NCBI GenBank assembly: GCA_015143295.1
Contig: CM026565.1
Span: forward strand, 30,636,052-30,700,051
Direction: 5' to 3'
DNA: 64,000 nucleotides
Source: Tetracentron sinense
Taxonomy: Eukaryota > Streptophyta > Magnoliopsida > Trochodendrales > Trochodendraceae
Shown here one piece after another: positions 1 to 64,000 of this stretch; within the stretch, counting starts at the first letter, position 1, and the number at the start of each line of letters is the position of its first letter. Position numbers and translations under genes: made by a program. Under the pieces are notes generated by a model that worked only from the letters and a program-made list of their open reading frames with translations, was not told the origin of the DNA and ran no database searches.

Positions 1-480
1 GTCGGCCCGCTAACATCAAAGCTTTTATGGTTTAAAACCATTAAAATGAGTGAGACTCACAAGATCTTTATCTCAAGAGTTTATAAATAAGACTCTCAAG
101 CCAAGAAAAAAGGGGGATAGACAGACAATCAAGACAAGACCTCAAGAGAGAAATCAAAGAAGAGAGAAGGATTCGAGAAAAGAAGAAAAGATCAAAGAAG
201 GGACTCAAAGCTCTCCAAAGAAGAATCAAGTCAAAGCTAAAGCAAGTTTTCCAAAGAGAAAAGCACCTCCGTAGCCGGTAACACGCTAAGCACTGAAGGA
301 AGGAGAAAGCTACTACAATCTTCAAAGAAAATCAAGTCAAAGCCAAAGTCCGGTTCTTACCAAAGAGAAAAGAGTCACACAACTTCTTCAAGTGCGAGGA
401 ACACGCCCATCGACCCCTTGTTCTTGTCACAAATTAATTTTTGAAACTCTGACCGTTAATCAACGGGTTTATTGAGAGTG
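1..480. repeat. Diverged direct repeat of unknown origin
   Basis: Two A/G-rich segments, about 200-290 and 305-405, align at a spacing of about 105 bp. They share AATCAAGTCAAAGC and CCAAAGAGAAAAG. The look is that of an untranslated or LTR-like repeat, but no terminus, primer-binding site or domain is visible, so no family is named. Short open frames here are low-complexity Lys/Arg or Leu/Phe text and are not believed. Confidence 0.4.
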
Positions 481-1006
481 TACCATTTTTAATATTAAAT
501 TGTTATTTGATCCTCCATTATTTCATCCGCGAAATTTTGGGTGGACAAATACTTCAACCTAGGTGTTTGATGTCAGGGTTGCATCCAAATTATCTCGTAA
601 ATTCGAGACAAAAATGGACATTTCATATCCATTAACGTCTTATTTTACACTTAGACTTAGTGGGAAAACTTCAGATCAATAGAACATGAAGACAACAAAT
701 TTTTCGAAATACCATGTATCATCTCAATCACAACCCAATCAAGCTCCTGGACTCTGCAATCACTATACTCTACATCTAACATGTGCTCATCTTCCTAAAT
801 TTCAAAGCTTAACCTTATCATGAATTTTAATTTGTTCTTCCACCAATACTTTTCTTCCTTCTGCGAAATCCCATGTGAATTTCTTAGTCAGAGCTTTCAG
901 TTCCTAGAACGTAATTAAATGTCACTGATACCGATAAAAAAATGTCAGACTACGAAGAAATTTCTACTTTTTTTGTTTATTGTATAAACTGATGGTATTC
1001 TTTTAG
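481..1006. other. No gene seen
   Basis: AT-rich sequence with no coding, RNA or transposon signature that I can support. It probably includes intron sequence upstream of the racemase exon, since a polypyrimidine-AG acceptor (TTCTTTTAG) lies at about 998-1006. Confidence 0.4.
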
Positions 1007-1076
1007 CACCTATGCAGGATGGGGAAATACACTAATCCTGAAACTCATATTCATCGTCGAATCCCTTAATATGCAG

Positions 1077-1367
1077 GGGTTTGAGGTTGTGTTGCCAGAC
1101 AAAGCGACCATGGAGCATACTATAATTCCTGCAGTTGAAGCATTGAACAGAAAGGACATGGAAGGGGCACGAAATCTCTTGAGAATTGCACTCCAGGTTC
1201 TTCTGGTGAGGGCTGTGAACACTGTCATCCTTGCTTCGGATGACATGAAGGGTCTTCTGCCCCAGGACGATCCTCTTCTTAAGAAATGTATTGACCCGAT
1301 GGATGCTTTGGCCAGGTCAACTATAAAGTGGGCTCAATCAACTGAAAACCAACATAAGCACACTTAA
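1077..1367 (+). CDS. Aspartate/glutamate racemase family protein, last exon
   Basis: The 96 residues after a TATGCAG acceptor read as the C-terminal part of plant Asp/Glu racemase-family proteins. Landmarks are GFEVVLPDKATMEHT, an Ala/Leu-rich LLRIALQVLLVRAVN helix and KKCIDPMDALARSTIKWAQ near the end. The family interconverts or binds acidic amino acids. Bacterial racemases carry a catalytic Cys in a GCTE motif; the matching place here reads ASDD, so racemase activity is not assured. An AATAAA lies at 1454-1459. The frame stays open upstream of the acceptor and resembles the family only weakly there, so an intron is the better reading. Earlier exons are not found before position 1; the gene either starts outside the window or is a fragment. 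It converges on the next gene. Confidence 0.75.
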   Translation, partial: GFEVVLPDKATMEHTIIPAVEALNRKDMEGARNLLRIALQVLLVRAVNTVILASDDMKGLLPQDDPLLKKCIDPMDALARSTIKWAQSTENQHKHT

Positions 1368-1772
1368 ACGTTGGTAGTATTTACAAATATTGTTATCATT
1401 GTAGGGGACCTGTGTAAGAATACCAGTCCTTTGTTGCTATATATTTTTGTGTCAATAAAGGATCATTATAAGCATAGAATCAATTTGATGATTAGTACTT
1501 GGACAAGTATTTTGCTGTACAAGGGAATTGTAGTTCTCCCTTCTTGATTATTAATAAAGTCTTTTATTTATTAAGTCAAACAAGGAAAGATTGTGTCCAT
1601 GTAACATCAAAAATACATGAATAAGATATCGGGTAACCTGCGAAAAAAGAAAAGAACACGAAATCGGGTAAAATAATTAAGTTAACCATATGGGTGGATT
1701 GTTGATTACATGCAATGATTAATACATCACCATTGCATGCCCTTTGAACTCACTTGGTGAGATACCCATTAA

Positions 1773-3101
1773 TCAGAGACTAATTCCATGTAGAAAGAAG
1801 ACATTTCCTTTATATGCAAGTGTCCTATCCTCAGCCCCAACACACCAAAGATGACCTTGCAACTCCAAAGCCCCTTTCATTTCTGCTGTTTCCCAGACAA
1901 ACTTGAACAGACCAAGAGCCCTGTCCAACTGCTTCATTCCACCACAAACCATCCTCCCCTCATCAGATGTCAGAACCTTCCCAATACACAAGCAGAACCT
2001 ATCCCCACCACCAACCCCATAAACACCTCCACAAATTTCTACTTCCATATCTCTAACGCTGCCATATAGATAATACTGCAAAAGTGTGAATAGGCACTGG
2101 GATGAGTGGCCCAGGTTCTTCGACAGCTTCTTCTGCACTAGGCTTTCCTGATGACGGGCCTCCTTGTATCCGATATCCCTGTCCACCAACACATCCTTGA
2201 TCTGAAACAGCCCTTCTTTCATGACCTCCAGCTTTGACAAGTTGTATAATATCCCCTTTTCACTTTTCAAGCACTTAGTGAGGTCGTTGAACATCTCAAG
2301 AACATCTCCCCATCGACGGGAAGCAGGGTTATTAGCTTTCTTTGTAGGGGTAAGCCGCATCCATGAAGCAGAGTCAGGGTCGTAGGAAATGGATGTCTCA
2401 TCCAAGAACCGTAGACAGCTTGAAACTATCTGCTCACCCAATTGAGACCTTCCTCTCGGGGATTGATAATCCAAGGACTCCATCTCAGACTTCAATTCCT
2501 TCAGTATCTCCTCAAGCGCACCTGTCCATATACGGTGTTGCGTGACCTGCGGGCATATTTTGAGACGTACCGACTTCCTTTGTTGTGCAGAGACATTTAG
2601 ATAGTTGCATATTTTGGTGAGCGAGTTCAGGATCATGGGTTCCCTTTGGCTTGGTCTACTGAAGCAATCAGTGGGTATGCACCCTGTAGCTGCCAATGGG
2701 GCTTCTGCCTTCTTCTTTAGTGCTTGCTGCATTGACGGTGACCCAATGAAGGCTCTGGCAAGTGATTTGAATACATCCATTTTGTGTTCGATGCATCCAT
2801 CTGTGATGATCGAACCATCCGTGACATTAACTAGCCTTCCATCAATCCAATTCACGTTTTTCAACAAGTGGGACAATTTGGTTACCTTTGGAAAGGCCCT
2901 CTCGTACCATTCATGGGAGGGAAGCTCTTCATGGGATTCTTCTGAGCAATGGTAGAACAGCACATTCAAATGCTGAGATCCATTGTACTTAGCTCTAAGA
3001 TATTTTGGGCAGTAAAGAAGTTTATTCATGCATTTATAATGCATAGTTAGATAACAAACTCTTATAAACGACTTGTCCACTTGGAGAATTCCACAGCCCA
3101 C
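1773..3101 (-). CDS. Conserved plant protein of unknown function, large 3' exon
   Basis: A long open frame of about 440 codons. I do not recognise a named domain. It looks like a real protein: mixed composition, many Leu/Lys/Glu-rich helices in the middle (the region with ICPQVTQHRIW and ALEEILKEL), a Gly-rich stretch GGVYGVGGGDRF and a C-terminal segment with QGHLWCVGA. The first codon of the open frame is GTG, so it is not the true start. The exon must begin upstream: a good acceptor (TTCTTTTTGCAG) on this strand lies at about 3165, but the frame it opens differs from the main frame. A short intron of about 86 bp ending near 3018, or an old frameshift, would reconcile them. No earlier exon was identified. 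Residues from about 40 onward are most secure. Confidence 0.6.
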   Translation of the reverse strand: MGCGILQVDKSFIRVCYLTMHYKCMNKLLYCPKYLRAKYNGSQHLNVLFYHCSEESHEELPSHEWYERAFPKVTKLSHLLKNVNWIDGRLVNVTDGSIITDGCIEHKMDVFKSLARAFIGSPSMQQALKKKAEAPLAATGCIPTDCFSRPSQREPMILNSLTKICNYLNVSAQQRKSVRLKICPQVTQHRIWTGALEEILKELKSEMESLDYQSPRGRSQLGEQIVSSCLRFLDETSISYDPDSASWMRLTPTKKANNPASRRWGDVLEMFNDLTKCLKSEKGILYNLSKLEVMKEGLFQIKDVLVDRDIGYKEARHQESLVQKKLSKNLGHSSQCLFTLLQYYLYGSVRDMEVEICGGVYGVGGGDRFCLCIGKVLTSDEGRMVCGGMKQLDRALGLFKFVWETAEMKGALELQGHLWCVGAEDRTLAYKGNVFFLHGISL

Positions 3102-3165
3102 AATTTTCAGACTTTCTTGGACCCCTTTTAATTACTGTTTCATTCTCAAACGCTGGTTCCCTCTG

Positions 3166-4050
3166 CAAAAAGAAAAGAAGCATAAGACCCATATCCAAGG
3201 TTAATACATCAGCAGTACTCGAATTTCATTGCGACATTGTAACATACATGTTATGTGCAGTTACAGGTTTTTGCCTTTTTCCAGAGACGCCTGGGACTAC
3301 TATTAATAAAAGACTTCAGATTTTTTAAGTGGGATGAAGAAAAAACCAGAGCATGGAAATATCAAGCTCATCCCAGTCGGCCTTAAAAGACGAACGGAAT
3401 TAAAATTGAAAGTGTTTTTCTGGACCTCTTTGGAATGTAAGTTTTAGAAGTCTGGATGCAAGAGGCCCTTGGGAGGGTATGAAGATTATGGAGCAGAGCG
3501 GTTGGCAAATTCTAAGGAGAATATGAATACTGAAATATAAACTGTGTATCATTCTGTTACCTCTTAATAGCAACAGAGGAACTAATCTGGTAGCTTTCAA
3601 AGATTGCTAGCAGTTTGAATGTTCAAACATTTTGGATCCCACATCTAACATATTTTCAAACCCCGACTTCATTATCCATGCTTAATGCTTTAGGTTGAGA
3701 ATTACTGATTTTCTGGACTGCTAGATAGACCATATATATATATATATATGAAAATAAAAAGGGAAACACGTAAGTAGTGACAAGGGATTGTCCTAATGAG
3801 CAAGAACATGGAATTTCAGGGAAGATCCTTCATGGGTATTCTGCAAAGAATTTTACAGTTTTGAGGTCTGAATTTGGAGATGGGTCGTATGGTTGCCTGT
3901 GAAAGCCTGAGACTGCAAGTTCAAAGATTTATGGTTAAATGGAGAGATGACATTGGTTTTCATAGGGCTACGATTTGGGGTAAAAGTGTGAGAGTGAGTG
4001 GTTCCTTCTCTTGATTGATTAACATATTCTTGTTACCCATAAAAAAAAAG
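3166..4050. other. Intergenic, no gene seen
   Basis: AT-rich sequence with a (TA)n run at 3732-3749. Upstream exons of the minus-strand gene at 1773-3101 may lie here, but none could be picked out. A short A-run at 4040-4049 precedes the SINE and may be the tail of an older insertion. Confidence 0.4.
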
Positions 4051-4051
4051 T

Positions 4052-4255
4052 GTGACAGAAGAGGGACCAGTGGTTCCCAGACGTAAGCCTCACGAAGCGG
4101 AAGGTCCTAGGTTCAACTTCTCACTCCCCCCTTGGAGCCAGCCCCACACGGGTTTACCTGGTGTGGTGGGTTGCAAGCTCTCAACGCACCCTTGGGGATT
4201 AGTCCTGACCCAAAGGGGGGACACCCCGAGTTTCCCAGGAAAAAAAAAAAGAAGA
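4052..4255 (+). mobile_element. tRNA-derived SINE
   Basis: A box-B-like GGTTCAACTTC lies about 60 bp from the 5' end. The body carries CACACGGGTTTACC, then GGGGATTAGTCCTGACCCAAAGG, and it ends in an A-run. A second, 5'-truncated copy at 50955-51113 shares the same body and 3' end, which shows this is a dispersed family. Target-site duplication is not clear. Confidence 0.7.
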
Positions 4256-4879
4256 ATTGCTTACAGGTCAGAAGAAGATGATGAAGTTAGCAATGAAATC
4301 TGTAGTGAATTAGACCTCTGTGGGCACAAAGAATTGTCTCCTGATAGAGCTACAATCATCAATACCTTACAAACAGATGGTAAAATAAAATCCTAATCAA
4401 CAGTGTAAAGAACTCGAGCCAGCCATAATCCAAGCACTAACGTACAGTGGTAACTTCTATCAAGAACAAGAGATCCTTCTATAACCCATGTATTTCCAAA
4501 TTCAAATTGAATACATTATTAGACAAATGCAAATTGCAAAACAAAACTCTCCATACAATGGATAGATAAAAATACAATGTAGGCAATTAGAATGTACATT
4601 TCAAATAAGCGCATACCTTTTTATTAATGGTCTTACATGTAACGAAGAGAAACAAGGGTGAAAGAAGGAAACAATAGAAATAAATGTCCCACATTGGGGA
4701 GAACAGAGAGGAAAAAACAATGCAAAATCACCTATTTCCATGCCCTTGGAAAGAAACCCAAATCACTAAGAGGCAAAGACACTAAGATTGGAAAGCAGAA
4801 CTCAGCAAAATTTTCTAATCTAATGAAAAATGGAGATAAAGAACTCAAGATTTTTGATTCCCTGCATAAAACTCAAAAC
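4256..4879. other. 3' flank of the CCCH gene
   Basis: This lies downstream of the minus-strand CCCH stop codon and probably holds its 3' UTR. A plus-strand frame at 4262-4396, rich in Asp/Glu, is open for about 45 codons but lacks a partner exon and is not called. Confidence 0.35.
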
Positions 4880-7800
4880 TCAGCTCTCCACTTTGCTCAG
4901 CGAGCTTTGCATAAGGGGGAAATCGTCAATCCAATCAGCATAGATACGACTAATCTTTTCTAGTCCTTTCCACTTCAATAAGGCCTTCTTACACTGGACT
5001 TGCTGCTTACAAGTAGCCCCGATCCCTGTAATACTGGATGATGCATCATTGGCAGTATTAGGGTGAGGCTTCGGTGGAGTAGTACCTGCAATCCCAGTTT
5101 CTACTTCTGTTTGGCAGCCAAGCTTCTGTAATTCTGCATCCAAAGCAACAGCTAACATCAGGCGACAAAAATTTCCCCTATGAGTTCCATTTTTCCTATT
5201 TTCCTTCTTATTTTACTTTTTATTTTCTTTTGAGAAACATGCATCAACAGATTACTCATGTGTTGACATATGCACATATGAATAATCTGGAAGTGACAAC
5301 CTAATTCTCTCATAAATATACAGTGACTTTTGGAGCTAACAAAAAATTTCAAAAGACCACTTCCAAACGTAATACAGACACTAAGGTATATGTTCTACGT
5401 TATATATGCATGTGCATTACACTAGGAATGTAAAAGAGTTTTTCATAACACAAGTCACATACAATGTATCCATGTAAGTCAGCATGTCCATGCATAAGAG
5501 AATGTATATTAAGTTTTGTCATAGTACCCATGTCAGAAATTTTGGTCAAATGTTAGGGCACATCACAGATGCATTAAAAGTTAAAACTATTAAATTAGCC
5601 TATAACAATTAAAATATATATATACATGAGATAGAACAAAAAAAAATCTTGTTCAAATTTTGTGATAAAATGGAGCACGCACAAAAGTTGGGGCACATCA
5701 GAGAGATTAAATTGCCCATAACACTTTTGTGCATGAGCAGTAATATCATTGTGGCGAGCATTATCCAATGTCATCTATTCTCCATTAGAAGTAGGGATGG
5801 CAATGGGACAGGTTAATCGGGGAACCCGACCCGATAATATTGGGACGGGTTTGAGGCGCTCTTAAACGGGTAGTGGCGGGTTTGGGAATGAATGGTTAAA
5901 CCCGACTTGGGTTCGGGCCGGGGATGGATTTAGGTCGCCCTGCTCCGTTTATAACCGGAAATTACTATTTTACCCCTGTATTAATTTTAAAATATCATTA
6001 ATACCCACCTATAAATAGGGTGGGGTCTAGGGCTCACATACTCAACTCACTTCCCTCCTCGCCGCCGTCTCCGGTCTCCCTTGCTATCATCACCGGTCTG
6101 TCATTTGTCTTCTTAGCTTTAGCCCCGAGGTGAAGGAAACGCAGAGGTAGAAAGGGATAGAGAAGAGACGGATTTTACCTAAAATCAGTCATGGTCTACC
6201 AAAAAAAAAAAAGAAACCAGTCATGGTGACTTTTTTTTTTTCTCAAATTTCCCATTAGCTTCTTGCACATGGTGGATATGTAGTTTGACCTTCTCTCATG
6301 CATTTGTTGTTGCCTTTTTTCTTCTTCTTATAAGTTATATCTGGAGTAGAATGTATAATGTGGACTTTCTATGAAAGAAATCAAGAAAGAAAACCATTGC
6401 CGAACACCTCTCTGACGTGAAGTGGAATCATTTTTGCTTCTAATGTTTGCATAATACTGCACCTAGGCAAAGGAGCCAAGATGGTTACTGGTTAGGATCA
6501 TTGGATTAGGTCCCAAAGCCAAGAATAATGCCAAGAATAATGGCCGGTGTGATCAAGGAGTCTGGTGATCTATTGTAGGGAATTCAATCACTAACAGAGT
6601 AACAGAGAAAAGCTTCCCCAGTACTCCACAAAACAACAATGAAAAAAAAAAGTCTTAGTTTCTAACCCAGCCCAACCCAATCCGACCTGACTAGTGTTTG
6701 ATGGGGCACAGTGGGGACGAGATTAAGGAAGGTTTTGTTAAACGGGGATGGGGTCACCCGCCCTGCCCCGGCCTGGGTTTGGGACAAGAATGGAGTTGGA
6801 GTTTTCTCATTAGGGGGCGGGGTAGGGTCGGGGGAACCCCGGCCCAAACCCGCCCCATTGCCATCCCTAATTAGAAGAAATGTATATTTATTGTTGAATA
6901 ACGTATTAACGTGAATTATTTTAAGAAAATGAGAATGTAAAAGGTCTGGAAGAACAATGGTTGTTCCCCAAAAACAAGTCAGAATAGGGATTTAAGAGTC
7001 ACCAAAAATTACAGAATTTTATTTGTGCACCCAATCATGTACCAATCAAAAAATATATATTGTGCACCCAATCCATGAGTTTGAATATCTGAGAATTCAG
7101 ACTGATGTACAGATCAACTTCAAAGGCAACAACCAAATGAACAAAGCTTGGGCAGGTAAGATTAACCCCATCAAATAGTTTATAGTTCCTATATGAAGAA
7201 ATCCAAGTTCATGATATAATTCTTTGGCTAATGTAATCATGACTGAGAGGAACTCCTCTAATTCATCAAGCTCCTAGGAGGAGTCCCTACTCCCTAGTCC
7301 CTAGAGAAAGAAAGGAAGACGTTTGTTGAGCTCCGTAGGGACCAATTTATTCCAACTTAAGAGATTCGTTAAGACCAATGACTCCAGTGAACTGGAATCT
7401 AGAACTTTGATTGGATGGATTCACATTTGGTGTCATAGATTGAATCTAACCAATTAGTAGTAGTTTCTGGCCATGATTATAAATGGGTTCCTAAACCCAT
7501 CAATACTACTACTATATGGTTGTTGGTATCCACGTGGATACCTTCAAAATCCTCCATTTCAATTCCAAGACGTTGCGTGGCGCTTTTACTCTCTCATAAT
7601 TATTACCCTGTGGGAAAACCCTACCATATTCAAGTTGATGCCACTTGTCATCCAAGTGGTAGCATCTCATTGGTGTTCATGCCATTCCCTCTTCTTTAAC
7701 TTCCCAAGGAATCTCTTACGATTCCTCTCACCAATTAACTTCTCACATTTCTCTCCATTAATCTATGCAATTAAACCAAACCTCCACTCATTCAATTCTT

Positions 7801-10800
7801 GTCCACCTATTTCATTGGTCTCCATGCAAGACAAAATATCTCATTGGCATTTCCTCTTGGTTTTTGGGAGTATGAACCCATCTATTTTCTCTTCCATAAC
7901 CCCCTCTTTAACTTTCTAGAAAACCCCCTTATCACTCTAACGGAATCATGCATCCCCCCCCCCCCATAACTCTCCCCATAAATTCTCTCTTTGTTCATTC
8001 ATCTCCCCAAGCTAGCAAAATCTTTTCCTCTCTCCTATTTGTTTCCCAATTAACATTCCCCTCCCCAAACCAAACGTCAAGTTTCCATCTTAATTTTTAC
8101 CATTTTGTGTTTTAATTAATTAGTTACAGAAAGATTACTAATATTAAATTATTATTATTATTATTATTATTAAATTAATAAATATATAATGTCTATTTAT
8201 TTATTTAAATTAAATAATTAAAAAATATTAATATATATTATTAGATATTAAATATAATAACATATTATTGTTAATAATAATATATTGAATAATGTTATCA
8301 TAGATTAAATATAATAATATATTATTATTATAATTTATTTATTAATTACGCATATATTATTATTTTTTATTATTTACACACTCGTGCATAGCACGGGGCT
8401 TTCACTAGTAACCTTCTATGATAGTTTACCTACATGGGTGAAGAAGGAAATGCTAAAACATGTCAGAAAATCCAAAACTTGCTTCATGTTTGACGCAGAC
8501 CCAAATTCCATTCAACTGGGAACATTTTCATGTTTTTAATACATGAAAAGCTCACAATGTAGTCCTCTTTATATATATATATATATTTCAAACTACATTT
8601 TCATGTCGTACCAGTGTAGTCAAGGCATCACCTAGGTGACGTCTCGGCGTTTTTGGGCCTCAACCGCCTAGGCGCCCCTCTAGGCGGGCGAAATTCACTG
8701 TGCGTTGCCTAGGCGACGCCTACGCGGTCCATACAATTTTTTTTCCAAAAACCTATGTTAAAACCCTATTTTCAATCCTCCTTTAAAATCCTATTTTAAA
8801 AATTAATTTAAAAACCTCTTTTAAACCATATTTTAAATGGGATAGTGATTAGCCCACCACGCATTTAACTATGTAGTCAAATGTTGTGTCAACGAGTCCC
8901 TTTTAATACCCCTTTAACTATGGTTAAGCTTAAGAAAATTAAGGTTAATATATTTTATTTTCAAAAACTAAGGTTAGATTGCTTAACCTTAGGGGTGAAT
9001 GAATCTTAACTGCAATGATGGGTGTTAAAAAGGGGGGCATAGACCAATGAGGACCACACATTCCTCCACAGTGGAATGCGGCGGCGTTAAGTTAAACATT
9101 TCCCATTTTAAACCCTATTTTAAAACTATCATTTAAACTCTTAAACCCTATTTTAAAACTCTCTTTTAAAATCTAAAAACACTATCTTAGATATCAGTGG
9201 TGCATTTAAACTTTAAAAGCAACATCCAAAGTCAACACTCAAAATCACCTTAAAAGTTACAAAACTTCAAACTAATTATGCATCTAATATTTATATAATG
9301 TGTATATATTAATATTACATATAAATATATTTAATATATATAAATATAATTTAATTATTTTTATCACCTAGGCAACGTCTTGCCTAGCCAGGCCTAATCG
9401 CCTAGACGCCTTGACTACACTATGGTGTACATACAGCTTAACTACAGGAGACTTCCAGTTAAAAACTACTTCAGAATATCAAATCCCTATTAGACCAATC
9501 AACTAACCATATACTTGGTGTGGACACGACACACTGCATCATTATTTCAATAATTTTTACTCGTTATCGATAAACCAACAAGCATTAGTGCCATCCATGT
9601 TTGAAAGGAGGGGCGAGGCAGTAGTTTGGATTCCTAGGTTTGGGAAGCCTTAAATGATTGGAAAGTGAGAAACTTTTTTTTAAAGTTAATGTCTCACCTA
9701 GAGTCTATCTCCTACGTCTAGAGATATAGCCGAGTATGGTCTAGGGACAACAAAGGTCAGTTTACAGTAAAAAAAAATTATGGCTTTGCGACCCAGTCTC
9801 CGTTCATTGTTTCCCTGTCATGTTCTGTGGCACCCCGGAATCCTTTTTTTTTTTTCAATGGACAACATATCTGGACAAAAATACAAAATCTCAACTTTTG
9901 ACCATATCCAAAATAGAGGCTAGAACCTATCGAATCAATGTATGATCAATGATGTGCCTAGTAGCGGAATTGGTAGATCATTTGCTCCTACAATGCCCTT
10001 TTGTGTTTGAGATCTGGAATAATCTATTCAATCTTAGAGTCGCCTAGGTCTTTCCCTACTCCTTCTAGAGCTCCTTATCTTGCTAGCAATTAGGCTTTTG
10101 GACTCTCATTCCAAGGACCATTTGTTGGTCCATTTGGAAAGAGAGAAATAAAGGTATCTTTGAGGGTTCCTCTCTATTCCAAGATTCAGTTAGAATTCGG
10201 ATTCATATCATGCTAATAGACTAGAAGTCTGGATCTCAATCAAGGATGACTTTGAGGAAATGAGGGTTCCACTATCATTTCCAAGCCTATAATTGCGATG
10301 ACTGATCTTCGGAGTTTGGACTAGTCTTCTAGATTACTGTTCTGTTGTCTTTGCGTATTCATTTTCTTATTTGGTTCACTATTGGTGAATCTGTATGATT
10401 CCTTGTTTCTTTCATCTCTAATTTAAAAGAATACTATATATATATATATATATACACACGTTTTGTAAATCTTTGTTTTCTGCTTTGCCCTCATTTTAAT
10501 GAAGCTCTTATATATATATATATAAAGCTGACCGAAAGATACAAAAAAAGGAAAATGTATGATAATGAGAAAATACAAATTAAACACTAAAAGAATACCT
10601 GCTTGTCCATGAGCAAAGTGACATTTCTCACCAAAGGGGCAGTGACCAGTCATCTCCAACCTATGACATGGCCGTGTCTTCCAATACACAGGCTTCAAAT
10701 TCACTCTGTTAGCATCAAAACTAGAATTAACAAACCCGTTACCGTCTGGTTGATCAGAAAAACTTATGTTACCTCCTGGAGATCCCGTAGTTCCAATACT

Positions 10801-11361
10801 TATTGCCGAGCTCTCCCTAAACCTCCCTGAATCTTCCCTAAACTTTCCACGATCTTCATGAAGAAAATTGCACCTATCCCCGTATGGACACTCTTCCCCA
10901 TTATAAAACTTCTTGCAGAGCTTCATCTTATTGATAATTCTCTGGTCTTCATCCCCATTCAACGTGGTTCGATCTTCCTCACGGCCACCAACTAGTTCTT
11001 GCCAGTTAGGCGGAGGTTTCCGCATATCATCCATACCATGGGCAAAGTTGCAACTATCCCCAAACGGACACATGCCCACTTTGAATTTCGCACAAAGACG
11101 GGTCTTGAAGAAAATTCTGCTCGAAGCTTTGTTAATAGGAGGGTTTGATGGGGGCATTCTTGGATACAGGGGTGGGTTAGAGAATGAATTTGAAGCGATT
11201 TCCTCAGAATTTCTGGGCTTCTTCAAGGGTGGGTATTCTCCATGGAAGGGGGGTTCATGTTGTTTGTTGCTGATTGGGAATTGAGGCCAAAATCCAACAG
11301 CATCAACGTTGGTTGCAAAGGGTGGAGGAAAAAACGGAGGAGGAGCAGCAGGAACACTCAT
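4880..11361 (-). CDS. CCCH zinc-finger protein, two coding exons
   Basis: Exon 1 is 11361-10599 and exon 2 is 5133-4880, giving 338 residues. Three C-X7/8-C-X5-C-X3-H fingers lie near residues 90-108, 149-168 and 233-252: CAKFKVGMCPFGDSCNFAH, then CKKFYNGEECPYGDRC, then CHRLEMTGHCPFGEKC. Exon 1 ends in HGQA after a GCAG/GTATTC donor in phase 1. At 5134 a GATGCAG acceptor opens ELQKLGCQ in the matching phase, and the exon ends in KWKGLEKISRIYADWIDDF. That closing motif fits my memory of this plant subfamily (Arabidopsis C3H39-like), so I join the two. CCCH proteins of this type bind RNA. The N-terminus is Pro-rich. The intron is 5465 bp and full of transposons. A 5'-leader intron is likely (acceptor near 11400, donors near 11574 and 11761). 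Confidence 0.85.
5792..6869. mobile_element. Non-autonomous hAT element
   Basis: Terminal inverted repeats TAGGGATGGCAATGGG and CCCATTGCCATCCCTA, flanked by an exact 8-bp duplication ATTAGAAG at 5784-5791 and 6870-6877. Length is 1078 bp. The left part keeps what looks like the promoter of an autonomous relative: TATAAATA at 6010-6017, then a pyrimidine-rich leader with GCCGCC. No transposase frame remains. It lies in the long intron of the CCCH gene. Confidence 0.95.
7500..8408 (+). mobile_element. Probable non-autonomous Helitron
   Basis: The 3' end has the Helitron pattern: hairpin CGTGC-ATA-GCACG at 8383-8395, about nine bases, then CTAG at 8405-8408 followed by T. A plausible 5' end is TCAATACTACTACTATAT at 7500, preceded by A, which gives the expected A/T insertion site. 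The inside is C/T-rich, then very AT-rich with a (TTA)n run at 8149-8172. No Rep/helicase remains. The 3' end is firm, the 5' end less so. Confidence 0.65.
8612..9422. mobile_element. Non-autonomous hAT element (CAGTGTAGTCAAGG ends)
   Basis: Termini are CAGTGTAGTCAAGG and, in reverse complement, TAGTGTAGTCAAGG, followed on each side by CCTAGG-rich sequence. Flanking octamers TGTCGTAC (8604-8611) and TGGTGTAC (9423-9430) match at 6 of 8 positions. No coding frame. At 8840-9080 it carries the AACCATGGTTAAG module discussed in the findings. A related element lies at 58677-59725. Confidence 0.85.
8840..9080. repeat. AACCATGGTTAAG module inside a hAT element
   Basis: Contains TTTAACTATGGTTAAG, AAGGTTAGATTGCTTAACC and GGGGTGAATGAATCTTAAC. 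The same run of motifs occurs at 14140-14290 in another hAT element, and as tandem copies in the elements at 12120-15310. Confidence 0.7.
9590..10440 (+). mobile_element. L1-type LINE, 3' fragment of ORF2
   Basis: Plus-strand reading gives LMSHLESISPTSRD at about 9690, then DHLLLQCPFVFEIWNNL at 9978-10028, then ICWSIWKERNKGIFEG at about 10120-10165. These fit the zinc-finger tail of plant L1 reverse transcriptases. The frames are interrupted and the 5' part is absent, so this is a dead, 5'-truncated copy in the CCCH intron. It runs into the AT repeat near 10434. Confidence 0.8.
10434..10531. repeat. (TA)n/(CA)n microsatellites
   Basis: Two dinucleotide runs, at about 10434-10458 and 10511-10524, just inside the CCCH intron near its 5' splice site. 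Confidence 0.9.
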
Positions 11362-11645
11362 ATTGGTCGATTTAGGGTTTGAAACCAGTTCAGTACTAAG
11401 ATTTTATGGTGAATCAGATGAAGACTTTAACATAAAACACGGATACCACTAAGATTGCAGAAGATCCAAATGAAGATATGAGCAGAGAAAGCTGATAACA
11501 GTCAAAATTCAACAAAGCCAAATGAGGATTTGAAAAGCAAGAACTATGATTAAGCGAAAATCGAGAAAACCTACCAGTTCTTTGAGTTAAAATCCAATTC
11601 TCGTGAATAAATCAAGAAACTTAGATGAAATAGGATGAGGAAAGA

Positions 11646-11876
11646 AACCCTAATCTCAGTGACAATTGCAGAACATCATATGTGAAGCTCAAAGTAAAAG
11701 CTGAAAACCCTAAACCCTAACTACGTTGACAATTGAAAATGAGAAACAATATATAACTTACCTGTACCAACTTCGAGTAATAGCTTTTGAACAGAAACCC
11801 TAATCAACAAGTCCAAAACCAGAAAACCCTAATTCCATTTCAAGTTGCAATCCGAAACCCTAACAAAACCCTAAAC
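11646..11876 (-). promoter_or_regulatory. Cluster of telo-box motifs upstream of the CCCH gene
   Basis: At least seven AACCCTAA/AAACCCTA units occur in about 230 bp (near 11648, 11706, 11712, 11797, 11825, 11855 and 11865). Interstitial telomere motifs of this kind are known from the 5' leaders and promoters of plant growth and translation genes. On the minus strand they sit in the region of the first exon and leader intron. The count is seen; the regulatory role is inferred. Confidence 0.6.
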
Positions 11877-11881
11877 GTCAT

Positions 11882-12119
11882 AAAACCTTATCTTTATTGA
11901 ACAGAATTAATCTTTACAAATGACGAAACTACCCCAGAGATATGCTCTTGTTGGAGTACAATATTAACGTATGCCACAACTAATCGTGCGGTTCCAAATA
12001 ACCGTTCGGGGAACCAAAGTCAAACAAACAGTACGTTAACAGCTGTATCCGTTTACATGTCATGTCGTGTATCCGTTTACTGACACAAAGAAACACAACA
12101 AACTGTTTTTTTTTATTTG
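11882..12119. other. Upstream flank of the CCCH gene
   Basis: Likely promoter side of the minus-strand CCCH gene. No TATA box could be assigned with confidence. Confidence 0.3.
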
Positions 12120-13194
12120 AGTTTTTGCATATCTGCTGCTAGGTTTTACCTAATTTGCAAAAACACTGTTATGTATTTCAAATTTACAAATTAACTCAAC
12201 GTTTTTCAACTGTTAGACAAAGAGACTCAACCTTCAATTCCGTTGGACATTCGTCTATATATGTTAGTAAAATGACTATTGTACCCTTAAGATTAGCTCA
12301 TAAAATCCCTTTTAACTTCTGTTGAACCATGGTTAATAAGCTTTAACCCTTGTATTTTTTTTTTTTTTTTAAATCTAAAAGCCAAGGTTAGATGATTTAT
12401 TCGGTTGTTCCTAAATGTTAGTAAATCTTAACCACAATTAAAGGGAGTTAAAAGCGGACACTTTATTTAAAAAAATTATAAAAATCAAGCTTAGATGCTT
12501 TAATCCTAAATTTTAGTAAATCTTAACCATAATTCAAGGGACTTAAAATGGGACACGTTAATTTTTTTAAAAAAAATTTGAGAATCAAAGTTAGATGCTT
12601 TAACCTTGAGAATTAGTGAACCTTAACCATAGTTAAACGGAGTTACAAGGTGACATGTTAATTTTTTTTTTTCATTTCTAAAAACCAAAATTAGATGCTT
12701 TAGCCTTCAAGGTTAATGAATCTTAACTACAGTTAATGGAAGTTACAAGATGACATGTTAATTTTTTTTAATTTCTAAAAACCAATATTAGATGCTTTAA
12801 TATTAAGGGTTAGTGAATCTTAACCACAGTCAAAGGGAGTTAAGAGAGGACACCCTTTTAACTTTGGTTAAGATTCACTACCGACCGCGAGAAGGGGCCA
12901 GCGGATACCCGCCTTAGGATTAAAGGCTTAAAACATCTAACCTTAGTTTTTTGAAAAATAAAATAAAATAATTAATCATATAGGTTAAGAATTGTTAACC
13001 ATAGTTCAAAGCTAGTTAAAGGGATCTTTCTGAGATTATGAAACATCATTAAGGCATAATAGTTATTTTACGAATTGTTATAACAAAAAATCTAACGAAC
13101 CAAGGTTTGAGGTTCGTTGTTAACAATGGGAAAAATGTTGAGTTAATTTGCAAATCTGTTATGTATAACAGTGTATTTGCAAAACTCAGCAACT
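12120..13194. mobile_element. Long-TIR element A with internal tandem repeats
   Basis: The first 220 bp are inverted relative to the last 200 bp. Left landmarks are TTTTTGCATA, AAACACTGTTATG and AATTAACTCAACG; they return in reverse order at 13050-13180. Between about 12380 and 12870 lie five direct copies of a roughly 100-bp unit (TTAGATGCTTTAACC ... GTGAATCTTAACCA ... GTTAAAGGGAGTTA), then one inverted copy. The layout matches element B, so I class it as a non-autonomous, probably Mutator-like element. The far right end is eroded. Confidence 0.7.
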
Positions 13195-13310
13195 GACCCC
13201 CTCACCCCCCCACCCCACACCACACCACACCACACCACACCTATTTTTTTAGTTGAGGGTTTTTGCATAACAACTGTTGTGTTCCAATAGCTTTGCAAAT
13301 ACACTGTTAT

Positions 13311-13504
13311 GAGGGCTTTGTCCCAGTGGTAGTGTATCCCCTACTTTGGGGGGGAGGTACCGAGTTCCATTCCCGAGAGGGTGGGAGTTTGTACATACTC
13401 TCCACCCGCCCACTAACTGAACAGATACTAACACTAACTGAACAGATACTAACACCTACCTGGTGTTGCGGCCTAAACGTATATCTCAAAAAAAAAAAAA
13501 AAAA
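13311..13504 (+). mobile_element. tRNA-derived SINE in the left TIR of element B
   Basis: The head resembles a tRNA gene: GTCCCAGTGGTAGTG as box A and GAGTTCCATTCCC as box B. The body contains a short direct repeat (CTAACTGAACAGATACTAACA, two overlapping copies), and a poly(A) tail of about 16 closes it. The matching right TIR of element B shows the uninterrupted site, which proves insertion. A clean target duplication is not visible. Confidence 0.8.
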
Positions 13505-13929
13505 GTAACAGTTTTGCAAATTAACTCATGTTTTGCAACCGTTAGCCAAACGACCTCAATCCTTAGTTTCCTTAGACATCCATTTGTTATTGTTATGGAA
13601 ATGACTATTATGCTCTTAAGATATTTCATAACCTTACAAAGCTTTTAACTACACTTGAACTATAGTTAATAAGTTTTAACCCTTGGGATTAAGATTCACA
13701 CCCTTAGGGATAAAGCATCTAACCCTAGTTTGAAAAAAGAAATAGTCTATCCTCTTTTAACTCCCTTTAACTTAGGTTAAGATACACTAGAGTTAAAGCA
13801 TCTAACCTTGGTTTTAAAAGAAAAAAATTAAAGTGTTCCCTTTGAACCCCCTTTAACTGTATTTAGGGTTCACTAACCCTTTTTTAAATACCAAGGATAG
13901 ATGCTTTAACCCGAAAGGTTAGTTGATCT

Positions 13930-14356
13930 CAAGGTCGGAGCTAGGAATTTTTCTTTCGGGGGGGAGGCAAAGTACATGTATCAAAAGAAATTGTGAGACG
14001 TGGGGGTTTGGGGGCATAACCCCCGAGTACTTGTTTTTTCTTAGTAATGGGTCATCGTGGTCATAAAATTCGTCAATGTTGCATAAGAGCAGTGATCAAC
14101 GGACCCGTGGGTCCTCTACATAAGTTACCGCCATGTCCTTGTATCCCTTTTAACTTCCATTTAACCATGGATAAATTTAACAAAATTAAAGTTAAGATTT
14201 TTGTTTTAAAAAAACTAAGGTTAGATTGCTAAACCCTAGGGGTGAGTGAATCTTAACCACAATTGATGAGAGTTCAAAAATGAGCGTGACTCTTATTCTT
14301 GGGGAGTACCGCAACAATTGGGATTTGGGGGGGGGAGGGGCCTGGCTTCGCCCCTG
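13930..14356. mobile_element. hAT MITE inside element B
   Basis: Ends CAAGGTCGGAGCTAGG and, in reverse complement, CAGGGGCGAAGCCAGG, with an exact 8-bp duplication GTTGATCT at 13922-13929 and 14357-14364. The CAGGGGCGGAGCCAGG type of terminus is known from plant hAT elements. It holds the AACCATGGTTAAG module at 14140-14290. Confidence 0.9.
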
Positions 14357-14706
14357 GTTGATCTTGACCACAGTTAAAGGGGACACCTCAAATTTTTAAT
14401 TTTTTAAAACCAAAGTTAGATGCTTGTCCTAAGGGTTAGTGAACCTTAACCACAGTTAAAAGGAGTTAACAAACACGTTAATTTTTAACTTTTTTTTTCT
14501 AAAAACCAAAGTTTAGATGTTTTAACCCTAAGGGTGAATGAATCTTAACCACGGTTAAAGGGAGTTAAAAAAGGATACATTAATTTTTTCTAAAAATCAG
14601 TTTTAACCCTAAAGGTTAATTAATCTTAATCATAGCTAAAGGGAGTTCAAAGGGGACACGTTAATTTTTTTTCTTTTAAAACCAAGGTTAGATGCTTTAA
14701 CTTTAA

Positions 14707-14961
14707 GGGTGCGTTCGTTTAGCAAGAAAGTGAGGGAAAGGAAAAGAAAAGTGTGTTTTCTTGCACTTTTCTTGCGTTTGGTTTGCAAGAAACACACTTT
14801 CATTTTCTTGCACTTTCTCAATTGTGACAAACTTTCTCCCAAATACTTCATCCATCTTTTGATGGTTATTTTGCAAGAAAATTTAAGTTTCTTTTCTTTT
14901 TCTTTTTCTTTTCTTTTCTTTTCTTTTCTTTCACCCATTTTCTCGCCAACCGAACGCACCC
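14707..14961. mobile_element. Tourist-like MITE inside element B
   Basis: Termini GGGTGCGTTCG and CGAACGCACCC with the 3-bp duplication TAA at 14704-14706 and 14962-14964, as in PIF/Harbinger elements. It interrupts one unit of the tandem array; joining the flanks restores the unit. It contains a (CTTTT)n run. Confidence 0.9.
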
Positions 14962-15319
14962 TAAGGGTTTAATGTATCTTAACCTAAGTTAAAGGGATTT
15001 AAAAGGGGACATGTTAATTTTTTTTTAAAACTAGGGTTAGATGCTTTATCACTAAGGGTGTGAATCTTAATCACAAGGGTTAAAACTTATTAACCATAGT
15101 TCAAAGGTAGTTAAAGATTTGTGAGATTAAGAAATATCGTAAGGGCATAATAGTCATTTTCCTAACAATAACAAACGGATATCTAATGAAACCAAGATTG
15201 AGGTTGTTTGTTTAATGGTTGCAAAACCGTGAGTTAATTTGCGAAACTGTTACTCATAACAGCGTATTTGCAAACCCGGTAGAACACAACAACTGATATG
15301 CAAAAACCCCTTTTAGTTA

Positions 15320-15609
15320 TCTTCAACAGCTTTCGGATTTTCTCTGGCGAACGCCCGAGGTGATGCTCAAGCGTCTACACATCAGTGGACACTTGAGGAA
15401 ATTTGTGAGATTGAAAGATGAGAAGAGTAGGGAGCTTCTCTTATCTCATGCATGTACGTAAACCTCTCTTTTCTTTTTTGTCCTTTCAAAATAGAAGAAA
15501 CTATTCTTTAAAGTGTAGGTGACCGTGATACTGGAGGGGTATTTAAGACTTTTCATAAATGTTAAATTATGATAAATTGGTTATAAGCCTCTTGTTGGAA
15601 GGGTTTTTT
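15320..15609. other. Between repeats, nothing assigned
   Basis: No coding or RNA feature seen. Confidence 0.3.
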
Positions 15610-15626
15610 AAACTTGGGTAGTTTGA

Positions 15627-15794
15627 ACCTCTGAGGGTGTAGCTCAGTGGTCACTTGGACGAACCGTAAACCTGGAGGTCTCCAGTTCAATTCATGGCTT
15701 CCCTCACTAACGGTTGCATAGGGTGGGGGTATTCCCTGTGTAGCCCCGTGAGACTAGTCTGAGCTTTCAAGGCCCTCGATTATCAAAAAAATAA
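15627..15794 (+). mobile_element. tRNA-derived SINE with long target duplication
   Basis: The 17-bp direct repeat AAACTTGGGTAGTTTGA flanks it exactly, at 15610-15626 and 15795-15811. The head reads GTGTAGCTCAGTGG (box A) and CCAGTTCAATTC (box B), the tail ends in A-rich sequence, and GTGAGACTAGTC lies near the 3' end. The exact long duplication indicates a fairly young insertion. Confidence 0.95.
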
Positions 15795-16107
15795 AAACTT
15801 GGGTAGTTTGAGAACAAACCTAAACTTGAGGGGTAATTAGGGGAAAACCCCTTAATATAGATTTGGACCAATCCGAACCATCAAATTAGTGGACCCCACA
15901 GGGAGCACTGAGGATGATGCTTCTTTACACTGCAGCATCCCTACCTCTGTGTGCAAGGGTTTTAAAATTTGACCTAACGGTAGACTCGACTGATTTAGTT
16001 AACAATTAGATAATTAATGCAGGAAAAAAGAATGTCTTGGTGGTCACTATCAAGTTAAAAATATCTTGATGGTCATTATCAAGTTTACCCACCGAGTGAG
16101 CATTAAC

Positions 16108-16110
16108 AAC

Positions 16111-16174
<64 letters not shown>

Positions 16175-16178
16175 TATA
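16108..16178. repeat. (CT)n-(AT)n compound microsatellite
   Basis: About 17 CT units run directly into about 13 TA units, then a degenerate tail. Confidence 0.95.
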
Positions 16179-16574
16179 CATATTCTTGGGTTGGATCTTT
16201 GTGCCTAGCTTTGGTGAACACTATATTTTGATTCATCCACTTCTTCCAAGGGTTTCATAATCTCTAGAACGTGAATCCATGCTTATAAAGTGTTTTTTTC
16301 ACTCTTTTATTCTTGTACGTTAATCCATGCTTATGAAGTGTTTTTTTTCACTCTTTCGTTCTCGTACTTTGAACCTATTTCATATGATGGTAGTTGCCAC
16401 CTGTCGGTGCATGTATTGGGCACTGCTTTACTATGCATTATTCATGGTACTACCGTAGAAAATACTTTATTCGAAGATTATATATATTAAAAATTAATAT
16501 TTTTTTAATAATATACGTAAATATAGAATCCATATATTTCAATTAAAGGTTTATTTTTTAAATTTATCTTATAT

Positions 16575-16785
16575 TAAAAGTTTTTTTAATTAATCATATT
16601 TAATTGATCAAGCTCGTTAAAAGCTCGAGGGCTCGTTTATAAACATAAACGAGCCAAGCCAAGCCAAGCTTCAACACACCTTGAAAAATTCACATGCTCA
16701 ATAAAAGCTCGGCTCGACTCGATACCCACCCAATAAAAGCTCGGCTCCAATCGATACCCACCTTGCCATTCGAATCTGATTTTCT
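16575..16785. repeat. GAGCTCG-rich repeat fragment
   Basis: Contains AAGCTCGTTAAAAGCTCG, CGAGCCAAGCCAAGCCAAGC and a tandem pair of ATAAAAGCTCGGCTC ... CGATACCCACC. The wording matches the larger GAGCTTG-rich repeat at 56475-57050. Termini are unclear. Confidence 0.5.
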
Positions 16786-16879
16786 CAACATCATTAAAAT
16801 GTTTAATAGAAATGATTTGGGACATTCAAATTATTCCAAGCCTCGTAAGCTTAAAAGGGCGACGTATTTTTAAAAGTAA

Positions 16880-17120
16880 AATAATCACCTCCTAGTTATT
16901 GGAGTGAAGGAAGGGGTCTCATCCACTTTTCACGCAATGTGACCCTTTTCAACTTCCTTTAATTGTGGTTAAAATTCACTAACCTTTAGGATTAAAATAC
17001 TACCTTGGTTTTTAGACAAAAAATTAACTACAAGGATTAAACTTGTTAACTATCGTTTAAGGGCATTTAATGGGAGCAGCTTTGTAAGGGCAAAGGAGCA
17101 ATAGTCCGTCGCCCGAGGAG
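16880..17120. repeat. AACCATGGTTAAG module, dispersed copy
   Basis: Carries TTTAATTGTGGTTAAAATTCACTAACC and an end with GGAGCAATAGTCCG. The copy at 49980-50170 has the same end in the opposite orientation, so the two share a boundary as well as the module. Confidence 0.6.
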
Positions 17121-17232
17121 TAGGAGAGGATTATTGCTTTTTTTATATTTTTAAATGTAGGGCAAATCCGTAGGGGTGTAAATGGGCTGGGCTGGCCCTA
17201 CAGGGCTTGGGCTAGGGGTGGGTTCAATACTT

Positions 17233-17500
17233 TTCACTCGATCATTATCAAACTGACTGCAATCTTTTTCTGTCCGTGAGGATCCCACCAGAGCGCCTTC
17301 TACTTCTAATAGGTCATGAACTAGATCAGAATCATTCTCAATGAGTCCATAAAAAGTGATCCCATTTTTTTCATCGGGTCCGGGTAGAGACCAAAGATCT
17401 TGAGCGACCGATCCGGCATAACAACTCAAAAGATAAAGAAGTATCGTTAATTTCTTCATGCTCGTTCCAAGTTCGAAGTACCATTTGTACAAATACTAAA
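17233..17500 (-). pseudogene. Nuclear insert of plastid DNA: ycf2 fragment
   Basis: The minus strand encodes about 85 residues of plastid Ycf2: [38 protein letters not shown], then [19 protein letters not shown] and [12 protein letters not shown]. The match stops abruptly at about 17233 and 17500, within a gene of roughly 2000 residues, so this is an isolated piece in nuclear repeats and not plastid sequence. The frame is still open, which suggests moderate age. The new C-terminal tail ([12 protein letters not shown] and on) is nuclear sequence read by chance. A hAT-like end (TAGGGGTGTAAATGGGC) lies just left, at 17173. Confidence 0.9.
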
Positions 17501-18010
17501 ATATTAGGTGAAAGTGCAACCGCCAACCGGGGTAGCATTTCTCCTTTTAATTGGTTTGAATTTCGAGGCTGTCTTACTTAAATCCGATGAGACATAATAC
17601 CCACTTAATTTACTAATAAATATATTATTTTAATAAAAATAATAATTTTATTATAAATAAAAATAAAATTAATTAAGTTTAAACAATTTTAGACTGGATT
17701 CGGGTTTAGGGATGTTTTATTGGGTAGGCCGGATTCGGATTTGGGTTTACATTTTCATCCTGTTTGTTTCTGGTTGAAATCCTAATCACTTAACCCACTC
17801 ACACACACGGTTAGGCCAACACACACACGGCCTATGAGACTAAGCCCAGCACACCTCAGGTTCGGGCTTGTGAATATTTCATTTCTTATCAGAACAACCT
17901 CTAGCTCTCAAGTAAAGCATATGGATATTTTGAGCTCATACACTACACTGAGCTCCTTCGAGCAGTGATGCAATTCTTGTAGTAGGCTTTACAGTTACAG
18001 ATAATGCAAT
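17501..18010. other. No gene seen
   Basis: Mixed AT-rich sequence between the plastid insert and the TRIM. Short motifs such as a doubled CACACACGG at about 17800-17830 are visible but not assigned. Confidence 0.3.
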
Positions 18011-19177
18011 TATTAGAGATAATGTTAGAGAATCAATAGAGTAGTGTAATAAATTGAGATGAGATACACCATATCTTAATTTTAGGTAGATTTGAATTTG
18101 ATTCAATTAGATTAGGTGGAATTGATATTTGTTTCTATCTTTATTTGTTCCCATCTTTATATAAATCCAACGATTCAATGTAATGATCATCCAAGAATTA
18201 TCAATAAATCAATATTTTATCATGGTATCAAAACAGGTTGATTGGACATTAGTTTGAGTTTTTTTTTTTCTTTCAATCTTGTTTTTCCAGCAGGCGGCAC
18301 TGCTACCCATCCATCCTAAACCTCTATTCTTCTTTTTAGTTCCAACACTGTATCCATCACCAAACCGTAGTTGAAATATATCTATACTTTATACCTCAAA
18401 TTTCTTTTCTCTTCTTTTAATTTTTTTTTCAAACGATCGGCTTTTTCTTTAAGTGCTATTGGGAGATATCATGACGGTCTAATCTAGTACTCCAACAGAC
18501 TCTAAGATGAGTGTGATGCGATAGTGATGGACTTAACAGATAGTCGGTGACCACCAACATGCACAATTGAATAATTGATTACCAACTTCTTTTGTAACAA
18601 TTGTACGATGCTTCTTCAAAGGACTAGGTAATTGCGGGAGCGTATTAGAGATAATCTTATAAAACCAATAGAATGGTGTAATAAGGTGAGACGAAATATA
18701 CATCCATATCTCATCTCTAAGTAAATTTGGATTTGATTTAATTAGATTAAGTAAGATTGAGATTTATTTCAATCTTTGGTTCTCATTTTTATATAAACCC
18801 TATGGGTTAGTGTAAAAATCATCTAAGAAGGATTCAAGGCTCCGTTCTTTTGGTGGAATTTTTAAAAGTCCGAAACAATATTAATGTTTTGGAACAAGAG
18901 GCAAGAGTCTGGGAAGAGAGGGGAGAGGGGTTTGAACCCTTTTACTAGATGGTATCTCAGATTTATCCAGTTCAATGTAATTAGAAGTTTCACATCTATG
19001 GAACTTAAAAAATCCAAATTTTTTTGTGGAACTTGAAAGTTTCATAATTGTAGAACTTTTGCACTCTATGGAATAATATAGTTCTAGACATCAAGTAAAA
19101 TTAGACATGAAACAATGAAAATTCTAGACTTTAAAAGTTCCACCAAAAGATCGGAGCCCAATATATCAATTTGTTCA
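18011..19177 (+). mobile_element. TRIM-type LTR retrotransposon fossil
   Basis: Two related LTRs of about 212 bp begin TATTAGAGATAAT, at about 18011-18222 and from 18643. The TGGTATCAAAACAGG after the left LTR fits a primer-binding site for initiator tRNA-Met. The internal part (18223-18642) is about 420 bp and codes for nothing, so this is a terminal-repeat retrotransposon in miniature. A MITE (18838-19158) sits in the right LTR, whose remainder ends near 19177. The LTRs are clearly diverged, so the insertion is old. Confidence 0.75.
18838..19158. mobile_element. MITE inside the right LTR of the TRIM
   Basis: Termini GGCTCCGTTCTTTTGGTGGAA and, in reverse complement, GGCTCCGATCTTTTGGTGGAA. 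The 3-bp direct repeat CAA (18835-18837, 19159-19161) flanks it. The left LTR shows the empty site, confirming the boundaries. 321 bp, non-coding; PIF/Harbinger-like. Confidence 0.85.
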
Positions 19178-19351
19178 CAACAATTTTCCTAGAATATTTA
19201 CCTCTCCCAAGGATGTGAGGTCATTCCACCTTCATGGAATTATCAAGAACTGGTTAGGCAATAACAAGGACCATGATGGGCAACCTTGAGATAGTGATTA
19301 ATTCATATATATATATATATATGCAATCCTTTTATTATTTGGGAAGTGATT

Positions 19352-19519
19352 AAAAACTCTCGATAGTAGGTACTATCGAGAGCTACGGCCGTAAGATTGA
19401 AAATCCAAAGGTGCAAACACTATTGTGGGCCCCACCATTTAGAGAGTATGCAAATTCTAGGCTTTGGATTTTCTAACGTGCGGCTGTGCTCTCAATAGTA
19501 CCTACTATCGAGAGTTTTC
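19352..19519. mobile_element. Small foldback element with doubly palindromic ends
   Basis: Arms AAAACTCTCGATAGTAGG and its inverse enclose about 100 bp. Each arm contains a 12-bp perfect palindrome, CTCTCGATAGTA-GG-TACTATCGAGAG on the left, with one change on the right. No clear target duplication. Confidence 0.75.
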
Positions 19520-22500
19520 CATCAATTTCCTTACTCTTTTTATTCATTGATGCAATTGTACTCGTGGGAAATCCCATCATATGTTCTTACTTATAATATG
19601 ATTTGTTAGTACTAATAAAATCCCATAATTGCTCGCATCTTTCAAGGTTAGTGCTTGGATTGAGGGAGAACCATAGCATATATGCTTCCACTGAGGAAAC
19701 AGCAAAGTTGGGAATTGTACAGTGTAGAAATAAAAGTTCATGGATGAGTACAAGTAAGGCCAACCATTGCTAGGAAAGATGAGCATTCAACAATTAGAAA
19801 ACCAAGAAACTTCAAACATATGAAAGAAGGTTTTTCTAATATTGCATATTAGTGTAATGTTTACAATAAATAGAGATCTTTACTCTTTGTTAATTAACAA
19901 AAGATACATTATTAAAATAAGAAATTATTGTGATTTATTACTTCATAGTTTTAATATAGATTTCAAAATGCTATTGCAAAAATACTCCATGGTAGCTGTA
20001 TATGATTTATTACATAATACTAATAGCTTTTTTTTTGTTGTTGAAAGCTGATCATAACTCTTTTTTTATGAAGTAAAACTTCTTTTTTCTCTTCCCAAGT
20101 AGGTGGAGGTTCGAATCAATCTATGACTGAAAACATTATTTTATATGAGTAAATTAATCAACTAGTCTTTGAAAATTAAAACAGTAATCCCTAATAATTA
20201 TATTAAAAACATAATATTTATTGAGTATTATTTTATTAAAATTCCTTGCAATATCTAATAATAAAAATATAATATAATATATGATATGATATGATATAAA
20301 ACACTACTACTACTTCTAATATTATTATTATTAGCATTAGTATTAATACTATCACTATGATTATATACTTTCTTTTATTGTATACTGAAATTTCTGTACA
20401 TGTAGAGTTGTTCTTAAATTAGGAGTTTTTTTAGGGAATATATATTTATTTTTCCTATTAATTTTTTATATTTATAAGAAATAAAAAATCTTAAATATTT
20501 ATTAAAAATCAAAACTTTATATAAGTTTAATCCAAAGTAAAAATCCTTGTAATTATAGGACTCTTCTTAATTTAGAATTTCTTTCCAAATATTTAATATA
20601 ATTAAAGTTTTAATAATTCTAAATTAAATATTATCGTCCATTAATTATTATAGTAAATACATTATTTTCTCTAAATTAGAATTTCTTGTAATTGGTAAAT
20701 TCTTCCTCAAGTAGATTTTTTAAAAAAAAATTATTATATTATAGCAAATACATTATTTAGTTTTTCAAAAAAAAAAGTTATTATATATATATATATATAT
20801 ATATATAATAAAAATATTTAAAATAGTAAACTAATAATTTATTGGCATATTCACTTATGACAGAAGTTCTCAATTTACAATTGGTAAATACATAAGTATA
20901 TATATTTCCAGCCGAAAAAAGTATTACATTTAGTTTCTTATTATAAATTAATTTTAAATCACATAAAATATTATTAATTCAGAGTAATTTCTTAATTAAA
21001 ATTCGTAAGAGCTTTTGTTACTATAAAATATCATTAGTGGGCCCTACTTAATTTCAATTTATGCAGAGTAACTGCTTTATTTAAATTCTTCCAATTTTAA
21101 TGAGTATTGGAGATTAGTAGTGGATTTCATCAATAGTAAAAGTATTAATTAGATCTAATTACAAAAATAGACAGATATAATAATATCTTATAATGTTACA
21201 TAACATAAAGTTAATAATGTCCAATAAAAAATTCATTAAAAAATAGATTTTTAATTGAAATCTTAAAATTGGCTGTACTTAAACAAATTCATATGTTTCT
21301 CCTTTTTTTATTGTCTTTTAATTTTTAACATTCTAGCGTAGTGTTATCTGAAAAGAAAAGTTTCAAATGACACTCAAAATTGTCCTTCTGTCGATCACCA
21401 CTTAAAAGTGCTCACATTTTTGTTACATTGACTAAAAAACACAATGCTGCTTTTTTACTTTTAATCTCTTGCTTAATCAGTTGAAGGTGACCACCAAATA
21501 AGGGGAGTTATATACAAGGACATGTTTTGGTGGGGTTCAATGTTTTGGTTTGTTTAAAAAAACATTCTAATTAAGATCATGATTAAAGGTTTGTTTTGTC
21601 TTCTTTTTATAAAATTGAGATCGAGATCTAAAGACGAAATTACGTGTGGAAATGACAAACTAATACTAACATGAATTGCTCATTAATCTTATGCCTTAGT
21701 ACTATCTGAGCACTTATCCTAAAGGTGATTTTGGAGCTTTGGCACAGAAGGCTTGGACAATCCGAGTCACTGCATAAGGTGCTGAAAAGGGTATCAAACA
21801 CACCTTACTATATCCAACTGGTCCAGCAGCCTGGACCCAAGTGAAATGAAATGCCATAGAACTGGTTATCTTGAATGGGGTACTTGACTAACAACAAAGC
21901 ATATGAAGTAACATAAAGCTAGCTTAAAGGAAGACAAGAATCTTACTAAAAGCTAAGTAATTGATTGTAGGAGACCCTAATGAATGTATAGTTGCTTTTT
22001 GACCAATAATCTATTTTTATAAGATATTCATGAGGTCAATGAGGGGAACCCATGTAAAGATGTTAGCTGAAAAGATATGGAATCCAATGTGATTTACTTT
22101 ACAAATATGCATGTTAAGATCTTCATGGTTGGAAGTTCTAAGATCAATTAACGGAATTCTTCTATGCAAATAATAATAATATTAGAGAAAGAATCACGAA
22201 AAATAGAAACAAAATAGCAAAAATTCACACACAGATTTACGTGATTTGACAAGGTGCCTACCTACATACTACGACTACACCACAGAGAGATCATTTCATT
22301 AACTTCTGGTGAAAAACGGGTTACAATTCTCTCAGGTCTTCTTTTCTGCGTAATAAATAAAACTTAATCATAATGCATATATATTGTACAATAGCGTAAA
22401 ATTATGAAATTACCATTATGTAACCCTCTAAAAATTTCAGGTTGTAGTACTTGAGTGATAACAGTCTAAAATGACAATGAACCACAATACAAGGCACAAT

Positions 22501-24057
22501 CATAACAAAAATTATACTAGAATAATACTAAATCAACTCCGTTTTATCGCAAAGAAAAAATAGGAAAAATGGAAAGAGTATATCATTTCGCCATGAAGAA
22601 ATGATTAGTATGATGCTTTTGATTCATATCAAGGACAATGCATTAACTTGTGATCAGTAACATAAATGGGCATCAATCTCCAAATTTGGACCTTTAGCTT
22701 CTTGATTTATGTTTAATGGATCGACTGTTCTGTTCATAATATGATTACATTGCCTCAAAGATTTTCCAGGTGCTAAATGAGCATACTCATCCACACAAGG
22801 AAGTACGATCGTAAATTGAAATATAAGGTAGAGTGGCAAATTAAGGTTCCGCATATCTCTCAAATGGTTAAACTCAGACTTGCATGATGAGAGATTATGT
22901 CTTGTGTCATAGCTCCAAACATCCTAACAAGGCAAGCACTTAACATTCCGTTGCGTCTGAATAAAAATACCCCATTTGGTTAGGGTATCGTGGTATCGAA
23001 GAAACTTCATATTATTGAGTAACTTCTATGATATACATTGATCTTGTAGAGGGTTTATATAGACAATCCAAGACTCCAAACTTAGAAAGATAACCTAAAA
23101 GATAATTCTCGATCTAATCAATACTAAAGATAGTAATTCAAGATTATGATTGTGATGTGCTCTCTGTGGTAAAGTGTATCTCATCTTACATTTATTTTCC
23201 TAGGTATAAATGGCATCACTTAACATGGATTTGAATCACCTTGCTAACGAGGTCGAAGTAAATCATCAGTGTTATCTCATTCAATTTAAAAGGAAAGAAA
23301 TGAAAATGTGGATTTGACTCACTTTGAACTTGATATTGCGTTCCATACTTTCCAGGCAATGCATCCTGTTCTTATCTTTATAATGACTTGTGTCTTTTAG
23401 GAATTTGATGATTAGAGGGATCATAACTCATTGCCCCAATTAGCTCTAGTACTTTAAACAAAACTACTCATAGATATTCCTTGAATCTTATATCCAACTG
23501 TCCTCTTGCATTGGTTGAAACAAAAGCTCTAATGGTGGTCCATGAACAAGTTTTTTTTTTGTTGCTGATTTGTCAAACTTAGATTGATATTTATGAATAC
23601 AGAAAAGCACTGCCAAACATTCCTTGAACCACCTCAACAAAGCTGTCTTGAATTATAGATGTCAGGACAATCCCATGAGAGAGAGAGAGCAACCATCTTT
23701 TTAAAGCTTATACTAAACATATTATATCTCCATTAATAAGAAAAAAAGAGAGAAGGGATTTCATAAGCTTCATGCACCAGACAATAAAGCTAGAAACCCT
23801 CTCTAACACAGACACTGGATAGTAGATTGAAACCACCAGAACTACATGGCTATACTTGTTATGGGAAAGCTAACAAAACGCAGAGAGATATAGGCGCCCT
23901 ATGCGAACATGGGTCATCAACCATGATTCAGTAGATCGTTCCCTAGCACCATAGAGAAACAAAAATAAAACAAAGACGGGCCCCCAAAAAAAAAAAAAAA
24001 AAAAAAAAAAGAGTAACTTGGAATACTATATAAGATAGTCTCTCTTGGTTTCTCTCC
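19520..24057. other. AT-rich interval without a recognisable gene
   Basis: Very AT-rich between 19.8 and 21.3 kb, with a (TA)n run at about 20783-20807. Stop codons are dense on both strands. Around 22190-22340 there is wording reminiscent of retrotransposon leaders (ACACAGATTTACGTGATT ... AAGGTGCCTACC), but no LTR pair, PBS or domain was found. An A-run lies at 23984-24010. Confidence 0.5.
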
Positions 24058-24784
24058 TTAGACTGCACTACCTGAAAAAAATAATATCCATGATTGTTGT
24101 AAGTATATATACAGTTTGATAATGAAAATAATATCCAATATATTAGAAAAGCTATATGTTGAATATGAAGAATTGTTACCGGAGTCCCTCGGTGCATTGC
24201 ATCTGAAACATTCCGTCCTGCTAGCGAAGTTGTGTTCATTGCACCCCGGCCTGTGTCGAGCTCCAAAATACATTCATATAATTAGGAATAATTCCATAAA
24301 ATATTATACATATTGAATTATTATTTTCTCAATTACTGATCTCATTTTCTTCAACTTCACATAAAAAAAGGAGTTAAAACTAAATTCACCTGGTGCAAAT
24401 CCAGTCACCAGACTTCCAACCAGAGCGGCCACTGCCACTTCCACCGCCTCCGCCGCCGCCGCCGCCGCCAAACCCAAAACCTCTTGAACGCGACATGTCA
24501 CCCTCAGACCCACCAGATGACTCATCCTTGAATGCACCACACTTGAAGCAACTCGAACGGCTAGCGAAGTTATGGGCTCCACAGTTTGCGGCGGAGCAGT
24601 ACCAGTCTCCGGGCCGGACGTCGGAGCCACTAAATCCAAATGATGATCCACCCCTCGCACTGAAACTTCCATAGTCATTACCTCTATCACCCATCTTCGG
24701 GTCCCCGCACCGGTGGCACGAATCCCGCCTTTGGAAGTTCAGGTGTTGGCATGACTTGCAATTCCAATCTCCTGGCCGGCTCAT
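24058..24784 (-). CDS. RanBP2-type zinc-finger protein, three exons
   Basis: Exons 24784-24390, 24250-24180 and 24071-24058 join in phase to 159 residues. Three zinc knuckles of the W-X-C-X2-4-C-X10-C-X2-C type are seen: GDWNCKSCQHLNFQRRDSC, then GDWYCSAANCGAHNFASRSSC, then GDWICTRPGCNEHNFASRTEC; the last is split by intron 1 and ends CFRCNAPRD. It matches the small plant RanBP2-type family (Arabidopsis At3g15680-like), thought to bind RNA. I chose the ATG at 24784 because the family starts MSRPGDWNC; the frame upstream has only a TTG. A run of about ten glycines, coded mainly by GGC, separates fingers two and three. The last exon codes only four residues and the stop. Confidence 0.9.
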
Positions 24785-26847
24785 CTTCTCTGTCTCTAAA
24801 TCCAAAGAACAAAAAGGAAAGGAGAGACATAGAAATCATATTTCAGTTAAAAAGGGAGAAACGAAAAAGAAATTATCTATTTCTATGACTCTCCTATAAC
24901 AAAATTTTAGCTCCATGAAATAGCAAATTAAAGATACCCAAATGGTCTCTCTTCTATATAGATGTTAAAAATATAGTATTATCTCTCCCTTATTATGCTA
25001 CTAGTGCTTGAACTAGAAAAAAGTAAAACCATACTAAAACTAAAACTAAACCTAATAAGAGGAACAGCATCAAATAACAACCCCAAGTTCTTTAACTTGA
25101 GGTTCTTCTTTGATAATAGGCGTTAATCGAACCCATGACGATATTGTTCAACTATGGCGATCAACCCGACGCAGTTGGGGTTGCCGGAGTTACAAGCCTA
25201 GGAAGTCATCAAGAAATGTAGAAAAACATTGAAAAGGAAGGATCTCTAAGGGTTCACCTTAAGAAAATGAAAGATGACTTCAAAGAAAGGAGAGTGAATA
25301 AAAGAAAGAAGAATAATAAAGGATTGTTGAGGGAATGTGTGATTTGGGAATGTAGGTTGGGGTTGTTTATATATACTTGGTTAGGCCTCAAGGATCGAGG
25401 TTGCCTGTGGAGGGTCGTGGATGTTCTTTTTCGTGTTCTTCACCTAGCCTCCTTGAACAATGGAATCTCAAAAAATCTAAAAGAAGAAAAAGAGATGAAT
25501 AAAATTTCAGATGGGATTCCAGAGAAAGAGCAAATTTTGAAATTGCTACTACTTCTTCTTTTAGGGCTAGCTTCTAGAGTTGGGAAATGCATCTGTGCAT
25601 GCACACATGCACACAAAATTCACATTTAAGTTCCATTTATGCCCCTCTTTATATGATTCCCAATCTATTATGTATTGTTGATCAAAAGCTTTTAATATTA
25701 TTCTCTCTATATCTTTCTAGTAGGGCTTCAGGAGGGGTGTTTTTTGAAGGGTTGTGGATCTGGCTTTCCCCCATTCCTCATTCACGTGGATGGCCACTCC
25801 TTCCTCCATTGGTGCCCGGCCACATGTGTGGGGGCATGGGTGCACACACACGCCCGCGACATCTGGCATGTATAGCCTGTCGTCGACCTTGAGTTCTTCA
25901 CGACTCACATTCGCATACGCAGTAATTGATAATTAGGGACTAATATTTTTTCTTAATTAGGATTAAGGAGGTGTGGAGATAGCCATATGTATATAGTTCA
26001 TCTGATACTGTAATAGGAGTCCTTTACACATAATCGTGAGCAAAATTAACTATCCATTATCACCTTATCGGCACCTAATCGAGTCTATCTAATGTCACTA
26101 ACATGTAACACGATTCTCTTTAACTCTATAATTCATCCCACTTGCACTTATGCTTTCCCTGAATAGCTCACAATTCAGGCTCACGCAGTTACGGTGCATA
26201 TGGTTTAGGTTCAACGCGCGCGCGACACTTGTGAAAATCGCCCAGGAATTTATTCCCCTCGATGCAAATCTATAACCAAATTCTATTCTCCCTAGTTTGT
26301 GCTCCTTTTCGCAATAATTCAAAAGCCATGTAGATTCAGTATGCTTGTCTTCTCATATCGATCGTGATAAGGCATAAAGAACATGTTGGGTAAACTTCCC
26401 ATGAAAAGATTTGTATTTCTATCTCCTCATTGGAATCCAAGTGAGTGGCACTCAGTTGGGGTCAAACCAAGTTGCACTACCTCGTCGAGCCGAGCTGAGC
26501 CAATTTGGTGGCCCATGTCCCACATAAAGCAACACAGGAGAAATTGTAACCTCTAAGCACAACAAACCTCATCCAGAATCTACTCAATTAAGTGACCCAT
26601 GAACCTTAGAAAGACCCTTTTGAATATTTTTATTTTAGAGCCCACATTTGCTGAGGTGGCGAATGGAATGGAAGTCCATGAAAGCACAGTGTGGCACAGG
26701 TGCCTGCATGTTGACCCAAGATTGGATAAGGGGGAATACAAATCACCATTTCTTACCATACACTGAATATTCTATACATTAAAACCTTAAGAGAAAGACC
26801 AATTCCTTATTCTTATCTCCATTTTTTTAAAGGACTTTGCTATATGT
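24785..26847. other. Upstream flank and intergenic region
   Basis: The first few hundred bases probably hold the leader and promoter of the RanBP2-type gene. Open frames at 25.3-25.9 kb have no domain or coding character and are not called. A CGCGCGCG run lies at 26215-26222. Confidence 0.4.
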
Positions 26848-26975
26848 TGAGACCTCATTAGGGCTCTAAGAGCATTGGATTTCAGGTGGGACCCATTTCA
26901 CACGGTAGGCCTCACCTGAAATCTCAGGCTCCTAGAGCATGGTCTCAGTGGTCTGGACCCTAAGGGGGGTCTCAG
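26848..26975. mobile_element. Short inverted-repeat element
   Basis: Arms TTGAGACCTCATTAGGG and, in reverse complement, CTGAGACCCCCCTTAGGG continue inward as a second imperfect pair (GGATTTCAGGTGGGACC with GGCCTCACCTGAAATCTC). About 128 bp; target duplication not resolved. Confidence 0.5.
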
Positions 26976-27509
26976 AAGCTTTATCCTTGTATAAAACAGG
27001 GGTCACATGTCTCTTTTCAATTATAGCTTGAGAACCACATGTTAATGTTCACTAAACTGGGAAAAATAGCTGTTGCTTTTCATCAGTTTTGAATATTCCC
27101 TTTTGGTACTTGAAAGTCAAAAGGGTTTTGAGAAAACCCCAGTTTTCAAAACTTCACAAAACATCAAATAACTTTATAGAGCTTAAATTGCATTTTGGCC
27201 AGTTTTTATGGTTCTGTTGGCCATTTATAGAATTCCTCTTCCAATTTTATCCCTTCATTTTTTGTCTTTTCATTCCCTGTTTTTCCCCCCCTCTTTGAGC
27301 ATAAACTTGTATTAAGGCCAGTGAGCTCTCAATTCCAAATTTACTAATCTAGATGTGCGATGAGATACACTGGAAATGATAAAGTGCATGTCATTTACCT
27401 TATTACAATGAGTTATAAATTCCCTAATAAGCCCAACTTCAAGATCTCAATACAGAATTCTATCATTTATCCTAATTTTCTAATTCTAAGATAATTTATC
27501 TTCTTGTGG

Positions 27510-27572
<63 letters not shown>

Positions 27573-29261
27573 CATCCATATAAGTTTCAGGTGCCCAAGT
27601 GTCATGTTAGACCACTTCATGGGTGAGCCATAGCTCATAAATATCATTTTAAAAAAAATAACAATAAATTAAATAAAGAAGCCCCAAAAAAAGCATTGAT
27701 CAAACAGTCATATCCCTCTAATCAAGAGCTAATATATTGAATGTCTAAAGAAAGGTAAATCTAGTTGAATGGGACACATTCCCATTATTATTATTATTAT
27801 TATTATTTATTCCTCTTTACCATTATATAAAAACGGCGATGGCCCAAACATATTGTCTAACTTTGATGGTCAAGATAATCTGCTTAGACTGATTTTTGGT
27901 CAAGGAGGTTATCTAGGTTGCACCCATCAAACTATGGGTTCCAATCCTTATCATGTGCTGCACCATATGCAGTTCAGATCAGCACTTGAATAGATTTGAT
28001 GGATAGATGGATGGATGAGAATTCTTACATGTAAAAAATACAAAAAAAGTGAGATAAGGAGCCAATCCAAGAGGCCTAAAGTTGTGAGTTTTTTCATTGA
28101 TTGAGAAAAAAATTGAAAGAGAGGGGCATCTTATGATTGTTTTGATGGGCAGAGATAATTAAGAGAGATGGGGTTCAAAAGAAAAGATCGAAAATAAAGG
28201 AAATGGTAGAGTTTCGATAAAGATAGTCGAAGCTGATGATGATGAGAAGTCTTCGAGGTTTCATTTGACCATCTTTTCTACTTTCTTCTTCACTTCTGTG
28301 GTTTCTCCTCTGTCATATTTTTTTCTTCTCTTTAACCCCTTTTTTTGACCCTCCTGTATGTATTTGAATTACTCTCTATCTCCCTCACTCTCTTTTGCTT
28401 TTCATCTCTGCAAAGAGAAAGAAGCATAGAAGCAATATATATCACTGCATCAGCTAGCCCACCTCTCTCTCTCTCTTATTATTTCTTCAATGCAAATGAA
28501 ATTTTTTTTTAAAAACCATTAAGAAGATCTGCCCTCCATTTTCTTGGGGACTGTTAAAGGGGGGGTCGTGGCAAACTGTCAAAGGAGCAAAAGAAAGGGG
28601 GCGGATTTGATTCTCCTTGGGAAATGCTGCCTTGCATGACCATGACCAAACCCCAACACTCACTAGGTTTCATGAGTCCCTCACCATCACCAACGTATTG
28701 CTTTTCTCTTTCTTCAGTATAGGAATGGGAGTAATACTCTTAACGGATTATTTTTAATCACTTAAAATCAATTTTAAGCGATTTTAGACTTGAGAATTCC
28801 GATCAGTTCACTAAGAAAAAATTGATTTTATCAAAATTTATTTCTCAAAAATCAATTTATTTCAAATTTAGATGAAGGGTGGTTTTGAGAGGAGAAAATC
28901 GGTTTTTATTTTATTTTATTTGAGAGACATTTGCGTATTCTTCAATTTTGAAAAAAATCAGTTTTCTTTTATGTATGTGAACCAAAAAAAATTATTTGCA
29001 CAAAATCACTTTTCTATCCGAAATCGATTCTATATAGAGTGTGAACCAAACAGTATTGCAATTATTTGGCAATTGATTTCTGCACAATCAATTCTTATCA
29101 CAATTAATTCTGGATAATAGAATCCTATCGAAACGGGCCCTCAGAATTTTTTTCTTTAAAAAAAAAACCCCAGAGATTCTCCATTACAAGGGAACATTTG
29201 TTGTTTCTTTAACCGGTTACTTTTTTATATAAAATAATTGTTTTAACCTATTGCAAAAGTG
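26976..29261. other. Intergenic with microsatellites
   Basis: Holds a long (TA)n run at 27511-27570 and an (ATT)n run at 27783-27808. The stretch 28735-29145 ends in CGAAACGGGCCCTCAG, a form common at MITE ends, but the other terminus was not found. No gene seen. Confidence 0.45.
27511..27570. repeat. (TA)n microsatellite, about 30 units
   Basis: Uninterrupted TA repeat of about 60 bp, likely to be length-variable between individuals. Confidence 0.95.
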
Positions 29262-32099
29262 ATTGATTAAAGTCATTTACAAGAGGAAGACAACAACATG
29301 TGTTGCTTCATTAGTGAGAGTAGGGAATTCTGAGAGCATAGATAGTATTCAAAAGGAGAATTCTGAGTTTTTGGAGCTTGAGGAGATATCAACCAGGGAT
29401 GTGTTGAAGCTTCGAGATGAGAATGTACAGTTAGAACAACACACACCGGTACCTGAGATATCATCTAGAACAATTATACCTCATGCTCGCTTTTCACCTT
29501 TTCTCCATTATCTATTGTTGATAGATAATGGTGAACCAGAAAGCTATCAGGAAGTACTGCAAACAAAAATTAAGGTTGAGTGGGAGCTTGCTATGGATGT
29601 GAGATGGACTCCCTCTCATCCAACCAGACATGAAATTTAGTGAAGCTACCTGAAAGGAAATTTTTTTTTGCATGACAAGTGATTTACAGGTCAAAGCAAA
29701 AACATGGCAGTTCAAAGAGATACAAGGCCAGATTGGGAGTAAAAGACTTTCAGCTGAAGGAAATGATTGACTTTATTGAAATTTTCTCATCAATTGTGAA
29801 GTTGTCAACAATCAGACAAATTCTTAGTATAGTGGATGTAAAGGATTTACATCTAGAGCAGTTGGATGCAAAAACGGTTTTTCTTCATGGTGACCTAGAA
29901 TAAGAAATCTACATGCAGCTGCCATAGGGATATGCAAATGCCGGGAAGGAAAGTTTGGTGTGTAAGCTTAAGAAGAACTTATATGGCTTGAAACAAGCTT
30001 CCAGGTAATGGTATATCAAGTTCGATACCTTCATGAATGACAAAGGATATAGGATATGCCATTCAGATCATTACCATTATTTGAAAAGATTTAAGTCATC
30101 ATGCATACATAATTGATTACAAAATTAAGGATATCCTTCTATTATATGTTGATGATATGCTTGTAGCGGGATCAAGCATGAAAGAAATTTCAAACTTGAA
30201 GAAGCAACTCTCGGAGGAATTCATTATGAAAGACTTGGGTCCCTCAAAGTAGATACTTGGCATGAGGATCACTAGGGATAGACCTAACAAGAGTTTGAAG
30301 CTATCTCGGGTAGATTATGTGGCCAAGCTACTGAAGAGATTCAACATGGAAGGTGCTAAGTCAGTTAGCACTCCTTTGGCAAGTCACTTTAAACTTTTAG
30401 TAAAATAGGGCATTGAAACTTAGATAAAATTGGAGTTAAGATACCATTTGCATCTGCAGTTGGTAGTCTAATGTACACAATGATGTGTATAAGACCAAAC
30501 ATTACTCAAGCGGTGGAAGTAGCAACAGATTTAATTTATGAGCAACCCAGGAAATGAGCATTGGGTAGCCATGAAGTGGATTCTAAGGTACTTGAGAGGT
30601 ACTATAGAAAAAGCTTTATATTATGGAGGTTCAAAAATCAGTCTACAAGGATTTTTTTTATTATGATATGGCAGGGAATATGGATAGCAGGAAGAGCACC
30701 ACAGGGTATGTGTTACCCTGGGCAGTGGAGCAGCCAGTTGGGTCTCAAGGTTACAGAAGATAGTCTCCCTTTCGACATTTGAAGCAGAATATGTTGTAGC
30801 AACGGAAGCTTGCAAGGAGATGGTATGGCTTCAGAGTTTCTTAAATGAATTGGGCATGAAACAAGAGAATTGTGAATTACACAGTGATAGTCAAAGTGCA
30901 ATTCACCTGGCAAAGAACTCAGTCTTTCATGTGAGGACAAAGCACATCAATATTCAATACCATTTCATCAGACCACTATTGGAGGAGGAATTGATATTTT
31001 TAGAGAAGATCCACACAAGCCTAAACCCTGCAGACATGTTGACCAAGACGGTTACTACAGAGAAGCTGAACCCATGTTCAGTTTATGCTGGTCTTCAAAC
31101 TTGAAGATAAGGTGATTCAAACCAGCTTTCATAGGGGAGTGGCACTATAGATGAAGCAAGTACATCGGATGAACTCTTGGAGATCAGTCTCCAAGTGGGA
31201 GATTGTTGGAGTGTGAAGCCTGATCTGAAGAAACCGGTCGATGGGTTCCCAAACATGTCGACCATTGTTCATGGTTTTACCATATTCGGAAATCCAATAG
31301 CCAATTTTGGTAAACCGGTCGAACTGTTTGGAAAACCAGTCGATCGATTATCGTAGACCTTGGGTTTTTTAGTCCGAATTTAGCCTATTTTGAGCTTAGT
31401 ATATAAGATACTTTGTGCTAGGGTTTCATCATTCATTCACTACTACAAATATGTTGATTCTATAAAAGAAGTAACCACGTTTTATTATCTCTTCAACTAT
31501 GAAAATATAAACTTTAGTTAATTAATTAAAGTTACGATCATAGTTACAAAAAAAACACTATTGATATAAGAAAATGGATCACGCTGAAAATAATTAAGGT
31601 GATCGAAACTCCTATTATCACTAAAAAGTCACTTCATCTCTCTCTTTGCACTCATATTTTGAACATAGTCCTTAACTACATATGTTTCTTCTTCTAGCAA
31701 CCACTGCATTATTCTATCTCACAAAAGTTCCATTCCATTTAACCTCCTGCATCCATTCCGTTTAAATTCTAGCATCCGTTCCATTCAACCTCTGGTAATT
31801 GTTCCCTCATTTCGTCAGATATGTATTCTTTCTATGTCTTCTTTCATTTATTTTCACCCAAATGATTAAACAAATACTCAAAACATATTGAACGGAGGAC
31901 TTCCAATGACAAATCATTTTTAATTGAGAAAGTTTCAAATGACAAATTTATGCTTTTGACATAAAGTAGACAATACTTTTATGCTTTCAGCATTTGAATA
32001 AGGCTTTATTGTTTAATTATACATTTGTTCATAATAATCATGCCATAAACACAACATTTTGACACAGAGCCAAGTACCAGTGGTCCTACCTTAAAAAAA

Positions 32100-33530
32100 A
32101 TGCAGAGGCTCCACCATGCTTGAAAAGAAAATTCAGAAGCAAAATAATACCATTGATGAGAAGAAAATTGTTGAATTAAATCCTAGTGGAATACCAACTG
32201 GTGAAAATAAAAAAGATTTGGGTTCTACCATTGGTGTTTATGTACGTGAAATTCCAATTTTTTTTATAGGAATTGGAAACAAGCTCCAGCTGAGGTTAAA
32301 GACAAGCTTTGAGAACAGTTGACTGTAAGAATCTTTGCATATATAATATTCATACTATTTTTTGTCTATATATATGCAATTCTTTGAATTTATGCATAAA
32401 TACACTTAGAAAATATATGTTTACACTGACTTTGTCTATATGTGTTACTGTAGCAAGAATTTGATCTTGGAGAAAGCTACAAGAAGCAATTTTTGAAAAA
32501 AATTTAATTTCTCTTGGAAGACATTCAAGAAGTACCTCTGGAAGAAACACATTTCTCTATTTATTGCCAGTGAGGATGTCGATCTAATAAATTTTCCCAT
32601 AAAGTATGTACATATTAGGCCTGAACAATGGGATGTGTTTCTAAATTATACTCTTTCAAATGAATTCAAGGTTGGTAAAAATTATAATTACTTATCTATT
32701 TTATTTAATCTTTGTACTTTACTTGAACTTATGCTTAATTATATTAATATTTTCAAACCTTAAGTAAAATAAATAAAGAAATAAGGAAGAAGAATATATA
32801 TCCTCATCGTCTAAGTAGGGGGGTTATGATGGGGTTGAAAGAAAATTTGTGAGTGTTTAGATTTCTAGAATTTACTATTATGTAACTATTATACTAATTA
32901 TTAGCCTAAATACTAATCTTTAATATTTAATATTTGGCAAATGACTGAATCCACTTCTCAAGGGCAGCCAATTGAGAAAGTGGAGAGACATATTTGTGGG
33001 TTAAGGCCCTACAAAGACCACAATGCCAATATACTTCTGATGAGACAAGAAAGAATTCTACAGAAATTGTAAGTGTTTATTTGATTATTAGTTTTCTTCT
33101 CATGTGTGTTTCTTTGTTGGCATATTTTTTGATTAGCTGAATGCTTCTTATATAGAAACAATTTGAACAGAAATATGTCGAGGGTGGAAGGAGCATACTT
33201 ACTGATGAGAGATTTAACATTCCTATGACGGTGTTAAGTCCAGAACATTCAGGCAGTGAGACAACTCGTTGTCCGCATGATATATTGGGGTTGCCCCAAA
33301 TGTACCAAATTAATACTCGACATGTGTGCATGAAGTTCAAGAATTCAAATCTCAACTGCAGGAAATACAAGAAAGGGATAAGCAAAGAGAAGATAAGGAG
33401 CAACAATCCCTTAAAAGGGAGGAAAATCATAATTTGCTAGTACAGAAATTAATGACTCAAGTGGTTGTTCATCAATCTGCACAGTCATCTGCTGGTAGTT
33501 CATTCCAAATTGTATGTAAATAGTTTGGTT
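32100..33530 (+). pseudogene. Plant CACTA transposase-associated remnant
   Basis: Plus-strand pieces read SEDVDLINFPIKYVHIRPEQ-WDVFLNYTLSNEFK (32565-32670), KINKEIRKKNIYPHRLSRGG (about 32768-32825) and a Gln/Glu/Lys-rich coiled stretch FKSQLQEIQERDKQREDKEQ (about 33340-33400). These resemble the plant Ptta/En/Spm transposase family that accompanies CACTA elements. Segments are separated by AT-rich introns, and intact splicing is not demonstrated. Confidence 0.7.
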
Positions 33531-34392
33531 CACTAGATTTGTTATTACAATATATTGTTTTGATATGATATAATATTATTTACTAATTTTTATACAATAG
33601 GTGAAAGCTGCACAAGGACTGACTACTCTCTCTCCAAACTCATCAGACAATTTTCTCAAATAAAGGGTGTACGTATTTATTCAATTTAATTAATTATCTA
33701 TTAGTTATATTATTGTAAATTATTACAGATGCTTAATTAAAAAGTCATTGGTGTGTAAACATATAAACCAATAGACTTCATAGTTTAGCAATATTCATGA
33801 GTTATAGATTTCATTCATCTTAGGTGGAAGCTGCACAATCAACAATTATTAATTCTTTGGAGGAATTGAAGCATTGACTTGGTGAGAATTATAAGGATGA
33901 TGCAGTTCTAACTTTAGCATATGATCTGAAAATTATCATAACATATTTTGATGCATTGTATATCACAAAGGACAATGTCACAGAATTGTGTATAGATAAC
34001 GATATCGGTGTAATTTTGATTCTTGTATATATATGGTGAGACAACTCAAGAATTAATTAAAATTGTTTTTTTTGCTTTATTATTATTAATATTTAGAATT
34101 GTTAATTATTTCAGAATAATATATGAACTACTATTGGGTGATAATAACAAAAGAAAGTATATATTTTTCGACCCCAACTAACATTAAATCCAAAGGATGT
34201 CAAGACAGAGATAACAAGAAAATTGCATTTAGCGAAGAATAATTAACTACTCATTATACAATATAATGTTGGGTAAATTTCTTTCTACTTCTCTCATGTT
34301 ATTTGACTTACTAAGTATGAATACTATTAATTCTTTAAGTTGAAGTATTCGTTTAAAATGAAATTTTATAATTCATTTTTCAATTGCAGAAA

Positions 34393-37300
34393 TGTAGAAC
34401 CTCGAAAATCATCACATAGTTGGTGAATAGTGTTAGTGAATAGTGATTTTGATCAAAAATGACATTCGATGTGTTATGGTGTATGCATTATGAATAAAAT
34501 GGTGTTAGACACAAAAATATAATGGTGTATGGGTGTTAAAGTAAGGTAAAAGAGTGAAAACACTCTAGGTAAGTCAATGGAAGAGTGAAAGCACTCTAAG
34601 TGGAAAAAATGGGAAGAACAGGAGGGTTCACCAAGTTCTGATGAATCCCGGTCCACCACCCCCTAAGGCCAGTCCACCGGTTGTCATGAAAAAGCCCAAA
34701 GAATGGCATAACAGTGAGTTGGTTGCAGGGCCAGTCGACTGCCCCTCAAGGCCAGTCGACCAACTGTGGCATTTTTGCCCAAAATGAGCTAACAGTAAGG
34801 AATTTCATAGGGCCGGTCAACCACCCCTCCTAATCGGTCGACCGGGCACCCGAGGTTTTGCCTGATTTGGTCTGTTGGACCATTTTATTAAGAGTAGGAA
34901 GGTCTTTTGACCTCCCATTTTTCTATAAAAGCCCCAAATTCGTGGGTTATGGTTCATAAACCCTCAAGCCAATCTAAGAGAGTTCTAAGGGGAGAAATTA
35001 GAGAAGAAGGAAGGGGAGAAGCTTCGGTTTCTATTGAAGGATCAAGGTGGAACTTGGAATCCTTCTTTAAGCTTGGATTCTTCTTCAAGCATGGATCTCA
35101 TCTCCTCAACCTTTCTCAAGCTTTTCTCTAATCTAAGAGATAAGTACTACTACTATCTAGCTTTGCTATGATACAAAGACTTAAATGAAGATTGAATGCA
35201 TAATTTTGAATAGGATTTGCTAATGCTCTCTACTAGATGACTTTATTAAGATTCAATGTTGTAAATAAGGGTTTTCTTAGGTTGAGGGTTTTCAATAAAA
35301 GGATAAATATAGTTATCTTTTATATGATTGTGATTATCTCCCAATGAATTATGATTCTAAGTATGATTGTCGCGACCCAAAATACCCCCTAGGAGTTAAG
35401 GATACTTTGACTCGTGACCGCCATATCATACCTCCAGTATGATACATAAGGCACACGTGGAAACCTGTCAGAGTACCTGAATATACATAGCGGAAACGAA
35501 ATACAATGCACAGCGGAAAATAAAATACTAAACATAGCGCCTATAACTTGGCTCCAGTAAGAACCAACAAGCATACATGTGTGAGAAACCCAAAAGTGGA
35601 GTGGACAAACCCCACACTCACATAACAAAAGACACAAGTTCTAAGTCGGTCGATCAACAGAAATCGAAGTCACGACTCCTATCTAAAGCACCATCGTCAT
35701 GATAGTGATCCATGGAAGGCTCCGGGTCACGGTACTCTTCCTCGACCCAAGGTTCTTCGCCACACAAATCAAATGGAACCCGAGCACCTGCCGATCATAA
35801 CAATATCGACTAAGCATGGAATACTCAGTGTATACAAACTAATAACAATAAAGCGGTTAGGCATGGAGCATACAAGACATGGAGAATGAAATCCGTAAAT
35901 TCCTTAAAGCATGGAAACCGTGAAAACGTATGTGAGATAATATTCGAAACCAAAACTGTAACCGTGTGAGTCAATCGATAATCATAGCCTTATGAGTTCT
36001 TGTGAGTTCATGGAGTTACTTAGAGTCATTATGATCCGTAGAGACATAGAGCATAGAGCAATAACCTTAGAGCATTTCCATAGAGCATAACCTTAGAGAT
36101 CTTAGAGCATTTCATTGTGATCCGTGGAGCTTGTGAGACGATCTTAGAGCATTATCATAGAGTTTCCTTGTGAGCATGGTATGATCCTTAGAGCTTGTGA
36201 AACGATCTTAGAGAAATCATAGAGTTACTTAGAATCATTCATTATTCGTCTTTTCGTGAAAAATCCTTGTTTGTACTTTGAGAAATCCATGGAAACCATC
36301 GGTTTATGCGAGACATGCGAGCATATGCACTTAATAAGAGAAATCATCGTATTTAAGCATAGAATCCCTTAGAGGTATTTTATCAAACACTTAGAGTGCA
36401 TCATAATAGTAACCTTCATCCAAGTATATATAAAATCACACCTTTCCATACATAAAATCAATACACATAGATAGGGCATAGATAAGAAGAATCATAGTAG
36501 GATTGCAAGATTGTAGTAGAGTGTATCTACCTTAGAGAAATCAATGAGTTTGACTCCCAATGGCTGGAACAAGCAAGAACAGTGAGTTCGTGGTTGGAAA
36601 ACACCAAATGGAAAGGAAAAACTTGATCTTCCACAAGCCTGAACGATCACCAAGTCCTCTCCTTCTTCTCTTCTTCAAATCCCTCAAAAATAATGCACAA
36701 AGGGTTTGTGAAACCCTAAGGCACGAACCCAGCCCTTTTATAGGCAAAGGGTGATGGTTAAAGTCTTAAACACCCTTAATGAAGAAAATCTGCGTATGAC
36801 CGATCGATCGGTGGTATGGACCGAGCGATCGGTGGCTTACCGGTCGATCGGTGTTATGGACCGAGCGATCGGTCAAAAACACACTCTCTGGAATTTTTCC
36901 CCATACAAAAAAGTTAACCGTGCGACAGCTATCGAGCGATCGGTAGTTGACCGATCGATCGCAAGTAATGACCGAGCGATCGGTGCTCTGTTATGTCTGG
37001 ACTGTTTTGACCATATCTTTTGACTCGCTCGTCGGATTTCGACGATTCAACTTGCGTTGGATCCGTCTTTCGAAAACGAACATTTCTGACATTTCAGAAT
37101 TTCCGATTTCTCCCTTATTTATTAATTACACTATAAAAACGGCCAATTAGCTACGAAAGTGCTATTCATTAAGGATGAAAAAGTCCAGGGTGCTACAATG
37201 ATAATTGATGGAATAGGCTTAAAAACCAAGATCATTATAATGTAATGCCATGAATGGATATGTTCCATGTTTTTAGAATTGTTCAAGTATACTATGATGT

Positions 37301-38375
37301 TAATATGTCTTGTATGAACTTGTATGCAATTCCATATATATTATGATGTTTACAAGCACTCCACGCACACTATGTTTTACATAACTGATGTTTTCTTATA
37401 AGCATGGTATTTCAAGGATCATAAGAAAGGTTTTCTAAGGAAATTTCATAAGAAGAAGCATAAGTGCATAAACATTGACAAGGCCAAACTTTGGGTTGGT
37501 ATTTCTAAGATCGGTTACCTCATGCTCACAAGGATCAAGTCTAAGATCTTGCTTAAACTCCAAGGATCATAAGTCTCGCAAGGCTTCTAAGAATTCATAA
37601 GAAATGAATAGGTCTAAGATCGATTACAAGGCTCATAAGATTACAAGGTTTACAAGGTTACAAGGCTCATAAGTTCTCACAAGCTCTACGGATCATGTCT
37701 AAGATCTTGCATATGCTCTAAGGATCATATGCTCACAAGAAACTTATAAGAACTCGTAAACTCACAAGGAACTCATAAGAACTCACAAAGCACATAAGCA
37801 TTCATAAGAACTCATAAGGCATAAACAAGATGTTTTATTTTTCATAAAAGATAAGATTTGACGAAAGGTTTTCTATGATGGGTTTTAAGCATTAATTTTA
37901 TGAATGGTATTCTTTTATGCACTTGCATGTGATATTATTGTTAGCTAGTAGTAATGTTCACTGAGTATTCCATGTTCAGCTGTACATTTTATGTCAGTAG
38001 GTCAGTACGACATCTGTGATCTCAATCCATGGGCCGAGGAGGACTACGGTGAGGAGGAACCGGCAAAGGCTCAGCCAGAGGAGGATAGGAACCTTGACAG
38101 GTGGCCTTATCCTAGATACTATTAAGAGTGAGTAAGAGAGAGAGACTACATTGTATTTTATGAGTGGGCAAGTCCACTCTTATTTTAGTTTATGTATTGT
38201 ACAAACTTGGAATACTGATCAAGTATAGAAAAGAAATTTAAGTTTACGCTTCTACTCTATTTTATGTTTCCGCTATGTTATGTCTTGGCTATTTTACAAG
38301 ATGGTTTTGTATCGGATATTGCACATCACGAGCCAAAGTGTCCCTAACTTGTAGGGGATATTTTGGGTCGCAACA
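34393..38375 (-). mobile_element. Solo LTR fossil (outer), inside the CACTA element
   Basis: Begins TGTAGAACCTCG and ends GGGTCGCAACA, flanked by the exact 5-bp duplication AGAAA at 34388-34392 and 38376-38380. Read on the minus strand it starts TGTTGCGACCCAAAATATCCCC, nearly the same as the inner LTR, so both belong to one family in opposite orientation. About 2.1 kb of its own sequence remains around the inner copy. No internal coding region. Confidence 0.85.
35368..37197 (+). mobile_element. Solo LTR fossil (inner)
   Basis: Runs from TGTCGCGACCC to GGGTGCTACA, 1830 bp, with exact 5-bp duplications ATGAT at 35363-35367 and 37198-37202. It sits in the outer solo LTR. The region 36797-36985 contains an array of GATCGATCGGT/GAGCGATCGGT motifs, and 35990-36250 repeats CTTAGAGCAT-type words. 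Exact flanks suggest it is younger than the elements around it. Confidence 0.9.
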
Positions 38376-38639
38376 AGAAAACACTGGTGCTTGAGTCTAC
38401 TTTAACCAGCCACATTTTCAGTGAACTGGTTGGACCCATTACAGATAAGCACATCCAACCGCCCACATGTTAAAATCATTTTCAATGAGTAAGTAATTAT
38501 ATTACATATTTTACATCTATATTTATGTTTTGTACTAATATTTTATACTATATGTTCAAATTGCTTTTGTGAAGTACATTTCATGAATCTGGGGTGGATG
38601 GTTTAAAAGACAAGAAGAGAAGACCCAAAGAGTGGACAT

Positions 38640-38935
38640 TTATTAATGTTAAGATAAATTAAGACCGATATTAATTAATTCTTCTAATGTTGTAATATTA
38701 AAAATTGTATGATTTAAACATTATTAACATAGTCTTATTCATTTTTTATTTATTTTTTGTAGTATCTGAAACAAAAAGGAAGTCGGGAATGTGGCTACTA
38801 CACCATGATCTACCTGAGGGACATCATCAATAATAAGAAAACAAATATATCTGACAAGATTAAAGATTGTTTTACATCTAAAGTTCAGAATTGTAGAATG
38901 ATGAAGCAATAAAAGAACTTAAGAAGGAACTAGTT
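38640..38935 (+). pseudogene. Ulp1-like (C48) peptidase domain of the CACTA element
   Basis: The plus strand reads YLKQKGSRECGYYTMIYLRD, which has the Q-X5-CG core of Ulp1-type cysteine peptidases, including the catalytic Cys. Such domains are a known cargo of plant CACTA elements. Only the C-terminal portion is recognisable; the catalytic His/Asp part was not found. Confidence 0.65.
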
Positions 38936-39719
38936 GAATACTTGTGAAGTTATACTGCTTAGAATAACATTTCCGTATTCGTATTTTGCTCATATTATAA
39001 ATAAATTTCTATTATTTAATTCATTGATGTATAATGTATTATATTTGCAAGTTAGTGTGTTTATAAATGTAGTAGTGGGTGTGAGGAGTTACAGGTTACA
39101 GGGCTGCATAATATTTATGGATTTCAAATAAACAATAATCATTGTTACCTTGATAACTGTGATTTTGGAATAAAAACAATCACAGTTTACCAAAATAAAA
39201 TGTGATCTAAAATAATTAAAGAAGTCATTTTCAAAAGGAATAATCTCTATATTTATAATATTCAATCACGGATAAAACTGTGATCGTTAATATTCATAAC
39301 AATCACGGTTAGAATGAAATTTAAATGCAATATATGATCACGCGGTAAAGGTCTCAGTTCAGTCTGCGCGTGGTAACCGTGATTAACATCTTACAGTCAC
39401 AGATAGAAACCGTGATCAACGTGCCACGGATAGAAATCGTGAGCGATGAGTCTTTTTCTTGTAGTGATTGTAGCCACCAAGAAAGGTTTTCTGAGAGAGA
39501 GAGAAGTATGTATTGTTCGATTTGCTTTTGCCATTGAGCATAGTGAAGTGGTGTGGATGTGTGGACATAGACATCATTAGCCGAACCACATAAATCTTAT
39601 GTTGAGCGTTCTTTATTGCTTTTCTTAGTTCTTATTCTTTCAGTTATCGCTTGTGGGTTGTTGTGCGATTCTCAACGATTTTTGACTCTTTTTAACTATG
39701 ATTAAGATTCAATATGAAG

Positions 39720-39806
39720 CAATGTTTTAATATCCAGACCGGGCCTTGAATTTGTTGGGCGACTGGTTCCTGGTTTGGTCAACTCCAATGAATTGTGGTC
39801 TTTCAT

Positions 39807-39845
<39 letters not shown>

Positions 39846-40038
39846 TAGTTTCTTTGATTTTTTCGGTTAAGCCAAAATTTTCAATTGAAACGATCAGTTT
39901 TATTGATCTTTTAATTTTATTTTAGAACGCTTTTAAAAATAGATCGCTTTTGGTGGTTTTGGAGACTGGTTGACTAGCCAATTCCCGATTTTTCCCGTTC
40001 AACTAGCCGATCGATCTAGTCCAATTTTGAAAACCCTG
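39720..40038. mobile_element. hAT MITE of the GTTTTCARAACCGG family, copy 1
   Basis: Ends CAATGTTTTAATATCCAGACCGG and, in reverse complement, CAGGGTTTTCAAAATTGGAC. Flanks ATATGAAG (39712-39719) and ATACAAAG (40039-40046) match at 6 of 8. Contains a (TA)n run at about 39810-39838. It lies directly beside the end of the copia LTR. Confidence 0.8.
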
Positions 40039-40194
40039 ATACAAAGAGAGAGAGTGAGCTAGCAAAATCTATTTAGGTATGTTTCCCTACTTGCTTAGGA
40101 TTGGCTACATGTAGCTCTCTGCTCTCCACATCTTGATCATAGATGTCCAAAATGAAAGTACGGTGGTCAATCAATCATGAGATCGGCCTCATAG

Positions 40195-40365
40195 CGAGGA
40201 GGGGATTCTTCTTTCTTGCCCTTAAAATGCCCTTTAATTAAGATTAAAAAGTTTTAACCCCTGTGTTTTTTTTTTAGAAAAACATGGTTAAACGTTTTAA
40301 CTCTAAGGATTAGTGAATTTTACCCATAGTTAAAAGGAGTTTAAGGGAGCGAGACGACTTTTCCT
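40195..40365. repeat. AACCATGGTTAAG module, dispersed copy
   Basis: Carries CCCTTTAATTAAGATTAAAAAG, AACATGGTTAAACG and GGATTAGTGAATTTTACCCATAGTT. Both ends have GAGGAG-type sequence as in the copies at 16880 and 49980. Confidence 0.55.
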
Positions 40366-40369
40366 CTCC

Positions 40370-40573
40370 TCGCCTTGCCGGTTCCCAAAACCCTCAAAAT
40401 CGAAACTCTTTAAGAATCGGCTAGACCCGGTCAGAACAAGGTAGAACGGATCAAAACTGGAAAAAATTAGGAAAAAATAAAAAAGAAAATTGATTTTTTG
40501 CAAAAGATATACGGTTGAACCAGGAACCGGCCACTCTACCGGTTCGATGTCCGGTCCGGTTATGAAAACAGTG
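40370..40573. mobile_element. hAT MITE of the GTTTTCARAACCGG family, partial copy 2
   Basis: The right end CCGGTCCGGTTATGAAAACAGTG is clear and matches the other copies. The left end is damaged (GCCGGTTCCCAAAACCC). It stops about 140 bp before the OTP82 start codon. Confidence 0.65.
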
Positions 40574-40715
40574 AGTAGAGTAGCATGGACTTTCTTCCAA
40601 AAATATCATTGTTATCTTTGGCAGTTATTTTGGCGGGTAATGCTAATAACAGCATTTCAAAACAAAACATTTCCACTTCTCCTTATCTCTCTTTTTCCAG
40701 TTACCACACACAAGG

Positions 40716-42926
40716 ATGTTGTTCTCTTCACCTTCACTTGTCCTCTCTCCCTCCTCTCTCCATCTCCTTCCCTCCTCAGACCCTCCATACAAACTCCTCA
40801 AAAACCACCCTTCTCTCTCTCTTCTCTCCAAATGCAAAAGCATCGAAAATCTCAAACAAATCCACTCCCAAATCATCAAAACTGGTCTCCACAATACCCA
40901 ATTCGCACTAAGCAAGCTCATTGAATTTTGTGCCATTTCGCCTTTCGGTGATCTTTCTTATGCCCTCTCAATCTTCGAATTAATCGATGACCCAAATGTA
41001 TTCATCTGGAACACTATCATCAGAGGCCATTCTTTGAGCTATTCTCCGATCCTTGCCGTTACTTTTTATGTTCGGATGCTCCACGCTGGGGTGGAGCCGA
41101 ATTCCTACACCTTTCCTTTCCTTTTGAAATCTTGCGCGCTAGTTCCTGCTACCCATGAAGGGAGACAGATCCATACACATGTTTTGAAGCTTGGTCTTGA
41201 TTCTGATGCCTTTGTTCATACTTCACTTATCAATATGTATGCTCGAAATGGTGAATTATCTGATGCACGATTAGTATTTGATAAAAGTTCTCTAAGGGAT
41301 GCAGTTTCTTTCACGGCTTTGATTACTGGGTATGCTTCTGGGGGTTATTTGGACGATGCACAAAGGCTTTTTGATGAAATTCCTGTTAGAGATGTTGTGT
41401 CATGGAATGCTATAATTGCTGGGTATGCTCAAAGTGGCAAATTTGGAGAGGCATTGGCTTTTTTCCAAGAGATGCTGAGAGAAAAAGCCCAACCCAATGA
41501 GAGCACAATGGTTAGCGTCCTCTCGGCTTGTGCTCAGTCGGGTTCCCTCGAATTAGGGAAGTGGGTTCACTCTTGGATTGAAGACCGTGGACTTGGTTCA
41601 AATCTTCGGCTTGTTAATGCACTTATTGATATGTACTCAAAGTGTGGGGATTTGGAAAAAGCTTGTGGTTTGTTTGATGGAATATGTCAAAGAGATCGAA
41701 TCTCGTGGAATGTTATGATTGGTGGCTATACTCATATGAGCCACTATAAAGAAGCCTTGGTTCTGTTTCGGAAAATGCAGCAATCAAATGAAGAGCCAAA
41801 TGAGGTCACCTTCTTGAGCATTCTTCCAGCTTGTGCTAACTTAGGTGCTCTTGATCTTGGCAAATGGATTCATGCATATATAGATAAGAACTTCAGCAAA
41901 TCAACCAATACTTCCCTTCCGACTAGTCTCATTGACATGTATGCTAAATGTGGAAATATAAAGGCTGCACTACAAGTCTTTGACTCTGCAAAACCTAGAA
42001 GCTTGGCTTCTTGGAATGCGATGATATCTGGGCTAGCCATGCATGGGCATGCAGATATGTCTCTTAGGCTTTTCTCGGAAATGACCGAAGAAGGATATGA
42101 ACCGGATGATATCACCTTCGTTGGTCTTCTTGCAGCTTGTAGTCATGCTGGTTTGGTAGAAGTTGGCCGCCAATATTTTGATACCATGATCCGAAAATAT
42201 AAGATTTCACCAAAGGTGCATCACTATGGATGTATGATAGATCTCGTCAGTCGAGCTGGGCTGTTTGATGAAGCAGAGGCCCTTATGAAGAATATGGAGA
42301 TGAAGCCCGATGGTGCTATTTGGGGTTCTCTGCTCCAAGCTTGTAGGGTCCACGGTAATGTAGAGTTGGGAGAATTTGTTGCAAGGCAACTTTTTGAACT
42401 GGAGCCCAAAAACCCTGGGGGTTACGTGCTTTTATCGAACATCTATGCAGGAGCTGGCAGATGGGATGATGTAGCAAGAATACGAACCAGGCTAAATGAG
42501 AAGGGAATGAAGAAAATCCCTGGCGGTACCTCTATTGAGGTGGATAGTGTTGTGCATGAGTTTCTTGTTGGTGACAAATCACATCCACAGAGCAGAGAAA
42601 TATATAAGATGGTGGAGGAAATAGATGAACTGTTGGAATTTTCTGGGCACGTGCCTAATACATCAGAGGTGCTTTATGATATAGATGAGGAGTGGAAAGA
42701 AGGGGCATTGTCTCATCATAGTGAGAAATTGGCAATTGCTTATGGTTTGATCAGTACAAACCCAGGGACGACAATTAGAATCGTGAAGAACCTTCGTGTA
42801 TGTGGAAATTGTCATTCAGCAACAAAGCTCATATCCAAGATCTTCGACAGGGAGATTATCGCTAGAGATCGGAATCGTTTCCACCATTTCAAAGATGGTT
42901 TTTGTTCATGCATGGACTACTGGTGA
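40716..42926 (+). CDS. DYW-class PPR RNA-editing factor, OTP82 orthologue
   Basis: A single intronless frame of 736 residues. A Ser-rich N-terminus (LFSSPSLVLSPSSLHLLPSS) suits a chloroplast transit peptide. A long PLS-type array of pentatricopeptide repeats follows (repeated VHTSLINMYA, DVVSWNAIIAGYAQSG, LVNALIDMYSKCG, SLIDMYAKCG), then the E region and a full DYW domain: HSEKLAIAYG with the HxE zinc site, CGNCHSATK with CxxC, and the terminal DYW. Along its length it reads like Arabidopsis OTP82 (At1g08070, 741 residues), which edits ndhB and ndhG transcripts in plastids. The PG box reads PGGTSIEV, a mild departure from the usual PGCSWIE. Start choice: first ATG of the frame, matching the family N-terminus. 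Confidence 0.93.
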   Translation: MLFSSPSLVLSPSSLHLLPSSDPPYKLLKNHPSLSLLSKCKSIENLKQIHSQIIKTGLHNTQFALSKLIEFCAISPFGDLSYALSIFELIDDPNVFIWNTIIRGHSLSYSPILAVTFYVRMLHAGVEPNSYTFPFLLKSCALVPATHEGRQIHTHVLKLGLDSDAFVHTSLINMYARNGELSDARLVFDKSSLRDAVSFTALITGYASGGYLDDAQRLFDEIPVRDVVSWNAIIAGYAQSGKFGEALAFFQEMLREKAQPNESTMVSVLSACAQSGSLELGKWVHSWIEDRGLGSNLRLVNALIDMYSKCGDLEKACGLFDGICQRDRISWNVMIGGYTHMSHYKEALVLFRKMQQSNEEPNEVTFLSILPACANLGALDLGKWIHAYIDKNFSKSTNTSLPTSLIDMYAKCGNIKAALQVFDSAKPRSLASWNAMISGLAMHGHADMSLRLFSEMTEEGYEPDDITFVGLLAACSHAGLVEVGRQYFDTMIRKYKISPKVHHYGCMIDLVSRAGLFDEAEALMKNMEMKPDGAIWGSLLQACRVHGNVELGEFVARQLFELEPKNPGGYVLLSNIYAGAGRWDDVARIRTRLNEKGMKKIPGGTSIEVDSVVHEFLVGDKSHPQSREIYKMVEEIDELLEFSGHVPNTSEVLYDIDEEWKEGALSHHSEKLAIAYGLISTNPGTTIRIVKNLRVCGNCHSATKLISKIFDREIIARDRNRFHHFKDGFCSCMDYW

Positions 42927-44637
42927 CGCTTGCATAGTAGCTTGGTACTCTAATGTCCAGATGTTGGAGAAAAGGATATTTGGGAATGGGACAACTGGCT
43001 ATCCTTAGTGGTGGAATTGTTCTGCCTTGAAACTTTTCAAGACCACACTTTTGTGCGGCTTAGTGTCTTCAACCCATTATCGTTGAGTTGGATAAGAGAT
43101 ACTATGGCTTGTTTCCATGGTTGTGCTGCAATTCCCCAACAAATTTGCAAGATTATGAAGGGCTATTATTCTCAACACTCTGTATTTGTGCCATACCTCA
43201 TTATATTTACAGTTTTGGATTGATGAAGATGTGCCATACAGTGGGGAAACTCTGTTTAAGATTGGACCCCACTCTTGTAGGCATGTCCTATCAAATGGGA
43301 CTTACGTTATTCCTCCTTTGGGAAGTTTGGCTAGTAGATTGTCCAGACTACAGATGTTCTTTAGCATGACTTTGTATATGATATTTATGGGCTTCAATAA
43401 ATATTTCGGCAATCTGTCTTGCTTACTTGTCACAGTTAGTTTAGTGGTCAAACCTCTACGAGAAGGGGTAGGGTGGAGCCTGAGTTGCAAATGAGATCAT
43501 AGTAAGGCATGCATAAATCTAAGAGAAGTGTGAGAATCAGCGTTGAAGACTGGCTTTCTTTTTCAGTCATTCTATAGAATATTGAACAAGCTGGAGTTGT
43601 TCTTTATATTGTGTTAAGAGTGCACAGGGTCGTTACACCTCCTACGGAGGCATTCTATTTCTAGGGTAGCTGCTGAAAAAATCTGACTTGTGATCATATT
43701 TAAGATGGGCTTCAGATTCCCAGACATATTCATGATGGTGTAGACGGATAGAAGGAACTTCTGATAATCAATTAATGTTGTTCTGTTGTCATACTGTGAA
43801 TTTACCTCATAGGATTGTTAGAAATAACGTTTCTTCTTTGTGGTGGTTAGGAAATTAGAAGAGAAAAAAAATAAGAATAAAGTCTGGATGGTGTCAGAGT
43901 TAGAGACTTGAACAGAGAACAGAAGGCTGTGTTAAACATGGAATGCACTGACAGAAGTCTATGGAGAGGTAAAAGATGACACAAGAGGGGGACTTGAAAC
44001 TATTTCTTTTGCTAATTCATGTGAGAATTCTGACCCCCAGGATTGTGTTATGGTTGATGACAAGGGTGAATTATAGTGGTATGTTCAGGTCTGGTTAGTA
44101 TGATGATCTTTAATGAAGCTGACATAACGGCTCTAGTAGATGGATTTAGGACCTTTAAGCTTTCCTTGTCCAGTCTGTACTGTTATCAATGAATTTGGGC
44201 TTGCTTCTGGATTTAAACATTCCATTTGGTAATTTTTGGGAAGAGGTTACACGAGGTGGGTGAAGCTCTCAAAACTAAAGTTGGAGAAACTCTGATCAGA
44301 GTCTTGGAGTCTTCTCCTTGGGAAGGAGTAAGCCTGTTTGTCTTGCAGTAGCCTCATTGTTTGTGTTCGCTGCGAACCCAGTCATTCTTGTAGAGTTCTT
44401 CTGGTGAAACATGAACTGGATTGTTATGGTGAAGCATGCTTTATATTCTTGTTTTTCGACTGCTTATTGTCCATTCTATAGTGTTCAAAAACCCATCTAC
44501 TAAGAACACAGGAATGTTCACTCAGTTTGACTCAGATTTTTCTATGACCACACTTTGGGGAGATTTTTATTGTCTTGGCCATGGCTAACCTGATCATTGT
44601 CAGTACTACATTGTTCATCAGTCGACTCTAATTCACG
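42927..44637. other. 3' flank of OTP82, no gene seen
   Basis: Probably includes the OTP82 3' UTR; AATAAA occurs near 43397. Short frames here show no family features. Confidence 0.4.
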
Positions 44638-44891
44638 TGGCGTTTGTTAACACTAGTCTAAAAAGAAGTGCTTATTTGAAAATTATGCTTAGTTGGAAAG
44701 GTTTTTACCCCTAAAACATCTAAAATATAGACATGCAATTTTCAACTTAAGCTACTTTTTAAAGTAAGGTTTTTACCCTAAAACATCTCAAATGTAGACA
44801 TGTAATTAACCTTCAACTTAACAATCTAAAGTCCAACTAAGCATAATTTTCAAATAAGCACTTATTTTTAGACTAGTGTTAACAAATGCCA
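44638..44891. mobile_element. MITE with 60-bp inverted repeats
   Basis: Arms begin TGGCGTTTGTTAACACTAG on the left and TGGCATTTGTTAACACTAG in reverse complement on the right. They stay paired for about 60 bp, through GTGCTTATTTGAAAATTATG and CTTAGTTGGA. The middle holds two diverged copies of TTTTTACCC..AAAACATCT..AATGTAGACATG. 254 bp; target duplication not resolved. Confidence 0.8.
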
Positions 44892-45582
44892 TCTCAGTAA
44901 ATTCAACTCTCAATTTGGCTGATGACTATGATGTCAGATTTTGTGATCACACAATGATCATGGGGTTTGATTTGTCAAAACCCCGAATTGATCCTCCCGT
45001 TTGATCAAAAACATGCTGGAAAGTCCTTTCAGGGTTATGGAGGTCGACGAATCAGCTAACATATGAGTCATGTCTACCCTTTATAATTGGGTACTTTCTT
45101 ATTGACTTAACCAAATTACCAGGATATGGAAGACAAAACACCCGAGTCATGCCATGATTTTTCTACATTTTATTACTCCCAAACCATGTTCACGGAAGCA
45201 AACTTTCACTAGATTTGCTTGGCCGAGCCAAACCAGGATGCTGAACGCAGAATTCCCAATTCATGTCATGGTTTTCCAACAATTTAGTAGTCTCAAACCA
45301 TGTTCACTTGAGAAAAATGGTTGTTAGATTTGCTAGTATGAGTGTATATTTTACCCATTTGCTTCTTATCAATCACCTACTTAGCTGATTTTTCATTGTT
45401 TAGAAAATTGAAGTACAGAGATTGGCTGGTTTTAAAACATGAAGGAAACAGGAAGGGGTGCATTGCATCAATCTGATCTCATCTGAAAGTAGGAAAATGC
45501 TATGAAACCCAGTTTTATTTATATCTATGTTTTGGATTTACATACAACAGCTACTCCTTGAAGCAAAACTCGGGACTCGAAG
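44892..45582. other. Intergenic between OTP82 and ENOD93
   Basis: No gene seen. Part will be the ENOD93 3' UTR. The phrase AAACCATGTTCAC recurs at about 45182 and 45297 within a loose 110-bp direct repeat. Confidence 0.4.
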
Positions 45583-46230
45583 TCATGCTTCAATGTTAGA
45601 GTGGACACCTTGCTTGAAGGAATTTCTCCGTGCCGATGCCAAAACAGTCTTGTCTGCAACTATGAAGTATGCAGCACCAGCCACTGCCATTAATCAACAA
45701 ATTTCATGAACAATCAGAAAACAGTATCTAAAGTGATGTAGTAATGGTAATGAAGAAGATGGTGATGGTAATAACCTGTAGAAATTATAAGAGCTTGAGC
45801 AGTGTGATTGAGGTTAGCTCTGGCCCAAGGCAGCATCCTCACACTAGCAAACTAAATGTGAAACAGAACAGATTTGAAATGTCAAATATGCCTTCACAGT
45901 ATCTTAATAGCTTTCAAAATGGCATTTTCATCACAAAAGGATTTATATGCCATTTATCTCACACACACCAATGTTATCAGAACCGGACCTCTCATCGAAC
46001 CGGCTGAGTGACGGGTTCCGGTTTGACCGGTTAGACCATGTCCTCTTTTGTATTTTTTTTTTAAAAACATTTTTTTTTTCTATTTTTACTCATTAATGGC
46101 CGGTTCTGACCGGTTCTCACCCTATTTTACCACCAGTTCCTAGTTCTTCCGGTTTTGACAAAAATGATCAGTTTTCAATTAGGCCCAGTTTTGGGGTGTT
46201 TGGATTTCAACCGCCGGTCCAGTTCTGACA

Positions 46231-46277
<47 letters not shown>

Positions 46278-46918
46278 AACCACTTAATGAGTATTGCCAC
46301 AAGGGTGTGACCTTGAGACTGTTCTCACCCATGGGTGGTTAGAAATTTTTGAGAAAAATAAAATTAGGATTGCATTTATATACAGATTTATTTTCTTTAA
46401 GAGAAGATAAAAATGGTAATGAAGAGGACTTACAGTCGGAATCGCAGTAGCAATAGTCGCGACAACAGCCGCCTTCGCCCCTGCAACAACGCCCTCTATG
46501 GATACATAAAAATTAAAATTCAGTCATTTTTACTTGAAATCAAAAGGCAATTAAATTACTAATCTAAAAATGTTCAAGAAAAAGAACTGTTTGTCTGAAG
46601 GATTGAAACTTGCACACCCCCATACTTCAGATTTTGATGGGAAGCCTTTTTTTTTTTTTTTGAAATGTTAAAAAAAATTATCGAACCAGTTCGAAAATCA
46701 GACTAATCAAGTCACTTTAACACCATTTGCATTCATGGTATCAGCGAATGAAAGAGATGCCAAATTGAAATCTTCATGGACATAATAATCTTTTGAATAG
46801 CAAACTAAGATTCCAAGAACAAAGTACCATGAGAACATCGCTTGGCAAGAGCTAGTTTTTGGTCTAGCGAAGCCAACCCATTTCTCTCCAGAGGAGACTG
46901 AGCTACATTTTTGGCCAT
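45583..46918 (-). CDS. Early nodulin 93 (ENOD93) protein, four exons
   Basis: Exons 46918-46828, 46495-46434, 45851-45776 and 45683-45583 join with GT/AG borders and consistent phase to 109 residues. Start chosen at MAKNVAQSPLERNGLASLDQ, the family N-terminus; an in-frame ATG 30 codons upstream lies in a leader unlike the family. Two hydrophobic segments are seen: GAKAAVVATIATAIPTFASV (about 35-54) and ALIISTVAGAAYFIVADKTV (about 71-90), linked by RMLPWARANLNHTAQ. ENOD93 proteins are small plant membrane proteins first found in nodules and also present in non-legumes; a mitochondrial location has been proposed. The C-terminus (KQGVHSNIEA) is unlike the copies I remember. Intron 2 (45852-46433) contains a hAT MITE. 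Confidence 0.92.
45969..46236. mobile_element. hAT MITE of the GTTTTCARAACCGG family, copy 3, in ENOD93 intron 2
   Basis: Ends CAATGTTATCAGAACCGGACC and, in reverse complement, GTGTTGTCAGAACTGGACCGG. Both sides abut ACACACAC, which can serve as the 8-bp target duplication. An (AC)n(AT)n microsatellite follows at 46231-46270. Confidence 0.8.
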
Positions 46919-47923
46919 TGTAGGGAAGGAGAAGCTTAAGAAGGTTACTGAAGAAATTGAATTGGAGTTAGAGAGATAGAGACACTGATGAGTTTTGGAA
47001 CTTTGCATGAAGAGCTTTGAAGTTGAGGTTTGGTTATTTATAGAGGGTTGATGGAAGCCATTATTAGTGGAGTTTGATGGTTTTAGTTGAATTCTAACGT
47101 CGGAGTCACTTGTTTTTACATTGGTTTCTGTTCAAGGCCGGTAGATTCTCAGTTGTTGTACCTAAAACACCCCTAGGTTTGGAAGGGAAAGGTAGTTGGC
47201 GAAAAAGAACTGGGGTTGTTTTGGTTTAAGATGACCAAATTGCCCTTTTCTCAATTTACCCTAATTATACATTATCATGTGTAGTTTCAAAAAAAAACAA
47301 AATGCATTAGCATGTAAATGATTATGTTTGTTATAGTTATCTAATTTCAACTTCAAAAGGCTAGTGAATTACTCGGCCAATACCTTGCCTTTGAGTTGTA
47401 TTATCCTTTATCTTAGATAAAAGCAAGAGGATTACATTAGGTTAGCAACCGATATAAAAACAACGTGGCTAAAATCATATGGAATGATTCTAATATGTTG
47501 CTTTGAGATTATGTTGGAGCATTAGATGTCATATGACTCTTTATAAATTAGAATAACAAAACAAGATTTGTATAGCTGGTGCTAAATAGTTGAGATAAGG
47601 TACTTACAAATGAAAAAAAAAAAATCTTTAAATCCTTGTTTTTTTTTTAAATGATGAATTACAAACAAACCTGAAAACTATAGTTGCTTTTTTTGCATTT
47701 AACACTACCATTGAGCTTGTATCGTGCTTTCCAAGTAGGTTTAGAGGAAATCTCCCAAAAAAATGCATTCTAACGACACCAAATCCATATTGTACAGAGA
47801 AAGAAAAAAAAAATTTGAAAATTCGGCAAATTATTCCTTCCTAAATTAAGAAATTTTGTTTAGCGGTACCCTTAGGTCTATCCATGTGTGTGTGTTTAGT
47901 GTCTGTTACTTGATACCTTTCCA
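46919..47923. other. ENOD93 promoter side, then intergenic
   Basis: Upstream of a minus-strand gene. AGGTTTGGTTATTTATAGAGG on the plus strand, near 47024-47044, gives CTATAAATAACC on the minus strand, a fair TATA box about 115 bp from the start codon. The rest shows no gene. Confidence 0.45.
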
Positions 47924-48076
47924 CTCCTCGCCTCTTGCTCCAATGGTGGGGTGTGGCCTCTCTCAAGTGAGAGGTCTCGGAATCTAATCCCAGCGATGAG
48001 TTGCAAGAGCTCCAATCCTCAAGTTAACCACTAAAACCCTAGGTTAATGTATTAAAAATAATAAATAAATAAATAC
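47924..48076 (+). mobile_element. SINE-like element with 15-bp target duplication
   Basis: Flanked by CTTGATACCTTTCCA (47909-47923) and CTTGATACCCTTCCA (48077-48091), one mismatch. The head has TTGCTCCAATGGTGG and GGTCTCGGAATCTAATCCC, resembling pol III boxes A and B. The 3' end is a run of AATAAATA units. Confidence 0.75.
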
Positions 48077-48091
48077 CTTGATACCCTTCCA

Positions 48092-49975
48092 ACCAAAAAG
48101 CAACACTAAAGAGGCTATTATGGTCACTTGGAGTTCTCCTACGGAAGCAATGACAGAACCGTAAATTATAGAGTTAACAAGGGGCACTGAGATTGTGACA
48201 CTCCTCCTGCCCACATAATTCACTCCTGTAATTCACTGACACGAATATCCAAAAAAGTGTCACTACTTGGCCATTAGTTTGGGATGAAAGCTGCCCTAAA
48301 ACCGTGGGTATACCAGCCTTTCGGGTTCTTTGGATCTCTGCAACTGTTACTTTTATAAGATCAGAACACGTGTCCAAGATCCAATGGCTTAGATGGCCAG
48401 ATATTCTGCTACAGACAGGAGCACACAAAAAATTGATGGTTTTCTGTTCTGTTTAGTTTTTGAGTGGGTGGCCAATGGATTCTGAGTGTTGCAGTGCGTA
48501 CTTCTTTCAAGTATAAAGTTAAGTGATTTTTTTGTATTAAGATAATCAAAGTTAATTGGATGATATATGATCATTGTACTCTAATCCAATTGTTAAAGGG
48601 GAAAATCTTCTTTAGTGGAATGCTTTCACGTGTGAAGTGACTTAATTTTTCTGTTAAATACTTTAATTTTTAGTTGACATTAAATTCTTTTAACTTTTTT
48701 GATTTTTAAAAATTTATTTATGAGAGATATCATTTCCATATATTAGTAGAGTCCGTCAGAAGTTAGCTTGGGCTGTGGAGTTCTTGCAATTCATTAGAGT
48801 TATATAAAAAAACTAATTTTTTAACATTAATTTTTTTTTTACTTCAATATATGGTTAGGCCGCAACACCACTAACCCAGGACTAACGTAGATAAATGATA
48901 TCCTCTAGCAATAAAAAAAAAAAATTTGATAGAATTAATGATGAGTCTTAACGCCACACTCCTAGACTCGAACTCAAGTCTTCTCACAAATGAGAATAGA
49001 ATGAGAGATACAATCTACCACCGGAACTCAAGTCTTTACACGTGACTGGAACACGTACGCATAGAGAAGCCAACCAACCCCTTTGTTACAATTTTATCAA
49101 ATGAGAATCCACTTCAAAAGGTATTTTATATGAGGAATGCTATATCATATATCAAATTTTAGGTTCAAGGTTACGATTATTTTGCCGCATGAGAAGCCCC
49201 ATGTTAGATTTTAGGGTTAGGGTTCAAGAGGGGTATGTTTGTTTGCACATAAAATGTAGAGCTTATGATAAAGAAGAGGAGTTTCCCCTATTTTTGCCCT
49301 TTGGATGCAATCTTAAAATTAGAAACTAGAAAAACTAGCTTATGAATTCCTTAACCACTCACACTTGCCCCTCTCATTAGGATGGGAAGGTGTGCCCCTA
49401 TTGAATGCTTGGCTCAACAGTTGAAAAACACACGAAAAAGAGGCCGACTTGTGAGAATCTTAACGGTTAGGTTTATTGTGTTTTTTCATCATGGGCCTGG
49501 ACTCATTTTCATCTTTGCGGTATGGGCTTGGTCTCAAAGCCCAAGATGAAATTGGCGCAAGTTTAACCCTCAAAGGATAAATAGGCTTGAGCTAAGACTA
49601 GCTCAATTAATGGTGCGTGTGTGAGAGTCGGAGAGTACATAATCGATTAGTGGGTAAGCTTAAATTGAAAAATGACATCTTCGTTCTATAAATGAATCAA
49701 GTTATAACTTGGGCTCTTTTATTTTTTATTTTCTTATTTACTTTGATCCGTGAAAAGAAAGATGCATGTGGAGAGAGAATACTACCCAAATGACAAAAGG
49801 TAATCAAAATGGTAAGATGAATGCTAAGCATACTCTCGCAATCCCTACTCACATGCACCATTTTTAAATAATAAACTATATGATTTTGTGTCACCCACTT
49901 GTGTGCTCTACACAATATTTTGTTTTATTATCTACTAAGGGTGGGAGTATGGATTTGGAGAATGAGCAACAGTCC
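48092..49975. other. Intergenic, no gene seen
   Basis: AT-rich; no coding exon, RNA gene or complete transposon could be supported. Confidence 0.4.
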
Positions 49976-50270
49976 TTTCTTCCTCGAGGAGGAGCGGACT
50001 ATTGCTCCTCTCTCAGAAAGTCCCTTTAACGGCCTTGGAACTATGGTTAACAAGTTTTAATTTTTTTGGTTAAAAAAATTTAGTAAAAACCAAGGTTAGA
50101 TGCTATAACCTTAAAGGTTAGTAAATTTTAATCACATTATTTAAAGAAAATTAAAAAAGAGGGCACACAATGAGAAGGAGGAGAGGGGGAGATTTCAAGT
50201 GGGGAGAAGTCGAAATCATGGGGAGAAAATGAAATGACTTCTCCCATTTTTATCGCCACATGACCCCTTT
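49976..50270. repeat. AACCATGGTTAAG module plus half of a GGGAGAAGT MITE
   Basis: 49980-50170 has GAGCGGACTATTGCTCCT, AACTATGGTTAACAAG and AAGGTTAGATGCTATAACC. 50185-50265 matches one arm of the inverted-repeat element at 51168-51561 (TTTCAAGTGGGGAGAAGTCG, then GGGGAGAAAATGAAATGACTT). Confidence 0.6.
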
Positions 50271-50483
50271 TTTGTGGTTGCCTGAGACAGGCTTTCTGGC
50301 TTCGCCAGAGAGAATCCGAGGCCTATAAAAATTGGGTGAAGCTCTCTATTGAGAGACACGTGGTAGGTGTTTGGGCTTATGAATAAACTCATGACGTACC
50401 CCTTAAGGGACATGTAACAGAAAATCAGTCTATTAAATTTAAGGAGTCAAATCCTCTACGGTGATAACAGGATTTGAGGATTT

Positions 50484-50811
50484 GGCAAATCCGGTTATCA
50501 CCCCTAGAGATCGCCACGTGTCTCCTTTAACACCCCTTAACCGTGGGTAAGGTTCACCCACCCCTAGGGTTCACCCACCCATTTTTGGTTTTTTTAAAAA
50601 AATATTAATTCTTTTTTTAAAATTAAAAAACTGTTTTTTGAGTTTTTTTAATATTAAAAACAGTTTTTTAATTTAAAAAAAAAATTAATATTTTTTTAAA
50701 AAAAACCCAAAAATGGGTGGGTGAACCCTAGGGGTGGGTGAACCTTACCCATGGTTAAGGGGTGTCAAAGGAGACACGTGGTGACCTCTAGGGGTGATAA
50801 CCGGATTTGCC
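50484..50811. mobile_element. Near-perfect 328-bp foldback element
   Basis: The two halves pair over nearly their whole length: GGCAAATCCGGTTATCACCC on the left with its inverse at 50792-50811, through CCACGTGTCTCC, TTAACC.TGGGTAAGGTTCACCC, CACCCATTTTTGG and A/T runs down to a short loop near 50640-50660. Each arm carries a G-box core CACGTG. No coding. The AACC..GGTTAAGG wording links it to the module family. Confidence 0.85.
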
Positions 50812-50954
50812 CGGAGATGATTTGGCTCCTAAATTTAAATGTTTAAGCCATCTAATTGGAAGTCGGCAATGGATTTCCTCTTATAGATGCCACGAGCATA
50901 GTCTCTTCAATCGACACATGGTGAGAAATAAATGGAGAAATCAAAAGATCAAAG

Positions 50955-51113
50955 GCTATTTTAATGTTTCGTTTCTCACTCCCCCTTTGGGGGCCAACCC
51001 CGCATGGGTTTACCCAGACTTACCTGTTGTGGAGGATTGCGGGCTCACATCACACCCTCGGGGATTAGTCCTGACCCAAAGGGTTGGTGACACCCCGAAT
51101 TCCAAAAAAAAAA
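50955..51113 (+). mobile_element. SINE, 5'-truncated copy
   Basis: Shares CACTCCCCC, GGGTTTACC, CGGGGATTAGTCCTGACCC and GACACCCCGA followed by an A-run with the SINE at 4052-4255. Confidence 0.75.
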
Positions 51114-51167
51114 AATGTCTTCCACTTTTTTAATTTCTCGCCACAACTATGGCCGAGGGATTAAAAG

Positions 51168-51561
51168 GTGATAAATAGGGGGAGAGATATCAATTGTGGA
51201 GAAGTAAAAAAATAGGGGAGAAAATGAAATGAGTTCTCCCTTTTTTAGCGCCAAATGTTGCACGATGAATGAGCGCCTGAGGCTGGGCCTCGGGCGTGCA
51301 CCAAAGGTAATCCGATGCCCAAAACTACTGTTTACTTCACCAAGCCCATGGCCACATCACCAGGTCCACGTGGCCAGTGATGAAGGGTCCGCTTTACAAG
51401 CATTAGTGGGCTTTGGATTATCTCCAGCGGATGCCCGAGATGGGCCCTCGGGCATCCACACATCATTGGACATGTGACGATAAAAAGGGGAGAAGTCATT
51501 TAATTTTCTTCCATGATTTTGACTTCTCTCCACTTGATACCTCTCCCTTTTTTATCATCAC
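51168..51561. mobile_element. MITE with 70-bp inverted repeats (GGGAGAGRTATCAA)
   Basis: Left arm GTGATAAATAGGGGGAGAG..., right arm in reverse complement GTGATGATAAAAAAGGGAGAG; both continue with TATCAA.TG.GGAGAAGT and GAAAATGAAATGA..TCTCC. The inside holds two small hairpins, including GATGCCCGAG..CTCGGGCATC at 51430-51457. No coding. Confidence 0.75.
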
Positions 51562-51750
51562 ATATCCAATGATTTGTGGATGCCCAACTGCCGAGGGGGG
51601 TGTCCACCATAGATAATCCCAAGCCCGCATTAATGTGGGGAAGATGGTACCCAAACAAGGAATAAATAAATTAATAAATGAAGATATAAATCATAATAAC
51701 TTGTCCTACTTCTTTTTGGAAATAGTTAACGTACCCATGAAATTCGTTTC

Positions 51751-51836
51751 CAAACCTAAGGCACCACCTCATTAGTGGATGCCCCTTTGGTTGGTATTTA
51801 AGAGGGGGCATCCACCAGGTGGTGCCTTAGGTTTTG
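51751..51836. repeat. Compact 86-bp hairpin downstream of the kinase gene
   Basis: CAAACCTAAGGCACCACCT and AGTGGATGCCCC on the left pair with GGGGCATCCACC and AGGTGGTGCCTTAGG on the right around a loop of about 15 bases. It lies about 170 bp past the kinase stop codon. It may be a tiny MITE or be transcribed in the kinase 3' UTR. Confidence 0.6.
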
Positions 51837-52003
51837 AAATAGATTAATGAGTCCACCTATCACTTTTTCTTTTCTTTTTTTGCTAAACAACTTAGTCTTA
51901 CATAATCTCAATGCTTCTCATTAGTTCTTTATATTTAAATGAAAAAACTAAAACCTCTCTTTCTACAGGGTCATACATTTCTTGTTTCTTTATTTATTTA
52001 CAG

Positions 52004-54147
52004 TCAGAAATATTCAAAATGGTGAGGGATCTGATATGTAGCATCTCTCTCTTCCTTGCTTAGCTTTGGTAGGGAAGCTTTGCTCCTAATCTTCTGTAGA
52101 TCTCTAGGGACTTCAGGTGGCCTGACTGTTCTAATCAAAGCCCAATTCACACCTTTGAAGAAGTCATGTCTCTTGATCTCTACAGAACCCTTTAAGCTCC
52201 CAATCCTCTTCTTTGGATTCTTTATTAAAAGCTTGCTTATAAGGTCTTGAACCTTCACCATTTCTTCAAACTCTCTTCTGCTACTAACACCAATCCTAGG
52301 GAAGATTAATGGCTGCTTAATGATGTTTATGAGTGTCTTCTCATTATTTTCACCTTTGAAAGGTGTCTTTCCATATAACAGTTCATATAAGAACACCCCA
52401 AAAGTCCACCAATCCACAGCACTTCCATGGCCTAAACCTGAGATCACTTCGGGTGCCAAGTACTCGTGAGTCCCGACGAATGATTTCGATCTAGCGTTGA
52501 TGGGTTCGGCCACCAATTCTGGATGAACCTCTTGTAAACCATCTTGTACTGTGATTGTTGTCATAGTTGATGTCTTCCTTTTCTTGTTAGAGGCCAAGAA
52601 ACAATGGAGAACAGGTTCGATGGGTGTGGCACATGAAGGGATGGAGCATTTTGTGTTCTTGTCCATGTCGCCGGAGTTGGGTTTAGGTCTTAGGAGCTTT
52701 GGGACGACGTCGCATTTGAGTGAGAGATCAAAGTCGGAGAGCATGATGTGGCCATCTTCTCTCACGAGCACGTTTTCTGGCTTAAGATCCCTGTAAACAA
52801 CCCCCATCATATGGAGATACTCTAGAGCTAAGAGGGTCTCTGCAGCATAGAACCTGTGGTTTTTGTAGATATTGTTAGTCTCATAATTTGGATTTCCTCA
52901 AGACACTTACCCTTATTTGGTTACTGAGAAAATAGATGAAAATGGAGAAAAGAAATTAAAATTGGGTTCCCCTACTATGACATTTAGTAGCATTTTTTTC
53001 AGTTTTCTTTTTTTGTTTTTACATATTTTCTAGGCAACCAAATAAGGGTTACAAAAAAAATGTAATTTAATTTCTAGAAGAAAAGTAAGGAATTTTTTTA
53101 TAACTTTCATGATGAATAATTAAAAGAGAGACAACTGTAAACATCCGATAATTTTAATTGACAGCTAAGAATAAGAGACTTGGCAGATGAGATACTAAAT
53201 AAGAGTTATAAAAAAATATTATTTAATTTCTAGAAGAAAATTAAGGAGCATTTCTTTTAACATTCATGATGAATAATTAAGGGTATGTTTGGTTGCCGAG
53301 AAAATAGGTGAAAACGTAGAAAAGAACATAAAATTTTAGATTTCTAATACAATTCTTAGTTGGTTTTTGTTCAAAAAAAAAAAAAATTCTTTTCTCAATT
53401 TGCACTTATTTCCTCGACAACCAAACATAGGGTAAGAAGGAAAACTGTAAACACTGATAATTTTAATTGACAAAAATTGTAAAAATCAATTGTTCTCCTG
53501 TAATTAAAAGAAAGATAACTGTAAACACCCAATATTTTTAATTGACATTGCAAAACTTCCTTCTCTAAGAATTAGACTTACTTGGCAGATGAGATACTAA
53601 ATCGTTTTCCCGGCTGGCGTTGTCGAACGGCATGCAAGTCGCCGCCGGGACAAAACTCCATGACTAGGCACGAGTAGTGAGAAGCATCAAACTCGGCATA
53701 GAGAGTAGGGAGAAAAGGGTGATCAAGAATACCCAGTATCCCTTTCTCCATCTCTGCCCTCTGTAGTTTGTTCCTGAAAGCAAGAGCTTCTTTATCCACT
53801 ACTTTCATGGCATACAAGCAGTCAGACAACCCTACAGTTGGGTTCCGAATTTGACAAAGATAGACATTACCAATATCACCACTTCCGACCCGGCGAAGAA
53901 GGCGAAAATGGTCTAGCCCAACTCGACCTTTCTCACCATGGAGACGCTTCATGGCCTCCCAAGAAGCATGGTTTGCCTTATGTGGCTTCTGACCACAAGA
54001 GCTGGAGCTGTCACTGTAGGAACAGACCGAGACGGAACTCCGGCTACCGAAACTAAGGTTGCTCATCCAGCTCCGACTGGAATCCGGCATCGTGATCGAA
54101 GAACAGCTACTGTCGTAGTCGGATTCATCCCGGATAATGGTTGCCAT
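52004..54147 (-). CDS. AGC group VIIIa protein kinase, PINOID clade (PID2-like)
   Basis: Exons 54147-53582 and 52853-52004 join (AA/GTAAGT donor, ACCACAG acceptor) to 471 residues. Kinase motifs in order: [11 protein letters not shown] Gly loop, [10 protein letters not shown] with the ATP Lys, [10 protein letters not shown] catalytic loop, LSDFDLSL in place of DFG (typical of the plant AGC VIII group), a basic insert before [12 protein letters not shown], then [16 protein letters not shown]. The protein ends HFEYF, matching the FxxF PDK1-docking tail (PINOID ends AFDYF). The Ser-rich N-terminus [19 protein letters not shown] fits PID2-type kinases as I remember them. These kinases phosphorylate PIN auxin carriers and set auxin flow. 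Start chosen at [10 protein letters not shown]; 40 more codons are open upstream but look like leader. The 728-bp intron has two MITEs and a partial exon copy. Confidence 0.85.
52910..53048. mobile_element. Tourist-like MITE in the kinase intron
   Basis: CCCTTATTTGG and CCAAATAAGGG termini with TTA on both sides (52907-52909, 53049-53051). 139 bp. Confidence 0.85.
53056..53580. repeat. Tandem duplications in the kinase intron, including a copy of the exon 1 end
   Basis: Block 53056-53125 recurs at 53213-53281 (TTTAATTTCTAGAAGAAAA..., CATGATGAATAATTAA). Block 53125-53200 recurs near 53500-53602 and includes an exact 22-base match (53179-53200 with 53581-53602) to the last 21 bases of exon 1 and the first base of the intron. 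In the copy the GTAAGT donor is changed to GTCTCT. Confidence 0.75.
53281..53432. mobile_element. Second Tourist-like MITE in the kinase intron
   Basis: GGGTATGTTTGGTTGCCGAGAA on the left and, in reverse complement, CCCTATGTTTGGTTGTCGAGGA on the right, with TAA at 53278-53280 and 53433-53435. 152 bp; related to the MITE at 52910. Confidence 0.75.
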
Positions 54148-56250
54148 GGTTGTGCAACATGTATGAGCTTCTCTAGAGCTCCAAGGCTCATATATAGTCC
54201 ATATGGGTTCTAATTTGCTAAGTTCCACTCTACTTTTGCTAACAAAAACTTTAATTAAAGTGCCCATTTCTTAACTACCTAGGAGGATGCCAGTATGCCA
54301 CTGTTCTAACTAATTATTACAATAATGCCATAATCCTTTATAATTATCAGATTAGTATAAGAAATTTAAGAAGCTATGCTGGTTTAGCCAAACCTATCAT
54401 GAACAGTTTTAGACCGAACCCATTCAGAATTTATGGCATTTTTGTATGCAGAAATTATGTTTATTTTTCTTCAACTGAGATTCAGAAAAGCGATTTTTAG
54501 GGTAAGTTTGGCAAATTTATTTGTGTTTTTGTGGTATGGATGAGGCTGTAGAAAGCTGGGAGGGGTGCATGCAGCACCCGTGCTACATTCATTTCCACCT
54601 CTAAATATGGGTGCTTTTTTCTCTGTTTATGATATGCTTACAATGCATGTGAACCCATGTAGGGGACCTGTATGGGATCTGGATTTGCGGTTGTAAAGGC
54701 GCCACTAAAATAAAGTTACCATTTTTAAATTTTAATTTTAATTTTCTGATTTTTTGAAAAAAAAATATTAAATTTAATAGAATTAATATTAACTTTTAAT
54801 GGAACAAATTTGAGATAATCTCCTTTGAAGCAAAAACCATGTTAAGACTTATTGATTTTTTTTTTTAAAAATGAAATAGAAGAAAGGAAAACACTCAATG
54901 AAAAAGGATAGTGTATGTGACCACGCGCGTGAGAGAAAGACAGGGAGAGGAACATGATGGACCTGAAATTCATCAATACTGGAAGGACCCTGACCCGTAA
55001 AGTACATGTGGACCACAAACTCTTTGGTTCCATTCAAGAGGAGCTCTAGATCAGAAGATGATTAGGAACCTACAATGTAGATAGGTTGGGTTTGGGTGGG
55101 CCATGCATATGGCTCATGAAGATCATGGACCACATAATCTATCATAGATCTCAAAATCATCTATATGTAACTTTATTCTAACATTTCTCATACAAAAATG
55201 ACAACTATGGAGATGATTGAAGTGGGGAAGATCATACAGAATCTTCTCCTTCATTTGAGTTGAATTCATTTTTATTTTATTTTTTTTTTGCCTTTTTGGG
55301 TATCACAAATAGGTTTAGCCGCAACCCAACCCTGGTTATGTGTTAGAATATGTTTGGTTAATAGGTTAAAAAGCCTAACATTGGAAATTAGGTCAAACAA
55401 TGGTCATATCAACTCCACTCATGAGAATGAAGAAACCAAATCCTCCACGGATATAAGCGGAGATTGCAGTGCAACATTAAAGGGATACAAATATATTGGA
55501 ATATTTTAGTATTAAAATATTTTTAATATTTTTTTCTCAAACCATGGATGGGTGGGTAAACCCTACGGGTGGATAAATCTTAACCATGGTTAAAGGGTCG
55601 AAAAAGGGACACATGACGACCTCAGGGGCTTAACCAGATTCCCCATAATCCTGTTATAACAGTAGCGGATTTGGTTTCGAGAATGAATCTCATACCACCC
55701 ATATAGGAATACACACTGTCATTCATTGACACAAGCCACCTGTGTTGTTCAAGAGAACTGAACTTCTCATTGTAATTTTATTTTCATATATGTTTGTAGT
55801 ATTCTTTCATTATTTCCTTTCCTTCCTCCTTTTCCATTATTTTGCAGGATCTTAATATTCTCCCTTTTGGTTGCATTTTCAGGGGATACAATTATATTGG
55901 AAAATTCAAAGCTCCATCCCTTGCCCCAGATATGCTTCTCCCCCCCCCCCCCCCCCCCACAATATCTCAAATACCCATCAATCTCTTTTCTTTCAAATCT
56001 TTTGACTGCCATGTAGATTTCTCATTCTAACATTTAGAATTCTTATTCTTGGTTTATTTTTCCAGTTTATTTTCTTGAGACATGGTGAGAAAGTTAGCTG
56101 GCCCTTGCAAGGAGAACATATTTATAGATTTTCCGAAATACCCCCTTGAATCCCTGATTTTAATGAAAAATTTTGGTGCTAAGACATACCCTTTATTTTG
56201 TAGAGTAAAAAATCAATCACTTTAGAGAAATAGCCTAGCTTCCACCTTTG
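54148..56250. other. Kinase promoter side and intergenic
   Basis: No gene seen. 55540-55650 is a degenerate copy of the AACCATGGTTAAG module (GATGGGTGGGTAAACCCTA, AATCTTAACCATGGTTAAAGG). A C-run of about 20 lies at 55940-55959. Confidence 0.45.
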
Positions 56251-56400
56251 GGTCAAGCCATTTGCTCAACTGGCTGGTGCTCTGGCTATAACTGCAAGGT
56301 TGCGGGTTCGATTCAAGATTACCCAACGTTCAAGAATAATCTAACATTCACCCGGAGTCACAAAAATGCAAGATGTTGAAATAAATGTTCAATTACAATA
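56251..56400 (+). mobile_element. Possible tRNA-derived SINE fragment
   Basis: CTCAACTGGCTGGTGCTCTGG and GCGGGTTCGATTCAAG are spaced like pol III boxes A and B, but there is no cloverleaf with a paired acceptor stem, so it is not a tRNA gene. No poly(A) tail or flanking repeat is clear. Confidence 0.45.
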
Positions 56401-56474
56401 CTCCATATAAATACTTCCAAGTGGTGAATGGGCTTCAATGGAAAAAATTTATGACATTTTCTCCACTTTTTTTT

Positions 56475-57050
56475 TCATGAGACTGTATTCAAGCCGAGCT
56501 TAACTAAGCTTAGTTTGAACATGCTTGAGATTTGCTCGAGCTTAATTCGAGCTCAAATGATCAGGCATGAGCTTGGATTGAACAAGCTTAACCGAGTTCG
56601 AATTCAACTTGAGCTCAAACTTGATTGAAGCTGAGCTGATCTCCAATTGGCTAAAGCTTGATTCAAATTTCAAAGTAATTATTTTGATTAATTTTATATG
56701 ATTTTAACAAAATCATTTGATTCAGAATTAGATTTGAGGCTAGTCCTTTAGTCCAGGATTAGAGAATTAGGATTAGGATTTTTTTAACTTCTCAACTTTC
56801 TTTTGTTATCATTTCCTAACGTTGTCAATTATATATTAATATAAACAACATTACCAACAAATATTATACGAGCCGAGCACTAAATGAGCTGAGTCAAATC
56901 AAACAGTGTTTAACTAAAACTCGACTTGTTTAAACATTCAAGCTCAAATAAAAGCTTTTTGTTCATTCAATACTGAAATGAACTTGGCTTGAACAAACAG
57001 AAAACAAGCAGAGACGGACTGAGTCATCTTGTCTTGAATGCAGCCCTACT
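56475..57050. mobile_element. GAGCTTG-rich inverted-repeat element
   Basis: Left CTGTATTCAAGCCGAGCTTAAC pairs with right AAGACAAGATGACTCAGTCC, both next to an ATTCAAG end; the right end in reverse complement is TAGGGCTGCATTCAAGAC. The body is full of GAGCTCGAGCTTGAAC wording. Related to 16575-16785. Target duplication not resolved. Confidence 0.6.
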
Positions 57051-58676
57051 TCAAGAAGAGTTGCACTAGTCCTAATGAGGGGCACAAGGGTCATTTTTTA
57101 AAAGGTGAACTTTAAGCTCTAGTAACTCATGGGGTAAGTTTAGCAAGAAACATATTATTTTGAATTATAATCAAACAAAGGAATAAAATAAAAGGACAGA
57201 ATCTGAGAAGATGGGGAGGTTTCATCACTATAATCATATCCAAACTGCAGACCTCCACCACTTCAATTATGTGAAAATACACAAGCCAAAGATGGCCAAC
57301 CTGACACCCCCCACAACCCAATATAAAACAACAGAAGAAAAAAGAAATTTTTATTTATTATGAAATCCAATAAAAAAAAAATAGCATAAGTTTCAGTGAA
57401 AGTGGACCAAATTCAAAAGGGATCACATAACTAAGGAAGTGCAACTAGTCTTCCTGTTCATAAAATAGAGGACTGTCTGGGGCATAGCATCATGGGCAGC
57501 TCCAACTCCAAGTCATGGGGTCCAAGACATTTATTTTGTTTTATGTTATTAGTTGGTCTGTATATTTTAATTTGCTAATTTATATGTTTAAATTGGTCCC
57601 ACATGCTCGTGACCGTTATCGTTGTTGGGGGAGCAAGGAAAAAAATCAGCTTAATCCGGAGTGTGCTCGGGGATCGGATAACTCTGTGAGAATCACATAA
57701 AATCAAAAAAAAATAATTCTAAAAAAAATATAATAGAAAAGTGACTATCATAGATAATTTATATGAGATTAGTATACATAGAGCTTATAAGAGTTAATTA
57801 TAGGAAAATGTTAGTCCTGAGAATTTTGAGTATCGAAATAAAATTTGCCACGTAAATGCGGATGATCGAATGAATCTTAATTGTTTTAACTTTTATTTTT
57901 CTTGTTTTCTAGCAGATTGTAAAAGGTTTTCTACACAAACAATGCAGCAAAAGAAGACTGCATAGATGGGCTTTTTAAGTGTTAAATTATGAACTTAACT
58001 TCATAGAGATACCTCATAAATGCAGAGGGTTTAATCAGAACCCACCTTCCTATGGATCCTGCCGACGAAACCACCGAAGAAAAGACCGAATAGGATCGAT
58101 TAACCTAACCATTCGCCAAGGAAATCTCGATGAAAAAAATACAGAATAAACATGGAAATTTGTCTGAATATGAGAAGTAGATTTTGGACTAGAAGATCAT
58201 GAGCTAGTATACTTCTACAACTTCCATCACAACATGGCATTCCAAGGTTTTTTCAGATACATACAAGCATGGTCTAGTTGGAATTAAAATTTAGTGAAAT
58301 TGGAGGATACAAGTCTTTCTCTTCATGTGCATTTGGGGGCTAGCTAGGGGGTCTAACTCAGCTAACAGTATGTCTAGTTGGTTGGGAACATTGGAAGGTG
58401 AAGGAAAAGATGAGCACATAAAACAATAACAGAAAAGGATTGTTGGAATTAAAGCTGGATATGAAATGTTCTTGCTTTTGTTCAATGCAACCAACACCTT
58501 CAACTAACATTTAACCCTCAACAGTGAAATGCATTTAATTTTTTCTTCCTCTCCCATTCATACAACACTCAAAATCCTTCAAAGGGGCAGGACTAGAAGT
58601 TAGAATAAAAGTGAATATAAACCAAAGTTTCAACCATAAACATCTTTTAGATTTTTGAGATTTGTTAAGATGAAAC
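57051..58676. other. Intergenic, no gene seen
   Basis: AT-rich with short, unconvincing frames. Nothing assigned. Confidence 0.4.
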
Positions 58677-59725
58677 CAGTGTAGTCAATGCGTCTATGGC
58701 AATAGGGGTTCTTACACATGGTATTGCTTAGTCCATGTAAATTCATTTAGTTTATTGAAAGTATATTGACTTAAAATTTTCAGATATTATTCAATGTTGT
58801 CCAGATCAAGGTTTGAAATTTCAGATTCATATCGCAAAATTTCTGTGTCGTTCCCCCCTCCAAAACCGAAATGGCTATTATCTTGGGTTTTATGATTTCA
58901 GCCAAAAATTTGAAATTTCGAATTAAATTTTGTAGATTTATTTTTAAATAAAATTTTAATTATTGTTTTAATTAAACACCAATATTTTTCGGAATATTCC
59001 AAAAATTTTGATATATTTGTTGAAATTTTGTGAAATTTCTTATATTTTAAATTTTATTTTAAAAACTAGAATAATGACATTTATGTAAATATTAGATAAA
59101 AATAAATTTTATTTATTTCAGCCAAAATTTCTTGAAATATCAACATATATCATGAGAATATTTCGTTTCAATAGAATAGTTTTAAAAAAAAGATTTCCAA
59201 AATTTCGCCGATCGAGATATCCAAAATGTTTGAAACTTTGATTTCGATCGAGGGATCGAAATTTTCGATATTTCCAAGATTTTAACATTGCTCCAGATGA
59301 GGCATAGATAGCAGTAGGTGACCTCGTCTTATCAAGTGCCCACCTAGACCCTGAAATATCTGCATAGGTAGCAGTAATTATATTTATGTAAATATTAGAT
59401 AAAAATAAAAGTCTGTTTATTTCAGCTGAAATTTCATGAAATATCTTCATATATATATATATATATAGCAAGAATATTTTGTTTCAATAGAAAAGTTTTT
59501 TTTTTTAAATCCAAAATTTCTTTGAAGATATTCCAAATTTTGGTTTTGGTTGAGGAACCAAAATTTTTGATATTTTCAAGATTTCAAAATTTGGTCTGAG
59601 GCTTAGATAGCAGTAATTGACCTCGTCTTTTCGAGTGCCCACCTAGACCCTGATTAGGTGTTAGTGGTCTTGGCTAGATTAGGCATTCAACTAAAAGCTG
59701 CCTAGGCGACAATTTGACTACACTG
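58677..59725. mobile_element. hAT-like element related to 8612-9422
   Basis: Ends CAGTGTAGTCAATGCGTC and, in reverse complement, CAGTGTAGTCAAATTGTCGCC. The inside carries sequence rich in TTTGAAATTTC/GAAATTTCG and a 300-bp tandem duplication. Flanking octamers do not match well, so the ends may have been disturbed. Confidence 0.65.
59085..59652. repeat. 300-bp tandem duplication
   Basis: 59085-59353 and 59388-59652 share GTAAATATTAGATAAAAATAA, CATGAAATATC-type text, TTTCAATAGAA.AGTTTT, GATTTTAACATTG/GATTTCAAAATTTG, GGC.TAGATAGCAGTA and CCCACCTAGACCCTG in the same order, offset by about 300 bp. They differ at many places, so the duplication is old. Confidence 0.8.
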
Positions 59726-59981
59726 TCGCAACGTAACACCGTTGAACAATTTGTGCGACCTAGTTAGGATGGACTGTGTCCCATCTCCTATGTTTTTCAG
59801 TTAAGGTGACCCTTGCTGTTCTTCTGGGGAATTAGAGTGACACGGGTAGGGACTTACAGGTCAGAGGGGGACCTAATGGTATGACCTTAATGGTTATGAG
59901 CATACCATGTTGAAGTGTGTGAATACCTCAATTACCCAATAATGCACATGGAACAACACATGCATGCACATGTACGTGAAG

Positions 59982-61043
59982 CAGTGTTATTATAACCGGA
60001 CCGGACCGGCCGGTTGAACGGGTAAAACCGGGAACCGGCCAGGTTGCCAATAGGGGTGTCAAAACAGCCCTTGTTGAAGGGTACCTGGCCCGCCCAAGCC
60101 CTTCAACCCCAAAATCCCCAAACCCTTCCTTTGTTGGGCCGGGCTAGGGCATCCCCTTGCCTGGCCCTTGTTAGCCCGGCTCTACTCCCCTTGCACTACA
60201 ATGAAATTATAATATATAGTCTAGGATAAGTTTTATATATTATATATAAGATATTATTGAAATTACTAATATAATCCCAAATTTTTTGGTTCTCTTATGT
60301 TATGTTTTGAGTTTGCTTAAGGTTTCTTTCAATCTATTCCGTGCATGGATAAATTTTACACAAAAATTTGGGTTATTTGGTACGGACCGTGATTTTTCAT
60401 AGTAATTTCAAGGGTTTTGATTCTAATAACTTGCATTTTCTCTAAAATTTTGATTTGGTATATATTTAGGTTACACAACCAAATCATGTGGGAAATTAGA
60501 GTTTCACTTAGAAAAAAAAAATTATTTCCTTTTATCTTTCCTGTAGTTCTCTATCTCTTGGCTAAGCGTTATTTATAGTGTGTTTGGAGAACCCCATAAT
60601 GTGAATATGTTTTATACGCCAGTAGTAATAACTGTAGTGTAGTAGTTTTGGAATAATATGCCCAATCTATCTAATTCAAGACTGAAACTAATTGCATGTA
60701 ACAATCAATCAAGCGTCCATGATAAAAAAAAAATTCTTGGTCTTTCTTCCAACCTGGCCCTAGCCCTTGAGGGCAGGATTAGGGCCCTACTCTTATAGGG
60801 TAGGCTTAGGGCTGACCCCGGCCCTTTGATAGCCCTAGTTGCCGGTTCTTAAAAACCCCAAAACTGGAATGCTTTCAAAATTGGTAGAACTGACTGGTTC
60901 AACTGGGAAACTGGTAGAATCGGCCAAGAAAGGGGGGGGGGGGAAGGAGAATATGATTTTTTTTTTTTCCATGCAATAAAGAGCACGGTCGAACTGGTGG
61001 CCACTCTGCCAATTTGAGGCCCGGTCCGATTCTGAAAACACTA
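59982..61043. mobile_element. hAT MITE of the GTTTTCARAACCGG family, copy 4, split by another hAT
   Basis: Ends CAGTGTTATTATAACCGG and, in reverse complement, TAGTGTTTTCAGAATCGG, with the exact 8-bp duplication ACGTGAAG at 59974-59981 and 61044-61051. About 275 bp of its own remains once the inner element is removed, close to the 268 bp of the copy in ENOD93. Confidence 0.9.
60051..60837. mobile_element. Non-autonomous hAT nested in the previous element
   Basis: Ends TAGGGGTGTCAAAACAGCCC and GGCCCTTTGATAGCCCTA, with flanks GTTGCCAA (60043-60050) and GTTGCCGG (60838-60845), 6 of 8 matching. 787 bp with no transposase frame. Confidence 0.85.
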
Positions 61044-61075
61044 ACGTGAAGTAAGACATATTGCCTCACTAATTA

Positions 61076-61455
61076 GAGCATTCCTAGCAGCCTCACCCAA
61101 ATAACCAAAACTCACATTTTCTTATTTCGGCTATCCACTTTTTTAAGACACTCCCAATAGCCTCACCAAAATAGCCAAAACTCACATTATTTTATTATTT
61201 GTGCGGGACCACAATAGTACGAATGGAGAGATAAACTTTTATTTTATTATTTGTGTGGGACCACAATAAAGGAAGAGAGAGAAATATTTAGCTTTGGTAA
61301 ATGTACAGTACTCACCAAACTTAGTGAGTATTGTACACTCACCAAACCGAAAATGGTTATTTTGAAGAGGCTGGTGGAGACCCTTACAATTTTTTAGTAC
61401 TTTGGCTCACCAAAATAACTTTTTGGTTATTTTGGTGAGGCTGTTAGGAATGTTC
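61076..61455. mobile_element. Tourist-like MITE (GARCATTCCTARCAGCCTCACC)
   Basis: Left GAGCATTCCTAGCAGCCTCACC and, in reverse complement, right GAACATTCCTAACAGCCTCACC, with TTA at 61073-61075 and 61456-61458. Internal short direct repeats (CACATT..TTATT, GTG.GGGACCACAATA). 380 bp. Confidence 0.9.
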
Positions 61456-61458
61456 TTA

Positions 61459-61908
61459 GGACCTTGAAGTGGGGGAATTGCTCAACTGCATCTTGGGGTT
61501 GTTATGGGCTGTGAACTAGCTCAATTGGCACTCAAGCCCAGCCTGTGACTGCACTTCGACTTGACCTTGGGCCTAGATATAAGGCTGTAAGGCCTTTTGA
61601 TTCATTAAGTCATGAATAAGAAATTAGATATTCAGTAATTGGGCTTGGATCTGCCTAAGCCCAGGCCCAGGCCCAGTACCAGGACCAGGACCAGTACCAG
61701 ATCCATTTAAGAATTTTTTAGAAAATACAAGGGGGGAAGAACAATTTCAGTAATGAATAATCAGGCCCATTGAGAGAGTTCATAAGACTCTCATCTTATA
61801 CAAACAAGACAATCTCCTTCAGAAGAGGAGTTCCTGAGCCTCGTAACAAAACAACCTCAAAAAACTTGGAAACAAAATGGAAATCAAAGGCAGTAACATT
61901 AAAACATC
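61459..61908. other. 3' flank of the LEA gene
   Basis: Contains a CCAGGCCCAGGCCCAGTACCAGGACCAG minisatellite at about 61660-61700 and likely the LEA 3' UTR. No other gene seen. Confidence 0.45.
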
Positions 61909-62848
61909 TCAAATCCTATTAGTTGGGTTGCTGGGGTTGTTGGAACTGTTGTCAGTGTTCATTCCCAGTGTGTTCTTCACAGCTTCAGCAGCTCCTTGTG
62001 CCATGTTCTTCACTTGTTCCCCAGTCTAAAATGAAAATAGATATACATATATAGTACCATCAGCATATGAAAATCCGATAACAGAATGCAAATAAGTGTA
62101 GGACACTGTAAGATCATCGGGCTTACAATTTATATTAGATCGTTCGACAAAATAACCGATACATATGTACCCAATTATCGAAATAGGAGAGGTCTTAAGT
62201 ACATTTTGCAGATGCCGTGGTGAAAAATTATGGGGTTCAGATAAATTTAAGCATGTAATGTTAAAGGGCGTACCTGTTGAATGAAGCCGGTGGCTTGTTC
62301 CTTGGTGTCTTGGGAGGAGTATTGAGCAGATTGGGCAGTTTCAGATGCCTTGTCCTTGACTGTCTGAGCAGCATTTGAAGCCTTGTTCACCATCTCATCC
62401 TTCTTCACCTAATAAAAAATATGGAAATTAGAAAGATTAAATTAAAATTTGAATGACTTGATGGTATGACACTACATGACATGCCATGCAGGCCGATACT
62501 CAAGCCATTGCCCTCTATAGAAATGGTATGTGCCATGGTGTACGTGCACTGTGCATGGCTTTAACAAATTACCATTTCCATCATCATCATTTTTTTTTCG
62601 AGGGTGTCCACGCCTCTTAGAGCACCCGACTAATCCCCGGCCACGTGTAGAACCCCCAGTCACACGCACCAGGTAAGTAGAGATAAATCCTTGAGGGTGG
62701 CCAACAGGGGCCACCACAACACATTCATCATCATGAATGTGTTGGGGAGGAAATATGTACTTAAAAAGAGTGGAAAAAGGAAGGTCACCTGAGCTTGGCC
62801 GGTGACTTTGCCGGCGGTGAATCTCATATCCTGGTTTTGGCTTGCCAT
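61909..62848 (-). CDS. Small LEA (late embryogenesis abundant) protein, three exons
   Basis: Exons 62848-62789, 62408-62274 and 62025-61909 have GT/AG borders, all in phase 0, and encode 103 residues. The protein is rich in Ala, Lys, Gln, Thr and Asn and has no Cys or Trp. It starts MASQNQDMRFTAGKVTGQAQ; the middle (VKKDEMVNKASNAAQTVKDK, then ASETAQSAQYSSQDTKEQAT) has the loose 11-residue periodicity of group 3 LEA helices. The tail is Asn/Ser/Pro-rich. LEA proteins are disordered in water and protect membranes and proteins during drying and cold. Group membership is inferred from composition and the GKxTGQAQ start. A TATA box and two ABRE/G-box sites upstream support ABA or stress control. 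Confidence 0.87.
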
Positions 62849-62970
62849 TTTCTTTCTTCTTCTTCTTTGGAATCAAAAAAACAGATAAAAAACTTGAAAA
62901 TAATTACAAGAGACTCAAACCTCTTTGTTGCAGACTTGTATTCTTTGTGTTGAAGCCGGGTCTCTGCCAA

Positions 62971-62983
62971 GGGAATTTATAGC
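62971..62983 (-). promoter_or_regulatory. TATA box of the LEA gene
   Basis: GCTATAAATTCCC on the minus strand, about 125 bp before the start codon, the right distance for a leader of about 90-100 bases. Confidence 0.75.
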
Positions 62984-63005
62984 TTTAGGGTCATTTTCTA
63001 TGAGT

Positions 63006-63045
63006 GACACGTGTAGCCAAGCTGTATCTATGTATTGACACGTGT
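63006..63045 (-). promoter_or_regulatory. Paired ABRE/G-box sites of the LEA gene
   Basis: Two exact GACACGTGT copies at 63006-63014 and 63037-63045, 31 bp apart and 25-60 bp upstream of the TATA box. ACGTG cores bind bZIP factors of the ABF/AREB type, and two copies are commonly needed for ABA response. Sites are seen; their use is inferred from the family of the gene. Confidence 0.75.
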
Positions 63046-63112
63046 TTGGAATAGATAGGGATGAAAAAAATTCTCCCTTTGACGAGGGCCTTGAATACGA
63101 ACGTTTCAAATA

Positions 63113-63240
63113 GGACTTTGCTAGTGAGACCGCAAAAGGGTCGAGACCTCCGAGACCGTGCATGCATGTACGGGAAGGTGGGGCCTACCATGTGCGGTCT
63201 GGGAGGTCTCGGCCCTTTTGCGGTCTCACTAGCAATTTGC
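63113..63240. mobile_element. Mutator-like mini-hairpin element in the LEA upstream region
   Basis: Exact 9-bp direct repeats TTTCAAATA at 63104-63112 and 63241-63249 flank it. Arms TTGCTAGTGAGACCGCAAAA and GGGTCGAGACCTCC pair with their inverse at 63195-63235. CATGCATG lies near the loop. 128 bp. Confidence 0.8.
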
Positions 63241-63249
63241 TTTCAAATA

Positions 63250-64000
63250 AGGTGCTAAGTTTTGACTTTGAGGTTTTAACGTGTCCCCGTGTCCTTCAAA
63301 ATAAGACGTAGGAACAAGTAAAAGTTTGTTACCACTTTTCACATGTCATGCAAGGACGCCCGTCCGGGTACGACACGATACCACAGTAGACTCAGAAATC
63401 AACCCTATCACCCGATTGGACTGGAATTGGGTGTTTGGATGAAGGGTTGGGTCCAGCGGTTTAGGCTTAATCCAGTTCAAGGTAAGTCACTGCATTAGAT
63501 GGACATGAAGTCCAGAATCTCTCTGTTCTAAACTTCACCCACTCTTTATTCAGTGAAACATTAGATTCCATAAAAGACAGTTTGTCATATGCATATTGAT
63601 ATTTAGGACCTCTTTTAATTACTTATAACTAACTTCAAGCTTCCATCGATGCTAATCGCATCGAAACTACACTACGCATTGAGGCTGTCTCTGACATCGG
63701 CTGTATGGGTAATATTTATAGTCAGAATTATATACTTGTAAATACAACAGTCTTTTTTTCTTGGTAGGCAAGATCACTGGTTCAAGCAAGAGCAAATTCT
63801 CCTACAATGTGTTACCAAAAAGACTATCTCTAAGAGCTCTCCCTCATGAGACAGACACTCCCTATCTCTTGAGTGGCTAGAGAATAGGTTCAAGCAGTCT
63901 ACTAAGGAAGAACATGACATTGTAATGTAGTAGTTCAGATGTGGTAGCTACTGATGTATAGTTGAAGACTTATGGTTTATAAGGGTGTTCATTCCATCTA
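63250..64000. other. No gene seen
   Basis: Distal upstream flank of the LEA gene; no coding exon or complete repeat supported before the window ends. Confidence 0.4.

Follow-up and report, generated by a model that had tools for sequence, protein, structure and literature searches.

Plant genomes contain transposable elements nested within other elements, with solo LTRs remaining after the inside has been lost, and wheat 3B reportedly provides an example of nested LTR retrotransposons and solo LTRs. The locus described here lies in a 64,000-nucleotide stretch of Tetracentron sinense DNA (the window); it is the same kind of structure as these plant nests and shows no difference in kind, but its layers mix element classes and its innermost layer is polymorphic in the sequenced plant. 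HERV-K loci can be dimorphic, with solo LTR and provirus alleles at one insertion site, and one of them, 1p31.1a, is still dimorphic at an estimated 8.5–12 million years and carries signs of LTR-LTR gene conversion (PMC4422153). Our locus likewise has different structural alleles at one insertion site, but here both alleles are solo LTRs, 9.7% apart and with identical flanks. In yeast, single-strand annealing is hampered by as little as 3% divergence (PMC10868807). What our locus would share with that system is a deletion that leaves a single repeat, with mismatches corrected along the annealed stretch; the difference lies in the substrate, 200-bp repeats at 3% in yeast versus 2.1-kb LTRs at about 10% here. 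A literature search at the level of titles and the opening lines of abstracts found no description of a single insertion with two solo LTR alleles of diverged sequence, which leaves their absence unproven.

The locus comprises the following features, in window positions.

29262–31203, + strand: remnant of a Ty1/copia pol, truncated on the 5' side and interrupted by stops and frameshifts; reverse transcriptase, then an RNase H-like part.
31204–31437, + strand: left part of the copia 3' LTR, starting TGTTGGAGTG..., with a TATA-like site; the joined LTR is continuous in relatives and has a 5' LTR homologue in L048.
31435–31437 (left) and 39467–39469 (right): CACTA target duplication ATT, equal words at both ends.
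31438–39466, + strand: CACTA-like DNA transposon with decayed coding pieces; about 4.04 kb long once its inserts are subtracted.
34388–34392 (left) and 38376–38380 (right): outer LTR target duplication AGAAA, equal words at both ends.
34393–38375, sense +: outer solo LTR with ends TGTAGAACC...GGGTCGCAACA; 2148 bp long once the inner insert is subtracted.
35363–35367 (left) and 37198–37202 (right): inner LTR target duplication ATGAT, equal words at both ends.
35368–37197, − strand: inner solo LTR, 1830 bp, ends TGTCGCGACCC...GGGTGCTACA, belonging to a Ty3/gypsy family with a chromodomain; contig C823 lacks it.
35654–35794, − strand: short acidic frame of the inner LTR (FDLCGEEPWVEEEYRDPEPS...), placed as in the outer LTR.
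37991–38125, + strand: short acidic frame of the outer LTR (YDICDLNPWAEEDYGEEEPA...), matching the inner-LTR frame.
39467–39677, + strand: right part of the copia 3' LTR; L048 aligns to 39680, and the LTR probably ends at 39677.

An initial annotation had read this stretch as a four-level nest whose three insertions carry the target duplications ATT, AGAAA and ATGAT. That reading held: element ends, both copies of each duplication and uninterrupted relatives were located at all three insertion levels. For joined-flank queries, each insert was left out, its flanks were fused, and the product was searched in the window's own genome, with 40 matches scored per level. The rejoined flanks matched continuous sequence at all three levels and confirmed the proposed order of insertion, from copia through CACTA and the outer LTR to the inner LTR. 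The copia LTR without CACTA had its join spanned in 36 of the 40 scored matches, as did CACTA without the outer LTR, and in both searches the remaining four were the window's own halves and those of C823, an unplaced contig of the same genome; for the outer LTR without the inner LTR, 39 of 40 spanned the join (C823 among them), the remaining one being the window itself. Relatives were closer going inward, at 75–85% for the copia LTR, 78–87% for CACTA and 81–92% for the outer LTR among scored matches; for the inner LTR, 39 of the 41 non-self rows lay at 92–97% and the remaining two at 80% and 84%. Equal words at the observed separations are expected by chance in the window with probabilities of 0.020 for the 3-bp repeat and 0.0017 and 0.0018 for the 5-bp repeats. 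The ATT duplication by itself is weak evidence (P about 0.02), and the strong evidence comes from the joined-flank searches. That the layers are fragments juxtaposed by chance, as the 3-bp length of one duplication might allow, is highly improbable given the continuous relatives matched at all three levels. We are highly confident in serial transposition into one spot as the origin of the nest, taken jointly with polymorphism of the inner insertion.

In the proposed sequence of events, a copia element would have inserted first and afterwards been truncated on its 5' side; the copia LTR that remained would then have received a CACTA-like element; a Ty3/gypsy-like element would have entered CACTA and been reduced to a solo LTR; and finally a chromodomain Ty3/gypsy element, from a family related to that of the outer LTR but distinct from it, would have entered this LTR in inverted orientation and been reduced as well. 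The order and joins of the layers are established by the comparisons above; the internal regions were presumably removed by LTR-LTR recombination, since the solo LTRs keep intact target duplications. The description of the nest as a dated record stands for relative order and not for dates, because a lone LTR offers no LTR-LTR divergence by which to date it.

The outermost layer had been described as a copia LTR. A copia 3' LTR is indeed present, but a pol remnant lies there too, and comparison with the relative L048 places the LTR end, and with it the end of the nest, near 39677 rather than at 39679. RVT_2 scored above cut-off on stop-free pieces 29676–29903 (E = 2.4e-11) and 30085–30252 (6.3e-9) and below it on 30253–30408 (0.011), with no match in the other four of the seven stop-free pieces scanned. 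The copia-type reverse transcriptase places the remnant in Ty1/copia, and we take piece 30688–31104, by motif, to be RNase H-like. Self-comparison of the window revealed no second LTR copy, which the Ty1/copia definition by two LTRs, primer-binding site and target duplication includes, and inspection by eye found no target duplication belonging to the copia part itself. L048 has a 5' LTR followed by TTGGTATCAAAGC, which we assume to be PBS-like.

The transposon in the copia LTR begins CACTACTACAAAT... and ends ...TTCTTGTAGTG, so that it has terminal inverted repeats (CACTACTACAAAT / CACTACAAGAAAA) flanked on both sides by the 3-bp ATT. The terminal repeat is imperfect after about 6 bases, and the ends match poorly past CACTAC(TAC)AA. 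Of the eight ATCACGG/ATCACGC words that the window has on both strands together, five fall within the last 0.2 kb of the transposon, and relatives without the outer LTR exist in the window's own genome. No Pfam domain, and hence no transposase domain, reached its cut-off in the eight stop-free pieces, seven of which matched nothing at E ≤ 1; piece 33314–33523 gave three below-cut-off matches, to unrelated families. Because the resemblance of its coding pieces to Transposase_24 and Ulp1 is only presumed, element 31438–39466 is filed as CACTA-like and non-autonomous.

Both inner levels consist of a complete LTR with TG...CA ends and a target duplication on each side, without internal sequence, in agreement with their earlier designation as solo LTRs in opposite orientation (outer +, inner −). 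Their assignment to the same family was not upheld: 964 of 1779 aligned positions were identical (54%), compared with a mean of 43% and a maximum of 45% in 20 shuffles, and the strongest local matches reached 86% over 50 bp at the shared end and 85% over one 52-bp piece. Under the 80-80-80 rule, one family requires 80% identity across 80% of the length, and 54% over 1779 aligned positions falls short of 80% identity. The two LTRs are related, and their families are distinct. A solo LTR with a 5-bp target duplication, read by eye, was present at four of seven other inner-LTR loci extracted. The one full-length relative examined, L009, encodes Retrotrans_gag, zf-CCHC, RVP_2, RVT_1, Integrase_H2C2 and then Chromo (E = 3.6e-5; 24.0 bits, slightly below the cut-off of 25.1), so that through L009 the inner LTR family has the chromovirus order of gag, RVP, reverse transcriptase, integrase and C-terminal chromodomain. 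Inner-LTR relatives carry the primer site TGGTATCAGAGC, which presumably fits initiator tRNA-Met, and on LTR start and length alone we would assume the Tekay/Del chromovirus lineage. A recombinant origin of the inner LTR from two families was rejected: each of the three retrieved copies that share its U3 head (L051–L053) also has its R-U5, and therefore the odd head belongs to the C21 element. The outer LTR may also derive from a chromovirus, judging by its ends, short ORF and layout in common with the inner LTR; its short acidic frame remains open in C823, and its insertion point in CACTA reads like an intron-exon edge (TTGCAG/AAAACAC). Searches of viral contigs with the LTR end and of plasmids with part of the outer LTR returned no match. 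As yardsticks for LTR pairs of the outer family, L044/L045 were left out because the duplication that holds them also takes in flank. L046/L047 were left out because they are two copies 8.5 kb apart whose relation is unproven.

Contig C823 is collinear with window positions 15716–44042 over its positions 2–26436 of 26438. It lacks the inner LTR and has an empty site there, so the inner insertion is polymorphic; being missing from what is probably the other haplotype of the locus, it is also young. With the outer LTR and the noisy contig ends excluded, C823 and the window differ by 93 substitutions in 20,996 bases (0.44%; 26 in 8728, 43 in 8352 and 24 in 3916 by stretch). Three allelic-looking chromosome/unplaced pairs, of four tried, differ by 8/1385, 12/3401 and 15/2294 aligned columns, and the third pair has a further 44 gap columns; two of the three hold outer LTR family copies. 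L038 (C1354) was rejected as an allele of L015 (C16) at 82%; by score, the partner of L038 may be C12:20468015. That C823 is instead a recent duplicate is quite unlikely: it is unplaced, but it is collinear along essentially its whole length and its divergence resembles that of the three control pairs.

The outer LTR of C823 (B; C823:18616–20782) occupies the same site as that of the window (A), with the same AGAAA duplication, and differs from it by 204 substitutions in 2107 aligned bases (9.7%). The differences run edge to edge, from LTR position 10 to position 2131 of 2148, and the 300 bp on each side show none, with AGAAA on both sides. At LTR positions of about 600–720, A and B fall into two subtypes of the family, with indels of 10 and 12 bp. 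The left third of A is 89–90% identical to a C23 copy, 87% to copies on C1354 and C12 and 82% to B (40 of 1700 candidates scored), and that of B groups with L041 (UFBoot 94); elsewhere A and B group together with moderate support (UFBoot 83–87), with only six exclusive sites in common. Their private branches (0.054 and 0.055) are similar in length to that of copy L011 (0.052). The best other copy for B reached 85% over the full length and 88% in part (40 of 10158 candidates scored), and for A 90% in the left third and, in the centre, 92% (which is B) and then 91% (40 of 917 scored).

The subtype split, together with left thirds that are not nearest to each other, means that A and B are not simply the identical-at-birth LTRs of one element; without added exchange, the plain 5'/3' pair is contradicted. 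The most likely reading, which we put close to an even chance though short of it, is that the two LTRs of the original insertion differed from each other and that each haplotype kept another whole one. Age plus exchange with other copies would have made the two LTRs differ, and a deletion by single-strand annealing could then have left a different whole LTR in each haplotype, because its heteroduplex covers the whole repeat. The inhibition of yeast annealing at 3% (PMC10868807) counts against such retention. An ectopic gene conversion, in which a copy elsewhere in the genome overwrote the outer LTR of one haplotype in a tract reaching the homology edges, is somewhat unlikely; in its favour, the subtypes differ over part of the LTR and the difference ends at the homology limits, but no near-identical donor was present among the scored candidates (40 each of 917, 10158 and 1700). 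Misassembly of C823 or the window within the outer LTR, making the difference an artefact, is less likely again. C823 is short and unplaced, its ends of about 1.3 and 1.6 kb resemble uncorrected long reads, and its polishing appears uneven, since its left stretch (window 17236–26000) shows 32 short indels against 26 substitutions. However, the A/B differences look evolutionary, with ts/tv of 137/67 and 8 short indels per 204 substitutions, unlike the noisy ends (52/92 with 36 indels per 144, and 92/149 with 35 per 241), and read noise was rejected as their cause on these grounds; the private branches resemble that of L011 in length, and no source copy was found among the scored candidates.

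The nest itself is a clean example of an ordinary process, and the second version of the locus, with its diverged outer LTR, is less ordinary. We propose only tentatively, as something that may well prove wrong, that one insertion gave rise to two solo LTRs in one plant's haplotypes, each a different whole LTR within identical flanks. The recombination pathway behind plant solo LTRs is usually inferred from counts, and sequence-different solo LTR alleles in one insertion could reveal it directly. If different LTRs were indeed retained, A and B would record directly that single-strand annealing is the way in which solo LTRs form between strongly diverged LTRs. Inside an LTR, alleles can be about 20 times as diverged as in the flanks (9.7% versus 0.44%), and dating from such divergence would mislead; if the proposal is true, a single insertion could yield deeply diverged alleles.

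The window lies on contig C15 of the 1.16-Gb genome. Its gene content, including a DYW-type PPR gene, is plant-like, and its nest comprises, from the outside inwards, a copia remnant, a CACTA-like element, an outer solo LTR and an inner solo LTR.

Features of the nest and its surroundings
29262-31203, copia pol remnant; RVT_2 above the cut-off on 2 of 7 stop-free pieces
31204-31437, resuming from 39467, copia 3' LTR, starting TGTTGGAGTG
31438-39466, CACTA-like element, ATT on each side, filling the gap in the copia LTR
within the CACTA-like element, outer LTR, 2148 bp, TGTAGAACC...GGGTCGCAACA, AGAAA on each side
within the outer LTR, opposite orientation, inner LTR, 1830 bp, ATGAT on each side
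31204-31400, 34640-34860 and 36790-36990, regions of CGGTCGA/CGATCGGT-type motifs
35654-35794, minus strand, acidic frame of the inner LTR
37991-38125, plus strand, acidic frame of the outer LTR
39720-39775 / 40518-40573 and 39685-39714 / 40311-40340, inverted-repeat arms
40650-42926, DYW-type PPR gene

Of the eight ATCACGG/ATCACGC words in the window (either strand), five fall within the last 0.2 kb of the CACTA-like element, clustered as would be expected of subterminal motifs; none of its 8 coding pieces reached the Pfam cut-off. By eye, the target of the outer element (window 34380-34392 / 38381-38395; ...TTTTTCAATTGCAG / AAAACACTGG...) resembles the edge between an intron and an exon in the decayed gene of the CACTA. 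Directly outside the copia LTR, inverted-repeat stretches at 39685-40573 resemble a foldback element adjoining the PPR gene. The stretch 12100-15310 contains a cluster of numerous related repeats of ~60-400 bp, both direct and inverted, perhaps through repeated MITE-like insertions.

For the three inserted levels, we joined the flanks (150-200 bp per side plus one copy of the target duplication, TSD) and searched the same genome, counting scored matches, 40 per query, of a genome that holds further copies. The join was spanned in 39/40 matches for the outer LTR without the inner one (81-92% identity), in 36/40 for the CACTA without the outer LTR (78-87%) and in 36/40 for the copia LTR without the CACTA (75-85%); for each of the latter two, the remaining four were halves of the window and halves of C823, an unplaced contig carrying a second version of the locus. 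The inner LTR had 41 non-self matches: 39 of 92-97% identity, plus two that are short (80% and 84%). Identity to relatives increases from the outermost to the innermost layer and therefore agrees with the prediction from insertion order. Joined flanks match uninterrupted relatives at all three inserted levels, which bears out the four-level nest of the initial annotation; its claim of a dated record of repeat activity is unsupported as to the dating.

In sense orientation, the outer and inner LTRs are 54% identical over 1779 positions, compared with 43% on average and 45% at most in 20 dinucleotide shuffles, and 43% in antisense. That they form one family, as initially annotated, is not upheld; judged by sequence, they are related lineages and separate families. 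Both share the 3'-end 50 bp at 86% and other short pieces, and TATAAA occurs once in each, at 456 and 532. Each also carries a short acidic reading frame (39 aligned codons, identical stop position) with 13 identical residues, pN of 0.41 and pS of 0.73; between these two sequences, differences number 25 at third and 15 and 14 at first and second positions. The frame hints weakly at what could possibly be a conserved LTR-encoded peptide; by eye, at least one further copy (L045) has a stop interrupting it. CGGTCGA/CGATCGGT-type motifs are repeated upstream of the TATA box in all three LTRs, the unrelated copia LTR included, and all 4 occurrences of CCGGTCGA in the window lie within their U3 regions.

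L009 (contig C8), a full-length element related to the inner LTR, encodes gag, protease, RT and integrase, with a chromodomain match slightly below the cut-off, and a TGGTATCAGAGC primer site follows the LTR in L004, L010 and L052. Among the seven other loci extracted for the inner LTR, four (L003, L005, L007, L008) are solo LTRs with a 5-bp TSD; L002, L004 and L006 adjoin internal sequence. The R-U5 of the inner LTR (U3 at window 36985-37197) is also found beneath another U3 head, in the element at C21:27815220 (L010). The first 235 bp of this element match the inner LTR at 68% in the opening bin and at 35-43% thereafter, identity climbs above 90% from the start of the CGATCGGTC array, and the alternative head is present at both LTR starts of that element.

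C823 (26.4 kb) aligns to window 15716-44042 throughout, and the inner LTR is absent from it. Leaving out the outer LTR and noisy contig ends, substitutions number 26/8728, 43/8352 and 24/3916 aligned bases, together 0.44%. Because this resembles three other chromosome/unplaced-contig pairs (8/1385, 12/3401 and 15/2294 differing columns), C823 has the appearance of the other haplotype, which makes the inner insertion polymorphic. A fourth pair was rejected as allelic, at 82% identity. The first ~1.3 kb and last ~1.6 kb of C823 resemble long-read sequence left uncorrected, where indels shift the frame of the PPR gene; many short indels occur in the left half too.

The outer LTR of C823 (B) occupies the same site as that of the window (A), with AGAAA on each side and no differences in 300 bp of flank per side, and yet A and B differ by 204 substitutions over 2107 aligned positions plus 16 indels. 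Differences run from LTR position 10 to 2131 of 2148 and are present in every 200-bp bin, with a peak at 600-800 (63 differing columns) and the fewest at the 3' end. Read noise was rejected as their source, since A/B transitions to transversions are 137:67 with 8 short indels, compared with 52:92 with 36 and 92:149 with 35 at the noisy ends. In a tree of 17 copies, the private branches of A (0.054) and B (0.055) are near that of L011 (0.052) and within the range of other copies, so neither looks recently arrived. Over the full length, middle third and right third, A and B group as neighbours, moderately supported (UFBoot 87, 85 and 83); the left third places B with L041 (UFBoot 94), and there A is 89-90% identical to a C23 copy, 87% to C1354 and C12 copies, and only 82% to B. 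At positions 600-720, A and B represent two family subtypes, with 10- and 12-bp indels. They share 6 exclusive sites, whereas the closest other pairs have many in common: 23 over the LTR for L014/L016, and 27 for L046/L047 over the middle third plus the right third.

With two independent crossovers in one LTR pair, alleles would be alike outside the interval that the two crossover points enclose. To fit the observed differences, one point would need to be within 9 bases of the LTR start and the other within 17 of its end, a probability of ~7e-5 by our own arithmetic assuming uniform crossover positions. A break in the internal region followed by annealing of whole LTRs, with correction to either strand, would naturally give each allele a whole-LTR outcome. 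The cost is that the annealed LTRs would need to be strongly different, partly by subtype, and therefore one must earlier have exchanged sequence with another copy. Against annealing, a yeast study (PMC10868807) reports it as impeded even at 3% divergence, whereas A and B differ by ~10%. Ectopic replacement, in which another copy overwrote one outer-LTR allele, would dispense with strongly differing LTRs in the original insertion, but no donor was found among the scored candidates (40 per query), and we consider it rather unlikely. As a precedent, structural alleles have persisted long at one insertion in HERV-K 1p31.1a (PMC4422153). The nest is confirmed and ordinary in kind; the outer-LTR pair A/B is the part that deserves further attention.
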